Source: Alphaproteobacteria bacterium Ga0077535
GTDB taxonomy: Bacteria > Pseudomonadota > Alphaproteobacteria > Caulobacterales > Aquidulcibacteraceae
Assembly: GCA_001464425.1 (NCBI GenBank)
Contig: LNEK01000024.1
Coordinates: forward strand, 1 to 63,620
Direction of reading: 5' to 3'
DNA length: 63,620 bases
Shown: piece after piece, positions 1 through 63,620 of the stretch
How positions within the stretch are numbered: the first letter of the stretch is position 1
Layout: every line of letters begins with the position of its first letter
Position numbers and translations under genes: made by a program
Notes under the pieces: generated by a model
Database searches by the model: none
What the model was told of the DNA's origin: nothing
Seen by the model: the letters and a program-made list of their open reading frames with translations, nothing else

Positions 1-2021
1 ATCACTTCGAACACGAGCCAGCCGTCCTCACGGTGCGCACGCAGCTTGATCTGGCCGTCTTTGGTGAATTTGGCGGCGTTCGAAAGCAGGTTGAGCAGAC
101 ACTGGCTAAGTTTGAAGCCGTCCGTCAGCGCGACGCCAAGCGGGCCGCCTGCTTCAACGCTAATTGCAGAGCCGTTTGCGACTGCGCTCGGCTTCACAGT
201 GGCGGCGGCCTCCGCGACCAGCGCGTCGATGTCCACTGGCTCGGCGGAAACTTCCATCGCGCCGGCTTCTATTTTTGAAAGATCGAGCACGTCATTGATA
301 AGCGCGAGCAAGCGTCGGCCAGCGGCATGAACGCGGCCTAGATCAGCACGCTCATCCTCGGCGCCGCGCTCCTCGGCGCTTTCAATCAGCATCTCTGTAT
401 AGCCGATGATGGCGTTGAGCGGTGTACGCAGCTCGTGGCTCATCGTGGCTAGAAATTGCGACTTCGCGATGTTGGCGCTTTCAGCGGCGAAGCGGGCAGA
501 TTCCAGCGCTTCGAACGCTTGCGCCAAGGCGATGTCGCGGCGTTCGATTTCATCAAGGATGTGCGTCAGCCGTTGGGTCGGCGTGTCTCGCACGGTGCGG
601 TCATTTGCCGGCGTTTGGGCGTCGGCGCCGCGGCGCGCGAGAATCTCTTCGGCGCGGCCTACGGCTTTCAACATGTTCCGGCGGCTGCGGTAGATGAGGG
701 CTGCGATGATCAGAACTGCAAGCAGGCAGGCGCCCGCTAGCAAAAAGGCGAGCTGCATCGCCTCCAGCGAGCGCGCCTGCAGCGCCGAGCGCATGGCTTG
801 CGCCTGAGCGCGCTGCTCGGCGTCAGCGACTTCGCTTTCCATGGTGGCGCGCAGTTCGCGCACGCCATCATTAAAGCGGTTCATCAGATTGCGCTCGGAC
901 GCCTCATGGGCATAGCGCAATGCGGCGAATGCCTCTGCGTAGCGGCCTTCGGCGTTGAGTATTTCGGGCTCGATCAGGTCCAGGCGCTCGTTAAGGCCGG
1001 GGTCGCCGCGAGCCGCGGCGAGGGCGCGTAGTTCGATCATGGCTTCGCGCGCCTCCGCACCCAGACCGAGGCGGGCGAGGGCATGGACGCGATAGATCAG
1101 CAGGCGCGTCAGGTATTCTGGCGGCGCTTCAACGATGGCGCGGCCTTGGTCGGCGCAGCTCAGCGACATCTGATAATTGCCGGCCAGGAAATGCACCTTG
1201 GCGCACAGCATGTTGGCGAAGAAGCGCATCGCCGGCAGGCCGCTGCGTTCGGCGATCTGACCATGGATAGTGACCAACCGTTGCGCTTCGGCGATTGCGC
1301 CGGCCTGCGCGAACATGCCAGCGATATTGTTGACGATGACCACGCCGTCGATCGGCTTGCCCGCAGCGGCTTCGAGTTCAGTCGTGCGTTCCATGTGCGA
1401 GAGCGCTGTCTCGTAGTCGCCCACGCGGATGGAATTGTACGCCATGGCGTCGTGCAAGCCGGCGCGTAGTGTTCGCGTGGCGGGGCTATCTGGGAGGTGA
1501 AGCAATCCAGCACGCGCCGACTCTAGTGAATTGCCGGAGAGGCCAAGATCGGTCAGCGCATAGGCATGGAGCCGTTCGCCGGCGGCGCGGACCAGCGGGT
1601 CGGTCTCCGCGCGCAGCAGCTGGGACAGATTCCGGCGTACCGTGACGTAGTCGCCGTCTAGCGCAGGCGCATAGGCGTGAAGCACGGCGGCCATCGCGGC
1701 AAAGCGGCGGTTGGATTGCGCGCTCACTTCCCGCTCGAGAGCCGCAAGCGAGCGTGTCGCAGCCTCTGCGTCCGAGGCTATGTAGTCATCGGCGGCAAGA
1801 TCGTAGAGCGCCTGCAGACGAGCCTCGCCGGAGGCGCGGCGCGCGACTTCTTCGCGTTGGTTGCGCACATTGGCGGTGATGACGTGGTTTTCAGCGTCGA
1901 TGCGGCGCGCTAGCGCCTCGCCGCGCGCGACCCAGCCACTTGCTTCCTGCGCCTGCGCAGTGCTGACAAAGCCGAACGCGCACACGCCCATAATGAGCGC
2001 GCGCAGGGTAGTTGCTCGCAT
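1..2021 (-). CDS. Membrane sensor histidine kinase with periplasmic TPR-like region (3' end cut by window edge)
   Basis: Two-component sensor kinase whose last part lies outside the window. From the ATG at 2021 the protein opens with a Sec signal-like stretch (residues 1-24, ending AQAQ), then about 390 helical residues rich in Ala/Leu that look like TPR repeats, a membrane segment near residues 424-445, and a short linker. The HisKA dimerisation box is clear (SHELRTPLNAIIGYTEML), with phospho-acceptor His529. The ATPase N-box (NLLSNAAKFT) is reached just before the edge; the G boxes are not visible. Periplasmic TPR sensing with cytoplasmic phosphotransfer is inferred from this order. No partner response regulator is visible. 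It is read away from aroA's 3' end, with 78 bases between them. Confidence 0.9.
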   Translation of the reverse strand, partial: MRATTLRALIMGVCAFGFVSTAQAQEASGWVARGEALARRIDAENHVITANVRNQREEVARRASGEARLQALYDLAADDYIASDAEAATRSLAALEREVSAQSNRRFAAMAAVLHAYAPALDGDYVTVRRNLSQLLRAETDPLVRAAGERLHAYALTDLGLSGNSLESARAGLLHLPDSPATRTLRAGLHDAMAYNSIRVGDYETALSHMERTTELEAAAGKPIDGVVIVNNIAGMFAQAGAIAEAQRLVTIHGQIAERSGLPAMRFFANMLCAKVHFLAGNYQMSLSCADQGRAIVEAPPEYLTRLLIYRVHALARLGLGAEAREAMIELRALAAARGDPGLNERLDLIEPEILNAEGRYAEAFAALRYAHEASERNLMNRFNDGVRELRATMESEVADAEQRAQAQAMRSALQARSLEAMQLAFLLAGACLLAVLIIAALIYRSRRNMLKAVGRAEEILARRGADAQTPANDRTVRDTPTQRLTHILDEIERRDIALAQAFEALESARFAAESANIAKSQFLATMSHELRTPLNAIIGYTEMLIESAEERGAEDERADLGRVHAAGRRLLALINDVLDLSKIEAGAMEVSAEPVDIDALVAEAAATVKPSAVANGSAISVEAGGPLGVALTDGFKLSQCLLNLLSNAAKFTKDGQIKLRAHREDGWLVFEV

Positions 2022-2099
2022 TGAAACCCATCTGATTTTTGCGGGAGTATGACGAGCGCCCGTTAAGGGACCGGGCCAGTGACGTGGTGAAACTCGAAT

Positions 2100-3410
2100 T
2101 TACCCTGTTGGCCGGATGTCGGCGCCGAGGCTGGTCATGCAGTCGACAAAGCCTGGGAAAGACGTGGCAATCATGTCCGCGTCGTCCACCGTCACCGGCT
2201 CTTTCGACGCCATACCAAGCACCAGGAAGGACATGGCGATGCGGTGATCGCCCATCGTCCGGATCTGGGCCCCGCCGCGGACGCTCTTCGGCCCGTTGCC
2301 GCGCACGACAAGCCCATCCGGCAATTCTTCGGCGTCGACACCGCACGCCCGCAGCCCGTCCACCATCAGTGAGATGCGGTCGCTCTCCTTCACGCGCAGC
2401 TCGGCCGCGCCGACGATGCGCGTCTCGCCTTGCGCAAACGCCGCCGCCACGGCCAGGATCGGAAATTCATCGATCATTGCGGGCGCGCGTTGGGCGGGCG
2501 GTTGTACGCCCTTGAGTTTGCTGGAGCGGACAATGATGTCGGCCACTGGTTCACCAATCGGGTCGTGGCGTTCCTGCCAAGTGAAGTCTGCGCCCATTTC
2601 TTTGAGCGTTTCATAGAGGCCGGTGCGTAGTGGGTTCATAAGCACGTCTTCGACGCGGATTTCCGACTTTGGCGTGATCAGCGCCGCGACCACCGGGAAA
2701 GCGGCAGAAGACGGATCGGCCGGAACGTAGATGCGCGTCGCTTTGAGCTGGCTTGCGCGCACGCGTGGGTGGGCCCCGCCATCCATCTCCACAGTATCAA
2801 TCGCCGCGCCAAAGACTTTGAGCATGCGCTCGGTATGATCGCGCGAACGCTCGGGCTCGATCAGGATGGTGTCGCCTTCGGCCTGGAGCCCCGCGAGCAG
2901 CACCGCCGATTTCACCTGCGCCGATGACACTGGCGAGCGATAAGTGATGCCCTTCAGTTTGCCGCCATGCACGATCAGCGGCAGGCGGTTTTCGGTAGAG
3001 TCGAACCGCGCCCCCATTTGCGAAAGCGGCGCGATCACGCGATTCATTGGCCGCTTGCGCAAGGATTGATCGCCATCGAAGCGGGCGCTGAGTTTGAAGC
3101 CGCTCACTGCGCCGACCAGAAGGCGCGCCGCGGTGCCCGAGTTGCCGCAATCGATGGTCTCGCCAGGCTGCCGGAAGCCGCCGGCGCCCTCCACGCGCCA
3201 AGTGCCGTCGCCCGCTTTCTCAGCCTGGGCCCCCAAGAGACGGACCGCTTCGGCGGTGTTCATAACGTCCTCGGATTCGAGCAGACCCTCGATTTCGCTG
3301 ACGCCATGGGCCAGCGCGCCCAGGATGAGGGCGCGGTGGGAGATCGATTTATCGCCGGGGGGACGGGCTCGGCCCCGCAGCGGCTCGGCGACGCGCGCCT
3401 TTAGAAGCAT
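2100..3410 (-). CDS. aroA: 3-phosphoshikimate 1-carboxyvinyltransferase (EPSP synthase)
   Basis: Sixth step of the shikimate pathway: transfers enolpyruvyl from PEP to shikimate-3-phosphate, in the cytoplasm. The N-terminal PGDKSISHRALILG motif, the central DCGNSGTAARLL motif and the late ESDRI motif are all family hallmarks. The ATG at 3410 gives 436 residues, the usual family length, and places the PGDKS motif about 20 residues in. The reading frame is open further upstream to 3554, but those residues are Arg/Pro-rich and unlike the family, so I leave them out. It is divergent from the FYDLN-acid gene, with about 120 bases for two promoters. It is a housekeeping gene with nothing unusual visible. 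Confidence 0.96.
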   Translation of the reverse strand: MLLKARVAEPLRGRARPPGDKSISHRALILGALAHGVSEIEGLLESEDVMNTAEAVRLLGAQAEKAGDGTWRVEGAGGFRQPGETIDCGNSGTAARLLVGAVSGFKLSARFDGDQSLRKRPMNRVIAPLSQMGARFDSTENRLPLIVHGGKLKGITYRSPVSSAQVKSAVLLAGLQAEGDTILIEPERSRDHTERMLKVFGAAIDTVEMDGGAHPRVRASQLKATRIYVPADPSSAAFPVVAALITPKSEIRVEDVLMNPLRTGLYETLKEMGADFTWQERHDPIGEPVADIIVRSSKLKGVQPPAQRAPAMIDEFPILAVAAAFAQGETRIVGAAELRVKESDRISLMVDGLRACGVDAEELPDGLVVRGNGPKSVRGGAQIRTMGDHRIAMSFLVLGMASKEPVTVDDADMIATSFPGFVDCMTSLGADIRPTG

Positions 3411-3531
3411 GACGACACCTAATCGGCAGCCGCTTGGAATGGGATGACAAAGCTTTTGACAGGCGGTCTCGGAGGTGGCAAGCGAGCGCCCCGCGTGGGG
3501 GGCGCCCCGCCCGGGAATGAGGGAGAGCCTT

Positions 3532-4014
3532 TTGGCCAAGACCGATTTGGGCACGAAGCAGGTGTGCCCGAACTGCGGGGCGAAGTTTTACGATTTGAGC
3601 CGTCGCCCGGCCGTCTGCCCCAAGTGCACCACCAGCTTTGATCCGGCTGAGGAAGGCGTGCGTGCGCGCCGCGGGCGCGGCCGCGCGGCCGCCAACGAGC
3701 CGAATTACGAGGATGACGAGGAAGTCGAAGACGCCAAGGCGAAAACCGCCGGCGACGACGATGAAGAGGACGCAGAGGCCACGCCCGAAGTGGATAGCGA
3801 GGCCGACGTCGAGCCGATCATCACCGATGATGACGATGCCGATGATCCCGCAACCGGCGACGAACTGCCAGAAGGTTTCTCGGAGGCCGATGGCGACGAT
3901 TTGGGCGATGACGCCGCTGACGACGACAGCGTGCCGATGCTTGAAGACGAAGAAGAGTTCCCGGAAGACGAGATTGGTCCGATCGGCGGCGGAGACGAAG
4001 ACGAGAGCCGTTGA
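3532..4014 (+). CDS. FYDLN-acid zinc-ribbon protein (TIGR02300 family)
   Basis: Small alphaproteobacterial protein of unknown function. Near the N-terminus it carries two CxxC pairs (CPNC and CPKC, about 20 residues apart) around an FYDL sequence, forming a zinc ribbon. The rest is a very long Asp/Glu-rich tail with many acidic runs. I chose the TTG at 3532 because it yields MAKTDLGTKQ, the start I associate with this family, and a GAGGGAGAG purine run lies just upstream; the ATG at 3517 is the alternative. The acidic tail creates long false reading frames on the opposite strand. The family name is secure; its role is not established. Confidence 0.9.
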   Translation: MAKTDLGTKQVCPNCGAKFYDLSRRPAVCPKCTTSFDPAEEGVRARRGRGRAAANEPNYEDDEEVEDAKAKTAGDDDEEDAEATPEVDSEADVEPIITDDDDADDPATGDELPEGFSEADGDDLGDDAADDDSVPMLEDEEEFPEDEIGPIGGGDEDESR

Positions 4015-4117
4015 GGCCGATTGGCGCACGGCGCTTGAACACAAATTGGGCGCAGCGTAGGTTCCGTCCTTCCCAAAACCGGGGCGCTTCGGCAATTGCT
4101 GAGCGCCTTCGCGAGAT

Positions 4118-4193
4118 GGGCCCTTAGCTCAGCTGGGAGAGCGCCTGCATGGCATGCAGGAGGTCAGCGGTTCGATCCCGCTAGGGTCCACCA
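4118..4193 (+). tRNA. tRNA-Ala (anticodon GGC)
   Basis: A 76-base cloverleaf can be folded by eye. The acceptor stem GGGCCCT pairs with AGGGTCC with one G-U pair, followed by A and an encoded CCA (4191-4193). The D arm contains AGCTCAG, the anticodon stem is CCTGC/GCAGG with loop ATGGCAT, so the anticodon is GGC and reads GCC alanine codons. The T loop TTCGATC is standard. It stands alone between the acidic zinc-ribbon gene and an ABC exporter. Confidence 0.97.
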
Positions 4194-4280
4194 TTTTTCC
4201 AAGCATTCGTCTTCTAGGCCTACCAGTGCGTGTCATGCGCCTGGCCTTGGCGACGACCATTGCGCATGCCACATCCCAGC

Positions 4281-6104
4281 ATGACCCAGACAGATACGGA
4301 TCGGCCGAGCTACGGCGCGGAGCATGTGGCGAGCGTGGGTCTCGCTGCAGAGAAGCGACAGCGCGGGCGCGACATCCGGCCTTTGCAGCGCTTGCTGCCT
4401 TACCTCGGCCGCCACCGCCTGGATCTGATCGCCGCCGCGGTATTTTTGCTTTTGGCCGCCGCCGCGGGTCTTGCGGTGCCGCTCGCGTTTCGCGGGGTCA
4501 TCGATCACGGCTTTGTAGCCGGCGATCCGGCAGCGGTAGACCGCGCTTTCATGGGCCTCGGGGTTGTGGCGCTGCTGATGGCGGTGTTCTCCGCCGGCCG
4601 CTTTTACTTCGTCAGCAAGATCGGTGAGCGCATCGTCGCGAACCTGCGCGCGGATGTTTACGACCACCTATTGTCCCTTTCGCCAGGCTATTTCACACGC
4701 GTCAGCACCGGCGAAGTGTTGTCGAGGCTGACGGTTGATGCGGCCATGGTGGAGAACCTCGTTGGGTCCACCGCCTCGATCGCAACGCGCGCTACGATTA
4801 CATTGATCGGCGCGTCCGTGATGTTGGCAATCACCAATGCCGAACTCGCCGGCCTGCTGCTCTTGATCATACCGTCCATGCTCGGGCCGATCTTATTGTT
4901 TGGTCGCCGTGTTCGCACGTTGGCTACCGCTGCGCAGGACCGCATCGCCGATGCCTCGTCGTCGGCCTCTGAGAGTATTGACGCGATCGACACTGTGCAG
5001 GCCTTTGGCCGCGAAGATGATATGCGCGCGCGCTTTCGCGCGGCGGTGGAAAAGGCTTTCGACGCCGCGCGCCAACGCATTCGTGCACGTGCGCAACTCA
5101 CGGCCGGTGCGATCAGCGTCATGTTCCTCGGCGTTGCTTTGGTTCTGTGGCTGGGTGCGCGCGCTGTGCTTGCAGAAGAGATGACGCCTGGCGCGCTGGC
5201 GCAGTTCGTTTTGTTCGCCATTCTGGCGGCAAGCAATGGCGCCATGTTGTCGGAGGTCTGGGGCGATGTGCTGAAGGCGTCAGGCGCAACCGAGCGTCTG
5301 ACCCAAATACTTGCTGAAAAACCCGACATTGCCGCGCCGGCTTTCCCTGTCGCGCTTCCTGAACCCGGCCGCGGCTTGGTGCAGTTTGAGCGCGTCTCTT
5401 TCGCCTATCCCGGCGCCGGCGAGCGTTCGGCATTGCGGGACTTCTCGCTGACGGTGAAGCCTGGTGAAACCGTTGCACTGGTCGGCCCGTCCGGCGCTGG
5501 CAAGAGTACGGTGTTTCGGCTGTTGTTGCGTTTCTATGACCCACAGGCCGGCCGGCTATTGCTTGATGGCGTAGAAGCGCAAGAGGCGGATCCACGCGTT
5601 TGGCGCACGCGCTTCTCGTACGTGTCCCAGGACGCGCATCTGTTTTCCGGAACAGCGGGCGAAAACATCGCGCTCGGCCGTCCGGACGCAAGTTTCGCTG
5701 CGCTCGAAAGCGCGGCGCGGCGCGCCGAAGCCTGGGCTTTCCTAGAACCAAGAGGCGGATTGGACGCGCTCGTCGGAGATCGTGGCAAAGCCCTGTCGGG
5801 TGGAGAGCGCCAGCGCCTGGCGTTGGCGCGCGCGCTGGCGCGGGATGCGCCGGTGCTATTGCTCGACGAAGCTACCAGCGCGCTGGACGCGCAAAACGAG
5901 CGATATGTTCAAGCCGCGCTCGCTGAAGCCCGCAAAGGGCGGACCACGCTGGTGATTGCTCACCGTCTCGCGACAGTGTTGGAGGCGGATCGCATCGTCG
6001 TGATGGACGCGGGCTGCGTAGTGGAAGAGGGCGACCACGCGTCTCTCGTCGCGCGGGGCGGATTGTACGCAAAACTGGCTGCAATGCAGTTCATGGAGGC
6101 GTAA
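4281..6104 (+). CDS. ABC exporter half-transporter (fused membrane and ATPase domains, MsbA-like)
   Basis: A single-chain half-transporter of about 607 residues that should dimerise in the inner membrane. The first ~330 residues are a type-1 exporter membrane domain with six hydrophobic helices. The ATPase domain has Walker A GPSGAGKST (from residue ~402), signature LSGGERQRLALARAL, Walker B VLLLDEATSALD and the IAHRLATV switch His. MsbA/lipid-type exporters share this layout, but the substrate cannot be read from sequence. I use the ATG at 4281 (MTQTDTDRPS); ATGs at 4230 and 4266 are possible but neither has a good ribosome-binding site. It converges on the glycosidase gene with a 21-base gap. 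Confidence 0.9.
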   Translation: MTQTDTDRPSYGAEHVASVGLAAEKRQRGRDIRPLQRLLPYLGRHRLDLIAAAVFLLLAAAAGLAVPLAFRGVIDHGFVAGDPAAVDRAFMGLGVVALLMAVFSAGRFYFVSKIGERIVANLRADVYDHLLSLSPGYFTRVSTGEVLSRLTVDAAMVENLVGSTASIATRATITLIGASVMLAITNAELAGLLLLIIPSMLGPILLFGRRVRTLATAAQDRIADASSSASESIDAIDTVQAFGREDDMRARFRAAVEKAFDAARQRIRARAQLTAGAISVMFLGVALVLWLGARAVLAEEMTPGALAQFVLFAILAASNGAMLSEVWGDVLKASGATERLTQILAEKPDIAAPAFPVALPEPGRGLVQFERVSFAYPGAGERSALRDFSLTVKPGETVALVGPSGAGKSTVFRLLLRFYDPQAGRLLLDGVEAQEADPRVWRTRFSYVSQDAHLFSGTAGENIALGRPDASFAALESAARRAEAWAFLEPRGGLDALVGDRGKALSGGERQRLALARALARDAPVLLLDEATSALDAQNERYVQAALAEARKGRTTLVIAHRLATVLEADRIVVMDAGCVVEEGDHASLVARGGLYAKLAAMQFMEA

Positions 6105-6125
6105 CAAGCTTCGATCCTGCCGCCG

Positions 6126-8321
6126 TCAGGCGGTGGTGACGATCTCGCAATCGCCTGAGCGGCGGATGACTTGCACAAGCACGTCTTGTCCCGAGCGCAT
6201 GAGAGAAACGTCAACGCTCGCATCAGCCACAGAGAGGCCGCGCACGACGACTTCATCCAGGAAGGATGGCAAAGTCGGCCGCTCAAAACTCACGCGCTTG
6301 CCGCGCGGATCGATGCGTAGTCCCAAGCAGGATTGCATCATGAGGATTGGGGCCGCCGTCGCCCACGCCTGAGGTGAACAAGCTACCGGATAGAATACTG
6401 GCCCGGCGCCACGCTGGCGCGGAAATCCACAGAAGAGTTCGGGCAGACGGCGAAGGTCCATATAGGTGGACGCCTCGAACAGGCCTTCAAAGATTTGCGC
6501 GGCTTGCTGGCGCAGTCCGTAGCGCGCGAAGCCGGCTGCTATAAGCGCGTTGTCGTGCGGCCAGATCGAGCCGTTGTGGTAGCTCATCGGATTGTAGCGC
6601 GCTTCCGATGTCGCCAATGTACGAATGCCGAAACCGGAGAACGAACCCATCAGCGTGCTGGCGACCGTCGCCGCACGCTCTGGAAATGCGATTCCAGCGA
6701 ACAGCGCGTGTCCAGCATTTGAACTGCGCACACGGCACGGCCGCTTTTCACCGTCGAGCGCCAGCACATAGGTGCCAAGCGCTTCATCGTAGAAGTGCGT
6801 GTCAAAGCGGCGGCGGAGTGCTTCTGCGCGGGTGTCCAAGTGCTTTGCCCGCGTGTCATCTCCTAGCCGCCGCGAAATATCGGCTGCGGCACGCCACGCC
6901 GCATAGACGTAGGCTTGGACCTCCACCAGCGCGATCGGTCCTTGCGCGAGGGCGCCATCCGCGTGTGAGATGGAATCTTGGCTATCTTTCCAGCCTTGAT
7001 TGGCGAGTCCTTCATCGGTTTGGCGGAAATACTCAACGAAGCCATCGCGATCACGGTCGCCGTACTCATCGATCCAGTTCAACGCCGCTTCGATGTTCAG
7101 CCAAAGCTCGCGGAGCGTTTCGATGTCGTCCGTGCGTTCCAGATAAGCGCCGGCCAGCATGACAAACAGCGGCGTGGAATCGACGCTGCCATAATAACGG
7201 CGGAAGGGGACTTCTCCCAGCTCCGCCATCTCGCCGCGCCGCAACTCGTGTAAAATTTTTCCGGGCTCTGCATCTGCATGCAGATCAATCTCTGTCGCCT
7301 GATTGGCCGCCAGATGTCCCAGGACGCCTCTCGCGATGGACGGATCGAACCATAGCGTCTGCAGCGCAGTGATGATGGAGTCGCGCCCGAACGCGGTGCT
7401 GAACCATGGAATGCCAGCGTACGGAAATAGCCCTTCGGGTGTTTGCGTGCACAACATGTAGAGATCGGACACGCTACGGCGCATGGCTTCGTTGAGGATC
7501 TCATTCGATGTGTCGATCGACGCCGCCAGTGATGAGGACGCTCGCAAGCTTCTGCGTGCGTTTACGAAGGCGCGAAAAAACGCGCGGCGCGCGGATTGGA
7601 CCGGTGGCAGTGGGTCACAGCCAATCTCAATAAAGAGCGCCTTGGTCTCTCCGGGCGCAAGGTCGATAAGGTATTCGGCAAAGTGCGATTTGAGTGTCGT
7701 CGGCGCCGGTTCGAACCTTAACTGAGTTTCGCGGAGCCGATCATCTAGGCCGGTGTAGGCAAGGGTCACCGAATCTGCGCTGAGCTTTTCCTTTTCGTGG
7801 CGGCCTCGGCGGGCCCGGGTCGCGCCGCGGACCTCGAAGATGTCGGCGAAATCTGCGGCGAACGTGAGGGCCAGGCGAATGCGAAGCGGCGCCTGATCAA
7901 AATTCTTCAGCGCAATACGCTCGTATGCAACCGCATCCCACAACAGCCTGACACGGCGGATGTGAAGCTGATCGTGCTTCAGCACGCAACGCCCTGTGGA
8001 ATCGTGCAAATCGGGATTCGACAGGTCGCAGATCAAGGCCGCGTTGTCGTCGCGCAGGCCGGAACTCAGCAGCATCGGACGCGCGTTGTTTATGGAAAGC
8101 TGGAGGCGCGAGAGATATCGAGTGTCGGCATGGAAGAGACCTTCGGGGCTTCCGGCGCCCGCGAGAATATCGCCATTGTGGTCGTACACCGCGAAGGTGT
8201 CGCCGTGTTTCAGCGCCCGCGGTCTGTGCTCCTGTAGAGAGGTCTCTGCTGGCACCAAAATAGGGCCGGTGTCCAATGCGGCGATCTCCGCCTCGGCTGA
8301 TGCTTTGCTCAAAATGGTCAA
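6126..8321 (-). CDS. Amylo-alpha-1,6-glucosidase / glycogen-debranching-like glycosidase
   Basis: A 731-residue protein with an N-terminal beta domain typical of the bacterial GDE_N_bis family (FAVYDHNGDI, FHADTRYLSR) and a C-terminal (alpha/alpha)6-barrel. Barrel motifs visible are TAFGRDSIITALQ, QGWKDSQDS and YHNGSIWPHDN, which in this superfamily line the active site and supply acidic catalytic residues. No signal peptide is seen, so a cytoplasmic role on alpha-glucans or glucosides is likely. It follows the GT4 gene by 13 bases on the same strand, the common pairing of a glycosyltransferase with this glycosidase. The exact substrate is unknown; proteins of this type are often annotated as debranching enzymes without biochemical proof. 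Confidence 0.88.
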   Translation of the reverse strand: MTILSKASAEAEIAALDTGPILVPAETSLQEHRPRALKHGDTFAVYDHNGDILAGAGSPEGLFHADTRYLSRLQLSINNARPMLLSSGLRDDNAALICDLSNPDLHDSTGRCVLKHDQLHIRRVRLLWDAVAYERIALKNFDQAPLRIRLALTFAADFADIFEVRGATRARRGRHEKEKLSADSVTLAYTGLDDRLRETQLRFEPAPTTLKSHFAEYLIDLAPGETKALFIEIGCDPLPPVQSARRAFFRAFVNARRSLRASSSLAASIDTSNEILNEAMRRSVSDLYMLCTQTPEGLFPYAGIPWFSTAFGRDSIITALQTLWFDPSIARGVLGHLAANQATEIDLHADAEPGKILHELRRGEMAELGEVPFRRYYGSVDSTPLFVMLAGAYLERTDDIETLRELWLNIEAALNWIDEYGDRDRDGFVEYFRQTDEGLANQGWKDSQDSISHADGALAQGPIALVEVQAYVYAAWRAAADISRRLGDDTRAKHLDTRAEALRRRFDTHFYDEALGTYVLALDGEKRPCRVRSSNAGHALFAGIAFPERAATVASTLMGSFSGFGIRTLATSEARYNPMSYHNGSIWPHDNALIAAGFARYGLRQQAAQIFEGLFEASTYMDLRRLPELFCGFPRQRGAGPVFYPVACSPQAWATAAPILMMQSCLGLRIDPRGKRVSFERPTLPSFLDEVVVRGLSVADASVDVSLMRSGQDVLVQVIRRSGDCEIVTTA

Positions 8322-8334
8322 TCAGTTCTCCCGC

Positions 8335-9426
8335 TTAGAGAGCGAGTTGCTCGGGCGCGGGCCGGTCGGTGGCGACAAACGCTTGCGTCATCGGCTCGGC
8401 GGTGAAGCCCGCATAAATATCAACATAGTCGCGCACCATGCGCTCAACAGTGAAGCGTGTCTCAAACCTCTTGCGCACAGCGGCGCGATCCAGACCGCCA
8501 ATCTTTTCAAGTGCGCCAACCGCTTCGTCGACAGTGTGCACAATGAAGCCGGTCACGCCGTCGTCGATGACCTCAGGCACCGAGCCCCGACCAAAGGCGA
8601 TCACGGGCGTTCCGCAAGCCATAGCCTCGATCATCACCAAGCCGAACGGCTCTTCCCAGTCGATCGGGAACAGCAAGGCCCGTGCAGCGCCTAGAAAGCT
8701 CGCTTTCTGATGTTCGCCAATCTCGCCCACGTACTCGACGTTCGGATGAGCTCGCACGAGCGGCGCGATGCAATCGTCCCAGTAAGCGCGATCCACGCGA
8801 TCGATCTTCGCTGCGATCTTGAGCGGCAACCCGGCGCGCGCCGCGATCTCGATAGCGCGATCTGGCCGTTTCTCCGGCGAGATGCGGCCGAGAAACGCGA
8901 GATAACCGCCACTTTGTGATGCAGATTGGAACGACAGCAGATCGCGCGGCAGGCCGTGGTACACATTGCCGATCCAGTTCACGGGCGGCATGGGTAGGCG
9001 CTGTGAATGGGAGATGGAGACGAGTGGGAGATTGGGGAATGCGGCGTAGAAGGGGCGGAGATCGGGGAGATCTAGCCGGCCGTGGAGCGTTGTGACGGTT
9101 CGGTGCGCGAAGCTGCGCACCACTGGGGCGTGCATGAGATCGATGTGGAAATGTAATGCGTCGAACTCGTGCGCACGCCGGGCGACCTTTTCCAGCATGA
9201 CCATGTTGTGCGGCAGGGCATCGATGACATGGGGGCTCAGTCGCAACGCCCGATCGGAGCAAGCATCGAGTTCGGCTGCCGTGATGGAATCGCCGCTCGC
9301 GAACAGCGTTACCTCGTGGCCTTGGTCAACGAGTTCTTCGGTTATGTAGGAAACGACGCGCTCGGTGCCGCCGTACAGCGCAGGCGGGCAGCTCTCCGCG
9401 AGAGGTGCGATCTGGGCAATTCTCAT
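8335..9426 (-). CDS. Glycosyltransferase family 4
   Basis: A 363-residue GT-B fold enzyme. The N-terminal half carries the glycine-rich acceptor loop (PPALYGGTERVVSYI), and the C-terminal half the GT4 donor site (FLGRISPEKRPD, then EPFGLVMIEAMACGTPVIAF, with the EX7E-type glutamates). The first of a two-gene unit with the debranching-like glycosidase, it probably builds or modifies a glucan or glucoside used as a compatible solute or storage compound; that is inference. It starts at the ATG at 9426 with only a weak upstream purine run. A 149-base gap separates it from DUF1328; I see no further gene there. Confidence 0.9.
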   Translation of the reverse strand: MRIAQIAPLAESCPPALYGGTERVVSYITEELVDQGHEVTLFASGDSITAAELDACSDRALRLSPHVIDALPHNMVMLEKVARRAHEFDALHFHIDLMHAPVVRSFAHRTVTTLHGRLDLPDLRPFYAAFPNLPLVSISHSQRLPMPPVNWIGNVYHGLPRDLLSFQSASQSGGYLAFLGRISPEKRPDRAIEIAARAGLPLKIAAKIDRVDRAYWDDCIAPLVRAHPNVEYVGEIGEHQKASFLGAARALLFPIDWEEPFGLVMIEAMACGTPVIAFGRGSVPEVIDDGVTGFIVHTVDEAVGALEKIGGLDRAAVRKRFETRFTVERMVRDYVDIYAGFTAEPMTQAFVATDRPAPEQLAL

Positions 9427-9575
9427 ATTGGCAAGCAGTCGGTGTGACCGATGCCATCTATTCGAGTGTATTCGCCCATGACGCCGCTCCTTATGGAGGC
9501 GAACGCCGCCCGAGATGATTGAGTTGCATACGGTGGGATTTCAAACCGGTTAGGTCGGCAACCCGCTCACGGCGA

Positions 9576-9749
9576 TTAGGTGATCTTCTTGTAAACCGTG
9601 TAGCCGAGCACGAGCAGCACGAGGAAAATCAGCAGCGCTGCGCCAAATAGGAACATCGCAATATCAACGGCCGCGCCTGCGAGGCCTGACAGCCCAAAAA
9701 GGCCCGCTACGAGCGCGATGACGAGAAATATCAGAGCCCATTTGATCAT
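9576..9749 (-). CDS. DUF1328 small membrane protein
   Basis: A 57-residue protein, MIKWALIFLVIALVAGLFGL at the start, with two membrane helices and a short basic C-terminal end (YKKIT). The pattern and length match DUF1328/YtjA, tiny inner-membrane proteins often found in stress-induced gene sets. A GGAGG ribosome-binding site ends five bases before the ATG, supporting the start. It lies between the GT4 gene and a 63-residue gene on the same strand, in a run that also includes a cold-shock protein. No function is established for the family. Confidence 0.9.
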   Translation of the reverse strand: MIKWALIFLVIALVAGLFGLSGLAGAAVDIAMFLFGAALLIFLVLLVLGYTVYKKIT

Positions 9750-9823
9750 GCCTGCCTCCGCGGCGTTGCGAGGGCAGGTAAACTCGGGCGCGAAGGTGTG
9801 GTTCCCTCGGCGCTCGTGCTCGT

Positions 9824-10015
9824 TCAGGCTTCGGTGAGATGGATCTCGGCGATGACTCGCTCAAACTTCTCAAGATCGCCTTTGATGCGATAGAGCGTTG
9901 AGCCGCCGGAATTCGGCATCGCGCCTATGACGCGATAAGCGCCTTCGGGGTGACGATACAGTTTGGAAACAGCGACGGAGACGCTTTGTCCGACTGCGAA
10001 GAGCGAGGTTGTCAT
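9824..10015 (-). CDS. Hypothetical protein, 63 residues
   Basis: I do not recognise a named family. From the ATG at 10015 the protein is MTTSLFAVGQSVSVA..., with a basic, beta-rich middle (LYRHPEGAYRV) and an amphipathic end (DLEKFERVIAE). The start is strongly supported by TAGGAG five bases upstream; the longer frame to 10075 has no such site. The small size and the pattern of a hydrophobic-turn-basic strand suggest a KOW/SH3-like fold, which is only a guess. It sits between DUF1328 and a cold-shock gene on one strand, so a stress role is possible. Confidence 0.75.
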   Translation of the reverse strand: MTTSLFAVGQSVSVAVSKLYRHPEGAYRVIGAMPNSGGSTLYRIKGDLEKFERVIAEIHLTEA

Positions 10016-10124
10016 AGCGACTCCTAGAGTTCTGCAAAGAAGCGAGGCGGGTCGACGCAAGCCGACCCGCCCCACAATCGATAAATGCTTGCGCCTCGGC
10101 TTATGCCGTTACGCAGATCATTCT

Positions 10125-10334
10125 TTAGGCGGCGACGAGCTGGCCGGCCGACATCTTGCCGCTGCGGCTGTCTTTTTCGCTTTCGAAGCTGAGCTTTTGG
10201 CCTTCGGCAAGCGAAGTCCAGCCCGCGCGTTCGACGGCGGAAATGTGGACGAAAACGTCCGGGCCGCCATTGTCAGGTTGAATGAAGCCAAAGCCTTTTT
10301 GGCTGTTAAACCATTTCACGGTTCCAGTAGTCAT
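10125..10334 (-). CDS. Cold-shock domain protein (CspA family)
   Basis: A 69-residue single cold-shock domain that binds single-stranded RNA or DNA. Both nucleic-acid-binding motifs are intact: RNP1 as KGFGFI and RNP2 as VFVHIS, with the starting GTVKWFN typical of CspA. The ATG at 10334 gives the family length; an upstream in-frame ATG at 10361 adds only nine residues. About 220 bases lie between this start and the kinase stop at 10558, room for the long leader that often regulates csp genes; the leader is inferred, not shown. Confidence 0.95.
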
Positions 10335-10557
10335 TGAGAGTGCCTTGTATACAGAATTCACGGCGCGCAGATGCGCTACGTGACCAAGCTCGAGGATGGT
10401 GAAGGGTAGGTCCGGGGCCGCGACTTGCTCAAAGAGCTGACCACAGGCGAAGGAAATATCCGAACCAGTACGAATTCGATAAGCGCCTTTTAGCGCAAAA
10501 AACGAACGGTTGCAATGGAATTCCTGTTTTTTGCCTGTTCAAGCCAAACGTGCCACG

Positions 10558-11790
10558 TCAGTTGGCTTGATCCAGAATGGGCATTTCGACCGTAAAACGC
10601 GCACCACTTGGCTCGTTCTTCCCGACAAGTAAGCGCCCACCAAGCTGGCGAACAAAGCCGCTAATCAGTCTGAACCCAAGGCTTTTACGAGGTTGGTCGA
10701 TGTTAAACCCTTCGGGCAACCCCACGCCCTGATCCGCCACTTCGATCTCCAAGTGCCCCTCTCGCTTGCGCGCGGAAACTTTGATTATGCCTGACCCGTC
10801 AGGGTAAGCGTATTTGGAGGCGTTGGTTACGAGCTCATTGATCAGCAGACCAAGCGGCACCGCGTGATCGGCCGAAAGCACGAGCGCATCGGCCTCACAG
10901 CTAATCGTGTGGGCAGGTGTCGTCTCATTCATTTTCTTACAGAGTTCGCTTACAAAATCGCTGAGCTCGATGAAGCTGATCGCCTCGCCGCGCCACAAAT
11001 GATCATGCACCTGCGCGATCGTCTCGACGCGCGAACTCGCGTCGTCGAGAGCATGCTCGACTTCCTCGGATTGTGCGCCCCGCGATTGCACGCGGAGCAA
11101 GCTCACCACCGACATAAGACTGTTTTTGACCCGGTGGCTCATCTCGCGCGTTAGCAGGGCCTGATACTCCAACGCCTGAGCGAGCTTCGCGTCGGCTTGT
11201 TGCCGTTCGATTGCGATGCCTACGAGACCAGCAAAAACGGCGAGGAAATCAGCGTCTGGCCGATCGAACTGTCCGGGATCGGGGCTGTCCACTTCCAGCA
11301 CGCCGTAATTTTGCGCGGGGTTGTTGCCTCGTTCGATCAGGACATTGATCGCGCGTTTCACGCCATGGTTGGCGAGCAATAAAGGGGTTCGGAACCGAGC
11401 CTCCTCGTGCAAGTGGTTAGAGATCACAGATTGACCGGTATGATACGCGTAGCCTGCCGGAGATTCTAAGTCCGCCCCTAGCGCAACATCTTCGATAGAG
11501 CCGGGCGCCCAGCCGACGCCAGCACGCACCTCAAGACGGTTTCCTTGTGGGATGTATTCCAGAACCTTTGCGTACGGCGCCTCAAGCCCTTCCGCGCATA
11601 ACTCGGCAGCATGCTGAAGAATTTTATCAAGGTCGCGCGATTGCATTGCGAAACGGCCAAATTCGCCGAGGATCGCTTGTTGCCGCAAGCGGTAAGGGAG
11701 CTCATCTCGCAACACAGGCGGCGGCGCCACCACCTCGGGCTTTACGGGCGCCGGTGTGCTGTCGCCATACGGGGTTGGGGTTTTTGCCAT
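10558..11790 (-). CDS. GAF-domain sensor histidine kinase, HisKA_2 type
   Basis: A soluble kinase of 410 residues. The N-terminal half is a GAF domain (residues ~50-200) of the free-living sensory kind. The dimerisation domain is HisKA_2 type, EMSHRVKNSLMSV, with phospho-acceptor His219, followed by a HATPase domain (NELVTNASKYAYPDGSG as N-box, then DQGVGLPEGF). In alphaproteobacteria such kinases often feed the PhyR general stress response; no phyR, nepR or sigma factor lies in this window, so that link is only family knowledge. The ATG at 11790 is preferred over the one at 11859 because the extra 23 residues are Arg/Ser-rich and unlike the family. Confidence 0.9.
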   Translation of the reverse strand: MAKTPTPYGDSTPAPVKPEVVAPPPVLRDELPYRLRQQAILGEFGRFAMQSRDLDKILQHAAELCAEGLEAPYAKVLEYIPQGNRLEVRAGVGWAPGSIEDVALGADLESPAGYAYHTGQSVISNHLHEEARFRTPLLLANHGVKRAINVLIERGNNPAQNYGVLEVDSPDPGQFDRPDADFLAVFAGLVGIAIERQQADAKLAQALEYQALLTREMSHRVKNSLMSVVSLLRVQSRGAQSEEVEHALDDASSRVETIAQVHDHLWRGEAISFIELSDFVSELCKKMNETTPAHTISCEADALVLSADHAVPLGLLINELVTNASKYAYPDGSGIIKVSARKREGHLEIEVADQGVGLPEGFNIDQPRKSLGFRLISGFVRQLGGRLLVGKNEPSGARFTVEMPILDQAN

Positions 11791-12020
11791 TAGCCGTCGG
11801 AATCCGTGCGACAGGAGAACATTCGACGAGCAAGCGCGCGCGGGCTCTGGGCGCCGCACGAAAGGCCGCCTCCTAAGTGCTTGAGCGTGAGTATAGACAG
11901 AATTAATTTCTCAGACAGTGCTTATGTTGCGCAGTTGGAAGCCCAGAGCGGCGAAGGCAAGAATGCATGCGCGTCCCGTGGTCAGAATGTCGCGTCGTCG
12001 CTCGGCCAGCGCCCTTGCGA

Positions 12021-12962
12021 ATGAATGCCTGCAGCGGCGGGTTGCTATCGCTCGCACTCGTGGCTGCGCTTGCGTCCTGTGCGCCGCGCTCTGTTGATGG
12101 GTCACGCGTCTGTGCGGGGGTCACCCAATGGGCGAATGAGCGTGGCGGCATGGTTTGGATCCCTGGCGGCGACGTAGAGATGGGAGGGGGCGCCGGGCAT
12201 CCGGAAGAAACGCCGGCATACACCGCCAACGTCGAAGGCTTCTGGCTCGATCGCCACGAAGTCACCAACGCGCAGTTTGCAGCGTTTGTTGGCGCTACGG
12301 GCTATGTCACAGAGGCTGAGCGCCAGCCGGCGGAAAAAGGTGGGCCCGGCTCGGCCGTCTTTGGCGCGAGCGCATGGTCATATGTGAGCGGCGCCGATTG
12401 GCGCCATCCACTTGGCCCCGGCAGTAGCAACGAACCCACCCATCCGGTCGTGCACGTCACTTACGCCGACGCTAGCGCCTATGCCGATTGGGCAGGCCGC
12501 GTGCTGCCAACGGAAGAGCAATACGAGCATGCCGCGCGTCTTGGCGGCGATGTCGCCGTTTCTGCCGGCGAAGGTGGCGCGGCTCGCTATGGCGCGAACA
12601 CGTGGCAGGGCGTTTTTCCGTTCCGTAATACAAGCGAAGATGGCTTTTTACGCACAGCGCCCGCCGGCTGTTTCGAGGCCGATGCCTTGGGCCTGCACGA
12701 TATTCTCGGCAATGTTTGGGAATGGACCTCGACGCCGTATTACCCGACGCATCAACCATCGGCCGCCATGCGCGCGCAGTTTCCGAACGGTGTGAACGAA
12801 GCCGACCCTGCGCTCGGCGTGCGTGCGATAAAGGGCGGCTCATTCCTGTGCGCGCCAAATTTCTGCGCGCGCTACACGCCATCGGCGCGGCAACCACAGG
12901 AAGCTGATCTTGGCACGTCGCACATCGGCTTTCGCACAGCGTTGATCGCGCCTGGGCCGTGA
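12021..12962 (+). CDS. Formylglycine-generating enzyme (FGE/SUMF1 type), predicted lipoprotein
   Basis: Converts the Cys of CxPxR sulfatase motifs to formylglycine using oxygen and copper. The signature SFLCAPNFC holds both catalytic cysteines, Cys277 and Cys282, in the same five-residue spacing as Cys336/Cys341 of human FGE, followed by the HIGFR end typical of the family. Other conserved stretches are GFWLDRHEVTNAQFAAF, WRHPLGPGS and LGNVWEWTS. The ATG at 12021 gives a signal peptide with lipobox LASC, so the enzyme should be lipid-anchored outside the inner membrane. A Cys-type sulfatase lies 4.2 kb downstream on the same strand. Many FGE-like proteins lack the cysteines and are not oxidases; this one keeps them. 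Confidence 0.88.
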   Translation: MNACSGGLLSLALVAALASCAPRSVDGSRVCAGVTQWANERGGMVWIPGGDVEMGGGAGHPEETPAYTANVEGFWLDRHEVTNAQFAAFVGATGYVTEAERQPAEKGGPGSAVFGASAWSYVSGADWRHPLGPGSSNEPTHPVVHVTYADASAYADWAGRVLPTEEQYEHAARLGGDVAVSAGEGGAARYGANTWQGVFPFRNTSEDGFLRTAPAGCFEADALGLHDILGNVWEWTSTPYYPTHQPSAAMRAQFPNGVNEADPALGVRAIKGGSFLCAPNFCARYTPSARQPQEADLGTSHIGFRTALIAPGP

Positions 12963-12965
12963 CCC

Positions 12966-14456
12966 TCACATACGCCAGATCGCGTGCGCGCCTTCACGAC
13001 GAACATGGCCCGACGCGCCCACTGGCTCGGCAGTGCCATCGGTGAGAAACGCCAGGATTTGCATGTCTTCCGGCGGCACGTGCGCAAGAACGCGCTCTCC
13101 CGCGGGTGACCGCGCTACAATGACGCCAACGCGAACGCTGCCATCACGCCGATAAAGCACTGTGTACGTCTCAATCGTCGCCGACCCTGCGTACTCTTCC
13201 GCCAATGTTGGAATGGGATCGCGAGCGCTGTCAGCATCGGCGTGAAAATCGAAAGAGCGCGGTGTGGATGCCGCGCCTGCTGGATCCCTGGTTAGAACGA
13301 TGGTGTGGTTCTGGTTGGCGAACCCGCCATTGGCGAACAGCAAACCCCGCCGGGCGCCGCCGCGCAGCGCCTCCAGCATGCTCGCCACCGCGTGGCTCAT
13401 ATAATTGCCGATCGGCCCGCCGCCGAACGTCAATCCGCCGAACACCGTCACTGGCTGATCGCTCGGCCAATTTAGCACTCGCCGTGCCATTTTCGGAATG
13501 CATGGAAAACAGGAGTAGAGCTCGACGGCATCGAAATCCGCTGTTTGCGCGCCGTTCACTTCAAGCGCGCGCGTTAGCGACACGATCATACTGGCGGAAC
13601 GGCTGTAATGATCGCGCGCCATCACGCCGCCCGGCTCATCCGCCGCCGCGCCGTAGCCGACATAAGCTATGCGATCTTCCGCAATGCCGTGCCGCTTTGC
13701 TGCTGCAAGGCTCGTGACGATGAACGCCGCGCCTTGGTTCACAGAGGAGTTGGCCACCATCAGCTTGGAATAGGGGAACGCGATCGGGCGATTGTCGGGC
13801 GAGATTGTCAGAATGTCTTCAGCCGAAATCGCTTTGCGCAACCACGCATGCTCATTGCGCGCCGCGACCTCAGACATACGCGACCACATCTCCGCACTCT
13901 CGCGCTGCGCCTCCGCCAACGTCTGGCCCCATGCCGCACGCGTGGCGTTTTCGTAGAGGGGATAAATGTCCGTGGGCGTTACCAATCCGTAGTCCAGCGC
14001 TGCTTCTGGTCTGCGACGCGTTGAGGCCGCGCGCATCGCGTCTTCGCCTTGATCACCGCGCGCTGCTTTACGCTGTGCTGCCGTTCTTAGCGCCTCGCCG
14101 CCGGCGATGAGAGCGGATTCGATTTCGCCTGCAGCAATCCGCGTTGCCGCCTCGTTCAGCATGCGAATGGGGCTCGCGCCACTCGGGTAGCGCGATTTGT
14201 AGCAAAGCTGCGGAGTTGCACCGAGTTCGGCGGCTAGCTTGGATGAGAGATCGCCGAGTTCTGGAAAGGAGAGTTGATCGACGACTGCGACCGAGTCCAA
14301 CGCGCTTAACCAGCCGCCACCTGCGTCACCATCAGCGCCGCGCGCGGCCGCTGCCATCAAGCCAAGCGAATCCAATCCGGCAAACGGATCATTTGGCCTA
14401 TCGTTGACCTGTGCAGCGCCGACGATAACCGGCACGCGGTCGGGATTGATGTTCAT
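12966..14456 (-). CDS. Thiolase-like protein (acetyl-CoA acetyltransferase family)
   Basis: A 496-residue thiolase-superfamily protein, longer than the usual ~390-400. It starts MNINPDRVPVIVGAAQ, the N-terminal family motif, at the ATG at 14456. Where classical thiolases carry the acyl-accepting Cys in a CxSG-like motif, I read YPSGAS (in RYPSGASPIRML), with no Cys. The later GGGPIGNYMSHA motif corresponds to the active-site His loop. The loss of the nucleophile suggests acyl-CoA binding or another reaction rather than classic thiolysis. It lies 34 bases after a TetR gene and a haloalkane dehalogenase on the same strand, so it may degrade a dehalogenated product. It converges on the FGE gene with a three-base gap. 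Confidence 0.8.
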   Translation of the reverse strand: MNINPDRVPVIVGAAQVNDRPNDPFAGLDSLGLMAAAARGADGDAGGGWLSALDSVAVVDQLSFPELGDLSSKLAAELGATPQLCYKSRYPSGASPIRMLNEAATRIAAGEIESALIAGGEALRTAAQRKAARGDQGEDAMRAASTRRRPEAALDYGLVTPTDIYPLYENATRAAWGQTLAEAQRESAEMWSRMSEVAARNEHAWLRKAISAEDILTISPDNRPIAFPYSKLMVANSSVNQGAAFIVTSLAAAKRHGIAEDRIAYVGYGAAADEPGGVMARDHYSRSASMIVSLTRALEVNGAQTADFDAVELYSCFPCIPKMARRVLNWPSDQPVTVFGGLTFGGGPIGNYMSHAVASMLEALRGGARRGLLFANGGFANQNHTIVLTRDPAGAASTPRSFDFHADADSARDPIPTLAEEYAGSATIETYTVLYRRDGSVRVGVIVARSPAGERVLAHVPPEDMQILAFLTDGTAEPVGASGHVRREGAHAIWRM

Positions 14457-14490
14457 GCGCGCGCATGCTCCCACCAAAGCTGCGCGCCCG

Positions 14491-15075
14491 CTAGCCCATC
14501 AGCGCGCGCACAATCCTGCGCAGCACGACCGCGGCTTGCCGCGGCGGCAGCCGCTGCTCCTGACGCAAGCGCCGCCATGCTTCAAAGCTCAACGCCAAGT
14601 CCAGCGCTTCGATGCGCTCAGCTTGCGCGGCAATTGCTTCAGGAAGCACCGCCAGCATCGTCTGTCGCTGCAGCCGTGTAAGCTTTTTGTGCTCATTCTG
14701 CAGAAACGCAGAGCGATAGCGGTGCGCGTCGGCCGCAGATTTTATCGGCAGCATTTCCTCGAACATGCGGGCGCGTCGCTCAATGACTTCATCAAGTCGT
14801 TCGCGCCACGTCGCGCCATCGAACGGCGCCGCGAACATCGGCGCGAGCTTCGCCACCATGATCGCGTGCATCTCCCGGTACACGCCCTCCATATCGTTGA
14901 AGAGCCGAAACACCGTGCGTCTGCCGACGCCAGCGCGCTCGGCCACGGTCTCGGCGCTGGGCGTCACTTCGCCTTCGCGCACCAGATCGAGCATCGCTTG
15001 CGCGATACGCCGGCGGCTCTCATCGGCGCGCAGGCGCCGGCCGTCGGTCTCCGTGGTTTCCGCTTTTGTCGCCAT
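14491..15075 (-). CDS. TetR-family transcriptional regulator
   Basis: A 194-residue regulator. The N-terminal helix-turn-helix reads SAETVAERAGVGRRTVFRLF, typical of TetR, after the opening MATKAETTETDGRRLRADES. The C-terminal ligand domain is helical with no named subfamily. The open frame continues upstream to 15567 but overlaps the dehalogenase gene and has no family match, so the ATG at 15075 is used. This start lies four bases after the stop of the dehalogenase gene, so both should share a transcript with the thiolase-like gene; self-regulation of that unit is likely, by analogy. No operator was identified. Confidence 0.88.
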   Translation of the reverse strand: MATKAETTETDGRRLRADESRRRIAQAMLDLVREGEVTPSAETVAERAGVGRRTVFRLFNDMEGVYREMHAIMVAKLAPMFAAPFDGATWRERLDEVIERRARMFEEMLPIKSAADAHRYRSAFLQNEHKKLTRLQRQTMLAVLPEAIAAQAERIEALDLALSFEAWRRLRQEQRLPPRQAAVVLRRIVRALMG

Positions 15076-15079
15076 CAGC

Positions 15080-15985
15080 TCAACGCGTTCGGGCAACGAA
15101 CGCATCGATGACGTCGGCGATCTGCTCGGGTTGATCTTCCTGCAGGAAGTGTCCGCCGCCGACGATAGTGACATGCTCTTGCGCCTTTGCGCCGGGCACT
15201 TTGGTTTGGAATGGCTTTTCGCCGCCCTTGGTGATGGCATCGCTGTCGCTGAACGCCGTGAGGAACGGCTTGTCAAATTTCTCGAGCACGGCCCACGCGG
15301 CAATGTTTTCTTGCACCGATGCCATGCCTTCGCGCACCGGCACCAAAGCCGGAAAGACGCGCGCGCCGGCTTTGTAGCTCTCATCGGGATACGGCGCGTC
15401 GTATGCGGCGCGCTCTGCTTCGGAGAGCGTGCGCACGGCGCCGCCATTGACGATCTGGCTCGTGGGAAACTCCGGCACGCCTTGGCTAAAGGCGAGCCAT
15501 GCTTCGAAACCCGGTGTCGCGCCGTGGCCTGTCGGCAGCCCGGTATTGGCGACGACGACGCGCGCAAAGCGCTCCGGAAACGCGGCGACCAAACGCAGTC
15601 CGATCAGGCCGCCCCAGTCCTGGCAGAACAGCGTGATATCTTTGAGGTCGTTGGCGACCAGCCAATCGCTCATCCATGTGACGTGCCGCTCGTACGTATA
15701 GTCCTCGCGTTCTGCTGGTTTGTCCGAACGGCCGAAGCCGACCAAATCAGGCGCAACGACGCGATGGCCTTTGGTGACCAAGCCCGCCACGATCTTGCGA
15801 TACAAGAACGACCACGTCGGCTCGCCATGCATCAGCAGCACGGGCGAGGCATCGCGCGGGCCTTCATCAATGTGCGCGATGCGGAGCTTCACGCCATCCG
15901 GGCCGCTGATTTCGGTGTAGTGCGGTGCGTAAGGGAAGTCAGGCAGATCCGCGAAGCGTTCGTCCGGCGTTCTCAATACCCGCAT
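15080..15985 (-). CDS. Haloalkane dehalogenase, DhlA/DhmA-type (HLD-I)
   Basis: An alpha/beta hydrolase that would cleave carbon-halogen bonds to give alcohol and halide. The 301-residue protein aligns by eye with Dhl[13 protein letters not shown] includes Glu55 (oxyanion/halide region), CQDWGG has nucleophile Asp123 and halide-binding Trp124, a second Trp (Trp163) lies in the cap, FSDSDA carries the acid (Asp247 or Asp249), and GGGHF has catalytic His279. Start chosen at the ATG at 15985 since the 18 upstream residues have no family match. First gene of an operon with the TetR gene and the thiolase-like gene, divergent from the metallohydrolase by 97 bases. True halide substrates are unknown; many such annotations are untested. 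Confidence 0.85.
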
Positions 15986-16082
15986 ATCCAACTCCCCGCG
16001 ATTGACCGGCGGCGCCGATCTGCATATAGTGGCACCCATAGTGCCGATTTATTCGAGCGCGCGCAAGGGTGGGGAAACGCGA

Positions 16083-17165
16083 ATGGCACGCAAAATTTGG
16101 CCGTGGCTTGCGGGGATTGCCTTGATCGCCGCGCTCGGCGCGGGCGCATACTTCTATCGCGGCGAAATCGCGACCCGCATTCTTCAGCGCGCCGCCGCGC
16201 AAGGCATGTCCGATTCGCTCTCGGCGCAGCTCCCGGACGGGTTGCACGCCGTGTTCTGCGGCACCGGCTCGCCGTTGCCAGACCGCACGCGCGCTGGCCC
16301 GTGCCTAGCCGTCGTTGCTGGCGAGCGGGTGTTCGTGTTCGATGCTGGGGAGGGCGCAGCCGAAACTTTAGCGCTGATGGGCGTGAACGCTGGCGATGTC
16401 GAAGCGGTTTACCTCTCGCATCTTCATTCTGACCATTTCGACGGACTTGCGCCGCTGGCGTTGCAGCACTGGGCGACGGGCACATCGCAAACACCGCTGC
16501 AGCTCGTCGGCCCCACAGGCGCCGCGCGCATCGCTGCTGGCTTGAACGAAGCGTATGCAATCGACTCCGGCTATCGCACAAATCACCACGGCCCTGAGAT
16601 CATGCCGCCCACCGGAGGCGGCCTCGTCGCACGCGAATTCGAAATCCCGCAAGGGTCCGCTACGATCGTTTTGCACGAAGCCGATGGCGTGCGTATTACG
16701 GCGTTTCCGGTCATCCATGCGCCAACCGAAGCCGTCGGCTTCCGGATTGAGTATGGCGGCCGCAGCATAGTCATCAGTGGCGACACCTCGCGTTCGGACT
16801 CGCTTGCACTGAATGCGCGTGGCGCCGATCTCCTGATCCACGAAGCGATTTCACCGCGCCTGAACGCCATTATGGAAAGCGCGGCGCAGAGCAGCGGCCG
16901 AACCAATGTTGGCGTCATCTTCCACGACATTCTGGATTATCACACCAGCCCGCAAGATGCCGGCGCCGTGGCCCAAGAAGCGGGCGTAGGCGCGCTAGCG
17001 CTCACGCACTTGCTGCCACAAACGCCAATTCCTGGCCTGTCCTCGACCTTCGAGCGCGATGCGCGCACGACTTTTGACGGCCCGGTCTGGGCGATGCGTG
17101 ATGGCGACGTGATCTCGTTGCCGAGCGCTGGCGGCATAAATCGCTTTCACCGGCTGCGTTTCTGA
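16083..17165 (+). CDS. Membrane-anchored metallo-beta-lactamase-fold hydrolase
   Basis: A 360-residue zinc hydrolase with an N-terminal membrane helix (WLAGIALIAALGAGAYF) and the metal site SHLHSDHFDGL (HxHxDH). The GTGSPLPDRTRAGPC loop before it and the GDTSRSDSL stretch later suit the RNase Z-like/arylsulfatase-type branch of the fold rather than true beta-lactamases. The catalytic part should face the periplasm. It begins at the ATG at 16083, which lies in front of a hydrophobic segment. The sulfatase gene follows after eight bases, so the two are probably co-transcribed and may share a substrate class; AtsA-type alkylsulfatases also use this fold, which makes a sulfate-ester role conceivable. 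Confidence 0.85.
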   Translation: MARKIWPWLAGIALIAALGAGAYFYRGEIATRILQRAAAQGMSDSLSAQLPDGLHAVFCGTGSPLPDRTRAGPCLAVVAGERVFVFDAGEGAAETLALMGVNAGDVEAVYLSHLHSDHFDGLAPLALQHWATGTSQTPLQLVGPTGAARIAAGLNEAYAIDSGYRTNHHGPEIMPPTGGGLVAREFEIPQGSATIVLHEADGVRITAFPVIHAPTEAVGFRIEYGGRSIVISGDTSRSDSLALNARGADLLIHEAISPRLNAIMESAAQSSGRTNVGVIFHDILDYHTSPQDAGAVAQEAGVGALALTHLLPQTPIPGLSSTFERDARTTFDGPVWAMRDGDVISLPSAGGINRFHRLRF

Positions 17166-17173
17166 AGGGGCGT

Positions 17174-18826
17174 ATGATGAAACGTCTTGCGATCGTCGGC
17201 GGCGCGCTGGCGCTGCTCGGCCTGGGTGGGTTTTTGCTCTGGCAGAATTATTGGTACTATCTGCCGGGCATCCTCGGCAATTTGCGGCATCCGATCAGTG
17301 CGAACACCGATGTGGTGTGGTCGCAAGGCCCGGCTGAGGCGTCCGCCGGCGAGCGGGCGCCCAATATCATCGTCATCGTCGTCGACGATCTCGGCTATAA
17401 CGACATCTCGATAAATGGCGGTGGCGTCGCCGGCGTGGTGCAAACGCCGAACATCGACGCGATCGGCCGTGATGGCGTCATCGTCGAGCAGGGCTACACA
17501 AGCAACGCAACGTGCTCGCCTTCGCGTGCGGCTCTGATGACAGGTCGCTACCCGACGCGCTTCGGCTTCGAGTTCACTTCCGCGCCGCCCGAGTTTGCGC
17601 GCTATATCTCGCACTCCGATCCGAGCGCGCTGCGTCAGCCCATCTTTCATGAGGATCGCCTCGCGGATGTGCCGCCGCGCGAAACTCTCGGTTTGCCGTC
17701 GAGCGAGGTGACGATCGCCGAAATGCTGCGCGATCGCGGTTATCACACCATGCTGCTCGGCAAGTGGCACCTTGGCGAGGTGCCGGACATGCGCCCGGAG
17801 GCGCAAGGCTTCAACGAAGCGCTTGGCGTTATGCAGGGCGCCTCGATGTTCTTGCCGCCGAGCGATCCAAACGTCGTCAATGCTCGGCTCGATTTCGATC
17901 CGATTGATCGTTTCTTGTGGGCGAACTTGCCTTACGCTGTGGATTGGCACGGCGCGGATGGTGATCGCCGCATGCGTCCGCGCGGCTATATGACTGACTA
18001 TTTGGCGGAAGAGGCGGCGACCGCCATCCACGCGAACCGCAATCGCCCGTTCTTCATGTATCTGAGCTTCACCGCCGTGCACACGCCGCTGCAAGCGACG
18101 CGTGAAGATTACGACGCGCTTGGCGAAATTCCGGATCACACGCAGCGCGTCTATGGCGCGATGATCCGTGCGCTCGATCGCGGTGTCGGCACTGTGATGC
18201 AAGCGCTCCGTGACAACGGTCTCGACGAAGACACCATCGTCGTTTTCGTCAGCGATAATGGCGGCGCCTGGTACACCGGCCTCGCCGACATCAACGCGCC
18301 GTTTCGTGGCTGGAAATCGACGTTCTTCGAAGGCGGTATTCGTACGCCATACTTCATCCGCTGGCCCGCCGGCCTGCCGCGCGGCGCGACGATCCCAGGC
18401 CCGGCCACGCACATGGACATTTTCGCGACCGCCGCCGCCGCTGCAGGCGCGCCCGCGCAACCCCAACTCGATGGCGTGAACTTACTTCCGTATCTACGCG
18501 GCGAAGCGCAGGGCGCGCCGAGTCAACGTCTGTTTTGGCGTTCTGGTCCGTACCGGGTCGTCCGTGACGGCGATTGGAAACTCCAAGTCTCGGAAACGCC
18601 GAACCGCGTTTGGCTCTTCAATCTGCGCGACGATCCGACGGAGCAGAATGAGGTCTCTGCACAGCACCCGGATCGCGTCGCCGCCATGCGCGCGATGATC
18701 GAAGCGCAGAACGCCGCGATGCCGGCGCCGCTGTGGCCGGCTTTGATCGAAGGACCGGTGCGTATCGATGTGCCGCTCAATACGCCGTGGACCGCAGAGC
18801 AAGAACACATCTATTGGTCGAACTGA
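17174..18826 (+). CDS. Cys-type type-I sulfatase (arylsulfatase family)
   Basis: Hydrolyses sulfate esters, most likely in the periplasm, as residues 5-25 form a membrane/signal segment. The activation motif CSPSR begins at Cys114, the residue that FGE turns into formylglycine. Metal ligands are visible in VVDDLGYND (Asp71, Asp72), the later GKWHLG motif, TAVHTP and SDNGG. At 550 residues it matches family length. The start ATG at 17174 follows GAAGGGG. The metallohydrolase lies upstream by eight bases and the frameshifted DUF1330 gene follows after one base, making one transcript likely. A gene for the needed modifying enzyme lies 4.2 kb upstream. Confidence 0.92.
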   Translation: MMKRLAIVGGALALLGLGGFLLWQNYWYYLPGILGNLRHPISANTDVVWSQGPAEASAGERAPNIIVIVVDDLGYNDISINGGGVAGVVQTPNIDAIGRDGVIVEQGYTSNATCSPSRAALMTGRYPTRFGFEFTSAPPEFARYISHSDPSALRQPIFHEDRLADVPPRETLGLPSSEVTIAEMLRDRGYHTMLLGKWHLGEVPDMRPEAQGFNEALGVMQGASMFLPPSDPNVVNARLDFDPIDRFLWANLPYAVDWHGADGDRRMRPRGYMTDYLAEEAATAIHANRNRPFFMYLSFTAVHTPLQATREDYDALGEIPDHTQRVYGAMIRALDRGVGTVMQALRDNGLDEDTIVVFVSDNGGAWYTGLADINAPFRGWKSTFFEGGIRTPYFIRWPAGLPRGATIPGPATHMDIFATAAAAAGAPAQPQLDGVNLLPYLRGEAQGAPSQRLFWRSGPYRVVRDGDWKLQVSETPNRVWLFNLRDDPTEQNEVSAQHPDRVAAMRAMIEAQNAAMPAPLWPALIEGPVRIDVPLNTPWTAEQEHIYWSN

Positions 18827-18827
18827 G

Positions 18828-19585
18828 ATGACCGCGGTTTTGCTCGCCGTCGTTGGCTTGGCCGTTTTGGTCGCCGTTCTGTGGCTGATTGGTGCGCGTG
18901 AGCCGGTGTTGCGCGAGAAGGGGCCAGTCTGGTTCATCGCTTTGCGCGGCGGTGATGGCGCACTGGCGCCGCATGCGTGCAAACTTTGGTCATCGACCGC
19001 CGATCAAGTCTTCATCGGCGGCGGCGATGATCCCTACTGGACGCGGTTCATTCTCGCTGCAGGCGATGGCGCAACGCCGCTCGTCACTGAAAGCTTTGAT
19101 GACGCCTTCATTGCCCGCGTGCGCCTATTCTCGCCGCCGCGTATTGCGCTCGGGCTGATCCGTGTTCTGGTGGCGAGCGGCATTCTCTCGCGCCCGTCGA
19201 CTGAGAACGTCGCGACCGATGTGCAATCCATCGGCTTCAATCCTGATCACATGCCGAGTGCAGGCGCCATCACTCGGCTGTTGGCGCGTCCCGGCACGTA
19301 TGCGCCTGCCATGGTCAACTTCTTGCGCTACACGCGCGACGGCGCCGGCCGGGCCGACTATCGCAAATACGGCATCGTCGCGATGCGCACCGTGTTTCGC
19401 ACGAGATCGTGCGCCAGGCCAAGGCTTGGCCGGCTGGCAGCCTCTGGCATGACGTCGCTGCGATGCGCTACCCGAGCCCGCCCGCCATTCTCTCGATGGA
19501 GCACGTGCCGGCTTATCGCGCGGCACTCGTACACCGCGACACGGGCCTCGAGCGCACAGTCGTTATCGCCTCGACACCGAACTAG
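18828..19585 (+). pseudogene. DUF1330-like membrane protein, broken by a frameshift
   Basis: The intact part starts MTAVLLAVVGLAVLVAVLWL (ATG at 18828), a membrane segment followed by a soluble domain resembling DUF1330/EthD-type proteins (MVNFLRYTRD, then YRKYG). Around 19391-19396 the frame changes: in frame 0 the text turns into Arg/Ser-rich nonsense, while the -1 frame continues with HEIVRQAKAWPAGSLWHD, then AMRYPSPPAILSMEHVPAY and ends ASTPN at a stop at 19583-19585. Restoring one base would give about 252 residues. The reading after the shift matches the family, so this is a recent single-base loss or a sequencing error. Last gene of the metallohydrolase-sulfatase unit; its end overlaps the RND pump's stop by four bases. 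Confidence 0.8.
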
Positions 19586-22500
19586 GCCGCCGCTTCTTCC
19601 TTATCCTTAGGCGCCAGCAGCAAATACATCGCCGGCGTTACGATCCGCGCGATCAAGGTCGAGCTAATCAAACCGCCAATCAGCACCATGGCGATCGGCG
19701 AGAACAGCGGCGAATCTTCCAGCAAGAGCGGCGTCATGCCGCCGATCGCTGTCGCACTGGTCAGCAGCACAGGCAGGAAGCGCACTTCCCCGGCCCGCTC
19801 GATGGCTTCTCCCAAAGCCACGCCGCGCTCGCGCAGTTGATTGGCGAACTCTACCAGAAGGATGGAGTTTTTGATTTCGATGCCGATCAGCGCGATGAAG
19901 CCGATGATGGCGGTGAACGACAGAGACTCGCCGCCGATCCAGAGTGCGATTAATCCACCCATGATCCCGAATGGAATGACGAAGGCGACGACGCCGGTCA
20001 CGGCGAATGTGCCGAACTCCAAGAGCAACACGGCCATGATGCCGAACATCGCGATGAGGATGGCCGGGCCAAGTCCCGAGAAGCTGCGCTGCTGCGCTTC
20101 AGCCTGACCGCCGAAATTGATCGCATAGCCGGAGGGCAGTGAAATCGCATCGATCCGCTCGGCGACATCGGCGGTGACATTGGTCGTCAGATAGCCGCTT
20201 TGCGTGTAGGCGCTCACCGTCGCTGTGCGCTGACGCTGGAGGCGGTCGATCGAGGCCGGGCCGCTTTCCATCTGAGGTTCGGAGATTTCGCTCAGCGGCA
20301 GGGCTTCGCCGCTGGTGTTCCAAACGTAGAGGTGGTCAAGCGCCGAGACGGGCATTGCATTGTCGCGCGGTGCGCGGAGCACGACCGGGAAGGCGTCACC
20401 TGCCGGATCGCGGAATTGCGCTACCGGCGCGCCGCCGATGGCGATCCGCAGGCTTTGGTCGATAGAGCCGGCGGGAACGCCGCGCAAAGCGGCTTCAGCG
20501 TCATCGATCCCGAGATCGAGGTCGATCAATCGCTCGGCCATCGGGTTGGCAATATCGCGTGTGCCAGGCGTCTCGCGCACGATGCGCTCGACCTCGGCCG
20601 CGATCTCGCCGATAGCGGAAAGATCGGCGCCGCTGATTTGTACTGCGATCGGCGCCTCAATCGGCGGGCCGTTGGTGAAGCGGCGGAGGTTGATCCGCGC
20701 CCCGGCATATTGATCCAGCTGCGCGCGAATTTCTTCCAGCTTCGCCATGCCTTCACGGCGATGCCACTCGCCGAAGCGCGCGTACACTTGGCCGACATTG
20801 GACAATTGCTCCGGCGGAATCTCGTTGTAGAAAATCTGTGGGTTGCCGCGTCCGGAATTGGCAAAGCGCCACTCGATCTCGGGATGCGATGCCAACACGT
20901 TATCGACGAAGAGCACGGCGCGGTCAGTCTCGCTCACTGCAGCGCCTTGCGGCGTTTCGATCTCTACAAGGAAGTAGGGACTGTCGTTCTCTGGGAAGAG
21001 ACTAAACCCGAGCTTCGGGATCAGGCCTAGCGACAACACGAAACCCGCAAGCGCCACGATCACCGTCTTGCGCGGATGCATCAACGCGAGATGCAGAGCG
21101 GGGCGGTAGAACGCATGGATCGCGCCCATTAGCGTATCGAGGAACGGGTTATGTTTGCCGGCGGCGTCCCGCGGCAGCCAGCGGCTCGCCAAGAACGGAA
21201 TAATCGTTAGTGCTACGATAAGCGATGCGATGATCGTGACGACGACCGCCACCGGCAGCGATCGCACGAATGCGCCGGCGCCTTCCGGCAGCGCCATGAT
21301 CGGCAGAAACGCCAGCAACAGCGTCGCAGTGCAGCCGATCACCGCGATATTGATTTCTTGCACGCCGGCGATCGCCGCTTCGCGGGGCGCCAGGCCGTTG
21401 CGCAAGTGCCGCGAGATATTTTCGGTGACGACGATGCTGTCATCCACCAAAAGCCCGAGCGCCAGCACGAAGCCAGCAATTGAAAGCTGGTTCAGGGAAT
21501 AGCCAAGCGCGTGCATCGCGGTGACGCCCATGGCCAGCGAGAGCGGGATGGAGACCATCACTACCGCCGATGCGCGCAAACCGAGCGGCAGCAGCGTCAG
21601 CAGAACGAGCACGATGGCAATGCCGAAATCGCGCGCAAGACTACCGAGCCGTTGGCTTACTGTTTCGGACTGGTCGAAGCCTCGATGCAGCGTGATATTT
21701 TCGGGGAGCGTTTCGCTAAACGCCTCGATGCGCGCGCGGGCGCCTTCCAGAACAGGGAAGATGTCCTCGCCCAAACGGGTGCGGGCGCTGACGAAGACGG
21801 CGCGCTGGCCGTTGAAGCGAGTGATGTGGGCGCGCTCGTCGTTCGCCCAACCAACCTCCGCCACATCGCCTACGGTCAGCACTGAGCCGCGATCCGCGCG
21901 CAAAGCCACACCGCGAATTTCATCGATGCTGTTGTAGGAGCCGGAGGCCTGCACGTTAAACCGCCGCCCGCCCGCTTCGACAGCGCCGATCGGTGTGTCC
22001 AAGCCTTCGCGCTGCAAGGCGTCCGCCACCGCCGTTAGCGGCAAACGATAGGCAGCGAGCTGATCGAGGTTTGCAGCGACACGCACTTCTGCGGGCGGGG
22101 CGCCCCACACTTCCGCCTGCTGCACACCTGGCGCGCGCTCAAGCGAGTCGCGCAGTGCCTTGGCGTAAGATTCCAGTTGCCGAAATGGCGCGTCGTCGCT
22201 GGTCAACGCCACTTGCACGATGCTGGTTTGCGCCGGATTGAAGCGGCGCGAGCGGATATCGACGATGCCGTCCGGCAGGCGCGGGCGCACGAGGTTAAGC
22301 TCGCGCACGACTTCGCCGAATTTCTCTTCAGCGTCGGCGCCCCAATTGAACTCCACCGAAATCACCGCCACGCCAGCGCGGCTGGAGGAGCGGATTTCGC
22401 GGATGTCTTCGATGGCGTTTATGGCGTCTTCGATCGGAATCGCGACGAGCCGCTCCATCTGCTCGGCATCGGCGCCAGGCAACACCACGGCGACGGCGAC

Positions 22501-22635
22501 GCCAGGAAATTCAACGATCGGATCTTCCGCCTTGGGGATCGCCAGGATGGCGCCCACGCCCAGCGCGCCGAGCAGCAGGAAGAGAACCGTGGTGAACTGC
22601 CAGCGGTCGACGAAGAAGCGAGTGAGCGCCTGCAT
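19582..22635 (-). CDS. RND efflux pump inner-membrane transporter (HAE1/AcrB-like)
   Basis: A 1017-residue proton-driven drug/compound exporter of the inner membrane. It starts MQALTRFFVDRWQF and shows twelve hydrophobic helices in two halves, each followed by a large periplasmic loop. The fourth-helix acidic pair appears in GLLVDDSIVVTENI, the proton-relay residues. Its ATG follows directly after the adaptor's TAA stop with no gap, so the pair is translated as a unit. No outer-membrane channel gene lies nearby, so a TolC-like partner is probably elsewhere. Substrates are not predictable from sequence. Its C-terminal end overlaps the stop of the frameshifted gene on the other strand. Confidence 0.93.
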   Translation of the reverse strand: MQALTRFFVDRWQFTTVLFLLLGALGVGAILAIPKAEDPIVEFPGVAVAVVLPGADAEQMERLVAIPIEDAINAIEDIREIRSSSRAGVAVISVEFNWGADAEEKFGEVVRELNLVRPRLPDGIVDIRSRRFNPAQTSIVQVALTSDDAPFRQLESYAKALRDSLERAPGVQQAEVWGAPPAEVRVAANLDQLAAYRLPLTAVADALQREGLDTPIGAVEAGGRRFNVQASGSYNSIDEIRGVALRADRGSVLTVGDVAEVGWANDERAHITRFNGQRAVFVSARTRLGEDIFPVLEGARARIEAFSETLPENITLHRGFDQSETVSQRLGSLARDFGIAIVLVLLTLLPLGLRASAVVMVSIPLSLAMGVTAMHALGYSLNQLSIAGFVLALGLLVDDSIVVTENISRHLRNGLAPREAAIAGVQEINIAVIGCTATLLLAFLPIMALPEGAGAFVRSLPVAVVVTIIASLIVALTIIPFLASRWLPRDAAGKHNPFLDTLMGAIHAFYRPALHLALMHPRKTVIVALAGFVLSLGLIPKLGFSLFPENDSPYFLVEIETPQGAAVSETDRAVLFVDNVLASHPEIEWRFANSGRGNPQIFYNEIPPEQLSNVGQVYARFGEWHRREGMAKLEEIRAQLDQYAGARINLRRFTNGPPIEAPIAVQISGADLSAIGEIAAEVERIVRETPGTRDIANPMAERLIDLDLGIDDAEAALRGVPAGSIDQSLRIAIGGAPVAQFRDPAGDAFPVVLRAPRDNAMPVSALDHLYVWNTSGEALPLSEISEPQMESGPASIDRLQRQRTATVSAYTQSGYLTTNVTADVAERIDAISLPSGYAINFGGQAEAQQRSFSGLGPAILIAMFGIMAVLLLEFGTFAVTGVVAFVIPFGIMGGLIALWIGGESLSFTAIIGFIALIGIEIKNSILLVEFANQLRERGVALGEAIERAGEVRFLPVLLTSATAIGGMTPLLLEDSPLFSPIAMVLIGGLISSTLIARIVTPAMYLLLAPKDKEEAAA

Positions 22636-23661
22636 TTAGCTAGCGGCCGCGATGCGCACCGTGGCGCCGTCCTGCACATAAGCAGCGCCAGCGGAGACGA
22701 CGCGGTCGCCTGCCGCGAGGCCTTCGACGACGAGCACGCCGTCTTGCGTAACACCCGATGTGCGCACGCTGCGTCGTCTGGCGATGTTGTCGGCGTCCAC
22801 GACGAACACCACGCCTTGGTCAGCGCGTGAATCCAGCAATGACAATGTCGGCACCAAGATTGCCGATTCCTGCGCGGCGCCAGCTGCCGCGGCGATCTCG
22901 ACTTGCGCAACTGTGCCGCTCCGCAGCCCTTCAGCACCGGTGATGTCGACTTCGACCTCGAAAGCGCCCGTGCCGTCCGCGCCCTTGGCGCCAACGCGCG
23001 TCACGCGCCCTTGCAGCGGCGCCCCGCCGGCTACGCTCACACTGGCGAGATCGCCAACACGCACGCGCGCTGCTTCGGTGGAGGACACCGGCGCCCGCAC
23101 CACAAGGCCGGACGCGGTTTCGCCGAATATGAAGATCGGCGCGCCGGCGGCCACTGTTTGCGAGGTCTCCGCCAGCCGGCGCAGCACGACGCCATCGGCA
23201 GGCGCGGTGAGCGTTGAAGTATCGCGTGCGCGTTCAACCGCGAGCCGCGCATCATCGAGGCGCGCTTGCGAAACAAACCCGCGATCGAACAATTCTTGCG
23301 TGCGTTCCAAATCGCGAACGGCGTTTGCGCGTGCGAGAGCTGCCTCATCGGTGTTCGAGCCGACGCTTGTGCGGCGAAGCACGGCAAGTCGCTGGCCGCG
23401 CCGCACGACGTCGCCCGCGTCCACTTGCAGCGCGCTGACAACGCCCGGAGACGTGAACGCCAATTGCGGTTCGCGCTTGTAGCCAATGAGGCCGCTCGCC
23501 TGGATCGTGCCCGCTGCCGAGAGCGGCTGCACGGCCACGATCTCGACTAGTGGGCCCTGGTTCTCCTGCCGCGCAGCAACGTCCTCGCCGGCGCCGCACC
23601 CGAGCAGCGCGAGCCCTGCAATTCCCAGCGTAAGAGACTGAAAAAAATTGGCTTTCTGCAC
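22636..23661 (-). CDS. RND efflux periplasmic adaptor (membrane fusion protein), lipoprotein
   Basis: Bridges the inner-membrane pump and an outer-membrane channel. I use the GTG at 23661 because GGGAGG lies seven bases upstream and the start then gives a signal peptide with lipobox LLGC (Cys22); the ATG at 23706 adds residues unlike a signal. The 341 residues show a split lipoyl domain (DVVRRGQRLAVL, then LTAPADGVVLRRLA), a helical hairpin, a beta-barrel and a C-terminal membrane-proximal domain (VEGLAAGDRVVSAG). It precedes the pump gene without a gap. Opposite and upstream is a TetR gene with a double palindrome in between, so control by that repressor is likely. Confidence 0.9.
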   Translation of the reverse strand: MQKANFFQSLTLGIAGLALLGCGAGEDVAARQENQGPLVEIVAVQPLSAAGTIQASGLIGYKREPQLAFTSPGVVSALQVDAGDVVRRGQRLAVLRRTSVGSNTDEAALARANAVRDLERTQELFDRGFVSQARLDDARLAVERARDTSTLTAPADGVVLRRLAETSQTVAAGAPIFIFGETASGLVVRAPVSSTEAARVRVGDLASVSVAGGAPLQGRVTRVGAKGADGTGAFEVEVDITGAEGLRSGTVAQVEIAAAAGAAQESAILVPTLSLLDSRADQGVVFVVDADNIARRRSVRTSGVTQDGVLVVEGLAAGDRVVSAGAAYVQDGATVRIAAAS

Positions 23662-23698
23662 GATCTCGCCTCCCGGAGAGCTATCCGGCTGCCGTATT

Positions 23699-23735
23699 CT
23701 TGACACTGTCTAGCTTGGAGCTTGACACTGTCAAG
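23699..23735. promoter_or_regulatory. Paired palindromic operator between RND operon and TetR gene
   Basis: Two copies of a 15-base palindrome lie in the divergent gap. The one at 23721-23735 is perfect (CTTGACA-C-TGTCAAG); the one at 23699-23713 differs at one position (TGTCTAG). Their centres are 22 bases apart, about two helical turns, so both would face the same side of the DNA. Each palindrome contains TTGACA, the -35 consensus. This is typical of a TetR-type operator covering the promoters of both directions. Binding is inferred, not proven. Confidence 0.75.
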
Positions 23736-23755
23736 CGAAGATTTATTGAAGCCCG

Positions 23756-24346
23756 GTGAGAGTCGCTCCGGACAATCTTCGCCGCACGATCCTCGACGCC
23801 AGCCTTGGGCTGATCGCGTCCGAGGGGCTTGAGGGCTTTTCGATGCGGGAGGTGGCGCGCCGCGCCGGCGTCAGCCACCAGGCGCCGTACCACCACTTTC
23901 CCGATCGCGAGTCGATCATGGCGGCGATTGTCGCTGAAGGGTTCACGCGCCTGCGCGATGACTCGCTCGCCGCCCTCGATGGTGCCGCCGATCCATTTGC
24001 GCGCTTGAGCGCGATCGGCCGCGCTTACCTAAACTTCGCGCTCAACAATCCCGCGCACTTCAAGCTCATGTTCCGCTCAGAGCATGTGCGTGAAGATCGC
24101 CACGACGAAGCAGCGGCGTGTGCGAAGGGCGCGTTCGAAGTGTTGGCGAACGTCGCAGAGGAGGTCGCCGCCGTGAGCCGTCACGAGGCGCGCTCGGTCA
24201 TCCTCACCGCATGGTCAACAGTCCACGGCCTCGCCACCTTGATGCTCGAAGGCAAGCTTGAGAAAGCGCTCGAAGGTCAGTCGAAGGACGCCGCCATCGA
24301 ACATGGCGTCGCATCTCTCGAACGTATGCTGCGCGCTTCGGCTTAG
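23756..24346 (+). CDS. TetR/AcrR-family regulator, likely repressor of the adjacent RND pump
   Basis: A 196-residue regulator. The helix-turn-helix FSMREVARRAGVSHQAPYHH is classic TetR; the C-terminal half with AWSTVHGLATLMLEGKL matches the WHG-type (TetR_C_33) ligand domain. It starts at a GTG at 23756 with no ribosome-binding site, and a possible -10 (TATTGA) at 23744-23749 would put transcription near the start codon, so a leaderless message is possible. It is divergent from the RND operon with the paired palindrome between. Its end overlaps the stop of the TRAP permease gene by four bases on the other strand. Confidence 0.88.
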   Translation: MRVAPDNLRRTILDASLGLIASEGLEGFSMREVARRAGVSHQAPYHHFPDRESIMAAIVAEGFTRLRDDSLAALDGAADPFARLSAIGRAYLNFALNNPAHFKLMFRSEHVREDRHDEAAACAKGAFEVLANVAEEVAAVSRHEARSVILTAWSTVHGLATLMLEGKLEKALEGQSKDAAIEHGVASLERMLRASA

Positions 24347-25623
24347 CGCCAGAGCGCCGGTAGCGTTAGCGAGAGCGCCGGGATGAACGTCACCAGCAGC
24401 AGTACAGTGATCGCCGCCAGATAGAACGGCCAGATCGACTTCATCGCTTCCGCTATGGTGATCCGCCCGATCGCCGAGCCGACAAACAACACGGATCCCA
24501 CCGGCGGCGTGATCAGGCCGATGCCGGCAGCCAGCACCAGGATGACGCCGAAGTGCAGGGGCGCGACGTCGAAAGCGCGCGCCACTGGCAGGAAGATTGG
24601 CGTGCAGATGATGATCATGGGCGCGAGATCCATGAAGGTGCCGAGCACCAACAGGATAGCCAGCATCATCAGCAGCACGAGCGTCTTGTTGTCCGTGACG
24701 CCTTGCAGCGCTTCCACCGCCATGGATGGAATTTGCAGATACGCCATCAGCCAGCCGAACGCGCCGGCAGCGCCGATCACGAACAGCACCGCGCCGGATG
24801 AACGCGCCGCGTGCGCCACCGCGCCGAAAAAGGCCCCCCAGCCCATTCCGCGATAAACCAGAAGCGTGACGAGCAACGCGTACACAACCGCGACCGCGGC
24901 GCTTTCGATCGCCGTGAAAATGCCGGCGCGGATGCCGCCGAAGATCACAAAGATCAACAACAAGCCCGGTATCGCCGCGATGAAGCGCACGCCTACTGCG
25001 CCGAAACCCGGAAACGCCTCGGTCGGGTAGTTGCGGATGCGCGCCAGCACATACGCCGCAATCATCACGCCGAGCGCCAGCAGCAACGCCGGCACGATAC
25101 CCGCCGCAAACAAGTCCGCGATCGAAACGCCGCCGCCTGCGATGGCTGAGTAGAGAATGAGATTGTGCGACGGCGGCAACAACAACGCCACCAACGCCGC
25201 CGAAATCGTCACATCGACGGCGTAGTCTTTGGAGAAGCCGCGCTTTTCCATTTGCGGGATCATGGTCGAGCCGATGGCGGACACATCCGCCAACGCCGAA
25301 CCCGACACGCCGCCGAATAAGGTCGACGCAACGACGCTGACTTGCCCCAAGCCGCCGCGCAAATGCCCAACAAGAGAAGAGGCGAGGGAGATCAGGCGCT
25401 CGGATATCCCTCCGCGCAGCATGAGTTCGCCGGCGAAGATAAACAGCGGGATCGCCAGCAGCGAGACTTTGTTAAAGCCCGATCCCAATTGCTGCACGAC
25501 AACGATCGGCGGCAGGTCGAGATACAAGATCGTCGCCAGCGTCGCCGCCGCGATTGAGAACGCCACCGGCACGCCGAGCACCAGAAGCAGCGCGAAAACG
25601 CCAAAGAGGATCGCGATTTCCAT
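24343..25623 (-). CDS. dctM: TRAP transporter large permease subunit (DctM family)
   Basis: The 12-helix inner-membrane subunit of a sodium-coupled TRAP uptake system. The 426 residues begin MEIAILFGVFALLLVLGVPV and contain the family's repeated loops, such as LFGGVSGSALADVSAIGS and GLITPPVGSVLFVGSAIG, which cover the transport path. Its ATG overlaps the small permease's stop by one base (TAATG), a translational-coupling arrangement. It completes a four-gene unit with hydratase, binding protein and small permease. The transported substrate is probably an organic acid; the neighbouring hydratase hints at an aromatic or keto-acid compound. Confidence 0.94.
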   Translation of the reverse strand: MEIAILFGVFALLLVLGVPVAFSIAAATLATILYLDLPPIVVVQQLGSGFNKVSLLAIPLFIFAGELMLRGGISERLISLASSLVGHLRGGLGQVSVVASTLFGGVSGSALADVSAIGSTMIPQMEKRGFSKDYAVDVTISAALVALLLPPSHNLILYSAIAGGGVSIADLFAAGIVPALLLALGVMIAAYVLARIRNYPTEAFPGFGAVGVRFIAAIPGLLLIFVIFGGIRAGIFTAIESAAVAVVYALLVTLLVYRGMGWGAFFGAVAHAARSSGAVLFVIGAAGAFGWLMAYLQIPSMAVEALQGVTDNKTLVLLMMLAILLVLGTFMDLAPMIIICTPIFLPVARAFDVAPLHFGVILVLAAGIGLITPPVGSVLFVGSAIGRITIAEAMKSIWPFYLAAITVLLLVTFIPALSLTLPALWR

Positions 25624-26114
25624 TAGTGCGCTTCCTCTGGCGGATCGCCGCTTATCAGCCGCTCAAGCGCAAAGAGCGCGATCAGCGCGCCGCCGAGGCA
25701 AACGCCAACATACGAAAGCCCCTCCGGCGCCGGCGCGCCCGCCATCGGCACGCTCCACGAATCTGCCATCAGAAATCCGCCATAGCCGGCGAGCGCTGCG
25801 CCGAAACCGAGTGCGATCAGTCGCGACATGACTTTCAGCGCAGCGCGCAGAGGCGCCGGCGCTGCTTCTACGAGCGTCGGAAAGTTAAAGTGCGACTCGC
25901 GCCGCACCGCGATCGCCGCGCCGAACAACGCCGAAACGCTCATCAGAATCAAAGCGACCGGCTCGGTCCAGCCCGGTGAATCGTTCAGCGCATAGCGCCC
26001 GATCACCTGCCACAGCAGCACCAACACCATTACGCAGAGCGACGTTGCCGCGATGATGATCGCGAGCTTCGCAAGCGCCGTGAAGGCGCCAGTGAGCGCG
26101 TTGGATCCTGCCAT
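25623..26114 (-). CDS. dctQ: TRAP transporter small permease subunit (DctQ family)
   Basis: A 163-residue protein with four membrane helices, the accessory membrane subunit of the same TRAP system. The conserved segment WQVIGRYALNDSPGWTEPVAL (helix 1 to loop) is a family hallmark. It begins at the ATG at 26114, 33 bases after the binding-protein gene, and its stop overlaps the start of the large permease by one base. Confidence 0.92.
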   Translation of the reverse strand: MAGSNALTGAFTALAKLAIIIAATSLCVMVLVLLWQVIGRYALNDSPGWTEPVALILMSVSALFGAAIAVRRESHFNFPTLVEAAPAPLRAALKVMSRLIALGFGAALAGYGGFLMADSWSVPMAGAPAPEGLSYVGVCLGGALIALFALERLISGDPPEEAH

Positions 26115-26146
26115 TTTCCTTCCCCTCGTCGCCTTTGCGGCGATCG

Positions 26147-27130
26147 TTAGTCGTGGTCGTCGATACGCCGCAGCGCCGCAGCAATGTCCGGTTCTGCGAG
26201 ATAGCGTCGCCGCATCGGCTCCACGGCGCGTTTGAAGGCGTCGATATCGACTTCGTTTGCGGCGATCCCGGCGTCGAGCACGGTTTGCTTCGCTGCGGTT
26301 TGTTTCGTGTCCCAGAGCCCGCGCATCACCGCGACGGATTCCGTCGCCTTGGCCAAAATCAGTTCCCGGTCAGCCGGTGAGAATGCATCGAGGCGCGCCT
26401 TCGACATCAGCAACGCTTCCGGCGCGCAGCAATGCTTGGTCTCGGACCAGAAGCGTGCGACCTCGTATTGCCGCGTCGACTGATACGTCGCCCAATTGTT
26501 CTCCGCCGCATCGATCAAGTGCGTTTGCAAGCCCGTGAACACTTCGCCGAACGGGATCGGCGTTGCGTTCGCGCCCATGGCGTCGAGCATTTCCATGAAG
26601 ATGTCGGCGCGCGGCACGCGTACTTTGAGCCCGCGCATGTCCGCCGGCGTCACGATCGGACGGCGCACATTGTACATCGAGCGCAAACCGGAATCGTAGA
26701 AAGCAAGGCCGACGAGGCCGCGGCGCTGGAAGCTGGCGAGAATTTCCCGTCCAATCGCCCCATCGCAGACGTTGCGCATGTGGGCTTCGTCGCGGAACGT
26801 GTAGGGCAGTGCGAGCGGCCGCGTCGCTGGAAACATGTTGTTGACGGCGCCGAGATAAACGCGCGCGATATCGATGACGCCGTAGCGCGCGAGATTGACG
26901 GTGTCGGTCTCGCTGCCGAGCTGGCCTGAGGGATAGAGCCGGAAGGAAATTCGTCCGTCGGTTTCGCGCTCGATTTCCGCGCCCATCCAGCGCACGGCTT
27001 CGACGGTCGGGTAATCGGTCGGATGCACATCGACAGCGGTGACGACGCCGCCGTTTGCTTGGGCGAGCGCGGTCCCTGCGCCGACCGCCGCCAGCGCTCC
27101 CGAACCTAGCAGCAGCCGCCGCGAAATCAT
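26147..27130 (-). CDS. dctP: TRAP transporter periplasmic binding protein (DctP family)
   Basis: Captures the substrate in the periplasm. The 327-residue protein starts MISRRLLLGSGALAAVGAGT, a twin-arginine-like signal followed by ALAQA. Mature features of the family are visible: LYPSGQLGSETD, GLKVRVPRADIF (with the substrate-carboxylate-binding Arg) and FTGLQTHLIDAAENNW. It overlaps the upstream hydratase gene by four bases. The pocket Arg implies an organic acid with a carboxylate; the specific ligand is not readable from sequence. Confidence 0.92.
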   Translation of the reverse strand: MISRRLLLGSGALAAVGAGTALAQANGGVVTAVDVHPTDYPTVEAVRWMGAEIERETDGRISFRLYPSGQLGSETDTVNLARYGVIDIARVYLGAVNNMFPATRPLALPYTFRDEAHMRNVCDGAIGREILASFQRRGLVGLAFYDSGLRSMYNVRRPIVTPADMRGLKVRVPRADIFMEMLDAMGANATPIPFGEVFTGLQTHLIDAAENNWATYQSTRQYEVARFWSETKHCCAPEALLMSKARLDAFSPADRELILAKATESVAVMRGLWDTKQTAAKQTVLDAGIAANEVDIDAFKRAVEPMRRRYLAEPDIAAALRRIDDHD

Positions 27131-27936
27131 GCGAAGCCCTTTCCGTTCGGCGCGGCTTTCACCGCCGAACAGAGGATATCGCCAGATCCATTGAAGCTCA
27201 CGCGCGAACGTTGGCCGATGCGGATATCGTGTACGCCCGTCACTGCGCCGGTGGAGATGAGTTGGCCTGCCTTCAACGGCTTGCCGCGCTTGGCCAGGTG
27301 TTGGGCCAGAAACACGAGGGCATCGAGCGGGCCGTCATCGGCGGCATTCGCGCCGCCTTTGCCAACCGATGCGCCGTCGATGAAGGTTTCGGCGGTCATC
27401 CCGGCTTCGAGCTTAGCGCGCCAGTTTTGCACTTCCGGCCCAAGGATGAGGCCGTGATTGTTGCCGAAATCGGAGACGACGACTGTCGCGCCCAGATCGT
27501 TGATGGTCGCCAGCGGGCTGCCCGCGAGTTCGACGCCGATATGCATCGCGCCGATCAGCGCTGCTGCTTCCTCGCGCTTCCACTCGGTTTTGTCGGGCGG
27601 GGCGTCTTTGCCGATGCGGAAGACGTATTCCGCCTCCACTGCCGCGAAGCCGTTTTCATAGACAGGAAAGCTCACGTCGCCGTCCGCTTTCCAAACCAGG
27701 TGTTTGAATATTGGGCCGGCCAGGCGGTCTGAGCCGAGAGCCGCGACCTGCGGCGGCGGCACTCGGCCAATTTTCCAGCCGGCAACCTCGTCCGGCCAAA
27801 GCGCGATGGCTTCGTCCTGGACACGGTAGCTGATTTCGAGGCTGGCCGGTGGGTCGCCCGGAAAGCTAGGGAGCGCCTTCGCATCCTTGCGCGCGGCCAC
27901 GAACGAGCCAGCGATATCGCGTGCAGTGCTGCTCAT
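27127..27936 (-). CDS. 2-keto-4-pentenoate hydratase-like protein (FAH superfamily)
   Basis: A 269-residue member of the MhpD/fumarylacetoacetate-hydrolase superfamily, which hydrates 2-hydroxy-pentadienoates in meta-cleavage pathways. Family marks are the AEYVFRIGKD glutamates region, the MHIGVELAGSPL stretch and the closing GDILCSAV. It is the first gene of the TRAP unit, overlapping dctP by four bases, so import and first-step degradation of the same compound are probably linked. Decarboxylases of the same family look similar, so hydratase is a family-level call. Some 94 bases separate it from pgl; nothing else is seen there. Confidence 0.82.
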   Translation of the reverse strand: MSSTARDIAGSFVAARKDAKALPSFPGDPPASLEISYRVQDEAIALWPDEVAGWKIGRVPPPQVAALGSDRLAGPIFKHLVWKADGDVSFPVYENGFAAVEAEYVFRIGKDAPPDKTEWKREEAAALIGAMHIGVELAGSPLATINDLGATVVVSDFGNNHGLILGPEVQNWRAKLEAGMTAETFIDGASVGKGGANAADDGPLDALVFLAQHLAKRGKPLKAGQLISTGAVTGVHDIRIGQRSRVSFNGSGDILCSAVKAAPNGKGFA

Positions 27937-28030
27937 TTGCCTCCCCGCCGGCTAAAGCCAGTCTTGGATTATGCCATAGACGACACCGGTGTCATTGGCA
28001 ATCTAGGTCGCGTAGACGGGGATTGGCCAG

Positions 28031-28723
28031 CTAGGCCGCCCAGAAAATCTCAAGCTTGGGGGCGCCCGGCGCGAGCAGGGCGGCAACCGGCGCCTGCTCG
28101 ATCGGCTCGTTGCGCGCCGCATCGAGTCGCCGGCGTTTGTCTTGGCCCGTGATCAGCAGCAGCGCTTGGCCAGCGCGGTTATAGGCAGCCCGCGTCAGCG
28201 TCAGCCGATGGGGCGTTCCCGCCGCGCCCGGCGCATGCACCGCGACAACGCTGCGCACCGTGTTGAGATCGAGCGCGTGCGCCGCGACCTTCGGAAACCA
28301 CGACGCCGTATGCGCATCCGCGCCCATGCCCATCACAGCGAGATCGATGTGCAGCTCCGCATAAAGCGCGTCAGCGCGATCCGCCGCTTCGGCCAACGTC
28401 GGCGTCGCGGAATAGAGCGGCTTAAAGTGCGCGCCTGCGTCTATCGCCGACGCAAACGCACGCGTGATCATGCGCTCGTTCGAAGCTTCATCGCTCGGCG
28501 GGGCGAAGCGTTCGTCCACAAGCGCGAGCGTCACCTTCGGCCAATCCAGCGGCATGGCGGCGAGCGCGCTGTACGCCGACTCCGGCGTGGACCCGCCTGA
28601 CAAAGCAATGCACGCCTCGCCACGGGTTGCGATCGCGGTTGTGATAGCCTCTGCGCCCGTCTCGGCGGCAGCCCGCGCCAACGCAGCCCTATTGTCGAAT
28701 GCGATGAGCGGCGCGGCTTCCAT
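28031..28723 (-). CDS. pgl: 6-phosphogluconolactonase (DevB type)
   Basis: Second step of the oxidative pentose-phosphate or Entner-Doudoroff route: hydrolyses 6-phosphogluconolactone to 6-phosphogluconate. In the 230 residues I see the phosphate/sugar loop ALSGGSTPESAYSAL, the VDERFAPP motif and the GMGADAHTASWFP catalytic region with its His, which characterise this family. It follows galU, overlapping its stop by one base (TGATG), an unusual but plausible unit supplying sugar phosphates and UDP-glucose. No zwf gene is in view. Confidence 0.92.
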   Translation of the reverse strand: MEAAPLIAFDNRAALARAAAETGAEAITTAIATRGEACIALSGGSTPESAYSALAAMPLDWPKVTLALVDERFAPPSDEASNERMITRAFASAIDAGAHFKPLYSATPTLAEAADRADALYAELHIDLAVMGMGADAHTASWFPKVAAHALDLNTVRSVVAVHAPGAAGTPHRLTLTRAAYNRAGQALLLITGQDKRRRLDAARNEPIEQAPVAALLAPGAPKLEIFWAA

Positions 28724-29616
28724 CAGCCTTTATCGGCCAGCAATTCGCGCAGTGTTTTCGCGGCTTCCGCGCCATGTTCGGCGTTCGCGAGCGCGTACGC
28801 TGCCGTTGCACGCAAATAGCCGATTTTGTCGCCGCAATCGTAGGTGACGCCATCATATTCGAGCGCGTGGAACGTTTGCACGCCCATCAGCCGCGCCATT
28901 GAGTCCGTCAGCTGAATCTCATTGCCGGCGCCTGGCCCTTGGCTTGCGAGCAGGTCGAAAATCTCCGGCTGCAAAATGTAGCGGCCGCTGATGAAGAGGT
29001 TCGACGGCGCGTCCTCGCGCTTCGGCTTCTCCACCATGCCCTTCATTTTGATTAGCCGCCCATCGCGGCTCTCCGGCGTGATCACGCCATAGCGTTCCGG
29101 CGTATCAGTCGGTTCAACGGCGATGATGTTGCCGCCGACATTGTTGTAGGCGTCGACCATCTGCGCCAGGCACGAGGGCTGCGCCATCATCAGCATGTCC
29201 GGCAGCATCACCGCGAACGGCTCGTCGCCCACTATGTCGCGTGCACACCAGACAGCATGCCCCAGCCCCTGCGCCGATTGCTGGCGGACAAAGCTCATCG
29301 TGCCCGGCGTCGGCACCGAGAGCCCGATCTCTTCGAGCTGAGCGGTCTTGTTTTTCTCGCGGAGTGTTAATTCGAGTTCATAAGATCGGTCGAAATAATC
29401 CTCGATCGCGCCCTTATTGCGCCCCGTGACGAAGACAATGTGCTCGATGCCAGCGGCGAAAGCTTCGTCCACGACGTACTGAATTGCTGGCCTGTCGAAG
29501 ACCGGGAGCATCTCTTTGGGGATAACTTTGGTGGCGGGGAGCACCCGCGTACCAAAGCCGGCAACCGGAAGTACCGCTTTACGTAGCGGTCGGGGCGAGG
29601 AGGATGCGCTAGCCAT
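28723..29616 (-). CDS. galU: UTP-glucose-1-phosphate uridylyltransferase
   Basis: Makes UDP-glucose from UTP and glucose-1-phosphate, the donor for glycan synthesis and source of UDP-glucuronate. The 297 residues carry the nucleotidyltransferase signature VLPVAGFGTRVLPATKVIPKE, DRPAIQYVVDEA, the GLGHAVWCA loop and the later MVEKPKRE sugar-binding Lys region. I start at the ATG at 29616 (MASASSSPRPLRKAV); the upstream ATG at 29643 adds nine residues. It leads the galU-pgl pair. Some 270 bases lie between it and the 93-residue gene on the other strand, with only a small TTGCC/GGCAA inverted repeat (29829-29843) seen. Confidence 0.95.
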   Translation of the reverse strand: MASASSSPRPLRKAVLPVAGFGTRVLPATKVIPKEMLPVFDRPAIQYVVDEAFAAGIEHIVFVTGRNKGAIEDYFDRSYELELTLREKNKTAQLEEIGLSVPTPGTMSFVRQQSAQGLGHAVWCARDIVGDEPFAVMLPDMLMMAQPSCLAQMVDAYNNVGGNIIAVEPTDTPERYGVITPESRDGRLIKMKGMVEKPKREDAPSNLFISGRYILQPEIFDLLASQGPGAGNEIQLTDSMARLMGVQTFHALEYDGVTYDCGDKIGYLRATAAYALANAEHGAEAAKTLRELLADKG

Positions 29617-29886
29617 AGTGTTCCTTTTGCCGCAGTGCAGCATTGGATGAGGGTGATGCTTTTAGACCCCTAGCCGCTGCCGCAAATAACAGCAACCGAG
29701 CCCCGTATTCGGCTTGAATTCAGGTTTATCGGTTACGATCTCCGTAAGCCGCATAAGACGGCGGGTGTGGGTGTCGAGAGTGGTGACCATCGTCACGGAC
29801 GTACTCTCTTCGGCGCCGCAAAGTAGCGTTTGCCAATACGGCAACCTTTTGTTAACTGACCGCCGCCGGTCCGGGAGTTTTCCACA

Positions 29887-30168
29887 ATGTCGTCGTCCAC
29901 CACTAAGGCCACCGTTCGCATGATCGCGGCCAGCTTTGCAGCTGGTGTGAGCGCGATGATGCTGGTTGGGCTCGTGGCGCCGGTTGTCGCCCAGGGCGGC
30001 CTGTCGATGCGCGATGCCGCCGCGTCGACCCGTGAAGCCCGTCCGAACATTGGCCTCGACGTTGCCGCTGTCGAAGCGCAGCTCGCTGACGCCGATCGCA
30101 CCATGGTCGCCATGCGCGCCACCACCGCCGACGAAATGCAACGCTTGCAGGCGCTGTCGGGCCGCTAA
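29887..30168 (+). CDS. Hypothetical exported protein, 93 residues
   Basis: Unrecognised. Residues 10-35 form a hydrophobic helix ending PVVAQ, likely a signal peptide or anchor. The mature part is Ala/Arg-rich and helical (VEAQLADADRTMVAMRATTA). GGGAG lies nine bases before the ATG. A perfect 12-base-pair terminator follows 25 bases after the stop, supporting a real single-gene transcript. It resembles the other small exported orphan at 39390 in general style only. Confidence 0.65.
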   Translation: MSSSTTKATVRMIAASFAAGVSAMMLVGLVAPVVAQGGLSMRDAAASTREARPNIGLDVAAVEAQLADADRTMVAMRATTADEMQRLQALSGR

Positions 30169-30193
30169 GCGCGCCTACAGCTTTCAGAGTTTC

Positions 30194-30225
30194 AAAAAGC
30201 GCGGGCCGCAAGACCCGCGCTTTTT
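30194..30225. terminator. Bidirectional rho-independent terminator
   Basis: A perfect 12-base-pair inverted repeat: AAAAAGCGCGGG at 30194-30205 and CCCGCGCTTTTT at 30214-30225, with an eight-base loop. On both strands it gives a GC-rich stem followed by a T run, so it can end both the 93-residue gene (+) and the transaldolase gene (-), whose stop is at 30232. Confidence 0.92.
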
Positions 30226-30231
30226 CGTGCC

Positions 30232-30885
30232 TCAAAGAATCTTCTGACCCGTCGCCTTCCAGTCCTTCATGAAGGCTTCGAGCCCTGAATCCGTCAGGTG
30301 ATGCTTATAGAGCGCCTTGAACACGGCCGGCGGGATCGTCGCGCAATCGGCCCCGGCAATGGCCGCATCGCGGACGTGCGCGCCGGTGCGGATCGACGCC
30401 GCCAGGATCTGCGTCGGATAGGCGTAATTGTCGTAGATCGCGCGGATTTCACGGATGAGCTCCATCCCGTCTTGGCCGCCATCATCGAGCCGGCCGAGGA
30501 AGGGCGAGATAAACGTCGCGCCCGCCTTCGCCGCGAGCAAAGCCTGCACTGCTGAAAAGCACAGCGTGACGTTACAGGGATGGCCGTCGTCCTCGAGCGT
30601 CTTGCAGGCAATCAGGCCTTCGCGCGTGAGCGGAACTTTCACGACGATGTTGTCCGCCACCGTCCGCAGCTTCAGCCCCTCGGCGATCATCGTCTTTGCG
30701 TCCTGCGCCACCACTTCGGCGCTGACCGGTCCGGGAACCGAAGCGCAGATGTCGCGCAGCGTCTCGAAGAAATCCCGTCCCGCCTTAGCAATGAGCGACG
30801 GATTGGTGGTCACGCCATCGACGAGCCCGGTCTCCGCCAGGGCTTTCAGTTCCGCCGCATCGGCGCTGTCGATGAAAATCTGCAT
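30232..30885 (-). CDS. Transaldolase / fructose-6-phosphate aldolase (TalC/FSA type)
   Basis: A 217-residue short transaldolase: transfers dihydroxyacetone between sugar phosphates, linking fructose-6-phosphate and sedoheptulose-7-phosphate pools. The start [27 protein letters not shown] and the Schiff-base Lys in NIVVKVPLT are typical. The ATG at 30885 has GAGGGAG just upstream; the reading frame continuing to 31113 is unrelated. TalC and FSA enzymes are hard to tell apart by sequence; both are in the family. Divergent from transketolase, the partner enzyme of the non-oxidative pentose-phosphate path. Confidence 0.9.
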
Positions 30886-30998
30886 AAGAAGCTCCCTCGC
30901 CGCATAGTATCCGGCGCAATCCGCTGATACCCGACTGCGCGCGCAGGGCAAGCCGCCCGAATCGCGGCTAAACACCCTCGGAAAGCAGGGAACACCCA

Positions 30999-32990
30999 AT
31001 GGCCAAGCACGAAGAAATCGAAGGCGTCGCCGCCAAGGACATGGCCAACGCCATCCGCGCATTGGCGATGGACGCTGTTGAGAAGGCCAAGTCCGGTCAC
31101 CCCGGCATGCCAATGGGCATGGCCGATGCGGCGACCGTGTTGTTCTCGCGCTTTTTGAAGTTCGATGCGTCCGAGCCGAATTGGCCCGATCGTGATCGCT
31201 TCGTGCTGAGCGCCGGCCACGGCTCGATGCTGCTTTATGCGTTGCTTTATCTCACCGGCAACGAAGACATTACGCTCGATGAGATCAAAAACTTCCGCCA
31301 GCTCGGCTCAAAAACCGCGGGCCACCCGGAAAACTTTCTCGCCTCTGGCATTGAGACGACGACCGGCCCGCTCGGGCAGGGCCTTGGAAACGCTGTCGGC
31401 ATGGCGATGGCGGAGGCGCATCTCAATGCGCGCTTCGGTTCTGAACTTGTCGATCACCGCACCTGGGTCATCGCTGGGGACGGCTGCTTGATGGAAGGCG
31501 TGAGCCAAGAAGCGATCGCACTCGCCGGCCACCAAAAGCTCAACAAGCTCGTGGTGATCTGGGATGATAATTCGATCTCGATCGACGGTGCGATCTCGCT
31601 CTCGGACTCGACCGACCAAAAAGCACGTTTCGCCGCCAGCGGCTGGAACGTGCTTTCGTGCGACGGTCACGACATGGCCGATGTCGCCAAGGCACTCGAC
31701 GCCGCGACCAAGTCGAAAGACAAGCCGACACTGATCGCCTGCAAGACCATCATCGGCTATGGCGCGCCAAAGAAGGCAGGCACCGCCAAGGCGCACGGCG
31801 AGGCGCTTGGCGCCGAAGAACTCGCTGCGACCAAGGCCGCGCTTGGCTGGCCGCACGGCCCCTTCGAAGTGCCGGACGACATCCTCACCGCTTGGCGCAA
31901 AGTCGGCGCCCGCGGAGCGGCGATCCGCGAAGCCTGGGAAGGCACGCTGAAGCGCGCCGCGCAACGCGACAACTTCGCTGCCGCCATGAACGGCGAGATC
32001 GACAGCGCCATCGCCGCGCTCGGCATGCATGCGCAAAAAATGGCCAGCGAAAAGCCGTCCCTCGCCACCCGCGCATCTTCCGGATTTGCGATCGAATCCA
32101 TGTTCGATGCATGCCCCGAACTGCTTGGCGGCTCAGCCGATCTCACCGGCTCCAACAACACGCTCGCCAAAGGCACGACGGACTTCACGGCTGAGAACCG
32201 TCTCGGCCGCTACGTGCGCTACGGCATCCGTGAACACGGCATGGCCGCTGCGATGAATGGCATGGCGCTGCACGGCGGCATCATTCCGTATTCCGGCACG
32301 TTCTTGTGCTTCGCCGATTACGCGCGCCCCTCGATCCGCCTCGCGGCGCTGATGGGCATCCGCGTTGTCCACGTGATGACGCACGATTCCATCGGCCTCG
32401 GTGAAGACGGCCCGACGCACCAGCCGGTCGAGCATCTGGCTTCTTTGCGCGCGATGCCGAACCTCTATGTGTTCCGTCCCGCTGACGCTGTCGAAGCCGC
32501 CGAGTGTTGGCAGGCCGCGCTGCTGCGCGACGATGGCCCAAGCGTTCTCGCGCTTTCGCGCCAAGCGCTGCCGGGCCTACGCGACGACGCCAGCGAGAAC
32601 ATGTCGATCCGCGGCGCCTACGAATTGCTGCCTGCGGAAGGCGGCGCCTCGCGTGTTGCGATCTTCGCCACCGGCAGCGAACTCATGCTCGCCGTCAAAG
32701 CGCGCGAGACGCTGCAAGCCGAAGGCATCCCAACGCGGGTGATCTCGGCGCCGTGCTTCGAACTCTTCGAAATGCAGGACGACGCCTATCAGGACTTCGT
32801 CTGCGGCGATGATGAAGAGCTGAAGATCGGCGTCGAAGCGGCGGTCGGGCAGGGTTGGTTCGAAGCCTTCGGCCTCGACGCGTTCGTGGGCATGTCGACG
32901 TTCGGAACGAGCGCGCCGGCGAAAGATGCCTACGCGCATTTCGGCATTACGTCGGAAGCCATCGTCGAAACCGCGAAGTCACTGCTGTAA
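30999..32990 (+). CDS. tkt: Transketolase
   Basis: Thiamin-diphosphate enzyme moving two-carbon units between sugar phosphates; one of its reactions makes sedoheptulose-7-phosphate, the starting point for heptose sugars. The 663 residues are full length. Visible marks are SGHPGMPMG, the GHGSML loop, the TPP/metal motif [13 protein letters not shown] and [19 protein letters not shown]. It starts [14 protein letters not shown] at the ATG at 30999. Transcribed away from transaldolase over a 113-base gap. The hairpin at 33019-33036 lies just after its stop. Confidence 0.97.
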
Positions 32991-33018
32991 TCCGGGACCG
33001 CGCGTCTTCAGGCGCCAT

Positions 33019-33036
33019 GCGGGCCTGAAGGCCCGC
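33019..33036. terminator. Hairpin between convergent tkt and manC
   Basis: A perfect seven-base-pair stem, GCGGGCC-TGAA-GGCCCGC, in the 52-base gap between the two convergent genes. An overlapping alternative pairs CTTCAGGC (33006-33013) with GCCTGAAG (33023-33030). There is no T run, so termination may need Rho; still, the position between two converging stops suggests a transcription barrier. Confidence 0.6.
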
Positions 33037-33042
33037 GATCCG

Positions 33043-34107
33043 TTAGAGCTTCTCAGCCAGCTCCCGCAGCAGCTTCACATCCTGCGCGCGCTCGCGCGGG
33101 ACGATGATCACTGCGTCCCTCGTTGCGACCACCACCAGATCGCTGACGCCAGCGATGCACACCTTCACGCCATCGCCGCGCACCAGATTGCCGCTGCCGT
33201 CGAGCGCGACCACCGCGCCCTGCAACGCGTTGCCGTCCTTGTCGTGCGGCGAAATCCGCCAAATCTCATCCCAGGCGCCGACATCGGCCCAGCCAATGTC
33301 ACACGGCGCCACCGCCGCCCGTGCGGTCTTCTCCATCACGGCAATATCGAGCGGCGCGGAAGGGACTTGCTCGAACAGCTTCGCATCGAGGTGAATCTCA
33401 TCGCCATCGCGCCGCGCTGCTTTTAGCGCCGCCAGCGCCTTGTCGCGAATATCTGCGCTCGCTGCGAACTCGGCGAGCAACGTCGCTGGATGAAAGAGAA
33501 AGATGCCAGCGTTCCAGGAATAGCCGCCGGCCGCGAGATAGCCGCTCGCCGTTTCTGCGTTCGGCTTTTCACGGAAGCTCTCGATCGCGAACACGCCTTC
33601 GCCAAGCTCCTCGCCGCGTTTTATGTAGCCGTAGCCCGTCGCGGGTCGATCCGGTGTGATGCCAAACGTCACGATGCGGTCGTGCGCGAACGGCGCCGCG
33701 CGTTCGATCAGGGCGCGAAAGCCGCTCGGATCAGCGATGACGTGATCTGCGGGCAATAACAGCACCAGGGCATCTGGATCGATCTCAGTCGCAACCGCCG
33801 CTGCAATCGCGCCGACCGCGGCCGTGTTGCGCGGCGCAGGCTCAAGCACGATCGCCGCGGGCAGCACGCCGACTTCGTTCAAATGCTCACGCACCAACGC
33901 CGTATGCCGCACGTTGCACAGCACGATCGGCGGCAAGAAGGTGAGCGCCGCTGACTTGCCGCGCACGCGCCGTGCGGTTTCCGTGAAGAGCGAACCGTCC
34001 TGACGGCTGAGCGCGTGGAATTGCTTCGGCTGCGCCTCGGTGGACACCGGCCAAAGCCGCGTGCCGGCGCCGCCGGACATAATCGCGGGAATGATGCGCG
34101 TGGTCAT
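33043..34107 (-). CDS. manC: Mannose-1-phosphate guanylyltransferase (single-domain form)
   Basis: Makes GDP-mannose from GTP and mannose-1-phosphate. The signature IIPAIMSGGAGTRLWPVSTE and QPKQFHAL, plus VLEPAPRNTAAVGAIAAA and FREKP, are clear. At 354 residues it lacks the C-terminal cupin mannose-6-phosphate isomerase domain of the long ManC/AlgA form, so an isomerase must come from elsewhere. It is the last gene of a minus-strand run: O-antigen ligase, epimerase, cysD, cysNC, manC, 80 bases after cysNC. GDP-mannose then serves as a direct sugar donor or precursor for GDP-deoxysugars. Confidence 0.93.
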   Translation of the reverse strand: MTTRIIPAIMSGGAGTRLWPVSTEAQPKQFHALSRQDGSLFTETARRVRGKSAALTFLPPIVLCNVRHTALVREHLNEVGVLPAAIVLEPAPRNTAAVGAIAAAVATEIDPDALVLLLPADHVIADPSGFRALIERAAPFAHDRIVTFGITPDRPATGYGYIKRGEELGEGVFAIESFREKPNAETASGYLAAGGYSWNAGIFLFHPATLLAEFAASADIRDKALAALKAARRDGDEIHLDAKLFEQVPSAPLDIAVMEKTARAAVAPCDIGWADVGAWDEIWRISPHDKDGNALQGAVVALDGSGNLVRGDGVKVCIAGVSDLVVVATRDAVIIVPRERAQDVKLLRELAEKL

Positions 34108-34187
34108 GATGCAGTGTGGCCTGTCCCGCGCCGTCGCAAAAGCGGGGCCTTGGCGTTTGTCCCGAACTGGGACGTTTCTTTTCGAGA

Positions 34188-36038
34188 TTAACGCACGATC
34201 TTCGCGCTGATCGCCGCCACGATCGCCTCCGCGGCATCAGCGGCGCTGGTCGCGGCCGCGTCGATGCGGATTTCAGGGGAGAGCGGCGCTTCGTAGGGCG
34301 AGTCGATGCCGGTGAAGTTCTTCAGCTGGCCCGCGCGCGCTTTCTTGTAGAGGCCTTTCACGTCGCGGCCTTCGGCCACGGCGAGTGGCACATCGACGAA
34401 CACCTCGAAGAACTCACCTTCCCTCGCCAAGCTCCGCGCCAATTCGCGCTCGGCCCGGAACGGCGAGATGAACGCGACGAGGACAATGAGCCCCGCATCC
34501 GCCATCAGCTTCGCAACTTCCGCGACGCGGCGAATGTTCTCAACCCGGTCCGCAGGCGTGAAGCCCAGATCGCGGTTCAGGCCATGGCGAACGTTATCGC
34601 CATCGAGCAACACCGTATGCCGCCCAAGCGAGTGCAAGCGCTTTTCAACCAGGTTCGCAAGTGTCGATTTACCTGCGCCCGAAAGCCCGGTGAACCACAG
34701 GATCGCCGGCTTCTGGTTCTTAATCGCCGCGTGCGCATTGCGGTCGATTTCCAGCGCCTGCCAATGCACGTTCTGCGAACGCCGCAGCGCAAAGTGGATG
34801 AGGCCCGCGCCAGCCGTCTCGTTCGTATCCTGATCGATCAGGATGAAGCCGCCGGTCTCGCGGTTCTGCTCGAAAGCGTCGAATGGAATATCGCGATCGA
34901 GGCTCACATTGCAGACGCCGATGCCGTTCGGCTCCAGCTGCTTTACTGGCGTGTGCTGGAACGTGTCGATGTCGAAGCCGTGGCGGATTTCGGTGATCGT
35001 CGCGTTCGCCTGCGCCGCGCCAATCTTCATCGTGTAGCGGCGGCCTGGAAACAGCGGGCTATCGCTCATCCAGATGATGCTGGCTTGAAATTGGTCGGCG
35101 ATCTCGGACGGCGCATCCGCCGCCACGATAATGTCGCCGCGCGAGCAATCGACCTCGTGATCCAGCGTCAGAGTCACCGATTGGCCCGCGATCGCCTCAG
35201 GCAAATCGCCATCAGCCGTAACAATGCGCGCGACCTTTGCTGTGCGCGCGGACGGCAAAATCCGGATCGCATCGCCGGGCTTTACGCTGCCCGCCGAGAG
35301 CCGCCCCGCGAAGCCGCGGAAGTCGAGGTTCGGTCGCACTACGCTTTGCACAGCCATTCGCAGCGGCTGATCCGCACGATGCGCCTCGCGCGGCTCGGCG
35401 CTTTCCAAAAGCTCAATAAGCGTTGGCCCATCGTACCAGGGTGTCGAGGCGCCGTGCGTTGCGATGTTATCGCCGCTGACGCCCGAGACCGGGATCGCAG
35501 CGAGGCGCGGGATGTCCAAAGCGCCCGCCACTTCAATGAAGTCCGCGACAATCCCATCGTACGCCGCTTTGTCGTATCCGATCAGATCCATCTTGGTGAT
35601 CGCCAGGATGACCTGATCAACCCCCATCAGCGACGCGATGAACGCATGCCGCCGCGTTTGCGTCAGCACGCCCTTGCGCGCATCGATCAGCAGAATGGCA
35701 ACATCCGCATTCGAAGCCGCGGTCGCCATGTTGCGCGTGTATTGCGTGTGGCCCGGCCCATCAGCGACGATGAACTTGCGCTTCTCGGTGGCGAAGTACC
35801 GATACGCGACATCGATGGTGATGCCTTGCTCGCGCTCAGCCATCAGCCCATCGACCAGCAGCGCAAAATCCAATTCGCCGCCGCGCGTGCCGTGCGTGCG
35901 CGAGTCGGCTTCAAGCGCCGCCAACGTGTCATCTGGGATCGTGCCAAGATCATACAGGAGCCGCCCGATCAGGGTCGACTTGCCGTCATCGACGGAGCCG
36001 CAGGCGACGAGGCGGAGCAGGGTCTTCGCCTCCGCCAT
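34188..36038 (-). CDS. cysNC: Bifunctional sulfate adenylyltransferase subunit 1 / APS kinase
   Basis: The N-terminal ~430 residues are CysN, the GTPase regulatory subunit of ATP sulfurylase (P-loop [17 protein letters not shown], then [12 protein letters not shown] and ITKMDL). The C-terminal ~175 residues are CysC, APS kinase ([15 protein letters not shown], then [16 protein letters not shown]), giving PAPS. At 616 residues it is complete, like NodQ-type fusions. Its ATG overlaps the cysD stop by one base. Because it sits among polysaccharide genes and PAPS is the sulfuryl donor of the two sulfotransferases in this window, supply for glycan sulfation is likely; it can also serve sulfur assimilation. 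Confidence 0.95.
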
Positions 36039-36943
36039 CAGAAATAACCTTCCTGCTTTTTCTTCTCCATCGAGGAGGGCGTGTCGCTATCGATCAGGCG
36101 GCCTTGGCGCTCGCTCGCGCGCGAGTCCAGAATCTCGCGGATGATGTCAGCCACGCTCGCCGCTTCGCTCTCGACCGCGCCCGAAAGCGGATAGCAGCCA
36201 AGCGTGCGAAATCGCACGCGCTTCATCACCGGTTCTTCGCCAGGCTCAAGCTGCATGCGCGCGTCATCGAGCATGATCCACGCCCCTGAACGGCGCACGA
36301 CTTTGCGCTCAGCCGAAAGATAAAGCGGGATGATCGGAATGTTCTCGGCTTCGATGTATTGCCACACATCAAGCTCGGTCCAATTCGAGAGCGGGAAGAC
36401 ACGGAAACTTTCGCCTGCGCGCTTCCTCGTATTGTAGAGGCTCCACAATTCCGGCCGTTGGTTTTTCGGATCCCAGCGCTGGTGCGCCGAACGCACCGAA
36501 AAGATGCGCTCCTTGGCGCGGCTCTTCTCTTCATCACGCCTCGCGCCGCCTATCGCCGCGTCGAAGCCGTATTCCGTCAGCGCCTTACGCAAACCTTCTG
36601 TCTTCCAAAGCTGCGTGTGCAGCTCCGAGCCGTGCTCGAACGGATTGATCCCGCGCGCTTCCGCATCCGGATTGCGATAGACAATCAGCTCATGCTCCGC
36701 CGCCGCGGCATCCCGCATCGCGTACATGTCGCGAAACTTCCAGGTCGTATCGACATGCAGCAGTGGAAACGGAATCTTGCCTGGGAAGAAGGCCTTCTTC
36801 ACCAGATGCAGAAGTACGCCGCTATCCTTGCCCATCGAATAGAGCATCACCGGCCGCTCCATCTCGGCGGCGGTTTCGCGCAGGATGTGAATGCTTTCGG
36901 CTTCGAGCGCTTGCAGATGCGTGAGGCGCGGCTCAGAGGCCAT
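36038..36943 (-). CDS. cysD: Sulfate adenylyltransferase subunit 2
   Basis: The catalytic subunit of ATP sulfurylase, joining ATP and sulfate to APS. The 301 residues have the PP-loop [15 protein letters not shown], the [19 protein letters not shown] motif and the [18 protein letters not shown] region, all family hallmarks. I start at the ATG at 36943 ([11 protein letters not shown]). That start lies 11 bases inside the end of the upstream epimerase gene, and the stop overlaps the next gene by one base, so the three are translationally linked. Confidence 0.95.
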
Positions 36944-37943
36944 AATAGCCTCGATACCAATCAACGAAACGCTGCGCGCCATCCTCAATCGAGGTGCGCG
37001 GCGCAAAATCGACATAGAGCATCAGATCGGAAACATCCGCGTACGTCGCAGGCACATCACCCGGCTGCATTGGCAGCAGGTTTTTGATCGCCGTCTTGCC
37101 GGTGGCCCTCTCGATCGCTTCGATCAGCCGCGTAAGCGTCACCGGCTCGCTGTTGCCGATATTGAAGATGCGATAGGGCGCATTCGAAGTTGCTGCGTCC
37201 GGCGCCTCGCCACTCCAATCCGTATTTGCCTGCGCCGGTTTATCACCAACGCGCACCAACGATTCCACCACATCATCGACGTACGTAAAATCGCGCTGCA
37301 TCTGGCCGTTGTTGAATACATCGATCGGCCGGCCTTCGAGAATGGCGCTGGTGAAGAGATACATCGCCATGTCCGGCCGGCCCCACGGGCCATACACCGT
37401 GAAGAACCGCAGGCCCGTCACCGGCAGCCGGTAAAGGTGGCTGTACGAATGCGCGAGCAGCTCGTTCGATTTCTTCGTCGCCGCATAAAGGCTGAGCGGG
37501 TGATCAACGTTCTGATGCACCGAGAACGGCATCTTCGTCACGGCGCCGTACACCGAACTCGAAGACGCAAACACCAGATGCTTCACGCCGCCATGCCGGC
37601 ACGCTTCCAGTAGATTGACGAAGCCGTCCAAGTTCGAGCGGACATAAGCGTGCGGGTTCTGCATCGAGTAGCGCACGCCCGCTTGCGCCGCGAGATTGAA
37701 CACGAGCTCGAACCGATGCTCGGCGAAAACACTATTGAGCGCGTCCGCGTCGGCGAGATCGACTTCAGCGAACGTAAAACCTGGATGCTCTTGCAGCGCC
37801 TTTAGCCGCCCACGCTTCAGTTCGACGTCATAATACGCGCTCATATTGTCGAGGCCGACCACCGGCCGGCCAGCACGCAAAAGCCGCTCGGCCAGATGGA
37901 AGCCGATAAAGCCCGCGGCGCCAGTCACCAGGACGGGAGTCAT
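36933..37943 (-). CDS. UDP-glucuronate 4-epimerase-type sugar epimerase
   Basis: An extended short-chain dehydrogenase of 336 residues; NAD binding at [15 protein letters not shown], catalytic Tyr/Lys in YAATKKSNE, and the opening [12 protein letters not shown] are typical. The stretch [22 protein letters not shown] and the [10 protein letters not shown] motif agree with LpsL/Cap1J-type UDP-glucuronate 4-epimerases, giving UDP-galacturonate for LPS or capsule; other UDP-sugar epimerases are possible. It lies after the O-antigen ligase gene by 85 bases and overlaps cysD, so sulfate activation and uronate supply are co-expressed. Confidence 0.87.
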
Positions 37944-38028
37944 TTATAAAAACGCCTCGCTCGCGCCGCCCAAAAGCGCGTGCCGTTCGATACGCAGCGA
38001 GGGCGGCAAATGCAATGCTTCGAGCTTT

Positions 38029-39186
38029 TTAGGCACGCTTGATCGCCAATGCAGCGACCAGGGCGGCGGCGATAAACATCGTCGCCAACCACCATTCCTG
38101 CCAGATACCGAAGCTGATGTTCGCGATCACGCCAAGCGCCGCCATGGTCGCCGCGGCGCCCGCCGCAGCAGGGCGATTATCGGCAAACACACGCGAAAGC
38201 GTCCAACCACCAGCCAGCAACGCGGCCGCGGCGAGCACTGCGCCGACAGCGCCGGTTTCATACCAAATCTGCAAGCTTGCGCTGTGCGGATGCAGCGGAA
38301 TGCCGCGCATATCGAGTTCGCGAACCTGAATGCGATCCGTCACGGCGCGCGAAGCGTCGAGGCCGTGGCCTATCCAGGGCTGCTCCAAGATGCGTGCGCA
38401 GACATACTCCCAAATCCCGACTCGCGCGGCCCAGCTCAGCGGCAAAGCATCAACCAGCCGCGGACTTGCCAGAATGAGTGGTGTCGCAAACGGCGCCGCG
38501 AGCATCCAAAGCGAGAGCCCGCCCGACACTGAAAGCAAGGCGAAACGCGGCGCGCCGAAGGCCACCGCAAAAACGATGAGTGCGATCACGAACGCGACCA
38601 GATTGGCCCACAGGCCAAACGGCAGGGCGAGAATGGCGCTGGCCGCCAGCACGGCTCGCGCAAGACCGGAGCGGCCATTGGCGATCAGGCCGGCAGCGGC
38701 GCCCCAAGTCATCGCGAGAACCACTGCAGCGCCCCGGTTCACGTTGCGGACAACCTCGCTGGGCGGAATGTCGGGATTGGCGGCGCGGTTGAGCGGCAAA
38801 TCCCAAAGCGCCTCGACGGTCATCAGCGCGACCAGAACGGCAAAGGCGGCGACCCCGAAGGCCTGGACCAGCCGTCGGTTCGATTCGGCCCCCGCTGCTG
38901 CCACGAAGACCAGTCCAAGGGGCGCAAGCAACGCCAGTTTTCCCGCTTGGGCAAAGCCGGGCTGGGCGGACCAGGCGCTTGTCGTAAGCACCCATGCCCA
39001 AAAACCGAGCAGCAGCCAAAGTGCGATCGGCTTGCTTTCAATGACTTGCCGCAGGTGCGAAGGCCGCAAAGCCAGCGCGGCCGCGAGGCACATCAGCACC
39101 GGAAGCCCCATCGCCCCGCCGGCGGAAGCCGCTGGCGCAACAGCGAAAAATAGCGCGAACGCCACGCCACTGACGGTTACCCGCAT
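38029..39186 (-). CDS. O-antigen ligase/polymerase-family membrane protein
   Basis: A 385-residue integral membrane protein with about ten to twelve helices. The periplasmic loop with HPHSASLQIWYETGAVG matches the Wzy_C/WaaL family, where this loop carries the active His. RVGIWEYVCARILEQPWIGHG also fits the family. Whether it ligates O-antigen to lipid A-core or polymerises repeat units cannot be decided from sequence. It starts at the ATG at 39186 after GGAGGCAAGC, and leads the minus-strand operon that runs through cysNC to manC. The ~200 bases upstream are shared with a plus-strand hypothetical gene. Confidence 0.88.
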   Translation of the reverse strand: MRVTVSGVAFALFFAVAPAASAGGAMGLPVLMCLAAALALRPSHLRQVIESKPIALWLLLGFWAWVLTTSAWSAQPGFAQAGKLALLAPLGLVFVAAAGAESNRRLVQAFGVAAFAVLVALMTVEALWDLPLNRAANPDIPPSEVVRNVNRGAAVVLAMTWGAAAGLIANGRSGLARAVLAASAILALPFGLWANLVAFVIALIVFAVAFGAPRFALLSVSGGLSLWMLAAPFATPLILASPRLVDALPLSWAARVGIWEYVCARILEQPWIGHGLDASRAVTDRIQVRELDMRGIPLHPHSASLQIWYETGAVGAVLAAAALLAGGWTLSRVFADNRPAAAGAAATMAALGVIANISFGIWQEWWLATMFIAAALVAALAIKRA

Positions 39187-39389
39187 GCTTGCCTCCGGTC
39201 GGGAGAGGGCATGTCACGGCGCTGGGCGCTCGGGCAATGGTGATGCGGCGTTAAACAACATGGCTGGATCGTCACTGGAAAAGCCGCCTTAGTGCTTGGC
39301 GCCGGGCGACATTTAAGCTTTGTTACGCCCCAGACGCGTATAGGGTGTGCTGGAATGGCGCACTGAGACGCGTGCGCGGGAGCGTTGCG

Positions 39390-39977
39390 ATGACGGAACG
39401 GGCGGTGAGCAGCTTCGAACACGAAGTTCGGGACACGGTCGTGAAGTCCGGTTTTACCGGCATCGCCGCAACGGTCCTTGCAGTCACCATTTTCTCGCCG
39501 GCCGGCCTCGGCGGCATGGTCGGCACCAGCTTGGCGTCGGGCGCGACCGATCCGAACGTCGCCTCGTCCGATAATCCGTACGCCAATCTGCCGGCGTATC
39601 CGTCGCCGCTGACGAGTGAAGAAATTTCCGACATTCGCGGCCAGCTCGCATCGACCACGGCGTCGATGGAATTCACTCGCGCTGCGACTGAAGCGAAGAT
39701 CGAACACGTTCGCTCTCTCGCGATGGACGACGGCTTGGTGACGTTCACGCCGATGCCAAGCGTGCGGGTGCCGCAAGTTGCGGAAGCTGCGCCGCAGGCG
39801 GCTGAGCCGGAACTGCGTTTGACGCTGAGCCAGCCGGCTTCTGTGCCGGCTGAAGAGGCTGCGATCGTCGCGACTCCGATCAGCTATGGCGCTGGCGTTA
39901 GCTTCGACAGCACGACCGATTATCGCGGCTCGCACCTTGAGCTCGCCGATCTGATGTTCGCGCACGAGCGCTTCTGA
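39390..39977 (+). CDS. Hypothetical membrane-anchored protein, 195 residues
   Basis: No family is recognised. From the ATG at 39390 it reads MTERAVSSFEHEVRD, then a hydrophobic stretch (FTGIAATVLAVTIFSPAGL) that should cross the membrane, a Pro/Ser-rich linker and a mostly disordered, Ala/Pro/Glu-rich tail. GGGAGCG lies 5-12 bases upstream of the start, so translation is likely; the frame is open from 39345 but residues before the ATG look unrelated. Divergent from the O-antigen ligase operon and followed by the DUF3108 gene, so an envelope role is possible. Confidence 0.6.
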   Translation: MTERAVSSFEHEVRDTVVKSGFTGIAATVLAVTIFSPAGLGGMVGTSLASGATDPNVASSDNPYANLPAYPSPLTSEEISDIRGQLASTTASMEFTRAATEAKIEHVRSLAMDDGLVTFTPMPSVRVPQVAEAAPQAAEPELRLTLSQPASVPAEEAAIVATPISYGAGVSFDSTTDYRGSHLELADLMFAHERF

Positions 39978-40079
39978 TTTTTGAGAGAGATGCGCAGGAC
40001 GTTGCCGCGAACGCAGCTGTTCGTGACAATTACTGCGCGTGTGCGTTAGGTTCGCGTGTCTTTGCCGTGGAGATGCGCG

Positions 40080-40850
40080 ATGATGCGGTTTGTGCAGATA
40101 CTTGCGTGCGTTCTCGGCGTCACGGCGCTCGCAGCGACGCCGGCGCGAGCTGAGACCTATCGGCTTAATTACGAAGCAGCCGTTCTCGGCGTCGTTGTGC
40201 TCGGCACGGCGAGCTACGAAATCACCGCGAGCCCGACGCGCTATGCCGTCCGCGCCAACCTGCGCACCTCCGGCCTCGCCCGCATGTTCGATCAAACGCA
40301 AATTACCGCGACATCGACGGGTACGGTGTCGGGCAGCTCGATTGCTTGGACGCGCTACGATATTTCGCACGCCTATTCCGGCAAATTTCGCCGTATCCAG
40401 CTGAACCGCGCAAGCAGTGGGGTAAGCGCGCAGATCACGCCGAACTATTCCGATTTTGGCACGCCGCCGGCGAGTGCTGCGCAGCAGAATGCGTCCTACG
40501 ATCCGCTGACCGGCGTGTTCGCGCTCGGCCGTCAGATTGGCGCAGCGCGCGCGTGCCAAGGTTCGGTACTGGTGTTCGACGGGCGCCAGCATTATCGGCT
40601 GGCGGTGTCGCCGATTGCGCAGGGCACTTTCAACGGCGGCGGCTATAACGGCGCGGCGCTGAATTGCCGCTTTCGTTACGAGCTGATCGCCGGCATCGGG
40701 CGTGACGTTGATCGCAACCGCATTCCGGTTGCTGATGCCTGGTTTGCGCTGCCCGCACAGCCAGGCTTTGCCGCGCCGCTGCGCCTCACGGTGCCGACGC
40801 CTGTCGGGCAGGCGCAACTCGATCTACGCAGCTATGAGCGCATCGGCTAA
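40080..40850 (+). CDS. DUF3108 exported protein
   Basis: A 256-residue secreted or periplasmic protein. The start at 40080 (ATG) gives a signal peptide ending in PARAE. The mature body is beta-rich; the central YDPLTGVFALGRQIG and the closing segment ending LDLRSYERIG fit DUF3108, beta-barrel-like proteins of unknown function common in alphaproteobacteria. A second ATG three bases later is equally possible. Its stop directly precedes the TTG start of the GT2 gene, so the two are likely coupled. Confidence 0.85.
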   Translation: MMRFVQILACVLGVTALAATPARAETYRLNYEAAVLGVVVLGTASYEITASPTRYAVRANLRTSGLARMFDQTQITATSTGTVSGSSIAWTRYDISHAYSGKFRRIQLNRASSGVSAQITPNYSDFGTPPASAAQQNASYDPLTGVFALGRQIGAARACQGSVLVFDGRQHYRLAVSPIAQGTFNGGGYNGAALNCRFRYELIAGIGRDVDRNRIPVADAWFALPAQPGFAAPLRLTVPTPVGQAQLDLRSYERIG

Positions 40851-41678
40851 TTGAGCGCACCGGGCGCGGAGTTCAGTGCTTTGAGTCTCTGCGTCGTCAT
40901 TGTCAGCTATCGCACAGGTCCGGCGCTTGGCGCCTGTATCGACTCGCTGCGTGAGGCTGAAGGCGTCGACGATATTGCGCTGGTTGATAACGGCAATGAC
41001 GAGGCCGAGACTCGTCTGATCGAGACGTTCGCGGCGAATGACAAACGCGTCCGTTTGCTGCGCGGTCATGGCAATATCGGCTTTGCCGCTGCGTGCAACA
41101 CTGGCGCGGGTTCGGCGCGAACGGACATTGTCGTGTTCGTGCGCCTCGAAGCTGCACTTGCTGCAGCGCCGCCACCGGCGATCGTGGGCGGCGATCTGCG
41201 CGATGATCGTGGCCGGCCAGAGCGCGGGTCGCGCCGCGAGCGGGTGACGCTGTGGAGCGCATTTCTTTATGCGAGCGGGCTCGCGCGGCTTGAGCCGATC
41301 TTACCATTTTTTCGCGACTTCAATCGGCACCGCGATCCGCTGCCGAAGGCGCCGGTTCGAGTCGGCGCGGTGAGCGGCGCCCTGATGGCGATGCGGCGGG
41401 AGGATTTCTTGGCGCTGGGCGGCTTTGATGAAGCCTATTTCGTGCATGTCGAAGATCTCGATATTTGTCGCCGTGCGGAGGCGCGCGGTTGGCCGGTGTT
41501 GTTCGCGCCAGGGCCGCATGGCGTGCATGTGCGATCCACCAGCGCCGTCGATCCGAAATTGCTGGCGCACCACAAGGCGCATGGCATGGCGCGATATCTG
41601 AACAAATTCGCGGACGGGCGGCTTGAGCGGGGGCTGGCGAAATTGGCGGGCGGCGTTCTTAAGTTTCTCAGTCGATGA
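40851..41678 (+). CDS. Glycosyltransferase family 2 with an altered donor motif
   Basis: A 275-residue GT-A enzyme beginning at TTG directly after the DUF3108 stop. The opening LSLCVVIVSYRTG and ALVDNGNDE, the NIGFAAACNTGAG loop and GGFDEAYFVHVEDLDICRR are typical of rhamnosyltransferase-like GT2 proteins. At the position where these usually carry a (L)NPD metal motif, I read FVRLEAAL, so the second Asp-containing motif is missing. The protein may be inactive, use another residue, or act with a different donor. It is followed by an NAD(P)-binding gene with a four-base ATGA overlap. Confidence 0.82.
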   Translation: MSAPGAEFSALSLCVVIVSYRTGPALGACIDSLREAEGVDDIALVDNGNDEAETRLIETFAANDKRVRLLRGHGNIGFAAACNTGAGSARTDIVVFVRLEAALAAAPPPAIVGGDLRDDRGRPERGSRRERVTLWSAFLYASGLARLEPILPFFRDFNRHRDPLPKAPVRVGAVSGALMAMRREDFLALGGFDEAYFVHVEDLDICRRAEARGWPVLFAPGPHGVHVRSTSAVDPKLLAHHKAHGMARYLNKFADGRLERGLAKLAGGVLKFLSR

Positions 41679-42538
41679 CGCGGTCTGCCTTCGTTGTGGG
41701 CGCAGGCGGCGCCGTGGGCGAGGCGACGGTGCTGGCGTTGCTGGCAGGTGGTTGGCGCGTCGTGGCGTCGATGCACACAAAGCGCGAAAAGGTAGAGGAG
41801 CGGCTCGGCGCGGCGGGCGCAACGATCGTTCATAACACGCTTGGCGCGGGGGAGGATTGGCGAAGCGAGGCGGTTCTGTGTGACGCGCTGGTGTTTGTCA
41901 CCAACCTCAATCTTACACGCTCTGCTTTGGAGGGTATGCCGCACGATCGACGGATCGTGGTGTTCTCCAGCAACAATGTTGCGGCCGATGCCGATGCGCC
42001 GAGCTATCGGGCATTGGCTGAACACGAAGCCGCGCTACGGGCGCGGTTTTCGAATTTAGCGATTGTGCGGCCGACTTTGATTTATGGCGATCCTCGGTTG
42101 GTGACGATTACGCGTTTGTTGCGCATGGCGCAGACCTATCCGGTGTTGCCGTTGCTCGGATCGGGTAAGGCGCGGGTGCAGCCGGTTTTCCATGGCGATC
42201 TTGGGCGTTTGGCGGCGGGACTGACCAATATTGATGCACCTTCGGGCGTGTTCGCGGTGGGCGGGCCTGATGTTGTGACGATGCGTGCGTTTTATCAAAT
42301 GATCGCGGCTTGCGTCGGGCGATCGCGTGTGATTGTGCCGACGCCGCGCTTTGTGCTGAAGCTCGCGCAAGCCGCGGGTGTGGCGAGCGAAGAGCAAGTG
42401 AATCGCGCAGAGCTCGATCGATCCGCTGTGGTGCAGGATGATCTGCCGGAGGCGTTGAAGCCGCGGACTTCGCTGCGTGAGGGTTTGGCGTTGCATTTTA
42501 GCGCCATGGGCGGATCACCGGGCGGCGGCCGATTGTAA
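41675..42538 (+). CDS. NAD(P)-binding epimerase/dehydratase-like protein
   Basis: A 287-residue Rossmann-fold protein of the extended SDR/NmrA-like group. FVVGAGGAVGEATVLALLAG is the nucleotide-binding loop (GxxGxxG-like), and IVRPTLIYGDPRLVTI is a sugar-epimerase feature. The catalytic YxxxK is not obvious, although SYRALAEHE may be related, so its reaction is uncertain. It overlaps the GT2 gene by four bases and may act on a sugar nucleotide. Its last 41 bases overlap the end of the opposite-strand GT2 gene. Confidence 0.78.
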   Translation: MTRSAFVVGAGGAVGEATVLALLAGGWRVVASMHTKREKVEERLGAAGATIVHNTLGAGEDWRSEAVLCDALVFVTNLNLTRSALEGMPHDRRIVVFSSNNVAADADAPSYRALAEHEAALRARFSNLAIVRPTLIYGDPRLVTITRLLRMAQTYPVLPLLGSGKARVQPVFHGDLGRLAAGLTNIDAPSGVFAVGGPDVVTMRAFYQMIAACVGRSRVIVPTPRFVLKLAQAAGVASEEQVNRAELDRSAVVQDDLPEALKPRTSLREGLALHFSAMGGSPGGGRL

Positions 42539-43484
42539 CCAGCGGCGACCATGCGAGCGCTGCTGCGATGGCGCCGGTTTTGGCTTTGCGCTTTGCTTGC
42601 TCTTCGCGGCGTGAGCGAAGGATGGGCGCGAGATTGGCGAGCGCTGCGAGGCTTCCGCGCCAGGCGGCCAGACCGCGTCCGCGCACCAGGGCGGATGTGT
42701 TGACGTAAGCTGTCGCGGCCAAATGGGCGGGAAAGAGCGGCCAAAAGAGTATTGGCGGCATGCACTTCACAAAAGTCCAAAGCCGGTTTCTGGCGCCGTG
42801 GAAATCACCGAAAGGCGAATGCGCGCCAGCGACGCCGCCGCCGACATGGGCGACTACAGCCTCGGGGCTTTGAAGAATACGCCAGCCTTGGAGGCGGAGG
42901 CGGAAGCCAAGATCGACGTCTTCGAAATAGCAGAAATAGCGCGCATCGAATCCGCCGATCGCTTCGAACGCTTCGCGGCGCACCAGCATGGCGGCGGCGC
43001 AAGCGCTGAAAGTTTCGCCGAGCGGCGGCGGCGCGCTCCGCTGTTTGCCGTAACTTGAGCGATAGGCGAGGCCGCTGGCGTGGAGCACATCGCCTGTGCC
43101 GTCATAGATGCCGGGCGCGTCGGCGCGGAGCTGGGTTGAGCCGATTGCGGCGGCGTCGGGAAAGCGGCCGGCGGTTTCGAGTAAAGCGGCGAGCCAGCCT
43201 GGCTCGGGGAAAGCGTCCGGGTTCAGGAAGACGAGATAGGGCGTATCGGCATCGTCGGCGGCGAGATTGTTGGCGGCGGCGAAGCCCTGATTGGTTTCGC
43301 TTTGGATGATGCTCGCGCCCGGCGGCAGATCGGCGAGCTGCGGGCGTTGATCGGGTGCCGAGCCGTTATCGACGATGACGAGGCGCCAGCGGGTTTCAGT
43401 TTGCGCCGAGACCGCGGCGCTCATGCGCGCCAACCAACGGGCGCTGTTGTGCGTGACGACGATGATGGTGGCGAGTGGAAGCAC
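42498..43484 (-). CDS. Glycosyltransferase family 2
   Basis: A 328-residue GT2 enzyme of rhamnosyltransferase style. It shows ATIIVVTHNSARWLA, VIVDNGSAPDQ, the NQGFAAANNLA loop, intact LNPDAFPEPGW donor/metal motif, and GGFDARYFCYFEDVDLGFR, the acceptor region. Towards the C-terminus there is a hydrophobic patch that could attach it to the membrane. It follows the 67-residue gene after one base on the minus strand and converges with the NAD(P)-binding gene over 41 bases. Confidence 0.9.
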   Translation of the reverse strand: MLPLATIIVVTHNSARWLARMSAAVSAQTETRWRLVIVDNGSAPDQRPQLADLPPGASIIQSETNQGFAAANNLAADDADTPYLVFLNPDAFPEPGWLAALLETAGRFPDAAAIGSTQLRADAPGIYDGTGDVLHASGLAYRSSYGKQRSAPPPLGETFSACAAAMLVRREAFEAIGGFDARYFCYFEDVDLGFRLRLQGWRILQSPEAVVAHVGGGVAGAHSPFGDFHGARNRLWTFVKCMPPILFWPLFPAHLAATAYVNTSALVRGRGLAAWRGSLAALANLAPILRSRREEQAKRKAKTGAIAAALAWSPLVTIGRRPVIRPWR

Positions 43485-43485
43485 G

Positions 43486-43689
43486 CTAGCCGCGGCGCAG
43501 CCAGGGCGGGCGCGTATCGGCGCCTTGGGGCGAGAGGCTCTCGCCGCTCAACAATGCCATGCGTTCCGCGATCAATGTGTGCCTCTCGGCCGCCTTCAGC
43601 CAGCGTTCTGTAGCGGAGATATCACCACGACGTGCGGCTTTGCGAGCGTTGTTTATGGCGAGGAAGAAATCGTGCTGAGGTGCGAACAT
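43486..43689 (-). CDS. Hypothetical protein, 67 residues, coupled to the GT2 gene
   Basis: A small unrecognised protein: MFAPQHDFFLAINNARKAAR..., helical and basic, with a polar end. A strong ribosome-binding site (AAGGAG, eight bases before the ATG at 43689) and immediate coupling to the GT2 gene (one base between) say that it is translated. The helical pattern (ISATERWLKAAERHTLIAERM) looks like a small TPR-like or regulatory helix pair. No family is known to me. Confidence 0.65.
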   Translation of the reverse strand: MFAPQHDFFLAINNARKAARRGDISATERWLKAAERHTLIAERMALLSGESLSPQGADTRPPWLRRG

Positions 43690-44124
43690 GCGAAATACTC
43701 CTTATGGACGTGCGAAAGCGCACGCCGGCAAGCGTTTTGGGAAAAAGTTTCGGGCCGTCCGAACAAGCGGAGGGCGGGGGACGCGGTTCGCCGCGCCAAA
43801 GGTGCGCTCCGAAGAGCGCGTAAGACGCGTCGAGCCGCGTCCCCTGCGGTCTGCTTTCGCCGGCCCGGCACAAGGAGGTGTTTCACTCCTCTGGCGCGGT
43901 CGCCGACGGCGTGCGGGTCGCGCTGTCACACGATCCCCGGTGCTTTCCCGCGTTTGAGGTTTCCCTATTCACGCGGGCTTCGCGCTTTTGGCGCTCACGC
44001 TCGGCCGCATCGTCCTTGCGTTGGCTTTGACAGTGGATCCAACTGCCCTCCTGCGAGGACGAGGACGCAGTATATGTCAGGCTGAAAGGTGTGGGATAGA
44101 CTTTGTGGAGGAGTCGCGCCGACG
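43690..44124. other. Structure-rich intergenic region without a convincing gene
   Basis: About 435 bases hold no convincing coding frame. An 89-codon plus-strand frame (43688-43957) is Arg/Gly-rich and starts inside the 67-residue gene's start codon, so I do not accept it. Several perfect inverted repeats lie here: a hairpin at 43710-43723 (GTGCG-AAAG-CGCAC); an outer helix GGGGACGCGG/CCGCGTCCCC (43777-43786 with 43835-43844) enclosing a six-pair stem with a CGAA loop (43804-43819); and CCCGCGT/ACGCGGG (43947-43953 with 43971-43977). This may be a leader, an untranslated RNA or a repeat element. Confidence 0.5.
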
Positions 44125-45825
44125 CTACTGGGTGAGCGCTTGGTCCAGCGCTGCGAGCGTGATTGCGCAGTCTCCGATAGCTCTTGAACGCGCGTCGTTC
44201 AGTCCATCGAGATCGGGCTTCAAAACCAACTGCACTGCAAGTCTCTCGAGATCGGCGGCGCAGGCTTCATCAATTCGGTAGCAGTACGGCCAGCCCAGCG
44301 GGGCGAGCAGGTCAAAGACCTTTGCGCCGCCAGCGATTTGATCGATGGCGATGAATGGGACGCCGTAGCGAAGCGCCATCACCGCGCCGTGAAACCGTGA
44401 GGTGATGATGAGGTCGCAATCGGCATAAAGCGCGTCGATGCCGTCCGGTGTGAGCTCGGAGCGCTGAAGATGGTTTTCGATGTCGACAACATAGCCGCCG
44501 CTTACCTCAAGCGCGGCAGCTGCGGCCTTGCGCGCCAATGTCTCTGTTTCTTGCCACCGGCATTTGTCCTCGCCGTACTCGCTTTGGGCGCCGCGCAGTG
44601 AAATGCCTATCTTCTTCGTATTGCGTACACGCGGCGCGCGCGCGACCGGCGGCGCGGCGATGGCGATGTCGCCATACGTTTCAGCTGCGCCTTGGCGTGC
44701 AAATAGAGTTTGAAATGGATTGGAGTGGTGCGGGCTCTCCGCTGGCAGGATCGAGACGCCTAGGCCGATCAATGGTGTGCCTGCAAAGTGACTGAAGAGA
44801 GCGCTTGTCTGCGGATGGGTGCCTAGAATCGGGCCGCAGACGAAAATGAGCGCGTCATACTCGGCGCAGGAAACCTCGCTCCATTGAACGCGCTGTGAGC
44901 CGGGTATGTGGAGATCAAGGGCTGTTGCGTGATGCACGCTGTGACCGCGTCCGACCAAATGTGTGACCGCGCTTTCAAGCGAGCGGAGGTCGCCGATCGT
45001 ACCGTGGCCAAAAGACCCGTACCAGCACACGAGGAGTCGCTTTGCTCTTGCTGGCGCGCCCACAGGCTGCGGCGCGTTGGGCCAATCGCCAGCCGCATAG
45101 CGGGCGAGCATTTCCATCGTTGAGCCGGGCTCGATTGGCTTGTCTTGTTTCTGGGAGAGCTTGAAAACCCAGGCTGGCGGATTGGCTAGGCCATCGACGT
45201 ATTTTTGCTCCACTGGTCCCATGAGCCGCGCATCGTGCGGGCCGAAGTGGAAGAGGTGCCAAGCTGGGAGCTTCCGCGTGCTGTCCCACAGGCGCCGCCA
45301 CTGGGGATCGGCGGCGTAGCCTTGTGCGAAGAGTTGGTGAAACCAGAAATAGTCACCGCGTTCGCGCCGTTCGTGCCAATAGTTCTCGGTGCGGCGACGC
45401 CATTCCTCAACGATGTAACTGCCCTTCTTCGCCGCTAGGAACCAGCTCGCGATCATACGCTCTGGGACCGGCTTTTCGAACGCGAAGAAGTCGGACGTGA
45501 GATAGTCGGAAAGCCATTCATCCAACGGTCGTGCGCAAAGCGTGGATGCATCGGCCCAGACTCCGCCGTATCTCGCCAGGAGTTCGATGCGGATGCGATC
45601 GCTGAGCGCTTCAACCGCGTCGGCTGGCGTGGTCAGAATTTGATCGACAGTGTCCAACGGTAGAGAGTCGCGCAACGTCTCGCGTGAGAGCGTTTGTACT
45701 CGCCAAGAGGGATTGAGGCGCTGCCAACTCTGCAGGCACGCTTGCGCTATTGGTGGCGCACGATCCCAGCCTTGAAGCCAAAGCATCCAAATGATGCGCG
45801 GGCAGGGCGCGTCGTTAGTCATCAC
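44125..45825 (-). CDS. Fusion of capsule-type glycosyltransferase and polysaccharide pyruvyltransferase
   Basis: A 566-residue protein of two enzymes. The N-terminal ~270 residues resemble the Caps_synth/GT32 family: IIWMLWLQGWDRAP at the start and SDRIRIELLARYGGVWADAS, whose D-x-D-like end binds the sugar nucleotide. The C-terminal ~300 residues are a polysaccharide pyruvyltransferase (PS_pyruv_trans), with LVCWYGSFGHGTIGD, KKIGISLRGAQ and ITSRFHGAVMALRYGVPFIA. One protein may thus add a sugar and then a pyruvate ketal, a negatively charged decoration. The 5' end is 39 bases from the end of the broken DUF2793 gene on the same strand. Confidence 0.85.
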   Translation of the reverse strand: MMTNDAPCPRIIWMLWLQGWDRAPPIAQACLQSWQRLNPSWRVQTLSRETLRDSLPLDTVDQILTTPADAVEALSDRIRIELLARYGGVWADASTLCARPLDEWLSDYLTSDFFAFEKPVPERMIASWFLAAKKGSYIVEEWRRRTENYWHERRERGDYFWFHQLFAQGYAADPQWRRLWDSTRKLPAWHLFHFGPHDARLMGPVEQKYVDGLANPPAWVFKLSQKQDKPIEPGSTMEMLARYAAGDWPNAPQPVGAPARAKRLLVCWYGSFGHGTIGDLRSLESAVTHLVGRGHSVHHATALDLHIPGSQRVQWSEVSCAEYDALIFVCGPILGTHPQTSALFSHFAGTPLIGLGVSILPAESPHHSNPFQTLFARQGAAETYGDIAIAAPPVARAPRVRNTKKIGISLRGAQSEYGEDKCRWQETETLARKAAAAALEVSGGYVVDIENHLQRSELTPDGIDALYADCDLIITSRFHGAVMALRYGVPFIAIDQIAGGAKVFDLLAPLGWPYCYRIDEACAADLERLAVQLVLKPDLDGLNDARSRAIGDCAITLAALDQALTQ

Positions 45826-45864
45826 CCGCGACGTATAAGGATGTCGCGGTGTGACGCAACGGCG

Positions 45865-46872
45865 TTACACCCAGAGTCCGGAGATGGACACGCTGGTGAT
45901 CCCCAAGCCGCTCCCCGACACCGTCTCCCGCATGAACACCAAGTTCGAATTGGAGATCGGGGAGAGGACGCTGCAGGGCTGGGTGTATTGGGCGCCGAGG
46001 CGTGAGCCGCCGCTTTCGCTGCGGATGCCGGTGAAGGAGCCGCTTACGCCAGCTTCCGTGGTGTCGAGGATCGCTTGCACGGAGAGGCCTTCGACCAAAG
46101 CTTTCAGCAGCAGGCCTTTTTGCCGGAAGACGCGGCCGAGCACGGTTTGCATCATCGGCGAAATGTCGAGCGCGATGACGCGGCCGGGAATGATGGTGGT
46201 CGGGTCGCCGAGCTGGATGGCGTCGGCTGCGCTCCATGTGGCGATGGCGGCGGCGTCCAGCACTTGCAGCTGATTGGCGGCGGGCGCGGCTTTGATCTAA
46301 GCGGATTCGATCGGCGATTTGGTGGTGTTCCAAATGCGCGCGTAGACGACGCCGGCCATGAGTGCGCCGAAGAGGAGGCCAGCGTCGGCGGTCGTGAGAG
46401 TGATGATATCGCCGGCGACGGCGCTGATGGCGACGGCGCGAGGATTTTGGGCGCGCGGCGTGTCGATGCGATAGGCGCTGACGATGCCGTCGCCGCCGGT
46501 GGTGAAGATGAGGCGATGCTCGCTCTGGCCGGCGATGTGCGCCCAGGCGGCGGCGGTGCGGATGTAGAGGTGGTGCGTATCTTCGGCGACGCATTGCCAG
46601 CCGGTGCGCGGTGTCAGTTCTTCCCACACGCCGTGGCGATAATACGCGAGCGCGCCATCGGCCATCGCGCCCCAGGCGGCGCCGGTTTTGCCGGTGGGGA
46701 GAATGTAGATGTCGCCGTCTGATGGTGATGCGGGCTCTGCGGCGAGCGTGGCGGATTTTGCGGAGAGTTGCGTCAGCGCGTCGAGGCGCAGAAGCGATTC
46801 GTTGACAGTGACGTGTTTCTGCGCTTGCGCGGCGGCGAGATAGGGAATGCCGAGACGGGTGGATTGCGACAT
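45865..46872 (-). pseudogene. DUF2793 protein interrupted by an in-frame amber codon
   Basis: The N-terminal part starts MSQSTRLGIPYLAAAQAQKH, typical of DUF2793 proteins, with a strong AAAAGGAG ribosome-binding site eight bases upstream. After 191 codons a TAG stands at 46299-46297. The same frame then continues without a break (IKAAPAANQLQVLDAAAI, to a natural stop at 45865), giving a full length of about 335 codons. The TAG is one substitution from TGG (Trp) or CAG (Gln). The reading resumes in family style, so this is a nonsense mutation rather than two genes. DUF2793 proteins often accompany gene-transfer-agent or tail genes in alphaproteobacteria, but no such genes are nearby. Confidence 0.78.
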
Positions 46873-46953
46873 GGGTGAAGCTCCTTTTGCTTCATTTTAT
46901 GCGCGCGCGTGATCGGTCGGATTGGTGCGGGTGTATCCCCCTAATTTGGCCCT

Positions 46954-49332
46954 CTAATCGAGCGCGGCGGCGACGCGGATCAGCTCATCGCAGGCGAACA
47001 TGATGTGATAGAAGCTAGAGGCGGGCGCGGGCTCTTCGATGAAGCCGCCATGGGCGAGGCGGCGGTCGCGCCAGAGGCCTTTGACGGGCGTGTCGCAATA
47101 GGTCATCAGCATGTCGAAGGCTTGGGCTGCGGCGTGCGCGGCTTCTGGATCGCGCGTGCGCGCGTAGCGGATGACGTTGGCTTTGATGCGCTCGGTGTGC
47201 GGCCACAGGCGCGAGGTTTGTGTGCGCGGGCGGCCATCGGGATGGACCTCGTCAAACACGGCGGCGCTGGCGAGATCGACGCCGTAGACTTCGCCATGCA
47301 CGCGCAGGCGCTCAGCGATGGCGGAAAGATCGCCGCCGCCGGCTGTGTGCCATTTGTGGAGGAGCCAGCTCCATTCGAAATGGTGGCCGGGCTCGACGAT
47401 GATGCCGGCGTCTGGGCGCCAGGCATCGTTGAAATATTCCGGCAGCACGCCGAGGTTCGGCTCGAAGAATTTATCGCGGAAGAGATGGGCGATTTGGGTG
47501 GCGCGGTTGAGATGCGCTGCGTTGCCGGTGGCGGCGTGCAGCGCGAGCAACGCTTCGAACATGTGCATGTGCGGATTTTGGCGGCGCGGCGGTGTGGGCG
47601 TGACCTCGCCTTCGCGGAAGCCGCCGGCCGGGTGCGCCCAGTTCGCTTCGGCCCAGGCGATGAGCTTTTCCGCGGCGGCGATGAGGTCCGGGCGATCGCC
47701 GAGCGCGCGCGCGGCTTCGGCGAGGCCGAAGACGACGAAGGCGAGGTCGTATAGATCGCGGCGCTCGTCGCTGGGTGCGCCACTGGGCGATAGCATATGG
47801 CGCGTGCCGCCATCGGCGCGGAGGGCGCGGGTGAGGAGGATGTCGGCGCCGGTTTCGACTGCCTCGCGCCACGGGCCGTTCCAGCCTAGGTGCTGCGCGC
47901 GTGCGTACACAACGGTCTGCCGCGCTTGCACGCGGATGCGGCGCGGTAGTTGCGCTTGCGGCGCGCCGTCGAGCGCCATGCGTTCGTGGAAGCAGTTCGC
48001 AGCGCGGTCAAAGCCGTGCTCCCACCAGAGCGGCAGTGCGTGATCGAAGAGCCATGCGCGTGCTTGCGCGGCGCGATCGCGGATCGCGGCTTTGGCTTGC
48101 GCGGCTGTTGCGCTTCGCGTCGGCATGCGGGCGAGACCGGCGCGGACGGCGCTGAGGAGTTCACCGCTTTGCACCTTGGCGCCGAAGAGGTTGACGGCGC
48201 TTGCCGCTTGCGTGTCGAGATCGGTGTCGCCGACGACGAAGCAGCGCGTGCGGTCAATCGGCCATTCGGCCAGCGCGCGGCGCAGCATGCCGGGATTGGG
48301 TTTGCGGTCGGGGTGGTTGGCGTGGGTGAATTCCGCAACGACGCCGTCGCCGTGGTGCGGGCAATGGTAGAATGCGTCGATGTGAGCGCCGTGCGCGCGG
48401 AGGTCCGTTTGCATGTGCGCGTGGAAGGCACGCATGTCGGCTTCGCTGTAGAGGCCGCGGGCGATGCCGGATTGATTGGTGACGACGATGGCGAAGGCGC
48501 CGGCGTCATTGGCGGCGCGTATGGCTTCGATGGCGCCGGGTTTCCAGCGCAGCTTTGCGGGTTGAAACGTGTAGCCTTCGTCTTCGATTAGAGTGTTGTC
48601 GCGATCGAACAGCACGGCGGGGCGGCGCATGCGATCGGCGAATTCGGTGCGCGCTTCGGCGAGTGTTTCGGGCAGGCCGATATCGATGAAATAGCCGTCG
48701 CTGGTGTAGCTCGCGAGCGCGTTTTGCGCGGCGAGTTTTGGGAACACGTCCGTCTCGATCGAGCAGGGTGTTTGCGTGATCAGATCGAGCGCGCTGCGGC
48801 GGAGCACGTACACGCCGGCGGAGATCAGCGCTGCTTTGGCGTTCGGGTCTTTCTCCTGAAAGGCGAGGACGCGGCCGTCTTTCGCCTCCACGCGCCCGAA
48901 GCGTGCGCCGTCATCGACGCGGCGCAGCGCCATCGCGCCGATGTCGTTTGGGCCTAATGTCTGTGCGAGGGCGAGATAATTTGTGTCGAAGAACGTATCG
49001 CCGTTCGACATCAGGAACACGTCGTCGAGCGTGTCAGCGGCGTAGCGCAGCGCGCCGCCCGTGCCTGCGGGCTCGGGCTCGACGATGACGTGCACCCTCG
49101 CGCCGAGCACCGATTGGCCCTCGTAACGTTCGGTGACGAGATCGCCCATATGGCCCGCCAAAAGGACGATTTCTTCTACGCCGTGGCGGGCGATATTGAA
49201 GAGCAAGTAATCCAGGAACCGCGTATCGCCCGCGATTGGCAGCAGCGGCTTAGGCGCAGCGCGCGCCAGATCGCCTAATCGTGATCCGCGCCCGCCTACG
49301 AGAATGACAGCCTGCCGCATTATGATGCTCAT
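46954..49332 (-). CDS. Three-domain fusion: sugar-phosphate nucleotidyltransferase, GmhB-like phosphatase, AGE-family isomerase
   Basis: A 792-residue protein with three enzyme domains. Residues ~5-230 are a HddC-like nucleotidyltransferase (AVILVGGRGSRLGDL, APKPLLPIAG). Residues ~238-405 are a HAD phosphatase of the GmhB type (FDRDNTL, Asp243/Asp245; VVTNQSGIARG; RKPNPGML; VVGDTDLD). Residues ~425-792 are an N-acylglucosamine 2-epimerase/aldose-ketose isomerase barrel (NPHMHMFEA with His588/His590; PGHHFEWSW with His650/His651 and Glu653). With hddA in the next plus-strand unit this suits GDP-D-glycero-D-manno-heptose synthesis, the AGE part perhaps forming the heptose-7-phosphate. A mannose, GlcNAc or other pathway cannot be excluded. 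Confidence 0.85.
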   Translation of the reverse strand: MSIIMRQAVILVGGRGSRLGDLARAAPKPLLPIAGDTRFLDYLLFNIARHGVEEIVLLAGHMGDLVTERYEGQSVLGARVHVIVEPEPAGTGGALRYAADTLDDVFLMSNGDTFFDTNYLALAQTLGPNDIGAMALRRVDDGARFGRVEAKDGRVLAFQEKDPNAKAALISAGVYVLRRSALDLITQTPCSIETDVFPKLAAQNALASYTSDGYFIDIGLPETLAEARTEFADRMRRPAVLFDRDNTLIEDEGYTFQPAKLRWKPGAIEAIRAANDAGAFAIVVTNQSGIARGLYSEADMRAFHAHMQTDLRAHGAHIDAFYHCPHHGDGVVAEFTHANHPDRKPNPGMLRRALAEWPIDRTRCFVVGDTDLDTQAASAVNLFGAKVQSGELLSAVRAGLARMPTRSATAAQAKAAIRDRAAQARAWLFDHALPLWWEHGFDRAANCFHERMALDGAPQAQLPRRIRVQARQTVVYARAQHLGWNGPWREAVETGADILLTRALRADGGTRHMLSPSGAPSDERRDLYDLAFVVFGLAEAARALGDRPDLIAAAEKLIAWAEANWAHPAGGFREGEVTPTPPRRQNPHMHMFEALLALHAATGNAAHLNRATQIAHLFRDKFFEPNLGVLPEYFNDAWRPDAGIIVEPGHHFEWSWLLHKWHTAGGGDLSAIAERLRVHGEVYGVDLASAAVFDEVHPDGRPRTQTSRLWPHTERIKANVIRYARTRDPEAAHAAAQAFDMLMTYCDTPVKGLWRDRRLAHGGFIEEPAPASSFYHIMFACDELIRVAAALD

Positions 49333-49521
49333 CGGGGCGAGAGACCCGGCAAAGACGGCGTTTGGACCGACTTTGGCGAGTTCCAGGAATCAGCCTGTCA
49401 TAGCATCTTCACGCGGACGGGTGTCAGATGCGACGATGCAGCCGTGGGCTGCAGCTCTGGGCTGACTCAACAGTTGGCAAGGTGTTAGAAGCCGGCGTCT
49501 TAGAAGCGAGGCGGGGGAAGC

Positions 49522-50310
49522 GTGGGGACCACGGCAGTAGCGTTCCGGGATCTGGGCGGCTCTTTAGCTCGCCTGCCGCTAGCCTTTTGGCTGGCTTGGG
49601 ACGACATCCACGGCAAATATAGGCGGACCGTTCTCGGCCCGCTTTGGATCACTATAGGCCAAGCTGCGGTAATCTGCGGTTTTGCCGTGGTTTTCTCGGG
49701 GCTCTTCGGTGCCGACCCTGCAACGTACTTGCTGTACCTTGCTGCTGGGTTTCCGATCTGGGCGATGATATCGCAATACTTTGTCGACATGCCTGCGGCG
49801 TTTGTGAACACGCGAGGCATGATCGAGAGCTACGAGCTGCCGTGGCTGCTGCAGATATGGCGCCGCGCTTTGGGCTATGTGCTGATCTTCGTGCATCACA
49901 TTGCGATTTTGTTCGTCGCGATGCTGATATTGGGGGTGCAGCCGACACCGAACATGCTGCTCGCAGTGCCAGCGCTGTTTATCGTCACGCTGGCGGGGGT
50001 TGGTTTTGGTTTGACGGTTGCTGTGCTTGGGGCGCGGTTTCGTGACTTGCAGCATGCGCTTGGTGTCGCCGCGAGCTTCCTGATGCTCTTCTCGCCGGTT
50101 TTGTGGCGTACTGAGCAGCTGCTGACCAATCAGTGGGTCTATCAGTTCAATCCGCTGTATTATTTTCTCCGCCTCTTGCGCGACCCGTTGCTGCAATTGT
50201 CGACACCTGTCGAGATTTGGATCGGCGCTGGGGCAGGCGCGGTTGCTCTGTTCGTACTCGGCTTCGTTACCTTCTGGGTGAGCCGCCGCAATCTCTATCA
50301 CTGGATGTAG
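49522..50310 (+). CDS. wzm: ABC-2 polysaccharide export permease (Wzm-like)
   Basis: A 262-residue inner-membrane permease with six helices. WDDIHGKYRRTVLGPLWITI is the N-terminal amphipathic signature of the Wzm/TagG/KpsM branch; PWLLQIWRRALGYVLIF and FNPLYYFLRLLRDPLL are also typical. It starts at a GTG at 49522 after GGGGGAAGC. The ATPase follows after three bases, so the two form the transporter. It exports a lipid-linked finished glycan across the inner membrane. Confidence 0.93.
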   Translation: MGTTAVAFRDLGGSLARLPLAFWLAWDDIHGKYRRTVLGPLWITIGQAAVICGFAVVFSGLFGADPATYLLYLAAGFPIWAMISQYFVDMPAAFVNTRGMIESYELPWLLQIWRRALGYVLIFVHHIAILFVAMLILGVQPTPNMLLAVPALFIVTLAGVGFGLTVAVLGARFRDLQHALGVAASFLMLFSPVLWRTEQLLTNQWVYQFNPLYYFLRLLRDPLLQLSTPVEIWIGAGAGAVALFVLGFVTFWVSRRNLYHWM

Positions 50311-50313
50311 TCG

Positions 50314-51084
50314 ATGGTGGGTATTTCACTCTCGGATGTGGTCGTACGCTATCCAGTGTACTCTTCTGGCCGCCAGCGCTCGATACTGAGTGCGACGGCG
50401 AACCGTGTTTCATTTGGGCGCGTCGCACAAGACGTGGGCCGAATTCCCACGGTTACAGCGCTCAGCGGCATTTCGCTTGAGTTGACCGAGGGAATGCGGC
50501 TTGCCTTGATCGGCCGCAACGGCTCCGGGAAAACCACGTTCCTGAAAATGTGCGCGGGGCTCGTCCTGCCAAATGAAGGCACGATCCAGATCAATGGCAC
50601 GCGAGCGGCAATTATCAATCCTAGTGCTGGTCTCGATCCTGACAAAACGGGCCGAGAGAACATCGAATATATTGGCCGCCTGCTCGGCGTGAGCCGCTCC
50701 GAGCGCAAGTTGCTGGTCGACGATGTCGCCGATTTTACAGAACTGGGCGACTTTCTGAATTTTCCGATCCGCACCTATTCCAGCGGCATGACCGTGCGTT
50801 TGATGTTTGCGCTCGCGACTAGCATCGAGCGCGATATCCTGATCGTCGATGAGATCATCGGCGCTGGCGATGCGCTGTTCATGGAAAAGGCGGCCAAGCG
50901 GGTCCGGAGCATGTTCTCGCGCGCGAAAATCCTGATCTTGGCTACGCACTCTGGCGAGGTCGCCGCACAGCTTTGCACCAGCGCGCTTTGGCTCAATAGC
51001 GGCAAGGCGATGATGGCCGGCACGCCAGAAGAGGTCTGGGACGCTTACGTCCATCAGCGGCCGCCGCTCGGCGCTGTGGCCTGA
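50314..51084 (+). CDS. wzt: ABC-2 polysaccharide export ATPase (Wzt-like, short form)
   Basis: The 256-residue ATPase partner of the permease. Walker A GRNGSGKTTFLK, signature YSSGMTVRLMFALAT and Walker B RDILIVDEIIGAGD are intact, with the extra N-terminal leader seen in Wzt/TagH proteins. Compared with Wzt forms of E. coli O8/O9a (over 400 residues), the C-terminal carbohydrate-binding domain is absent. So export should not depend on recognising a non-reducing-end cap through that domain. It begins at the ATG at 50314, three bases after the permease stop. Confidence 0.92.
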   Translation: MVGISLSDVVVRYPVYSSGRQRSILSATANRVSFGRVAQDVGRIPTVTALSGISLELTEGMRLALIGRNGSGKTTFLKMCAGLVLPNEGTIQINGTRAAIINPSAGLDPDKTGRENIEYIGRLLGVSRSERKLLVDDVADFTELGDFLNFPIRTYSSGMTVRLMFALATSIERDILIVDEIIGAGDALFMEKAAKRVRSMFSRAKILILATHSGEVAAQLCTSALWLNSGKAMMAGTPEEVWDAYVHQRPPLGAVA

Positions 51085-51152
51085 TAGGGGCGACGTATTG
51101 GCACGGGGCTAGGCGCGTGTTAGCCCGGACAGGACGATAGGCGAGGATTCGC

Positions 51153-52223
51153 ATGGCAGAATCGTTCATTCGGGCCCGTGCACCGCTCCGTCTTGGGCTT
51201 GGCGGCGGCGGCACGGATACCTCGCCATATGCCGAGCAGTATGGCGGCGTCGTCATCAATGCTACGGTTGATCTTTATGCTCACGTGACCATCGCGCCAT
51301 CGCAAAGCGGCGATGTCGAACTCCATCTGGATGACCGCGAACTCTCGTGGCGCGGGCCAGCAGCGACGCCGCTGTCGCTGACCGACGAGATGAAGCTGCT
51401 GCAGGGCGTCTACAATCGCATGTGCGGCGACTTTAACGGTGGCCGCGCCATGCCGATGGCGATCCATGTTTCTGCCGACGTGCCGCCCGGCTCTGGCCTA
51501 GGCACATCGTCGGCAATGGTGACGGCGCTGGTGCAGGCGTTCAACGAACTCTTCCAAGCGCGGCTGAGCGCCTACGATGTTGCGCATTTGGCGCATGAGA
51601 TCGAGCGCGTTGACCTGAAACTGAACGGCGGCAAGCAGGATCAATACGCGGCGGCGTTCGGCGGCGTGAACTTCATCGAGTTTGGGCCGGGGCCGGGCGT
51701 GCTGGTCAATCCGCTCCGAATTGCGCCGGAGACGGCGGCGGAGTTCGAAGCTTCGCTGGTGCTGTTCTTCTCCGGTGTGTCGCGCGAAAGCGCGCGCATC
51801 ATCGACGAGCAAACACGAAATGTATCGGGCGGCGCGACAGCGTCGGTGGAAGCGATGCACCAGCTGAAAGCGCAGTCGTTCCAGATGAAGCAGGCGCTTT
51901 TACGCGGGCGCATTGATGAAGTAGCAGCGATTCTGGATGAAGGCTGGGCGCAAAAGAAGCGCACCGCCTCGACCGTGACGACTCCTGAACTTGACGCGCT
52001 CTACGATGCGGCGAAATCCGCTGGCGCGATGGGTGGGAAGGTGTCCGGCGCGGGCGGCGGTGGCTTCATGATGTTCCTCGTCGATCCACGCAAGCGTCTG
52101 CGTGTGGTGCGCGCTCTGGAGGCATATCCGGGCCGCGTGTTCGCTACCGGCCTGACTGCTGGCGGCGTTATGTCTTGGCGCGTTGGTGAAGATCTCCGCA
52201 AACTGGCAAGCCTCGCGGCGTGA
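51153..52223 (+). CDS. hddA: D-glycero-alpha-D-manno-heptose 7-phosphate kinase
   Basis: GHMP-family sugar kinase making heptose-1,7-bisphosphate from heptose-7-phosphate, the committed step to GDP-heptose. The 356 residues include the opening RAPLRLGLGGGGTDTSPYAE, the ATP loop PPGSGLGTSSAM and the late GAMGGKVSGAGGGGFMMF. These match HddA rather than galactokinase or the ADP-heptose path kinase HldE. The start at 51153 has GAGGATTC upstream. It follows Wzt by 68 bases and overlaps rfbC by four, so it is co-expressed with export and rhamnose genes. Substrate specificity is inferred from family resemblance. Confidence 0.87.
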   Translation: MAESFIRARAPLRLGLGGGGTDTSPYAEQYGGVVINATVDLYAHVTIAPSQSGDVELHLDDRELSWRGPAATPLSLTDEMKLLQGVYNRMCGDFNGGRAMPMAIHVSADVPPGSGLGTSSAMVTALVQAFNELFQARLSAYDVAHLAHEIERVDLKLNGGKQDQYAAAFGGVNFIEFGPGPGVLVNPLRIAPETAAEFEASLVLFFSGVSRESARIIDEQTRNVSGGATASVEAMHQLKAQSFQMKQALLRGRIDEVAAILDEGWAQKKRTASTVTTPELDALYDAAKSAGAMGGKVSGAGGGGFMMFLVDPRKRLRVVRALEAYPGRVFATGLTAGGVMSWRVGEDLRKLASLAA

Positions 52224-52768
52224 TCGAGCGATTGGCAATACCGGACGTCTGGACCTACACGCCAAAGCGTTTTGGCGATGCGCGCGGCTGGTTCTCGGAA
52301 ACCTTCAATGCGGGTGTGCTGGGCGAGATGCTGGGCGGCCTCACATTCGTGCAGGACAATCAGGCATTCACGCAGGCGCAATACACTTTACGTGGGATGC
52401 ACTTTCAGGCGCCGCCAAAGGCGCAAGATAAGTTCGTGCGCGTGCTGCGTGGTTCTGTGCTGGATGTGGCGGTCGACATCCGGCGCGGTTCGCCAACGCT
52501 TGGGCGCTGGGTTTCAGCCGTGCTGAGTGCGGAGAATGGCGCTCAGATTTTCGTGCCGAAGGGTTTTGCCCACGGCTATCTCACCCTCGAGCCGGATACC
52601 GAGGTGTTCTACAAAGTCACTGATTATTGGAGCCGCGAGAACGAAGGCGGCATCGCCTGGGATGATCCGGCGATTGGCGTCGACTGGGGCGTCGCGGCTG
52701 GAAGCGTGAACATGGCCGATCGCGATCGGCAGTTTCCGCGCCTTGCTGATTTGGCGCCGGTTTTCTAA
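52220..52768 (+). CDS. rfbC: dTDP-4-dehydrorhamnose 3,5-epimerase
   Basis: Third enzyme of dTDP-L-rhamnose synthesis, a cupin. The 182 residues show the start YTPKRFGDARGWFSETFN, the catalytic His in LRGMHFQAPP, and AQIFVPKGFAHGYLTLE with the Tyr loop YKVTDYWSRENEGGIAW. GTG start at 52220 overlaps the hddA stop by four bases (GTGA). Confidence 0.95.
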   Translation: MIERLAIPDVWTYTPKRFGDARGWFSETFNAGVLGEMLGGLTFVQDNQAFTQAQYTLRGMHFQAPPKAQDKFVRVLRGSVLDVAVDIRRGSPTLGRWVSAVLSAENGAQIFVPKGFAHGYLTLEPDTEVFYKVTDYWSRENEGGIAWDDPAIGVDWGVAAGSVNMADRDRQFPRLADLAPVF

Positions 52769-52777
52769 CAAGAGCCC

Positions 52778-53833
52778 ATGAAAGCGTTGATCACAGGCGG
52801 CGCCGGCTTCATCGGCTCGGCGCTGACCCGGCATCTTGTCGGGCAGGGGTGGCAAACGCTTGTCGTTGATAAGCTCACCTATGCTGGGAATTTGTCCTCA
52901 TTGGCGGAGGTGGCGGACAAGCCTGGCTTCGTGTTTGCGCAGATCGATATTTGCGAGCGCGACGCGCTGAGCGCGGCGTTTGCGGCGCATGATCCGGATA
53001 TCGTGTTTCACTTGGCGGCGGAAAGTCACGTCGACCGCTCGATCACGGATGCGGCGGCGTTCATCGAGACCAACCTCGTCGGCACGTTCAATGTTCTGCA
53101 ATGCGCGCGCGCGCATTGGGAAAACCGCACCGGCGAAGCGAAGGCTTGCTTTCGCGTCGTGCATGTTTCGACCGATGAGGTGTATGGCTCGCTTGGTGAC
53201 GAGGGGCTCTTTCACGAGACAACGCCGTACGATCCGCGCTCGCCATATTCGGCAAGCAAGGCCGGCGCCGATCACCTGGCCAGCGCCTGGTTTCACACCT
53301 ACGGCCTGCCGGTGCTGATTTCGAACTGCTCGAACAATTACGGGCCCTATCATTTGCCCGAGAAGCTGATCCCGCTGACGATTTTGAATGCGCTCGAAGG
53401 CCGTAAGCTGCCGGTCTATGGCGATGGCAAGAATGTGCGTGACTGGCTTTATGTTGATGATCACGTCGCTGCACTCTGCTTGATCGCGGAAAAGGGTGAG
53501 CCGGGGCGCTGCTACAATGTCGGCGGGCGCAATGAGCGTGCGAACATCGATGTCGTGCACCGCATTTGCGATCTGCTCGATCAGCACGCGCCGAAAGCCT
53601 ATCCGCATCGCGAGCTTATCGAGTTTGTCGTGGATCGCGCCGGGCATGATCGGCGCTATGCGATTGATGCGACGCGGCTTGAGAGCGAGCTTGGTTGGCG
53701 CGCGCAGGAGACCTTCGACACCGGCATGGAACGCACGGTGCGCTGGTATCTCGATAACGAGGATTGGTGGCGGCCGTTGCGCGACGAGGGTATCGGCGTC
53801 GCGCGTCAGGGTCTGTTGAAGGAAAAGCCGTGA
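52778..53833 (+). CDS. rfbB: dTDP-glucose 4,6-dehydratase
   Basis: Second enzyme of the dTDP-rhamnose pathway. The 351 residues have the NAD loop [33 protein letters not shown] catalytic STDEVYGSL region and [15 protein letters not shown] (Tyr/Lys), plus [11 protein letters not shown]. It lies nine bases after rfbC and overlaps rfbD by four. Confidence 0.96.
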
Positions 53834-54705
53834 TCCTGGTGATTGGCCGCAACGGGCAGCTGGCGCGCGCTTTGGTGCGTCGCGCAGCGGCGCGCGGTGT
53901 AGCGGTAGAGGTGATGGGTCGTCCTGAGATCGATCTTATGGCGCCTGGGATTGCGGCGCGTGAGATCGCGGCGCGAGGGCCCGCCGTGGTGATCAATACT
54001 GCTGCGTACACGGCGGTTGATAAAGCTGAAGACGATGCCGAAACCGCGCGGCGTATTAATGCCGAGGCGCCCGAAGCGATGGCGCGGGCGTCTGCGGATG
54101 TTGGCGCAGCGTTCGTGCAGATTTCTACCGATTACGTTTTCGCGGGCGATAATGACGGCGCTTACGTTGAGACCGATGCGGTTGCGCCGAATGGGGTCTA
54201 CGGCGCGACCAAACTGGAAGGCGAGCAGCGCTCGCTTGCGGCGAATGCGCGGACGATCGTGATGCGTACGGCCTGGGTATATGATGCGAGCGGCGCCAAT
54301 TTCGTGCGCACCATGCTGCGGCTTGCATCAACGCACGATGAGCTTGGCGTTGTCGCCGATCAGCGCGGTTGCCCGACATTTGCGGATGATCTTGCCGATG
54401 CGGCGCTGAGCGTGGCGCTGAAGCCGGAGAGTTTCGGCGTTTATCATTGCGCCGGCGCCGGCGAGACGACCTGGGCGGATTTCGCAGAAGAGATTTTCTC
54501 CCATTCGCGTGCGCGCGGCGGACCGGGTGCGGCGGTGCGCAAGATCACTACGGCGGAATTTCCGACCCGCGCCAAGCGGCCGGCAAATTCGCGGCTCGAT
54601 TGCACGAAATTGGCGCGCGATTACGGTGTCGTTATGCGGCCCTGGCGCGAGGCGCTCTCGGCGTGCATGGATGAAATAGCCGCTGGCGGCTGGAGAGTGC
54701 AATGA
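53830..54705 (+). CDS. rfbD: dTDP-4-dehydrorhamnose reductase
   Basis: Last enzyme of dTDP-rhamnose synthesis, reducing the keto sugar with NAD(P)H. From the GTG at 53830 the 291-residue protein begins [15 protein letters not shown], the nucleotide-binding loop, followed by [25 protein letters not shown], the [12 protein letters not shown] catalytic Tyr/Lys and [18 protein letters not shown]. The frame is open upstream to 53764 within rfbB, but GTGA overlap at the rfbB stop marks the true start. Confidence 0.95.
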
Positions 54706-55583
54706 AGGGCATCGTCCTTGCTGGCGGCACCGGCAGCCGGCTCTTCCCGGTGACGCTGGCGATCTCCAAGCAGCTGACGCCGGTCTATGACAAACCGCTG
54801 ATCTATTATCCGATCAGCACGCTCATGCTCGCCGGCATCCGCGACATCCTGATTATTTCGACGCCTGCCGATCTGCCGCAATTTCAGAAGCTTTTGGGCG
54901 ATGGCGCCGCATGGGGCGTGAAGTTCAGCTATGAAGAACAAGCGACGCCCGCTGGAATCGCCCAAGCTTTTTTGATTGGCGAAAAGTTCCTCGACGGCGA
55001 GGGCGCGGCGCTCGTTCTCGGCGACAACATTTTCTATGGCCACGGCTTAGTCGAGCAATTGGCCAGCGCGACCCAACGGCGAAAGGGCGCCACAGTTTTC
55101 GCCTATCAGGTGGCTGATCCTGAGCGGTTCGGCGTGGTTTCTTTCGATGCGGACGCAAAAGCCCTGACGATCGAAGAAAAGCCGGCGAAACCCAAATCCA
55201 ACTGGGCTGTCACGGGGCTCTATTTTTACGACGCCAGCGTCGTCGAGGTGGCCCGGGCCCTCAAGCCTTCGCCGCGCGGCGAGCTTGAGATCACCGATCT
55301 AAACAAAGTGTATCTGAAAGCCGGCGCGCTCAATGTGGAGCGCATGGGCCGCGGCTATGCTTGGCTCGACACCGGAACGCCGGATTCCCTGCTGGAAGCG
55401 GCGGAATTCGTGCGAACTTTGGAGCGTCGCCAAGGCCTGAAGATCGCATGCCCCGAAGAAGTTGCGTTCCACATGGGCTTCATAGATCAGCAACAGCTCT
55501 TGCGACTTGGTGAGCGATTGGCGAAATCGAGCTATGGGGAATACCTCCTAGCGATTGCCCGTGACGAGACTTTCAACGGCTAG
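54702..55583 (+). CDS. rfbA: Glucose-1-phosphate thymidylyltransferase
   Basis: First enzyme of the dTDP-rhamnose pathway. The 293 residues carry [20 protein letters not shown], the sugar-binding [28 protein letters not shown] and [19 protein letters not shown]. The ATG overlaps the rfbD stop by four bases. Gene order C-B-D-A is one operon together with hddA and the ABC exporter. A 123-base gap, without a clear terminator, precedes the next gene. Confidence 0.97.
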
Positions 55584-55706
55584 CGCAGGCGCTTCCATTG
55601 ACCCCAGAACCCCCGGTTTATACGGTTAAATTCGTATTTCTGATTACGGGGGCTAAACCTTCGCGCGGCATCGTCCGAAGGGGGTTTTGGGGAGCGTTCG
55701 GGTTCA

Positions 55707-58700
55707 ATGGTGCAGCCGTTTCAAGGTCCGCAAGGCGCGGTGCTCGTATTGGGCATGCACCGCAGCGGCACCAGCGCGCTGACGCGTGGCCTCGAGGTTT
55801 TGGGCATAGATCTCGGCCGCAATCTGAAAGACGCGGTCGCTGGCGACAATGAGAAGGGCTTCTTCGAGGACGCTACGCTCTCGGGGATCAATGACGACCT
55901 GCTTGCGCTGACTGGCGCGCGTTGGGACAGTCTGCTCGCCCGTGACGCCTCAGAAGCGGACGTCGCACAGGTCAACGCGCTGAAGTTGCGTGCGATCGAC
56001 GCCATCGTTAGGCAATTCGGCGGGTCCCAATATTTTGCGTTCAAAGATCCGCGTTCCTGCCGCGCCATCCCGTTCTGGAAGGATGTATTCTCGCGCCTCG
56101 ATCTTCGGGTCACGTACGTGATTGTGTTCCGCAACCCTATGGATGTTGCGCTGTCGCTGCAGCAGAGAGATGGCTTTCCGCGATCGCGATCATATTACCT
56201 TTGGTTGCTGCACATGCTGTCCGCAGTGCGACATACCGACGGACAGCGCCGAGTGTTTGTGAATTACGATGATCTGTTGGTCGACCCAGAAGCGGCTCTG
56301 ACGCGCATCGGCGAAGTGATTGATTGCGGGGTTGATGCCGATGCGCTTGGGAAATATCGCTCGACGTTTCTTGACCTCAATTTGCGTCGACACAGCGGTC
56401 CCGCAGCGCGGCTGGAGCTAGACGCAGCTTGCCCGCCAGACGTGCGATCGGTGTTCTCTCTGCTTTGTGCTGAAGCCGAAGGTAAGTCTCCGTCGCAGCA
56501 GGACTGGCAACGTCTCTTCGAAGCATACGATCGACTTGTTCCGTACACACTTCTGCTCGATGAAGTCGACCGCCAAATGCTCAGTCTCTTCGAGCAGAAA
56601 AATAAGCTCGCGGCGGACTTGGGCAGTGTTTCTGAACGGTTGGCTCAGGCCGAAGTGCGCGGCTCCGCCCAGGACGAGGCAATTGGCGCCCTGAGAGCGG
56701 AGGCAGCTGGGCGCGAGGTGAGAGTCGCAACACTACGCTCGCAGCTGGATGACATGGCTGCCGCGCGCGAGGCTGAGCGCGCAAACGATCTCTCAGAGCT
56801 CTCCGTTCTGCATGGGCGTCTTCGCGTCCAGGCCGAGTTGGAGATGCGCCTCGCCGAGGCCGAGAGCGCCAGGCGCGCTCTTGGCGATCGCGTTGTCGAT
56901 CTCCAGAAGAGCATTGAAGAATTGCACGAGCAGCAGGCGCGGGACGAGCGCCTGCTCAGCTTGCACAGTTTGCTGGCGGCTCAATTCGAGAGTTCGCAAG
57001 AGCAATGGCTGCAGGAACGCGGTGATTGGCGCGAGCAACTCCGAATGTTGGAGGAGCAACGGCAGGCGCAGCAACGCTTGCTGCAGGCGCAGGAGGAGCA
57101 GTTGCGAACTCTGCTAGATCAGTCGCGGCAACACCGTATCGCGAGCGAGGAACGCCAACACTTTGAGCGGGCAGTCGCTGATTCTGCGCGCCGAGCGGCT
57201 GAAAGCGCTCAGCGTTCGGCCGCTCTGGAGGCGGCGTACCGGATGCTGGCGGACCGGCTGCGGAGTGTCTATGCGTCGTCCAGCTGGCGGCTCGCCGGGC
57301 CACTCCGCGCATTGAAAGCAAGCGTGTCTGGCGGTCACGTTAACGAGGTCGTGCCGCCCCTGGAAGACATCGTAGCCGCAGCCCCGGCAGTGCCTCTGGA
57401 ATCGTCACTGCTGAAGCGCAGTGTGACGTCGACGAGCACGCCGTCCTTTGCTTATTTCACGATCTGTTCGCGCAATTTCTTGGCCTTTGCCAAGACACTG
57501 TTTCAGACGCTGCGTGAGCATCATCCGGACGCCCAGTTCTATGTCGCACTCTGCGATGCGCCGGACGCGCCGTTTAACCCGGCCGATGAGCCGTTTCCGT
57601 TCATTTATCTGGACGATATCGACCTGCCGCAATGGCGTGAGATGTCACAGCGTTACAACATCACTGAGTTTAACACGGCGATTAAACCGTTTGTGTTTCG
57701 CCATCTGATGAAGCGCGGCGTCGCGGACGCGATCGTGTATTTGGACCCGGACATCATCGTCAAAGGCCATATGTCCGAGTTGGAAGAGGCGTTCGCAGCT
57801 GGCGCATACGGTGTGCTCACGCCGCACGTCACCATGCCGGCGGAGAATGTCGAAACCAGTGATGTGAAGATGCTTCAGTACGGCATCTACAATCTCGGCT
57901 TTGCCGCCTTCCGCGTTTGCGCTGACGCAATCAGCGCTATGGAGTGGTGGGGGCGGCGGCTGATCAATGATTGTGTGATTAAGCTGGAGGAGGGGCTGTT
58001 CGTCGATCAAAAATGGGCGGATTTGCTGCCGGCGATTTTGCCGAACCTCCATGTGCTGCGCCATCCCGGCTACAATGTTGCGTATTGGAATGTCGCCCAG
58101 CGGCGCGTTGTTTTGAGCAACGGTATCTACACGGTGAACGGCGAACCGCTTCGGTTCGCACACTTCAGCGGCAGTAAGCTCGAAGATGCGACGGTTTACT
58201 CGCGGCACAGCGGCCAATTCAATACGACGAATATCGGCGATCTTGTTCACTTGCTGAACGAGTATCGCAGTCGTGTGTTTGGCAACGAGCATGCGCGCTA
58301 CCAGAAAATTCCGTACGCATTCAGCTGGAACGGCCAAGCAGGCGTCAATCTGCATACGCCTGAGCCAACACATCAAAAGCACGTGCATGCTGAGTCTGGC
58401 CCGGCGCCGCAACCGCCATCGGGAGGGCCCGAACTGGATGTGTCGAGCAGCGCAGCGCGTGCATTGCGCATGGTGCGCACTGCTTCAAACCTTGCGGGCG
58501 GCTTTCCGCAACTGGCGCTCAAGGCAACGCGCGTGCTTGCCAATGGCGGGTTTGGCGCGGTGCGTCAGCGCATTCGCCTTGTAGAAGGCGCCGCCAATGA
58601 GTTGGAGCTCCGCCAGAGCTTACAATCGGGCGCGAGCACGCACGCTCTTGAAGTCACGGCGTTGGGTGAGGCCGGACTGCCCTCTTGGCGGCGGCGACTT

Positions 58701-60689
58701 CTGTTCATCGACTGGTCAACGCCTCGTCCCGATCGTGACGCGGGCTCGATTACAGCTTTCAGGCTGATGGAGATATTGGTCTATCTCGGTTACGACGTAA
58801 CGTTCGTGCCGAGCGACCTTGAGTATCTCGGCGCCTACACCGACGCAGTGCGGGCGCTCGGTGTGCGTTGCCTGCATCGCGAGGATATCGGGTCGGTAAA
58901 GGCTCACCTGGAGACTCACGGTGCCGCTTACGATTTTATGTTCTTGTGTCGTGCGCCGATCGCCGGGCTCTATATCGACGACATTCGTCTGCATGCCCCC
59001 GAGGCGCAAATTATCCTCAACACGTCCGACTTGCACTATCTGCGCGACTTGCGGGAAGCTGAACTGAGCGGCGATCGCGGCCAGATCGAAGCCGCGGAGC
59101 GGGCAAAGGATTGGGAGCTGGGTATCATTCGTGCGTGCGACATCACTATCGTGATGAGTGAGGTCGAGAAGAATATTCTGCGCCACGAAGCGCCGGACGC
59201 GGACGTGCGGTTGTTGCCTTTGATGTTCGTCGATGTTGACGAAGAAAGCGCCTCGTTCACGCAACGCCAAGATATCATCTTTATCGGCGGTTTTCCGCAC
59301 CTGCCAAATGTGGACGCAGTGCTTTACTTCGCGCGTGAGATTTTTCCGTTGGTCAGGGCGCGTTTGCCCGGTGTGACGTGGCACATCGTTGGCAATGCGC
59401 CTCCGGCGGATGTCTTGGCTCTTGATCGTCAGCCTGGAATTCGCGTGCACGGGTACGTTCAGGATATTACGCCACTGTTTCGGTCCGCGCGGCTATCGGT
59501 TGCGCCCTTACGGTATGGCGCCGGGATCAAGGGAAAGCTTGGCACAAGCTTGGCCTTTGGTGTGCCTGCGGTCGCCACATCCATTGCGTCCGAGGGCATG
59601 CACATAGCGCATGGCGAGCAGGTGTTGGTCGCTGACGATCCGGCGCGGTTCGCGCAGGCGGTGATTGATCTTTATTCGGACGAGGCGACCTGGACGCGCA
59701 TGAGCCAATCGGGGCGCGATACGATGCTGCGCGAATATTCCGTTCCGGCAGGGCGCGATCGGATCGGCGCATTGATGCAAAGCGCCACGCCAGGCTTTCT
59801 GGACATCGAGGCTTACGAAGTGCGCTCGCACGCTGTTTATGGGGACCTGCAGCGCTTTTTGGGTTTACGGCTTCAGGAGCGCCGAGCGTTGGAAGCATCA
59901 CTCGTGCGTCGCGACGCGGAAAGCTTCACGATTGACGGATTCTGCGCGGTATGCGGTGAGAGCCGTCAGTTTAATGTATCGTTCCTCTATTCGGGCAGTT
60001 CCGACGCCGACGGCCGGCCGCTCCCAAACTGGCGCGAGCATCTCGATTGCAGCGCGTGTGGGCTGCAGAACCGTCTGCGCGCGGGCGTGCATTTGTTCGA
60101 GGGGCTGTTGCGCCCGTCCGCCAACGCGGATGTGTATCTAACAGAGCAGGGAACGGCTCTTTATGATCTGCTGAAGTCGCGTTATCCCCGGCTCGTGGGA
60201 AGTGAGTTTTTTGGGACGCACTGCGCGCTCGGAGAAGAGATGAGCGGGCTGCGTAACGAGGACCTTACGCGGCTCACCTTTGCTGACGGCAGTTTTGATT
60301 TCGTGCTCTCGTTCGACGTTATGGAGCATGTTGCGGACGACGTTGCCGCGATGCGTGGGATACATCGCTGTCTCAAGCCGGGAGGGCGGCTGTTGTTTGC
60401 TGCGCCATTTTCGCGCGACCGTGAACGTAAAGTCGTACGCGCTGTTTTGCGAAAGGACGGGGAGATCGAACACATTTTGGCGCCCGAGTATCATGGGAGC
60501 GTCGCCGACCCTGAGAAGGGATCGCTGTGCTTTCGATACTTCGCGTGGGACGTTCTCGACGATTTGAAGTCTGCGGGGTTTGAGAATTGCCGAGTAGTGC
60601 ATTACTGGTCGCGTGACTTCGCTTATCTCGGCGGCGAGCAGTTCCTCTTCATCGCCGATAAGCCCCGCCGGCCAGCGCGCACCCACTGA
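55707..60689 (+). CDS. 1660-residue multi-enzyme protein: sulfotransferase, coiled coil, GT8-like, GT4 and methyltransferase
   Basis: Order by sequence: residues ~10-270, a sulfotransferase (P-loop VLGMHRSGTSALTRG; PAPS-binding VFRNPMDVALSL, Arg142); ~285-525, a long Gln/Glu/Arg-rich coiled coil ending SSSWRLAGPLRAL; ~560-880, a GT8-like domain with YLDPDI (Asp680-Pro-Asp682) and the DxD-type metal site; ~990-1360, a GT4 domain (DRDAGSITAFRLMEIL, IFIGGFPHLPNVD, PLRYGAGIKGK); ~1410-1655, a methyltransferase with CxxC pairs (CAVCGE; CSACGL) and FDFVLSFDVMEHVADD. The methyltransferase lacks an obvious glycine-rich motif I. The protein probably extends and caps a glycan in the cytoplasm or at the membrane; assignment of substrates is not possible from sequence. 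Confidence 0.85.
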   Translation: MVQPFQGPQGAVLVLGMHRSGTSALTRGLEVLGIDLGRNLKDAVAGDNEKGFFEDATLSGINDDLLALTGARWDSLLARDASEADVAQVNALKLRAIDAIVRQFGGSQYFAFKDPRSCRAIPFWKDVFSRLDLRVTYVIVFRNPMDVALSLQQRDGFPRSRSYYLWLLHMLSAVRHTDGQRRVFVNYDDLLVDPEAALTRIGEVIDCGVDADALGKYRSTFLDLNLRRHSGPAARLELDAACPPDVRSVFSLLCAEAEGKSPSQQDWQRLFEAYDRLVPYTLLLDEVDRQMLSLFEQKNKLAADLGSVSERLAQAEVRGSAQDEAIGALRAEAAGREVRVATLRSQLDDMAAAREAERANDLSELSVLHGRLRVQAELEMRLAEAESARRALGDRVVDLQKSIEELHEQQARDERLLSLHSLLAAQFESSQEQWLQERGDWREQLRMLEEQRQAQQRLLQAQEEQLRTLLDQSRQHRIASEERQHFERAVADSARRAAESAQRSAALEAAYRMLADRLRSVYASSSWRLAGPLRALKASVSGGHVNEVVPPLEDIVAAAPAVPLESSLLKRSVTSTSTPSFAYFTICSRNFLAFAKTLFQTLREHHPDAQFYVALCDAPDAPFNPADEPFPFIYLDDIDLPQWREMSQRYNITEFNTAIKPFVFRHLMKRGVADAIVYLDPDIIVKGHMSELEEAFAAGAYGVLTPHVTMPAENVETSDVKMLQYGIYNLGFAAFRVCADAISAMEWWGRRLINDCVIKLEEGLFVDQKWADLLPAILPNLHVLRHPGYNVAYWNVAQRRVVLSNGIYTVNGEPLRFAHFSGSKLEDATVYSRHSGQFNTTNIGDLVHLLNEYRSRVFGNEHARYQKIPYAFSWNGQAGVNLHTPEPTHQKHVHAESGPAPQPPSGGPELDVSSSAARALRMVRTASNLAGGFPQLALKATRVLANGGFGAVRQRIRLVEGAANELELRQSLQSGASTHALEVTALGEAGLPSWRRRLLFIDWSTPRPDRDAGSITAFRLMEILVYLGYDVTFVPSDLEYLGAYTDAVRALGVRCLHREDIGSVKAHLETHGAAYDFMFLCRAPIAGLYIDDIRLHAPEAQIILNTSDLHYLRDLREAELSGDRGQIEAAERAKDWELGIIRACDITIVMSEVEKNILRHEAPDADVRLLPLMFVDVDEESASFTQRQDIIFIGGFPHLPNVDAVLYFAREIFPLVRARLPGVTWHIVGNAPPADVLALDRQPGIRVHGYVQDITPLFRSARLSVAPLRYGAGIKGKLGTSLAFGVPAVATSIASEGMHIAHGEQVLVADDPARFAQAVIDLYSDEATWTRMSQSGRDTMLREYSVPAGRDRIGALMQSATPGFLDIEAYEVRSHAVYGDLQRFLGLRLQERRALEASLVRRDAESFTIDGFCAVCGESRQFNVSFLYSGSSDADGRPLPNWREHLDCSACGLQNRLRAGVHLFEGLLRPSANADVYLTEQGTALYDLLKSRYPRLVGSEFFGTHCALGEEMSGLRNEDLTRLTFADGSFDFVLSFDVMEHVADDVAAMRGIHRCLKPGGRLLFAAPFSRDRERKVVRAVLRKDGEIEHILAPEYHGSVADPEKGSLCFRYFAWDVLDDLKSAGFENCRVVHYWSRDFAYLGGEQFLFIADKPRRPARTH

Positions 60690-60700
60690 AAGTACGATCG

Positions 60701-61435
60701 ATGAAGGAATGTTCGAAGTCGATTCCGCGGCGTCTTAAGGATAACCGTTACGCGTTGCGCTATTTCGTCGGCGACGGCGTCGATATTGGCGGCAAGCCCG
60801 ATCCGCTCGCGCTCTATCGTGAACTCTTTCCGCGCATCGCATCTTTGCGGACTTGGGACATTGAAGACGGCGACGCGCAGATCATGGGCGGGGCGGCCGA
60901 TGAGAGCTTTGATTTCGTCTTCTCTTCGCACTGCCTCGAGCACCTACGGGACCCCGAGGAGGGGCTGAAGAACTGGTTTCGCGTGTTGAAACCGGGTGGG
61001 CATTTAGTCATCACGGTTCCGGACGAGGATCTGTACGAGCAGGGCGTTTGGCCCTCCACGCACAATCGCGATCACAAAACTTCATTCACAATGGCCAAAG
61101 CGCGGTCTTGGTGCCCCGCCTCGCACAATGTCCTGGACTTGGTGCGCGCTCTGGGCCCAGCAGCGGACGTCCGCAAGCTTGAAGTGATTGACGACGGCTA
61201 TCGCCACGACTTGCCGCGCTTCGATCAGACGTTGACGCCGGTGGCGGAGTGCGCGCTCGAACTTGTCATCCGCAAGCGTACAGCGGCGGAAGTTCAGGCG
61301 GGTGGACGCATGCCGCCAAAAGAACAGCCTTCGGCGGAAATGCGCGGCTACATAAATCAGTATCGCAATGACCACGAGGCTCTCAAGCGTGCTGAACTTC
61401 CAGCGCCGCTTTTTGGCGACGAGCGAGATATTTGA
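60701..61435 (+). CDS. SAM-dependent methyltransferase (class I)
   Basis: A 244-residue methyltransferase. The core reads VGDGVDIGGKPDPLALYREL (motif I-like), DESFDFVFSSHCLEHLRDP and FRVLKPGGHLVITVPDED. It is of the Methyltransf_11/25 style found in polysaccharide clusters. It begins 11 bases after the giant gene and is followed by the TylF-like gene after one base, so all three belong to one transcript. Target sugar not known. Confidence 0.88.
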   Translation: MKECSKSIPRRLKDNRYALRYFVGDGVDIGGKPDPLALYRELFPRIASLRTWDIEDGDAQIMGGAADESFDFVFSSHCLEHLRDPEEGLKNWFRVLKPGGHLVITVPDEDLYEQGVWPSTHNRDHKTSFTMAKARSWCPASHNVLDLVRALGPAADVRKLEVIDDGYRHDLPRFDQTLTPVAECALELVIRKRTAAEVQAGGRMPPKEQPSAEMRGYINQYRNDHEALKRAELPAPLFGDERDI

Positions 61436-61436
61436 T

Positions 61437-62231
61437 ATGGATACGAACACCGACGCCTTGGGCCGCCGCCTCATCGAAGCTGGCTATCCGCCACTTTCTA
61501 TCAAGGCTGGAAATGGTCGCGTGCAGAGCGGCGTGATCAGGGGGCGTGAGCCGGCCAACGGATACACGCGAGGGGTGGGGCTCGAGTTTGGCCAGCTTGC
61601 GCGCGAATTGCGCGAGCATCCGCTTTATCTCGAAGCGCTGGAGGTATCGCGTCGGCGTTCGGTGGTGATTGAAAGCCGGCTGATGAATCTCTTCCTGCTT
61701 ATAGCGTTTTATTTCGACGCGCTTCAGGACCACAACGTCGCAGAGTTCGGCGCTTATCGAGGTGGCAGTTCGCTGTTTATGGCGCATCTGCTGAAGCGGC
61801 TTTACCCGCAAGCAAACATGTATGCGTTCGATACATTCGAAGGTATGCCCCCAGTGGATTCGTCAGCCGACTTCCACCTCAAGGGCGATTTTTCCGACTC
61901 AGATTTTCCGGGGCTCGTGCAGGCGCGTCAGCAGTCGAAGCTCGATAACTTGCAACTGGTGAAAGGTCTCGTCCAAGATACGTTCCCGCGCCAAGTGCCG
62001 GTTGGCACCCGTTTCGGCCTCGCCCATTTCGACATGGATATTTACGAACCGACCGCTTACGCGCAGAGCGTGGCGTGGGCGATGATGACGCGCGGTGGCT
62101 ATTTTGTTTACGACGACGCGACGGTTTCTACTTGTATTGGCGCAACGCAAGCGGTTGAAGACCTGACAAGATCGCGCGGTTTGCACTGCGAGCAGATCTA
62201 TCCGCATTTCGTCTTTCGTGTTGGCCTGTAG
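61437..62231 (+). CDS. TylF/MycF-family O-methyltransferase
   Basis: A 264-residue methyltransferase of the macrocin-O-methyltransferase type, typically modifying deoxysugars. I choose the ATG at 61437 (MDTNTDALGRRL), directly after the preceding stop. Family marks are VAEFGAYRGGSSLFMAHLLK, YAFDTFEGMPPVD and LAHFDMDIYEPTAYA (metal-binding Asp residues), then GGYFVYDD. In this locus a rhamnose, heptose or other deoxysugar may be the target. It converges with the minus-strand sulfotransferase gene over an eight-base gap. Confidence 0.9.
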   Translation: MDTNTDALGRRLIEAGYPPLSIKAGNGRVQSGVIRGREPANGYTRGVGLEFGQLARELREHPLYLEALEVSRRRSVVIESRLMNLFLLIAFYFDALQDHNVAEFGAYRGGSSLFMAHLLKRLYPQANMYAFDTFEGMPPVDSSADFHLKGDFSDSDFPGLVQARQQSKLDNLQLVKGLVQDTFPRQVPVGTRFGLAHFDMDIYEPTAYAQSVAWAMMTRGGYFVYDDATVSTCIGATQAVEDLTRSRGLHCEQIYPHFVFRVGL

Positions 62232-62239
62232 GCCGGGGC

Positions 62240-62983
62240 CTATGCCAATTTGAGGCGGGCGGCTGGGTCGCTCATCAGCGTTCGGCGGTATCCATCGAAG
62301 TCGGCGTTTGCGCAGATCAGCGCCGCATCCAGCGCGCTCAGGCCGCGGCTGCGGTCATTCTCCAGCGACCTCCCATCAAGTTGCGCGACTGCTAACGCGT
62401 CGCGGAGGGGGGCGGGGTTCTTCAATCCAATGAACGAGATTAAGCGATCAACGTCGCCGCCTTGCATGAACAAACGTTCGTAAGCGACCGGCAGGAGCGC
62501 CAATGACACGGGCGCTTGTTGTAGCTTTGCGAACAGCTGGTTCCAATCAAAAATTGCCTGCTCAATGCCGCCGCTTTGCCAATCTCCGTCCTCGGCTTGA
62601 TCGCGCTTATGGTAGCTGGAGGCCACATCGAATATGTTGCGGATCATCACGATAACTTTGGCGCCTGGAAATTCCCGCGCCAGCATTGGCAGCCGCATGT
62701 AGGCCAGAGGCAGCTTGTCGCCGATGAAGCGCACCTGGCTCCAAGCTGCGCGCTTCTGTGGGTGCCAAGCAGCGTCGCGAATGTCGTAGAAGGTGTCGCC
62801 GTCTTGTTGAGAGAAGAATCGCTCTTGCTCGAAATCACTTGGATTGAGCGACTCGTCACTCCAAAAGCGGTGCGCGTAACGCTCGCCGCCCATGCAAATT
62901 TCAGGACTTTGATTAAGGGCCCATTGCAAAGCAGTCGTGCCTGATCTGGGGCAGCCGCAGATGAAGAGATATTGTCTAGGCAT
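62240..62983 (-). CDS. Sulfotransferase family protein
   Basis: A 247-residue PAPS-dependent sulfotransferase. The 5'-phosphosulfate loop FICGCPRSGTTALQWALN is near the N-terminus, and the 3'-phosphate-binding segment VIMIRNIFDVASSYHKRDQ follows at about residue 110. The ATG at 62983 (MPRQYLFICG) is preferred; the frame open to 63067 adds a segment without resemblance. It stands at the edge of the glycan locus and shares its PAPS source with cysD/cysNC. Acceptor unknown; it could act on the same surface polysaccharide. Confidence 0.85.
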   Translation of the reverse strand: MPRQYLFICGCPRSGTTALQWALNQSPEICMGGERYAHRFWSDESLNPSDFEQERFFSQQDGDTFYDIRDAAWHPQKRAAWSQVRFIGDKLPLAYMRLPMLAREFPGAKVIVMIRNIFDVASSYHKRDQAEDGDWQSGGIEQAIFDWNQLFAKLQQAPVSLALLPVAYERLFMQGGDVDRLISFIGLKNPAPLRDALAVAQLDGRSLENDRSRGLSALDAALICANADFDGYRRTLMSDPAARLKLA

Positions 62984-63082
62984 TGTTTTTGCAGCGTACG
63001 AATCAGACGCGGCGCGCGTCTTGAGATGTACGCTCGCATGAACGTCCAAGCCCAACAACCACCTCAAGAGCGACCCCTGGAC

Positions 63083-63620
63083 TTATCCCACGATCACCCA
63101 GGTTAGATCGACGGATCCGGTGACGCCGGCGTTGAGGACGGTGAAGCCGTTCATGGTCCAGACGGCGACGAGGCCGTCGTCGTTACGCCAGAGGATGTCG
63201 TCTTTGCCGTCGGCGTTATAATCGCCGACGTCGGCGACATTCCAGGTCGTGCCGACGCCGCCGATGACGCCGCTGGAGAGCGTGGTTGCGCCGTCCATGT
63301 GCCAGATCGCCATTAGCCCGTCGTCGCGCTGCCAAAGAATGTCGGCGCGGCCGTCGCCGTTGAAATCGCCCGTGCCGCTGATCTGCCACTCGGTGCCGAC
63401 CAGACCTGCGCCCGCCGCATCCGTCTGCGCGACGCCATTGGTTTCCCAGATGTACAAGAAGCCATCGTCTCGGCGCCACAGGATGTCGTCGCGCCCGTCG
63501 CCGTCGAAATCGGCGGCTGCCTGGATCGACCATTCGGCGCCGGCTGCGCCGATGACGTTCTGTGTCGAAACCGCAGCGCCGTTCATGGTCCACACCGCCA
63601 CCGGTCCGGTGGCGTCATTG
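63083..63620 (-). CDS. FG-GAP/VCBS-type repeat protein, 5' end beyond the window
   Basis: The C-terminal end of a repetitive extracellular protein; the frame runs off the window edge, so its N-terminus is missing. Three or more repeats of about 46 residues are seen, each with a calcium-binding DxDxDGxxD-like loop (DFDGDGRDDILWRRDDG, DFNGDGRADILWQRDDG, DYNADGKDDILWRNDDG) followed by a tryptophan-rich strand (VAVWTMNG). This folds into beta-propeller blades in integrin-like proteins. No C-terminal secretion signal is obvious. Cell-surface adhesion or extracellular enzyme attachment are possible roles. Confidence 0.88.
   Translation of the reverse strand, partial: NDATGPVAVWTMNGAAVSTQNVIGAAGAEWSIQAAADFDGDGRDDILWRRDDGFLYIWETNGVAQTDAAGAGLVGTEWQISGTGDFNGDGRADILWQRDDGLMAIWHMDGATTLSSGVIGGVGTTWNVADVGDYNADGKDDILWRNDDGLVAVWTMNGFTVLNAGVTGSVDLTWVIVG

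Follow-up and report, generated by a model that had tools for sequence, protein, structure and literature searches.

The step taken by GmhA is accepted as the one that commits bacteria to heptose synthesis, and the enzyme has been studied as a drug target. It acts with HldE, GmhB, and HldD in the ADP-L-glycero-D-manno-heptose pathway, and HddA and HddC are the characteristic enzymes of the GDP-heptose pathway. The window analyzed here, a 63,620-nucleotide stretch of contig LNEK01000024.1 from Alphaproteobacteria bacterium Ga0077535, resembles the GDP-heptose pathway in having kinase, phosphatase, and guanylyltransferase homologs in one locus and in a polysaccharide setting. It differs in that the genome search found no GmhA, an AGE-family barrel is present in its place, and three enzymes are joined in a single chain. 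Type II bifunctional GMP/PMI proteins (TIGR01479) likewise join an isomerase to the guanylyltransferase of the same pathway, but they serve mannose rather than heptose and have no HAD domain, and their isomerase part is a cupin, not an AGE barrel. Sinorhizobium meliloti Pmi, a type III phosphomannose isomerase (PMI), belongs to the AGE family and has the same conserved R/R/K set as the window protein and, as proposed here, a similar type of reaction, but the window AGE is fused to heptose enzymes rather than standing alone or with ManC.

A 792-residue open reading frame spans positions 46954 to 49332 exactly on the minus strand and combines in one chain a guanylyltransferase related to HddC, a HAD phosphatase of the GmhB type, and a barrel of the AGE family. 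Open reading frame, Pfam, and NCBIfam analyses thus bear out the earlier note, which had described these three parts in one protein; it had given no strand. The nucleotidyltransferase (NT) domain (residues 8 to 231; 48640 to 49311, minus strand) matches NTP_transferase (PF00483, E value of 1.2e-27) and structures 5xhw and 6jq8 (about 1e-25), and its top NCBIfam match is a mannose-1-phosphate guanylyltransferase. Its residues 85 to 94 (EPEPAGTGGA) depart at one position, A for L, from EXXPLGTGGA, the HddC motif that selects guanine according to excerpts of PMC6981941. The HAD domain (residues 237 to 391; 48160 to 48624, minus strand) matches several Pfam models, the GmhB model PRK08942 (2e-33), TIGR01656 (106.9, exceeding the cut-off of 84.15), and GmhB structures 3l8e and 2gmw. 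The DxD, K, and D residues are kept (D243, D245, K344, D369, and D373, invariant in nine of nine rows of alignment A1). The barrel, the proposed sedoheptulose-7-phosphate (S7P) isomerase, occupies residues 419 to 792 (46957 to 48078, minus strand), and residues 449 to 780 match GlcNAc_2-epim/AGE (PF07221) at 9.8e-66 and 222.8 bits against a cut-off of 23.4.

The HddA-like GHMP kinase, a candidate heptose-7-phosphate 1-kinase, is encoded at 51153 to 52223, the position given in the earlier note, on the plus strand. It matches NF049969 (5e-96) and PDB 4usk (1.3e-96), and each of its four top matches among solved structures is a heptokinase or another sugar kinase of that family. It keeps R13, D22, Q162, and D163 (WcbL numbering), which are residues mutated in WcbL according to the part of PMC4691232 seen. 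Because curated NCBIfam equivalog cut-offs were missed by HddA (322 of 600 bits), the HddC domain (98.7 of 300 bits, NF049965), and the GmhB domain (115.5 of 178 bits), homology, motifs, and context are the grounds for these three names. Between hddA and the fusion lie genes for a two-gene ABC exporter, a Wzm-like ABC-2 polysaccharide permease (49522 to 50310, plus strand; NF050109, 9.8e-42) and a Wzt-like ATPase (50314 to 51084, plus strand; NF050108, 6.6e-66); this and the divergent orientation place hddA and the fusion in separate operons. Promoter and terminator scans gave no usable signal. Directly 3' of hddA are the dTDP-rhamnose genes rmlC-rmlB-rmlD-rmlA (52220 to 55583, plus strand), which all exceed the cut-offs of their models (TIGR01221, TIGR01181, TIGR01214, and TIGR01207). 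Farther away are a stand-alone ManC, a mannose-1-phosphate guanylyltransferase without an isomerase domain (33043 to 34107, minus strand; residues 5 to 347 align to positions 1 to 341 of the 467 in TIGR01479), and transketolase, which makes S7P (30999 to 32990, plus strand; PF00456, 1.5e-133). Lying about 14 kb off, transketolase is only suggestive of a link to the heptose pathway.

The genome is 99.98% complete, and profile searches of all of it, window included, gave no match to TIGR00441 or SIS_2 (PF13580) at E values of ≤1e-3. The window's lack of GmhA, as the earlier note had it, therefore extends to the whole genome; an intact gmhA elsewhere, named beforehand as what would speak against the idea, was searched for with both models and not found. 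The genome contains a single AGE match (five of eight first-look candidates were scored), and no type I PMI, PMI domain on ManC, or second AGE match was detected in it. The sole cupin match in the PMI search was weak (2.2e-5) and located elsewhere than ManC.

We propose, with a probability of roughly 0.77, that the AGE domain is a substitute S7P isomerase in a route made up of the fusion and HddA, and that the exchange of GmhA for AGE spans GDP- and ADP-heptose clusters. In this route, the AGE domain would convert S7P to heptose-7-phosphate, the step of GmhA; the separate HddA kinase would add the 1-phosphate, the GmhB domain would take off the 7-phosphate, and the HddC domain would yield GDP-heptose, the last three roles being predicted from homology and motifs. 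The chemistry required would be of the phosphomannose isomerase type, from a ketose phosphate to a manno-aldose phosphate, with one more carbon in the substrate. The barrel has a different fold from the SIS fold of GmhA; in this model it works like GmhA yet is no GmhA. The absence of gmhA from the genome and the replacement of GmhA by AGE at related loci thus support the earlier suggestion that the third domain is the missing isomerase.

The replacement is clearest at loci that encode NT and HAD homologs. Among the matches listed, the best 80 named loci had GmhA at 25, AGE at 21, both at none, and neither at 34 (Fisher P = 9e-5). An equivalent GmhA arrangement, HddA-GmhA plus NT-HAD, occurs at two loci (L163 and L164). 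Whole genomes were searched for 50 of these loci. The gmhA gene was present (≤1e-40) in 2 of 20 genomes with AGE at the locus. The L182 and L187 genomes combine an AGE at the locus with a gmhA at another site. For 24 genomes with neither gene at the locus, AGE was found in 1 of 10 with gmhA versus 12 of 14 without, 6 of these 14 being Bradyrhizobium. All six control genomes with GmhA at the locus contained gmhA, and one of the six had an AGE, which adjoins HldE. These patterns support a mutual replacement of AGE and GmhA at loci that are otherwise similar, one that holds largely but not strictly across genomes.

The window genome differs from genomes with the ADP-heptose pathway in having no strong HldE match (best, 1.8e-10), but AGE genes of relatives, as well as a GmhB-AGE fusion, adjoin HldE, with two loci near HldD. 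One relative has the gene order HldE-AGE-HAD-HldD, others have HldE-HAD-AGE or HAD-HldE-AGE, and an AGE-HldE fusion lies near HldD and HAD. Two genomes that lack a gmhA match have the order gmk-HldE-AGE-dnaB; a third, with a best gmhA match of 5.9e-5, has HldE-AGE-dnaB. By gene arrangement, then, AGE genes occupy the place of GmhA in alphaproteobacterial heptose clusters of two kinds, GDP-heptose (HddA/HddC) and ADP-heptose (HldE/HldD). In a set of 209 HldE-bearing genomes from the class, AGE was found in 9 of 154 with gmhA versus 29 of 55 without (P = 5e-13). With an AGE cut-off of 1e-15, the relationship held by family (9 of 88 with gmhA versus 10 of 18 without; P = 6e-5) and when contrasts were drawn within families (7 to 0, 10 ties; P = 0.016). 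Moving the gmhA cut-off to 1e-20 gave 12 of 93 versus 7 of 13 families (P = 0.0018), and the contrasts were still 7 to 0. AGE is neither exclusive nor the sole solution, since at an AGE E value of ≤1e-15 it was present in 10 of the 154 genomes with gmhA and missing from 24 of the 55 without. One genome (G361) has gmhA (3.6e-48) plus an AGE about 5 kb from HddA, and another (G278) has HldE, no gmhA match, and a ManC-fused AGE as its only AGE. None of 150 sampled Caulobacterales genomes contained gmhA at 1e-40. With somewhat less confidence than in the main proposal, we favor the broader reading that the AGE barrel is a second, unrelated class of S7P isomerase, derived from or overlapping type III PMI, that starts the synthesis of both ADP- and GDP-heptose in much of the Alphaproteobacteria, heptose producers among the Caulobacterales included.

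AGE family membership is indicated by the PF07221 match, the barrel fold, and the active-site columns. The AlphaFold2 model (pLDDT of 97.7) retrieved AGE-family enzymes in Foldseek with TM scores up to 0.92 (8h1l). R471, H590, and H776 are invariant in 93 of 93 aligned rows and H650 in 92 of 93; we take these to be the catalytic arginine and three histidines of the family. YihS sulfoquinovose/mannose isomerase, D-mannose isomerase, and cellobiose 2-epimerase share the fold (TM of 0.78 to 0.92) and the active-site columns but are only about 20% identical to the window AGE. Three conserved basic residues, R465, R708, and K717, are missing from the two aligned epimerases of unphosphorylated sugars (cellobiose and glucose 2-epimerases) and are putative phosphate contacts. 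At the position of Arg451, R, K, or Q occurs in 30 of 37 heptose-linked AGEs versus 2 of 25 ManC-linked ones, with a P value of 9e-9 that ignores kinship and belongs to a position picked from the alignable columns of a 379-residue stretch. Pmi has Thr here, and 17 of the 25 ManC-linked AGEs have Ala, Glu, or Ser. As a candidate specificity residue, Arg451 failed in an independent set, the unlinked AGEs, where it did not predict the absence of gmhA (16 of 23 versus 6 of 10; P = 0.70). Nor was the expected single clade of heptose AGEs recovered. In a quick tree with SH-aLRT support only, in which L009 and L251 carried the label "alone," S. meliloti Pmi nests within the AGEs and the heptose-linked AGEs are scattered, the starred branches forcing at least 11 (GDP) and at least 6 (ADP) label changes. 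This scatter suggests several recruitments or relinkings, and together with the position of Pmi it means that the AGE substrate is not fixed by sequence alone.

Mannose chemistry offers two other explanations. The AGE could be a type III mannose-6-phosphate isomerase supplying the ManC at 33043 to 34107, with the fusion incidental and heptose-7-phosphate made by an unrecognized isomerase. The 39% identity of the domain to annotated S. meliloti Pmi is consistent with this, as is the lack of a type I PMI or a PMI domain on ManC in the genome. Of 20 fetched regions of the order, 9 of which had been chosen because their AGE frames were long, 10 contain a ManC-AGE fusion; further cases are L134 and, from beyond the order, L120. 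In 5 of 11 regions, congeners have a ManC, 68 to 72% identical to that of the window, next to an AGE that stands alone, and the window genome shows no such AGE. We nevertheless consider this explanation unlikely, because it leaves unexplained both the exclusivity of GmhA and AGE at NT-HAD loci and the HldE-HldD-AGE clusters, 8 of 20 AGE-locus genomes (including that of fusion L174) have a second strong AGE as a possible Pmi, and the window genome offers no SIS_2 candidate. Still less likely is an all-hexose set in which AGE converts fructose-6-phosphate to mannose-6-phosphate, HddA makes mannose-1,6-bisphosphate, HAD releases mannose-1-phosphate, and NT forms GDP-mannose, leaving heptose to the GmhA loci. 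Every step has a hexose analog, and the top NCBIfam match of the NT domain fits; in the portions of the sources seen, WcbL was crystallized with D-mannose (PMC4691232), and "alphaM1P," taken as mannose-1-phosphate, was used in the assay of an HddC (PMC6981941). The kinase's top solved matches, however, point to heptose, as does the GmhB-AGE fusion next to HldE, and AGE also occurs with HldE and the C6-epimerase HldD, an enzyme that would be meaningless for mannose. Phosphomannomutase, moreover, is a cheaper way to the same mannose-1-phosphate. AGE relatives fused or adjacent to ManC are probably mannose-6-phosphate isomerases; since no other such isomerase was recognized in the window genome, its AGE domain may serve both heptose and mannose. 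The context favors heptose; of the mannose or GlcNAc chemistry that the earlier note had offered as an alternative, the mannose part is plausible as an additional role.

Most of the matched solved AGE-family structures are 2-epimerases, so the domain might act as a C2 epimerase after a hidden isomerase, yielding, for example, a D-gluco-heptose phosphate rather than the manno form. GmhA would then be expected to co-occur with AGE, but the two were together at none of the best 80 NT-HAD loci and GmhA was not found in the window genome, which makes this very improbable. Least credible is an inactive fusion, or one that is an artifact of assembly or annotation. It is rare in the order, but catalytic-type residues are kept in the HAD and AGE domains, the HddC motif is present in NT, the AGE fold is confident, and a search for the same domain order recovered intact frames of 819 and 816 residues in two other genomes at 57 to 62% identity, which excludes an assembly artifact.

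If the substitute-isomerase proposal is correct, a nonhomologous replacement of GmhA fills a pathway hole in many genomes and corrects their pathway annotation, and the AGE family gains a phosphorylated heptulose as a substrate. With gmhA as their marker, surveys would overlook AGE-type heptose producers, and inhibitors of GmhA should leave the AGE-type enzyme unaffected. Among the matches listed from open-licence PMC, there was no report of an AGE-family S7P isomerase. The proposal is directly testable, as S7P is described as commercially available in the text seen of PMC4691232.

The fusion itself was more restricted than the exchange. Besides the intact copies, two are truncated by contig ends, and 150 genomes of the order yielded, in addition to the window's copy, an intact one in G530 and a cut one in G468. 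Long AGE frames were also considered as fusions, but at L127, a heptose-linked locus with a ManC-like gene within 6 kb, NT-HAD and AGE are overlapping separate genes. One lineage has AGE fused to HldE, and another has it joined to GmhB, in some cases together with HddC. Since AGE is mostly a separate gene beside NT-HAD or HldE, the exchange serves both GDP and ADP routes. The new fusion route proposed earlier is supported as regards AGE as a probable substitute for GmhA, but the three-domain fusion is a late Caulobacterales event within a wider exchange. In annotated records, five heptose-linked AGE genes are labeled just "AGE family epimerase/isomerase."

The window carries on its minus strand, at 46954-49332, a single 792-aa open reading frame with domain profile matches to NTP_transferase (residues 8-231), a HAD-IIIA/GmhB-like phosphatase (residues 237-391), and AGE/GlcNAc_2-epim (residues 449-780), as the earlier note had described for an HddC-like/GmhB-like/AGE protein. 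Structures matching the nucleotidyltransferase (NT) domain were HddC of the 6-deoxy-mannoheptose pathway (5xhw and 6jq8) and also mannose-1-phosphate guanylyltransferase, at ~1e-25. Residues 85-94 of this domain read EPEPAGTGGA; an excerpt of PMC6981941 states that the glutamate of the HddC motif EXXPLGTGGA selects guanine. The HAD part matched the GmhB structures 3l8e and 2gmw and contains D243, D245, K344, D369, and D373, invariant in 9/9 aligned rows. The AGE part has a predicted fold (pLDDT 97.7) with structural matches to a glucose 2-epimerase, cellobiose 2-epimerases, a D-mannose isomerase, and YihS (TM 0.78-0.92). In the AGE alignment, R471, H590, and H776 are invariant in 93/93 rows and H650 is present in 92/93; we take these four to be the catalytic residues of the AGE family. 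R465, R708, and K717 are kept in 89, 88, and 82 of the 93 rows, respectively; the cellobiose and glucose 2-epimerases in the alignment lack them at these positions. These residues would suit a phosphorylated substrate, yet cannot tell six carbons from seven. Arg451, tried as a discriminator of heptose-linked versus ManC-linked AGEs (30/37 versus 2/25), was dropped when an independent test failed.

The plus-strand hddA (51153-52223) is divergent from the fusion gene, with Wzm/Wzt-type exporter genes in between and rmlCBDA after it. A gap-free alignment of 342 residues relates its product to PDB 4usk, presumably B. pseudomallei WcbL, and R13, D22, Q162, and D163 are conserved in that alignment. 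The residues as numbered in PMC4691232 correspond to matching letters in the 4usk chain, and that paper reports that mutants of these four were no longer active and failed to restore the capsule. The accepted GDP-heptose route, as excerpted from PMC10680097, runs from GmhA through HddA and GmhB to a guanosyltransferase. The window genome comprises 3.96 Mb on 44 contigs and is 99.98% complete. The search of it for gmhA, as proposed in the earlier note, gave no match to TIGR00441 or to SIS_2 (PF13580) at E <= 1e-3; both searches were positive in 9/14 control genomes. None of 150 genomes of the Caulobacterales has gmhA at 1e-40, and 14 have some match at 1e-3 (best, 1e-35).

AGE and GmhA replace each other at NT-HAD loci and, less strictly, in the genomes that carry them. 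An NT-HAD alignment scan of named genomes gave at least 584 confirmed places; among the best 80, examined with flanks of up to 10 kb, GmhA was nearby at 25, AGE at 21, both at 0, and neither at 34. These counts were unchanged when the distance to NT-HAD or HddA was limited to 3 kb (Fisher, 9.3e-5). Among the 21 AGE loci, two of which (L177 and L217) belong to a single genome, AGE was fused in 3, directly followed NT-HAD on the same strand in 14, and was otherwise arranged in 4. At the GmhA loci, GmhA lay mostly ahead of NT-HAD or abutted HddA. The “neither” group includes all 16 Bradyrhizobium loci and short contigs. Whole-genome searches covered 50 locus genomes: 20 with AGE loci, 24/34 “neither” (the other 10 all being Bradyrhizobium), and 6/25 GmhA-locus controls. 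At 1e-40, gmhA was found in 2/20 AGE-locus genomes versus 6/6 controls. AGE was present in 1/10 “neither” genomes with gmhA and, elsewhere in the genome, in 12/14 without it (6 of the 14 being Bradyrhizobium); the remaining two have weaker SIS matches (8.9e-10 and 7.6e-27). The one control with AGE (L277) has it adjoining HldE, and a second strong AGE occurs in 8/20 AGE-locus genomes. Counterexamples are G361, which has gmhA along with an AGE roughly 5 kb from HddA, and L127, a heptose-linked locus with a ManC-like gene nearby.

The same pattern holds with the HldE kinase across a set of 385 alphaproteobacterial genomes searched for HddA, AGE, gmhA, and HldE. Of 209 genomes with HldE better than 1e-50, AGE (cut, 1e-30) was found in 9/154 with gmhA versus 29/55 without it (P = 5e-13), at a gmhA threshold set in the present analysis, the curated cutoff being reached by just 2/385 genomes. 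By family majority (AGE cut, 1e-15), the figures were 9/88 versus 10/18 families (P = 6e-5), and within 17 mixed families AGE was commoner in gmhA-lacking members in 7, the reverse in 0, and tied in 10 (P = 0.016). No AGE was found at 1e-15 in 24/55 gmhA-lacking HldE genomes, some of them close to completeness; these must reflect either other solutions or missed genes. Nine HldE-bearing genomes, 93 to 100% complete (G008, G084, G091, G125, G196, G199, G217, G243, and G304), show no match to gmhA or to AGE and may take the first heptose step in a third way.

AGE is also present in gene clusters devoted to heptose alone: Sulfitobacter has it alongside HldE, a GmhB-like HAD, and HldD; Gemmobacter and Gluconobacter have it alongside HldE and HAD; and a Rhizobium plasmid (L007:7866-10610) carries an in-frame AGE-HldE fusion (915-aa open frame) near HldD and HAD. 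The latter is annotated as an adenylyltransferase only. HldD would be meaningless for mannose, which counts against a pure mannose reading. The order gmk-HldE-AGE-dnaB occurs in G026 and G158, neither with a gmhA match, and in G334 dnaB follows HldE-AGE (best gmhA match, 5.9e-5). G458, from the window's own family and without a gmhA match, has a GmhB-AGE fusion after HldE, and its AGE joins that of the window in one eight-row clade (SH-aLRT, 97). The search for the same domain order elsewhere, also suggested earlier, found intact frames in a Caulobacteraceae MAG (L171, 819 aa) and a Hyphomonadaceae MAG (L174, 816 aa, on a contig equal in length to that of G530) besides the 792 aa of the window, and copies cut by contig ends in L170 and G468. 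Two-domain GmhB-AGE fusions occur in G458 and G547, and most of the remaining heptose loci encode AGE separately. We read the three-domain fusion as a late step atop a wider substitution of AGE for GmhA.

The AGE family also has mannose-linked members. S. meliloti Pmi belongs to it (39% identity to the fusion AGE), and ManC and AGE share a single frame in 10/20 fetched regions, 9 chosen for long AGE frames and 11 from the window's genus, as well as in L120 and L134. These ManC-AGE fusions (open frames of 716 to 786 aa; L120:9356-11638, L134:8374-10587, L306, L309, L315-L320, L322, and L323), hosted by Caulobacterales and one other alphaproteobacterium, are a mannose counterpart of the type II GMP/PMI fusion in which AGE is the isomerase. 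ManC lay within 6 kb of 8/44 AGEs that stand alone, 1/13 GDP-heptose-linked ones (L127), and 0/8 ADP-heptose-linked ones. In the window's genus, a ManC 68 to 72% identical to that of the window adjoins a separate AGE in 5/11 regions. The window ManC (33043-34107) has no isomerase domain, our searches found no PMI domain on it and no type I PMI in the window genome, and the fused AGE is the sole AGE match there; a weak cupin match lies elsewhere (2.2e-5). A stand-alone AGE beside ManC, present in several congeners, seems to have been lost. The economical reading is that the fused domain may serve both S7P and fructose-6-P. The proposal of the earlier note that the AGE domain is the missing isomerase gains support from the AGE/GmhA replacement and the heptose-only clusters; the S7P isomerase reaction, its product, and any dual use are inferred. 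The heptose pathway and the AGE family are already known; among the matches listed in open-licence PMC, we found neither an AGE enzyme at the S7P-isomerase step nor an NT-GmhB-AGE fusion.

Genes for a transketolase and a TalC-type transaldolase/fructose-6-phosphate aldolase, both of S7P metabolism, lie at 30232-32990, 14 to 17 kb from the fusion. Within the polysaccharide region, a DUF2793 protein (46297-46872) is encoded immediately downstream of the fusion gene. A 566-aa protein (44125-45825) joins Caps_synth (capsular-synthesis/glycosyltransferase-like) and polysaccharide pyruvyl transferase domains. A 1660-aa protein (55707-60689) combines a sulfotransferase region, an SMC-like one that is probably a coiled coil, a GT4 glycosyltransferase region, and a methyltransferase region. 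Alongside cysD and cysNC (34188-37015) and another sulfotransferase (62240-63067), this protein suggests that a polysaccharide is sulfated.
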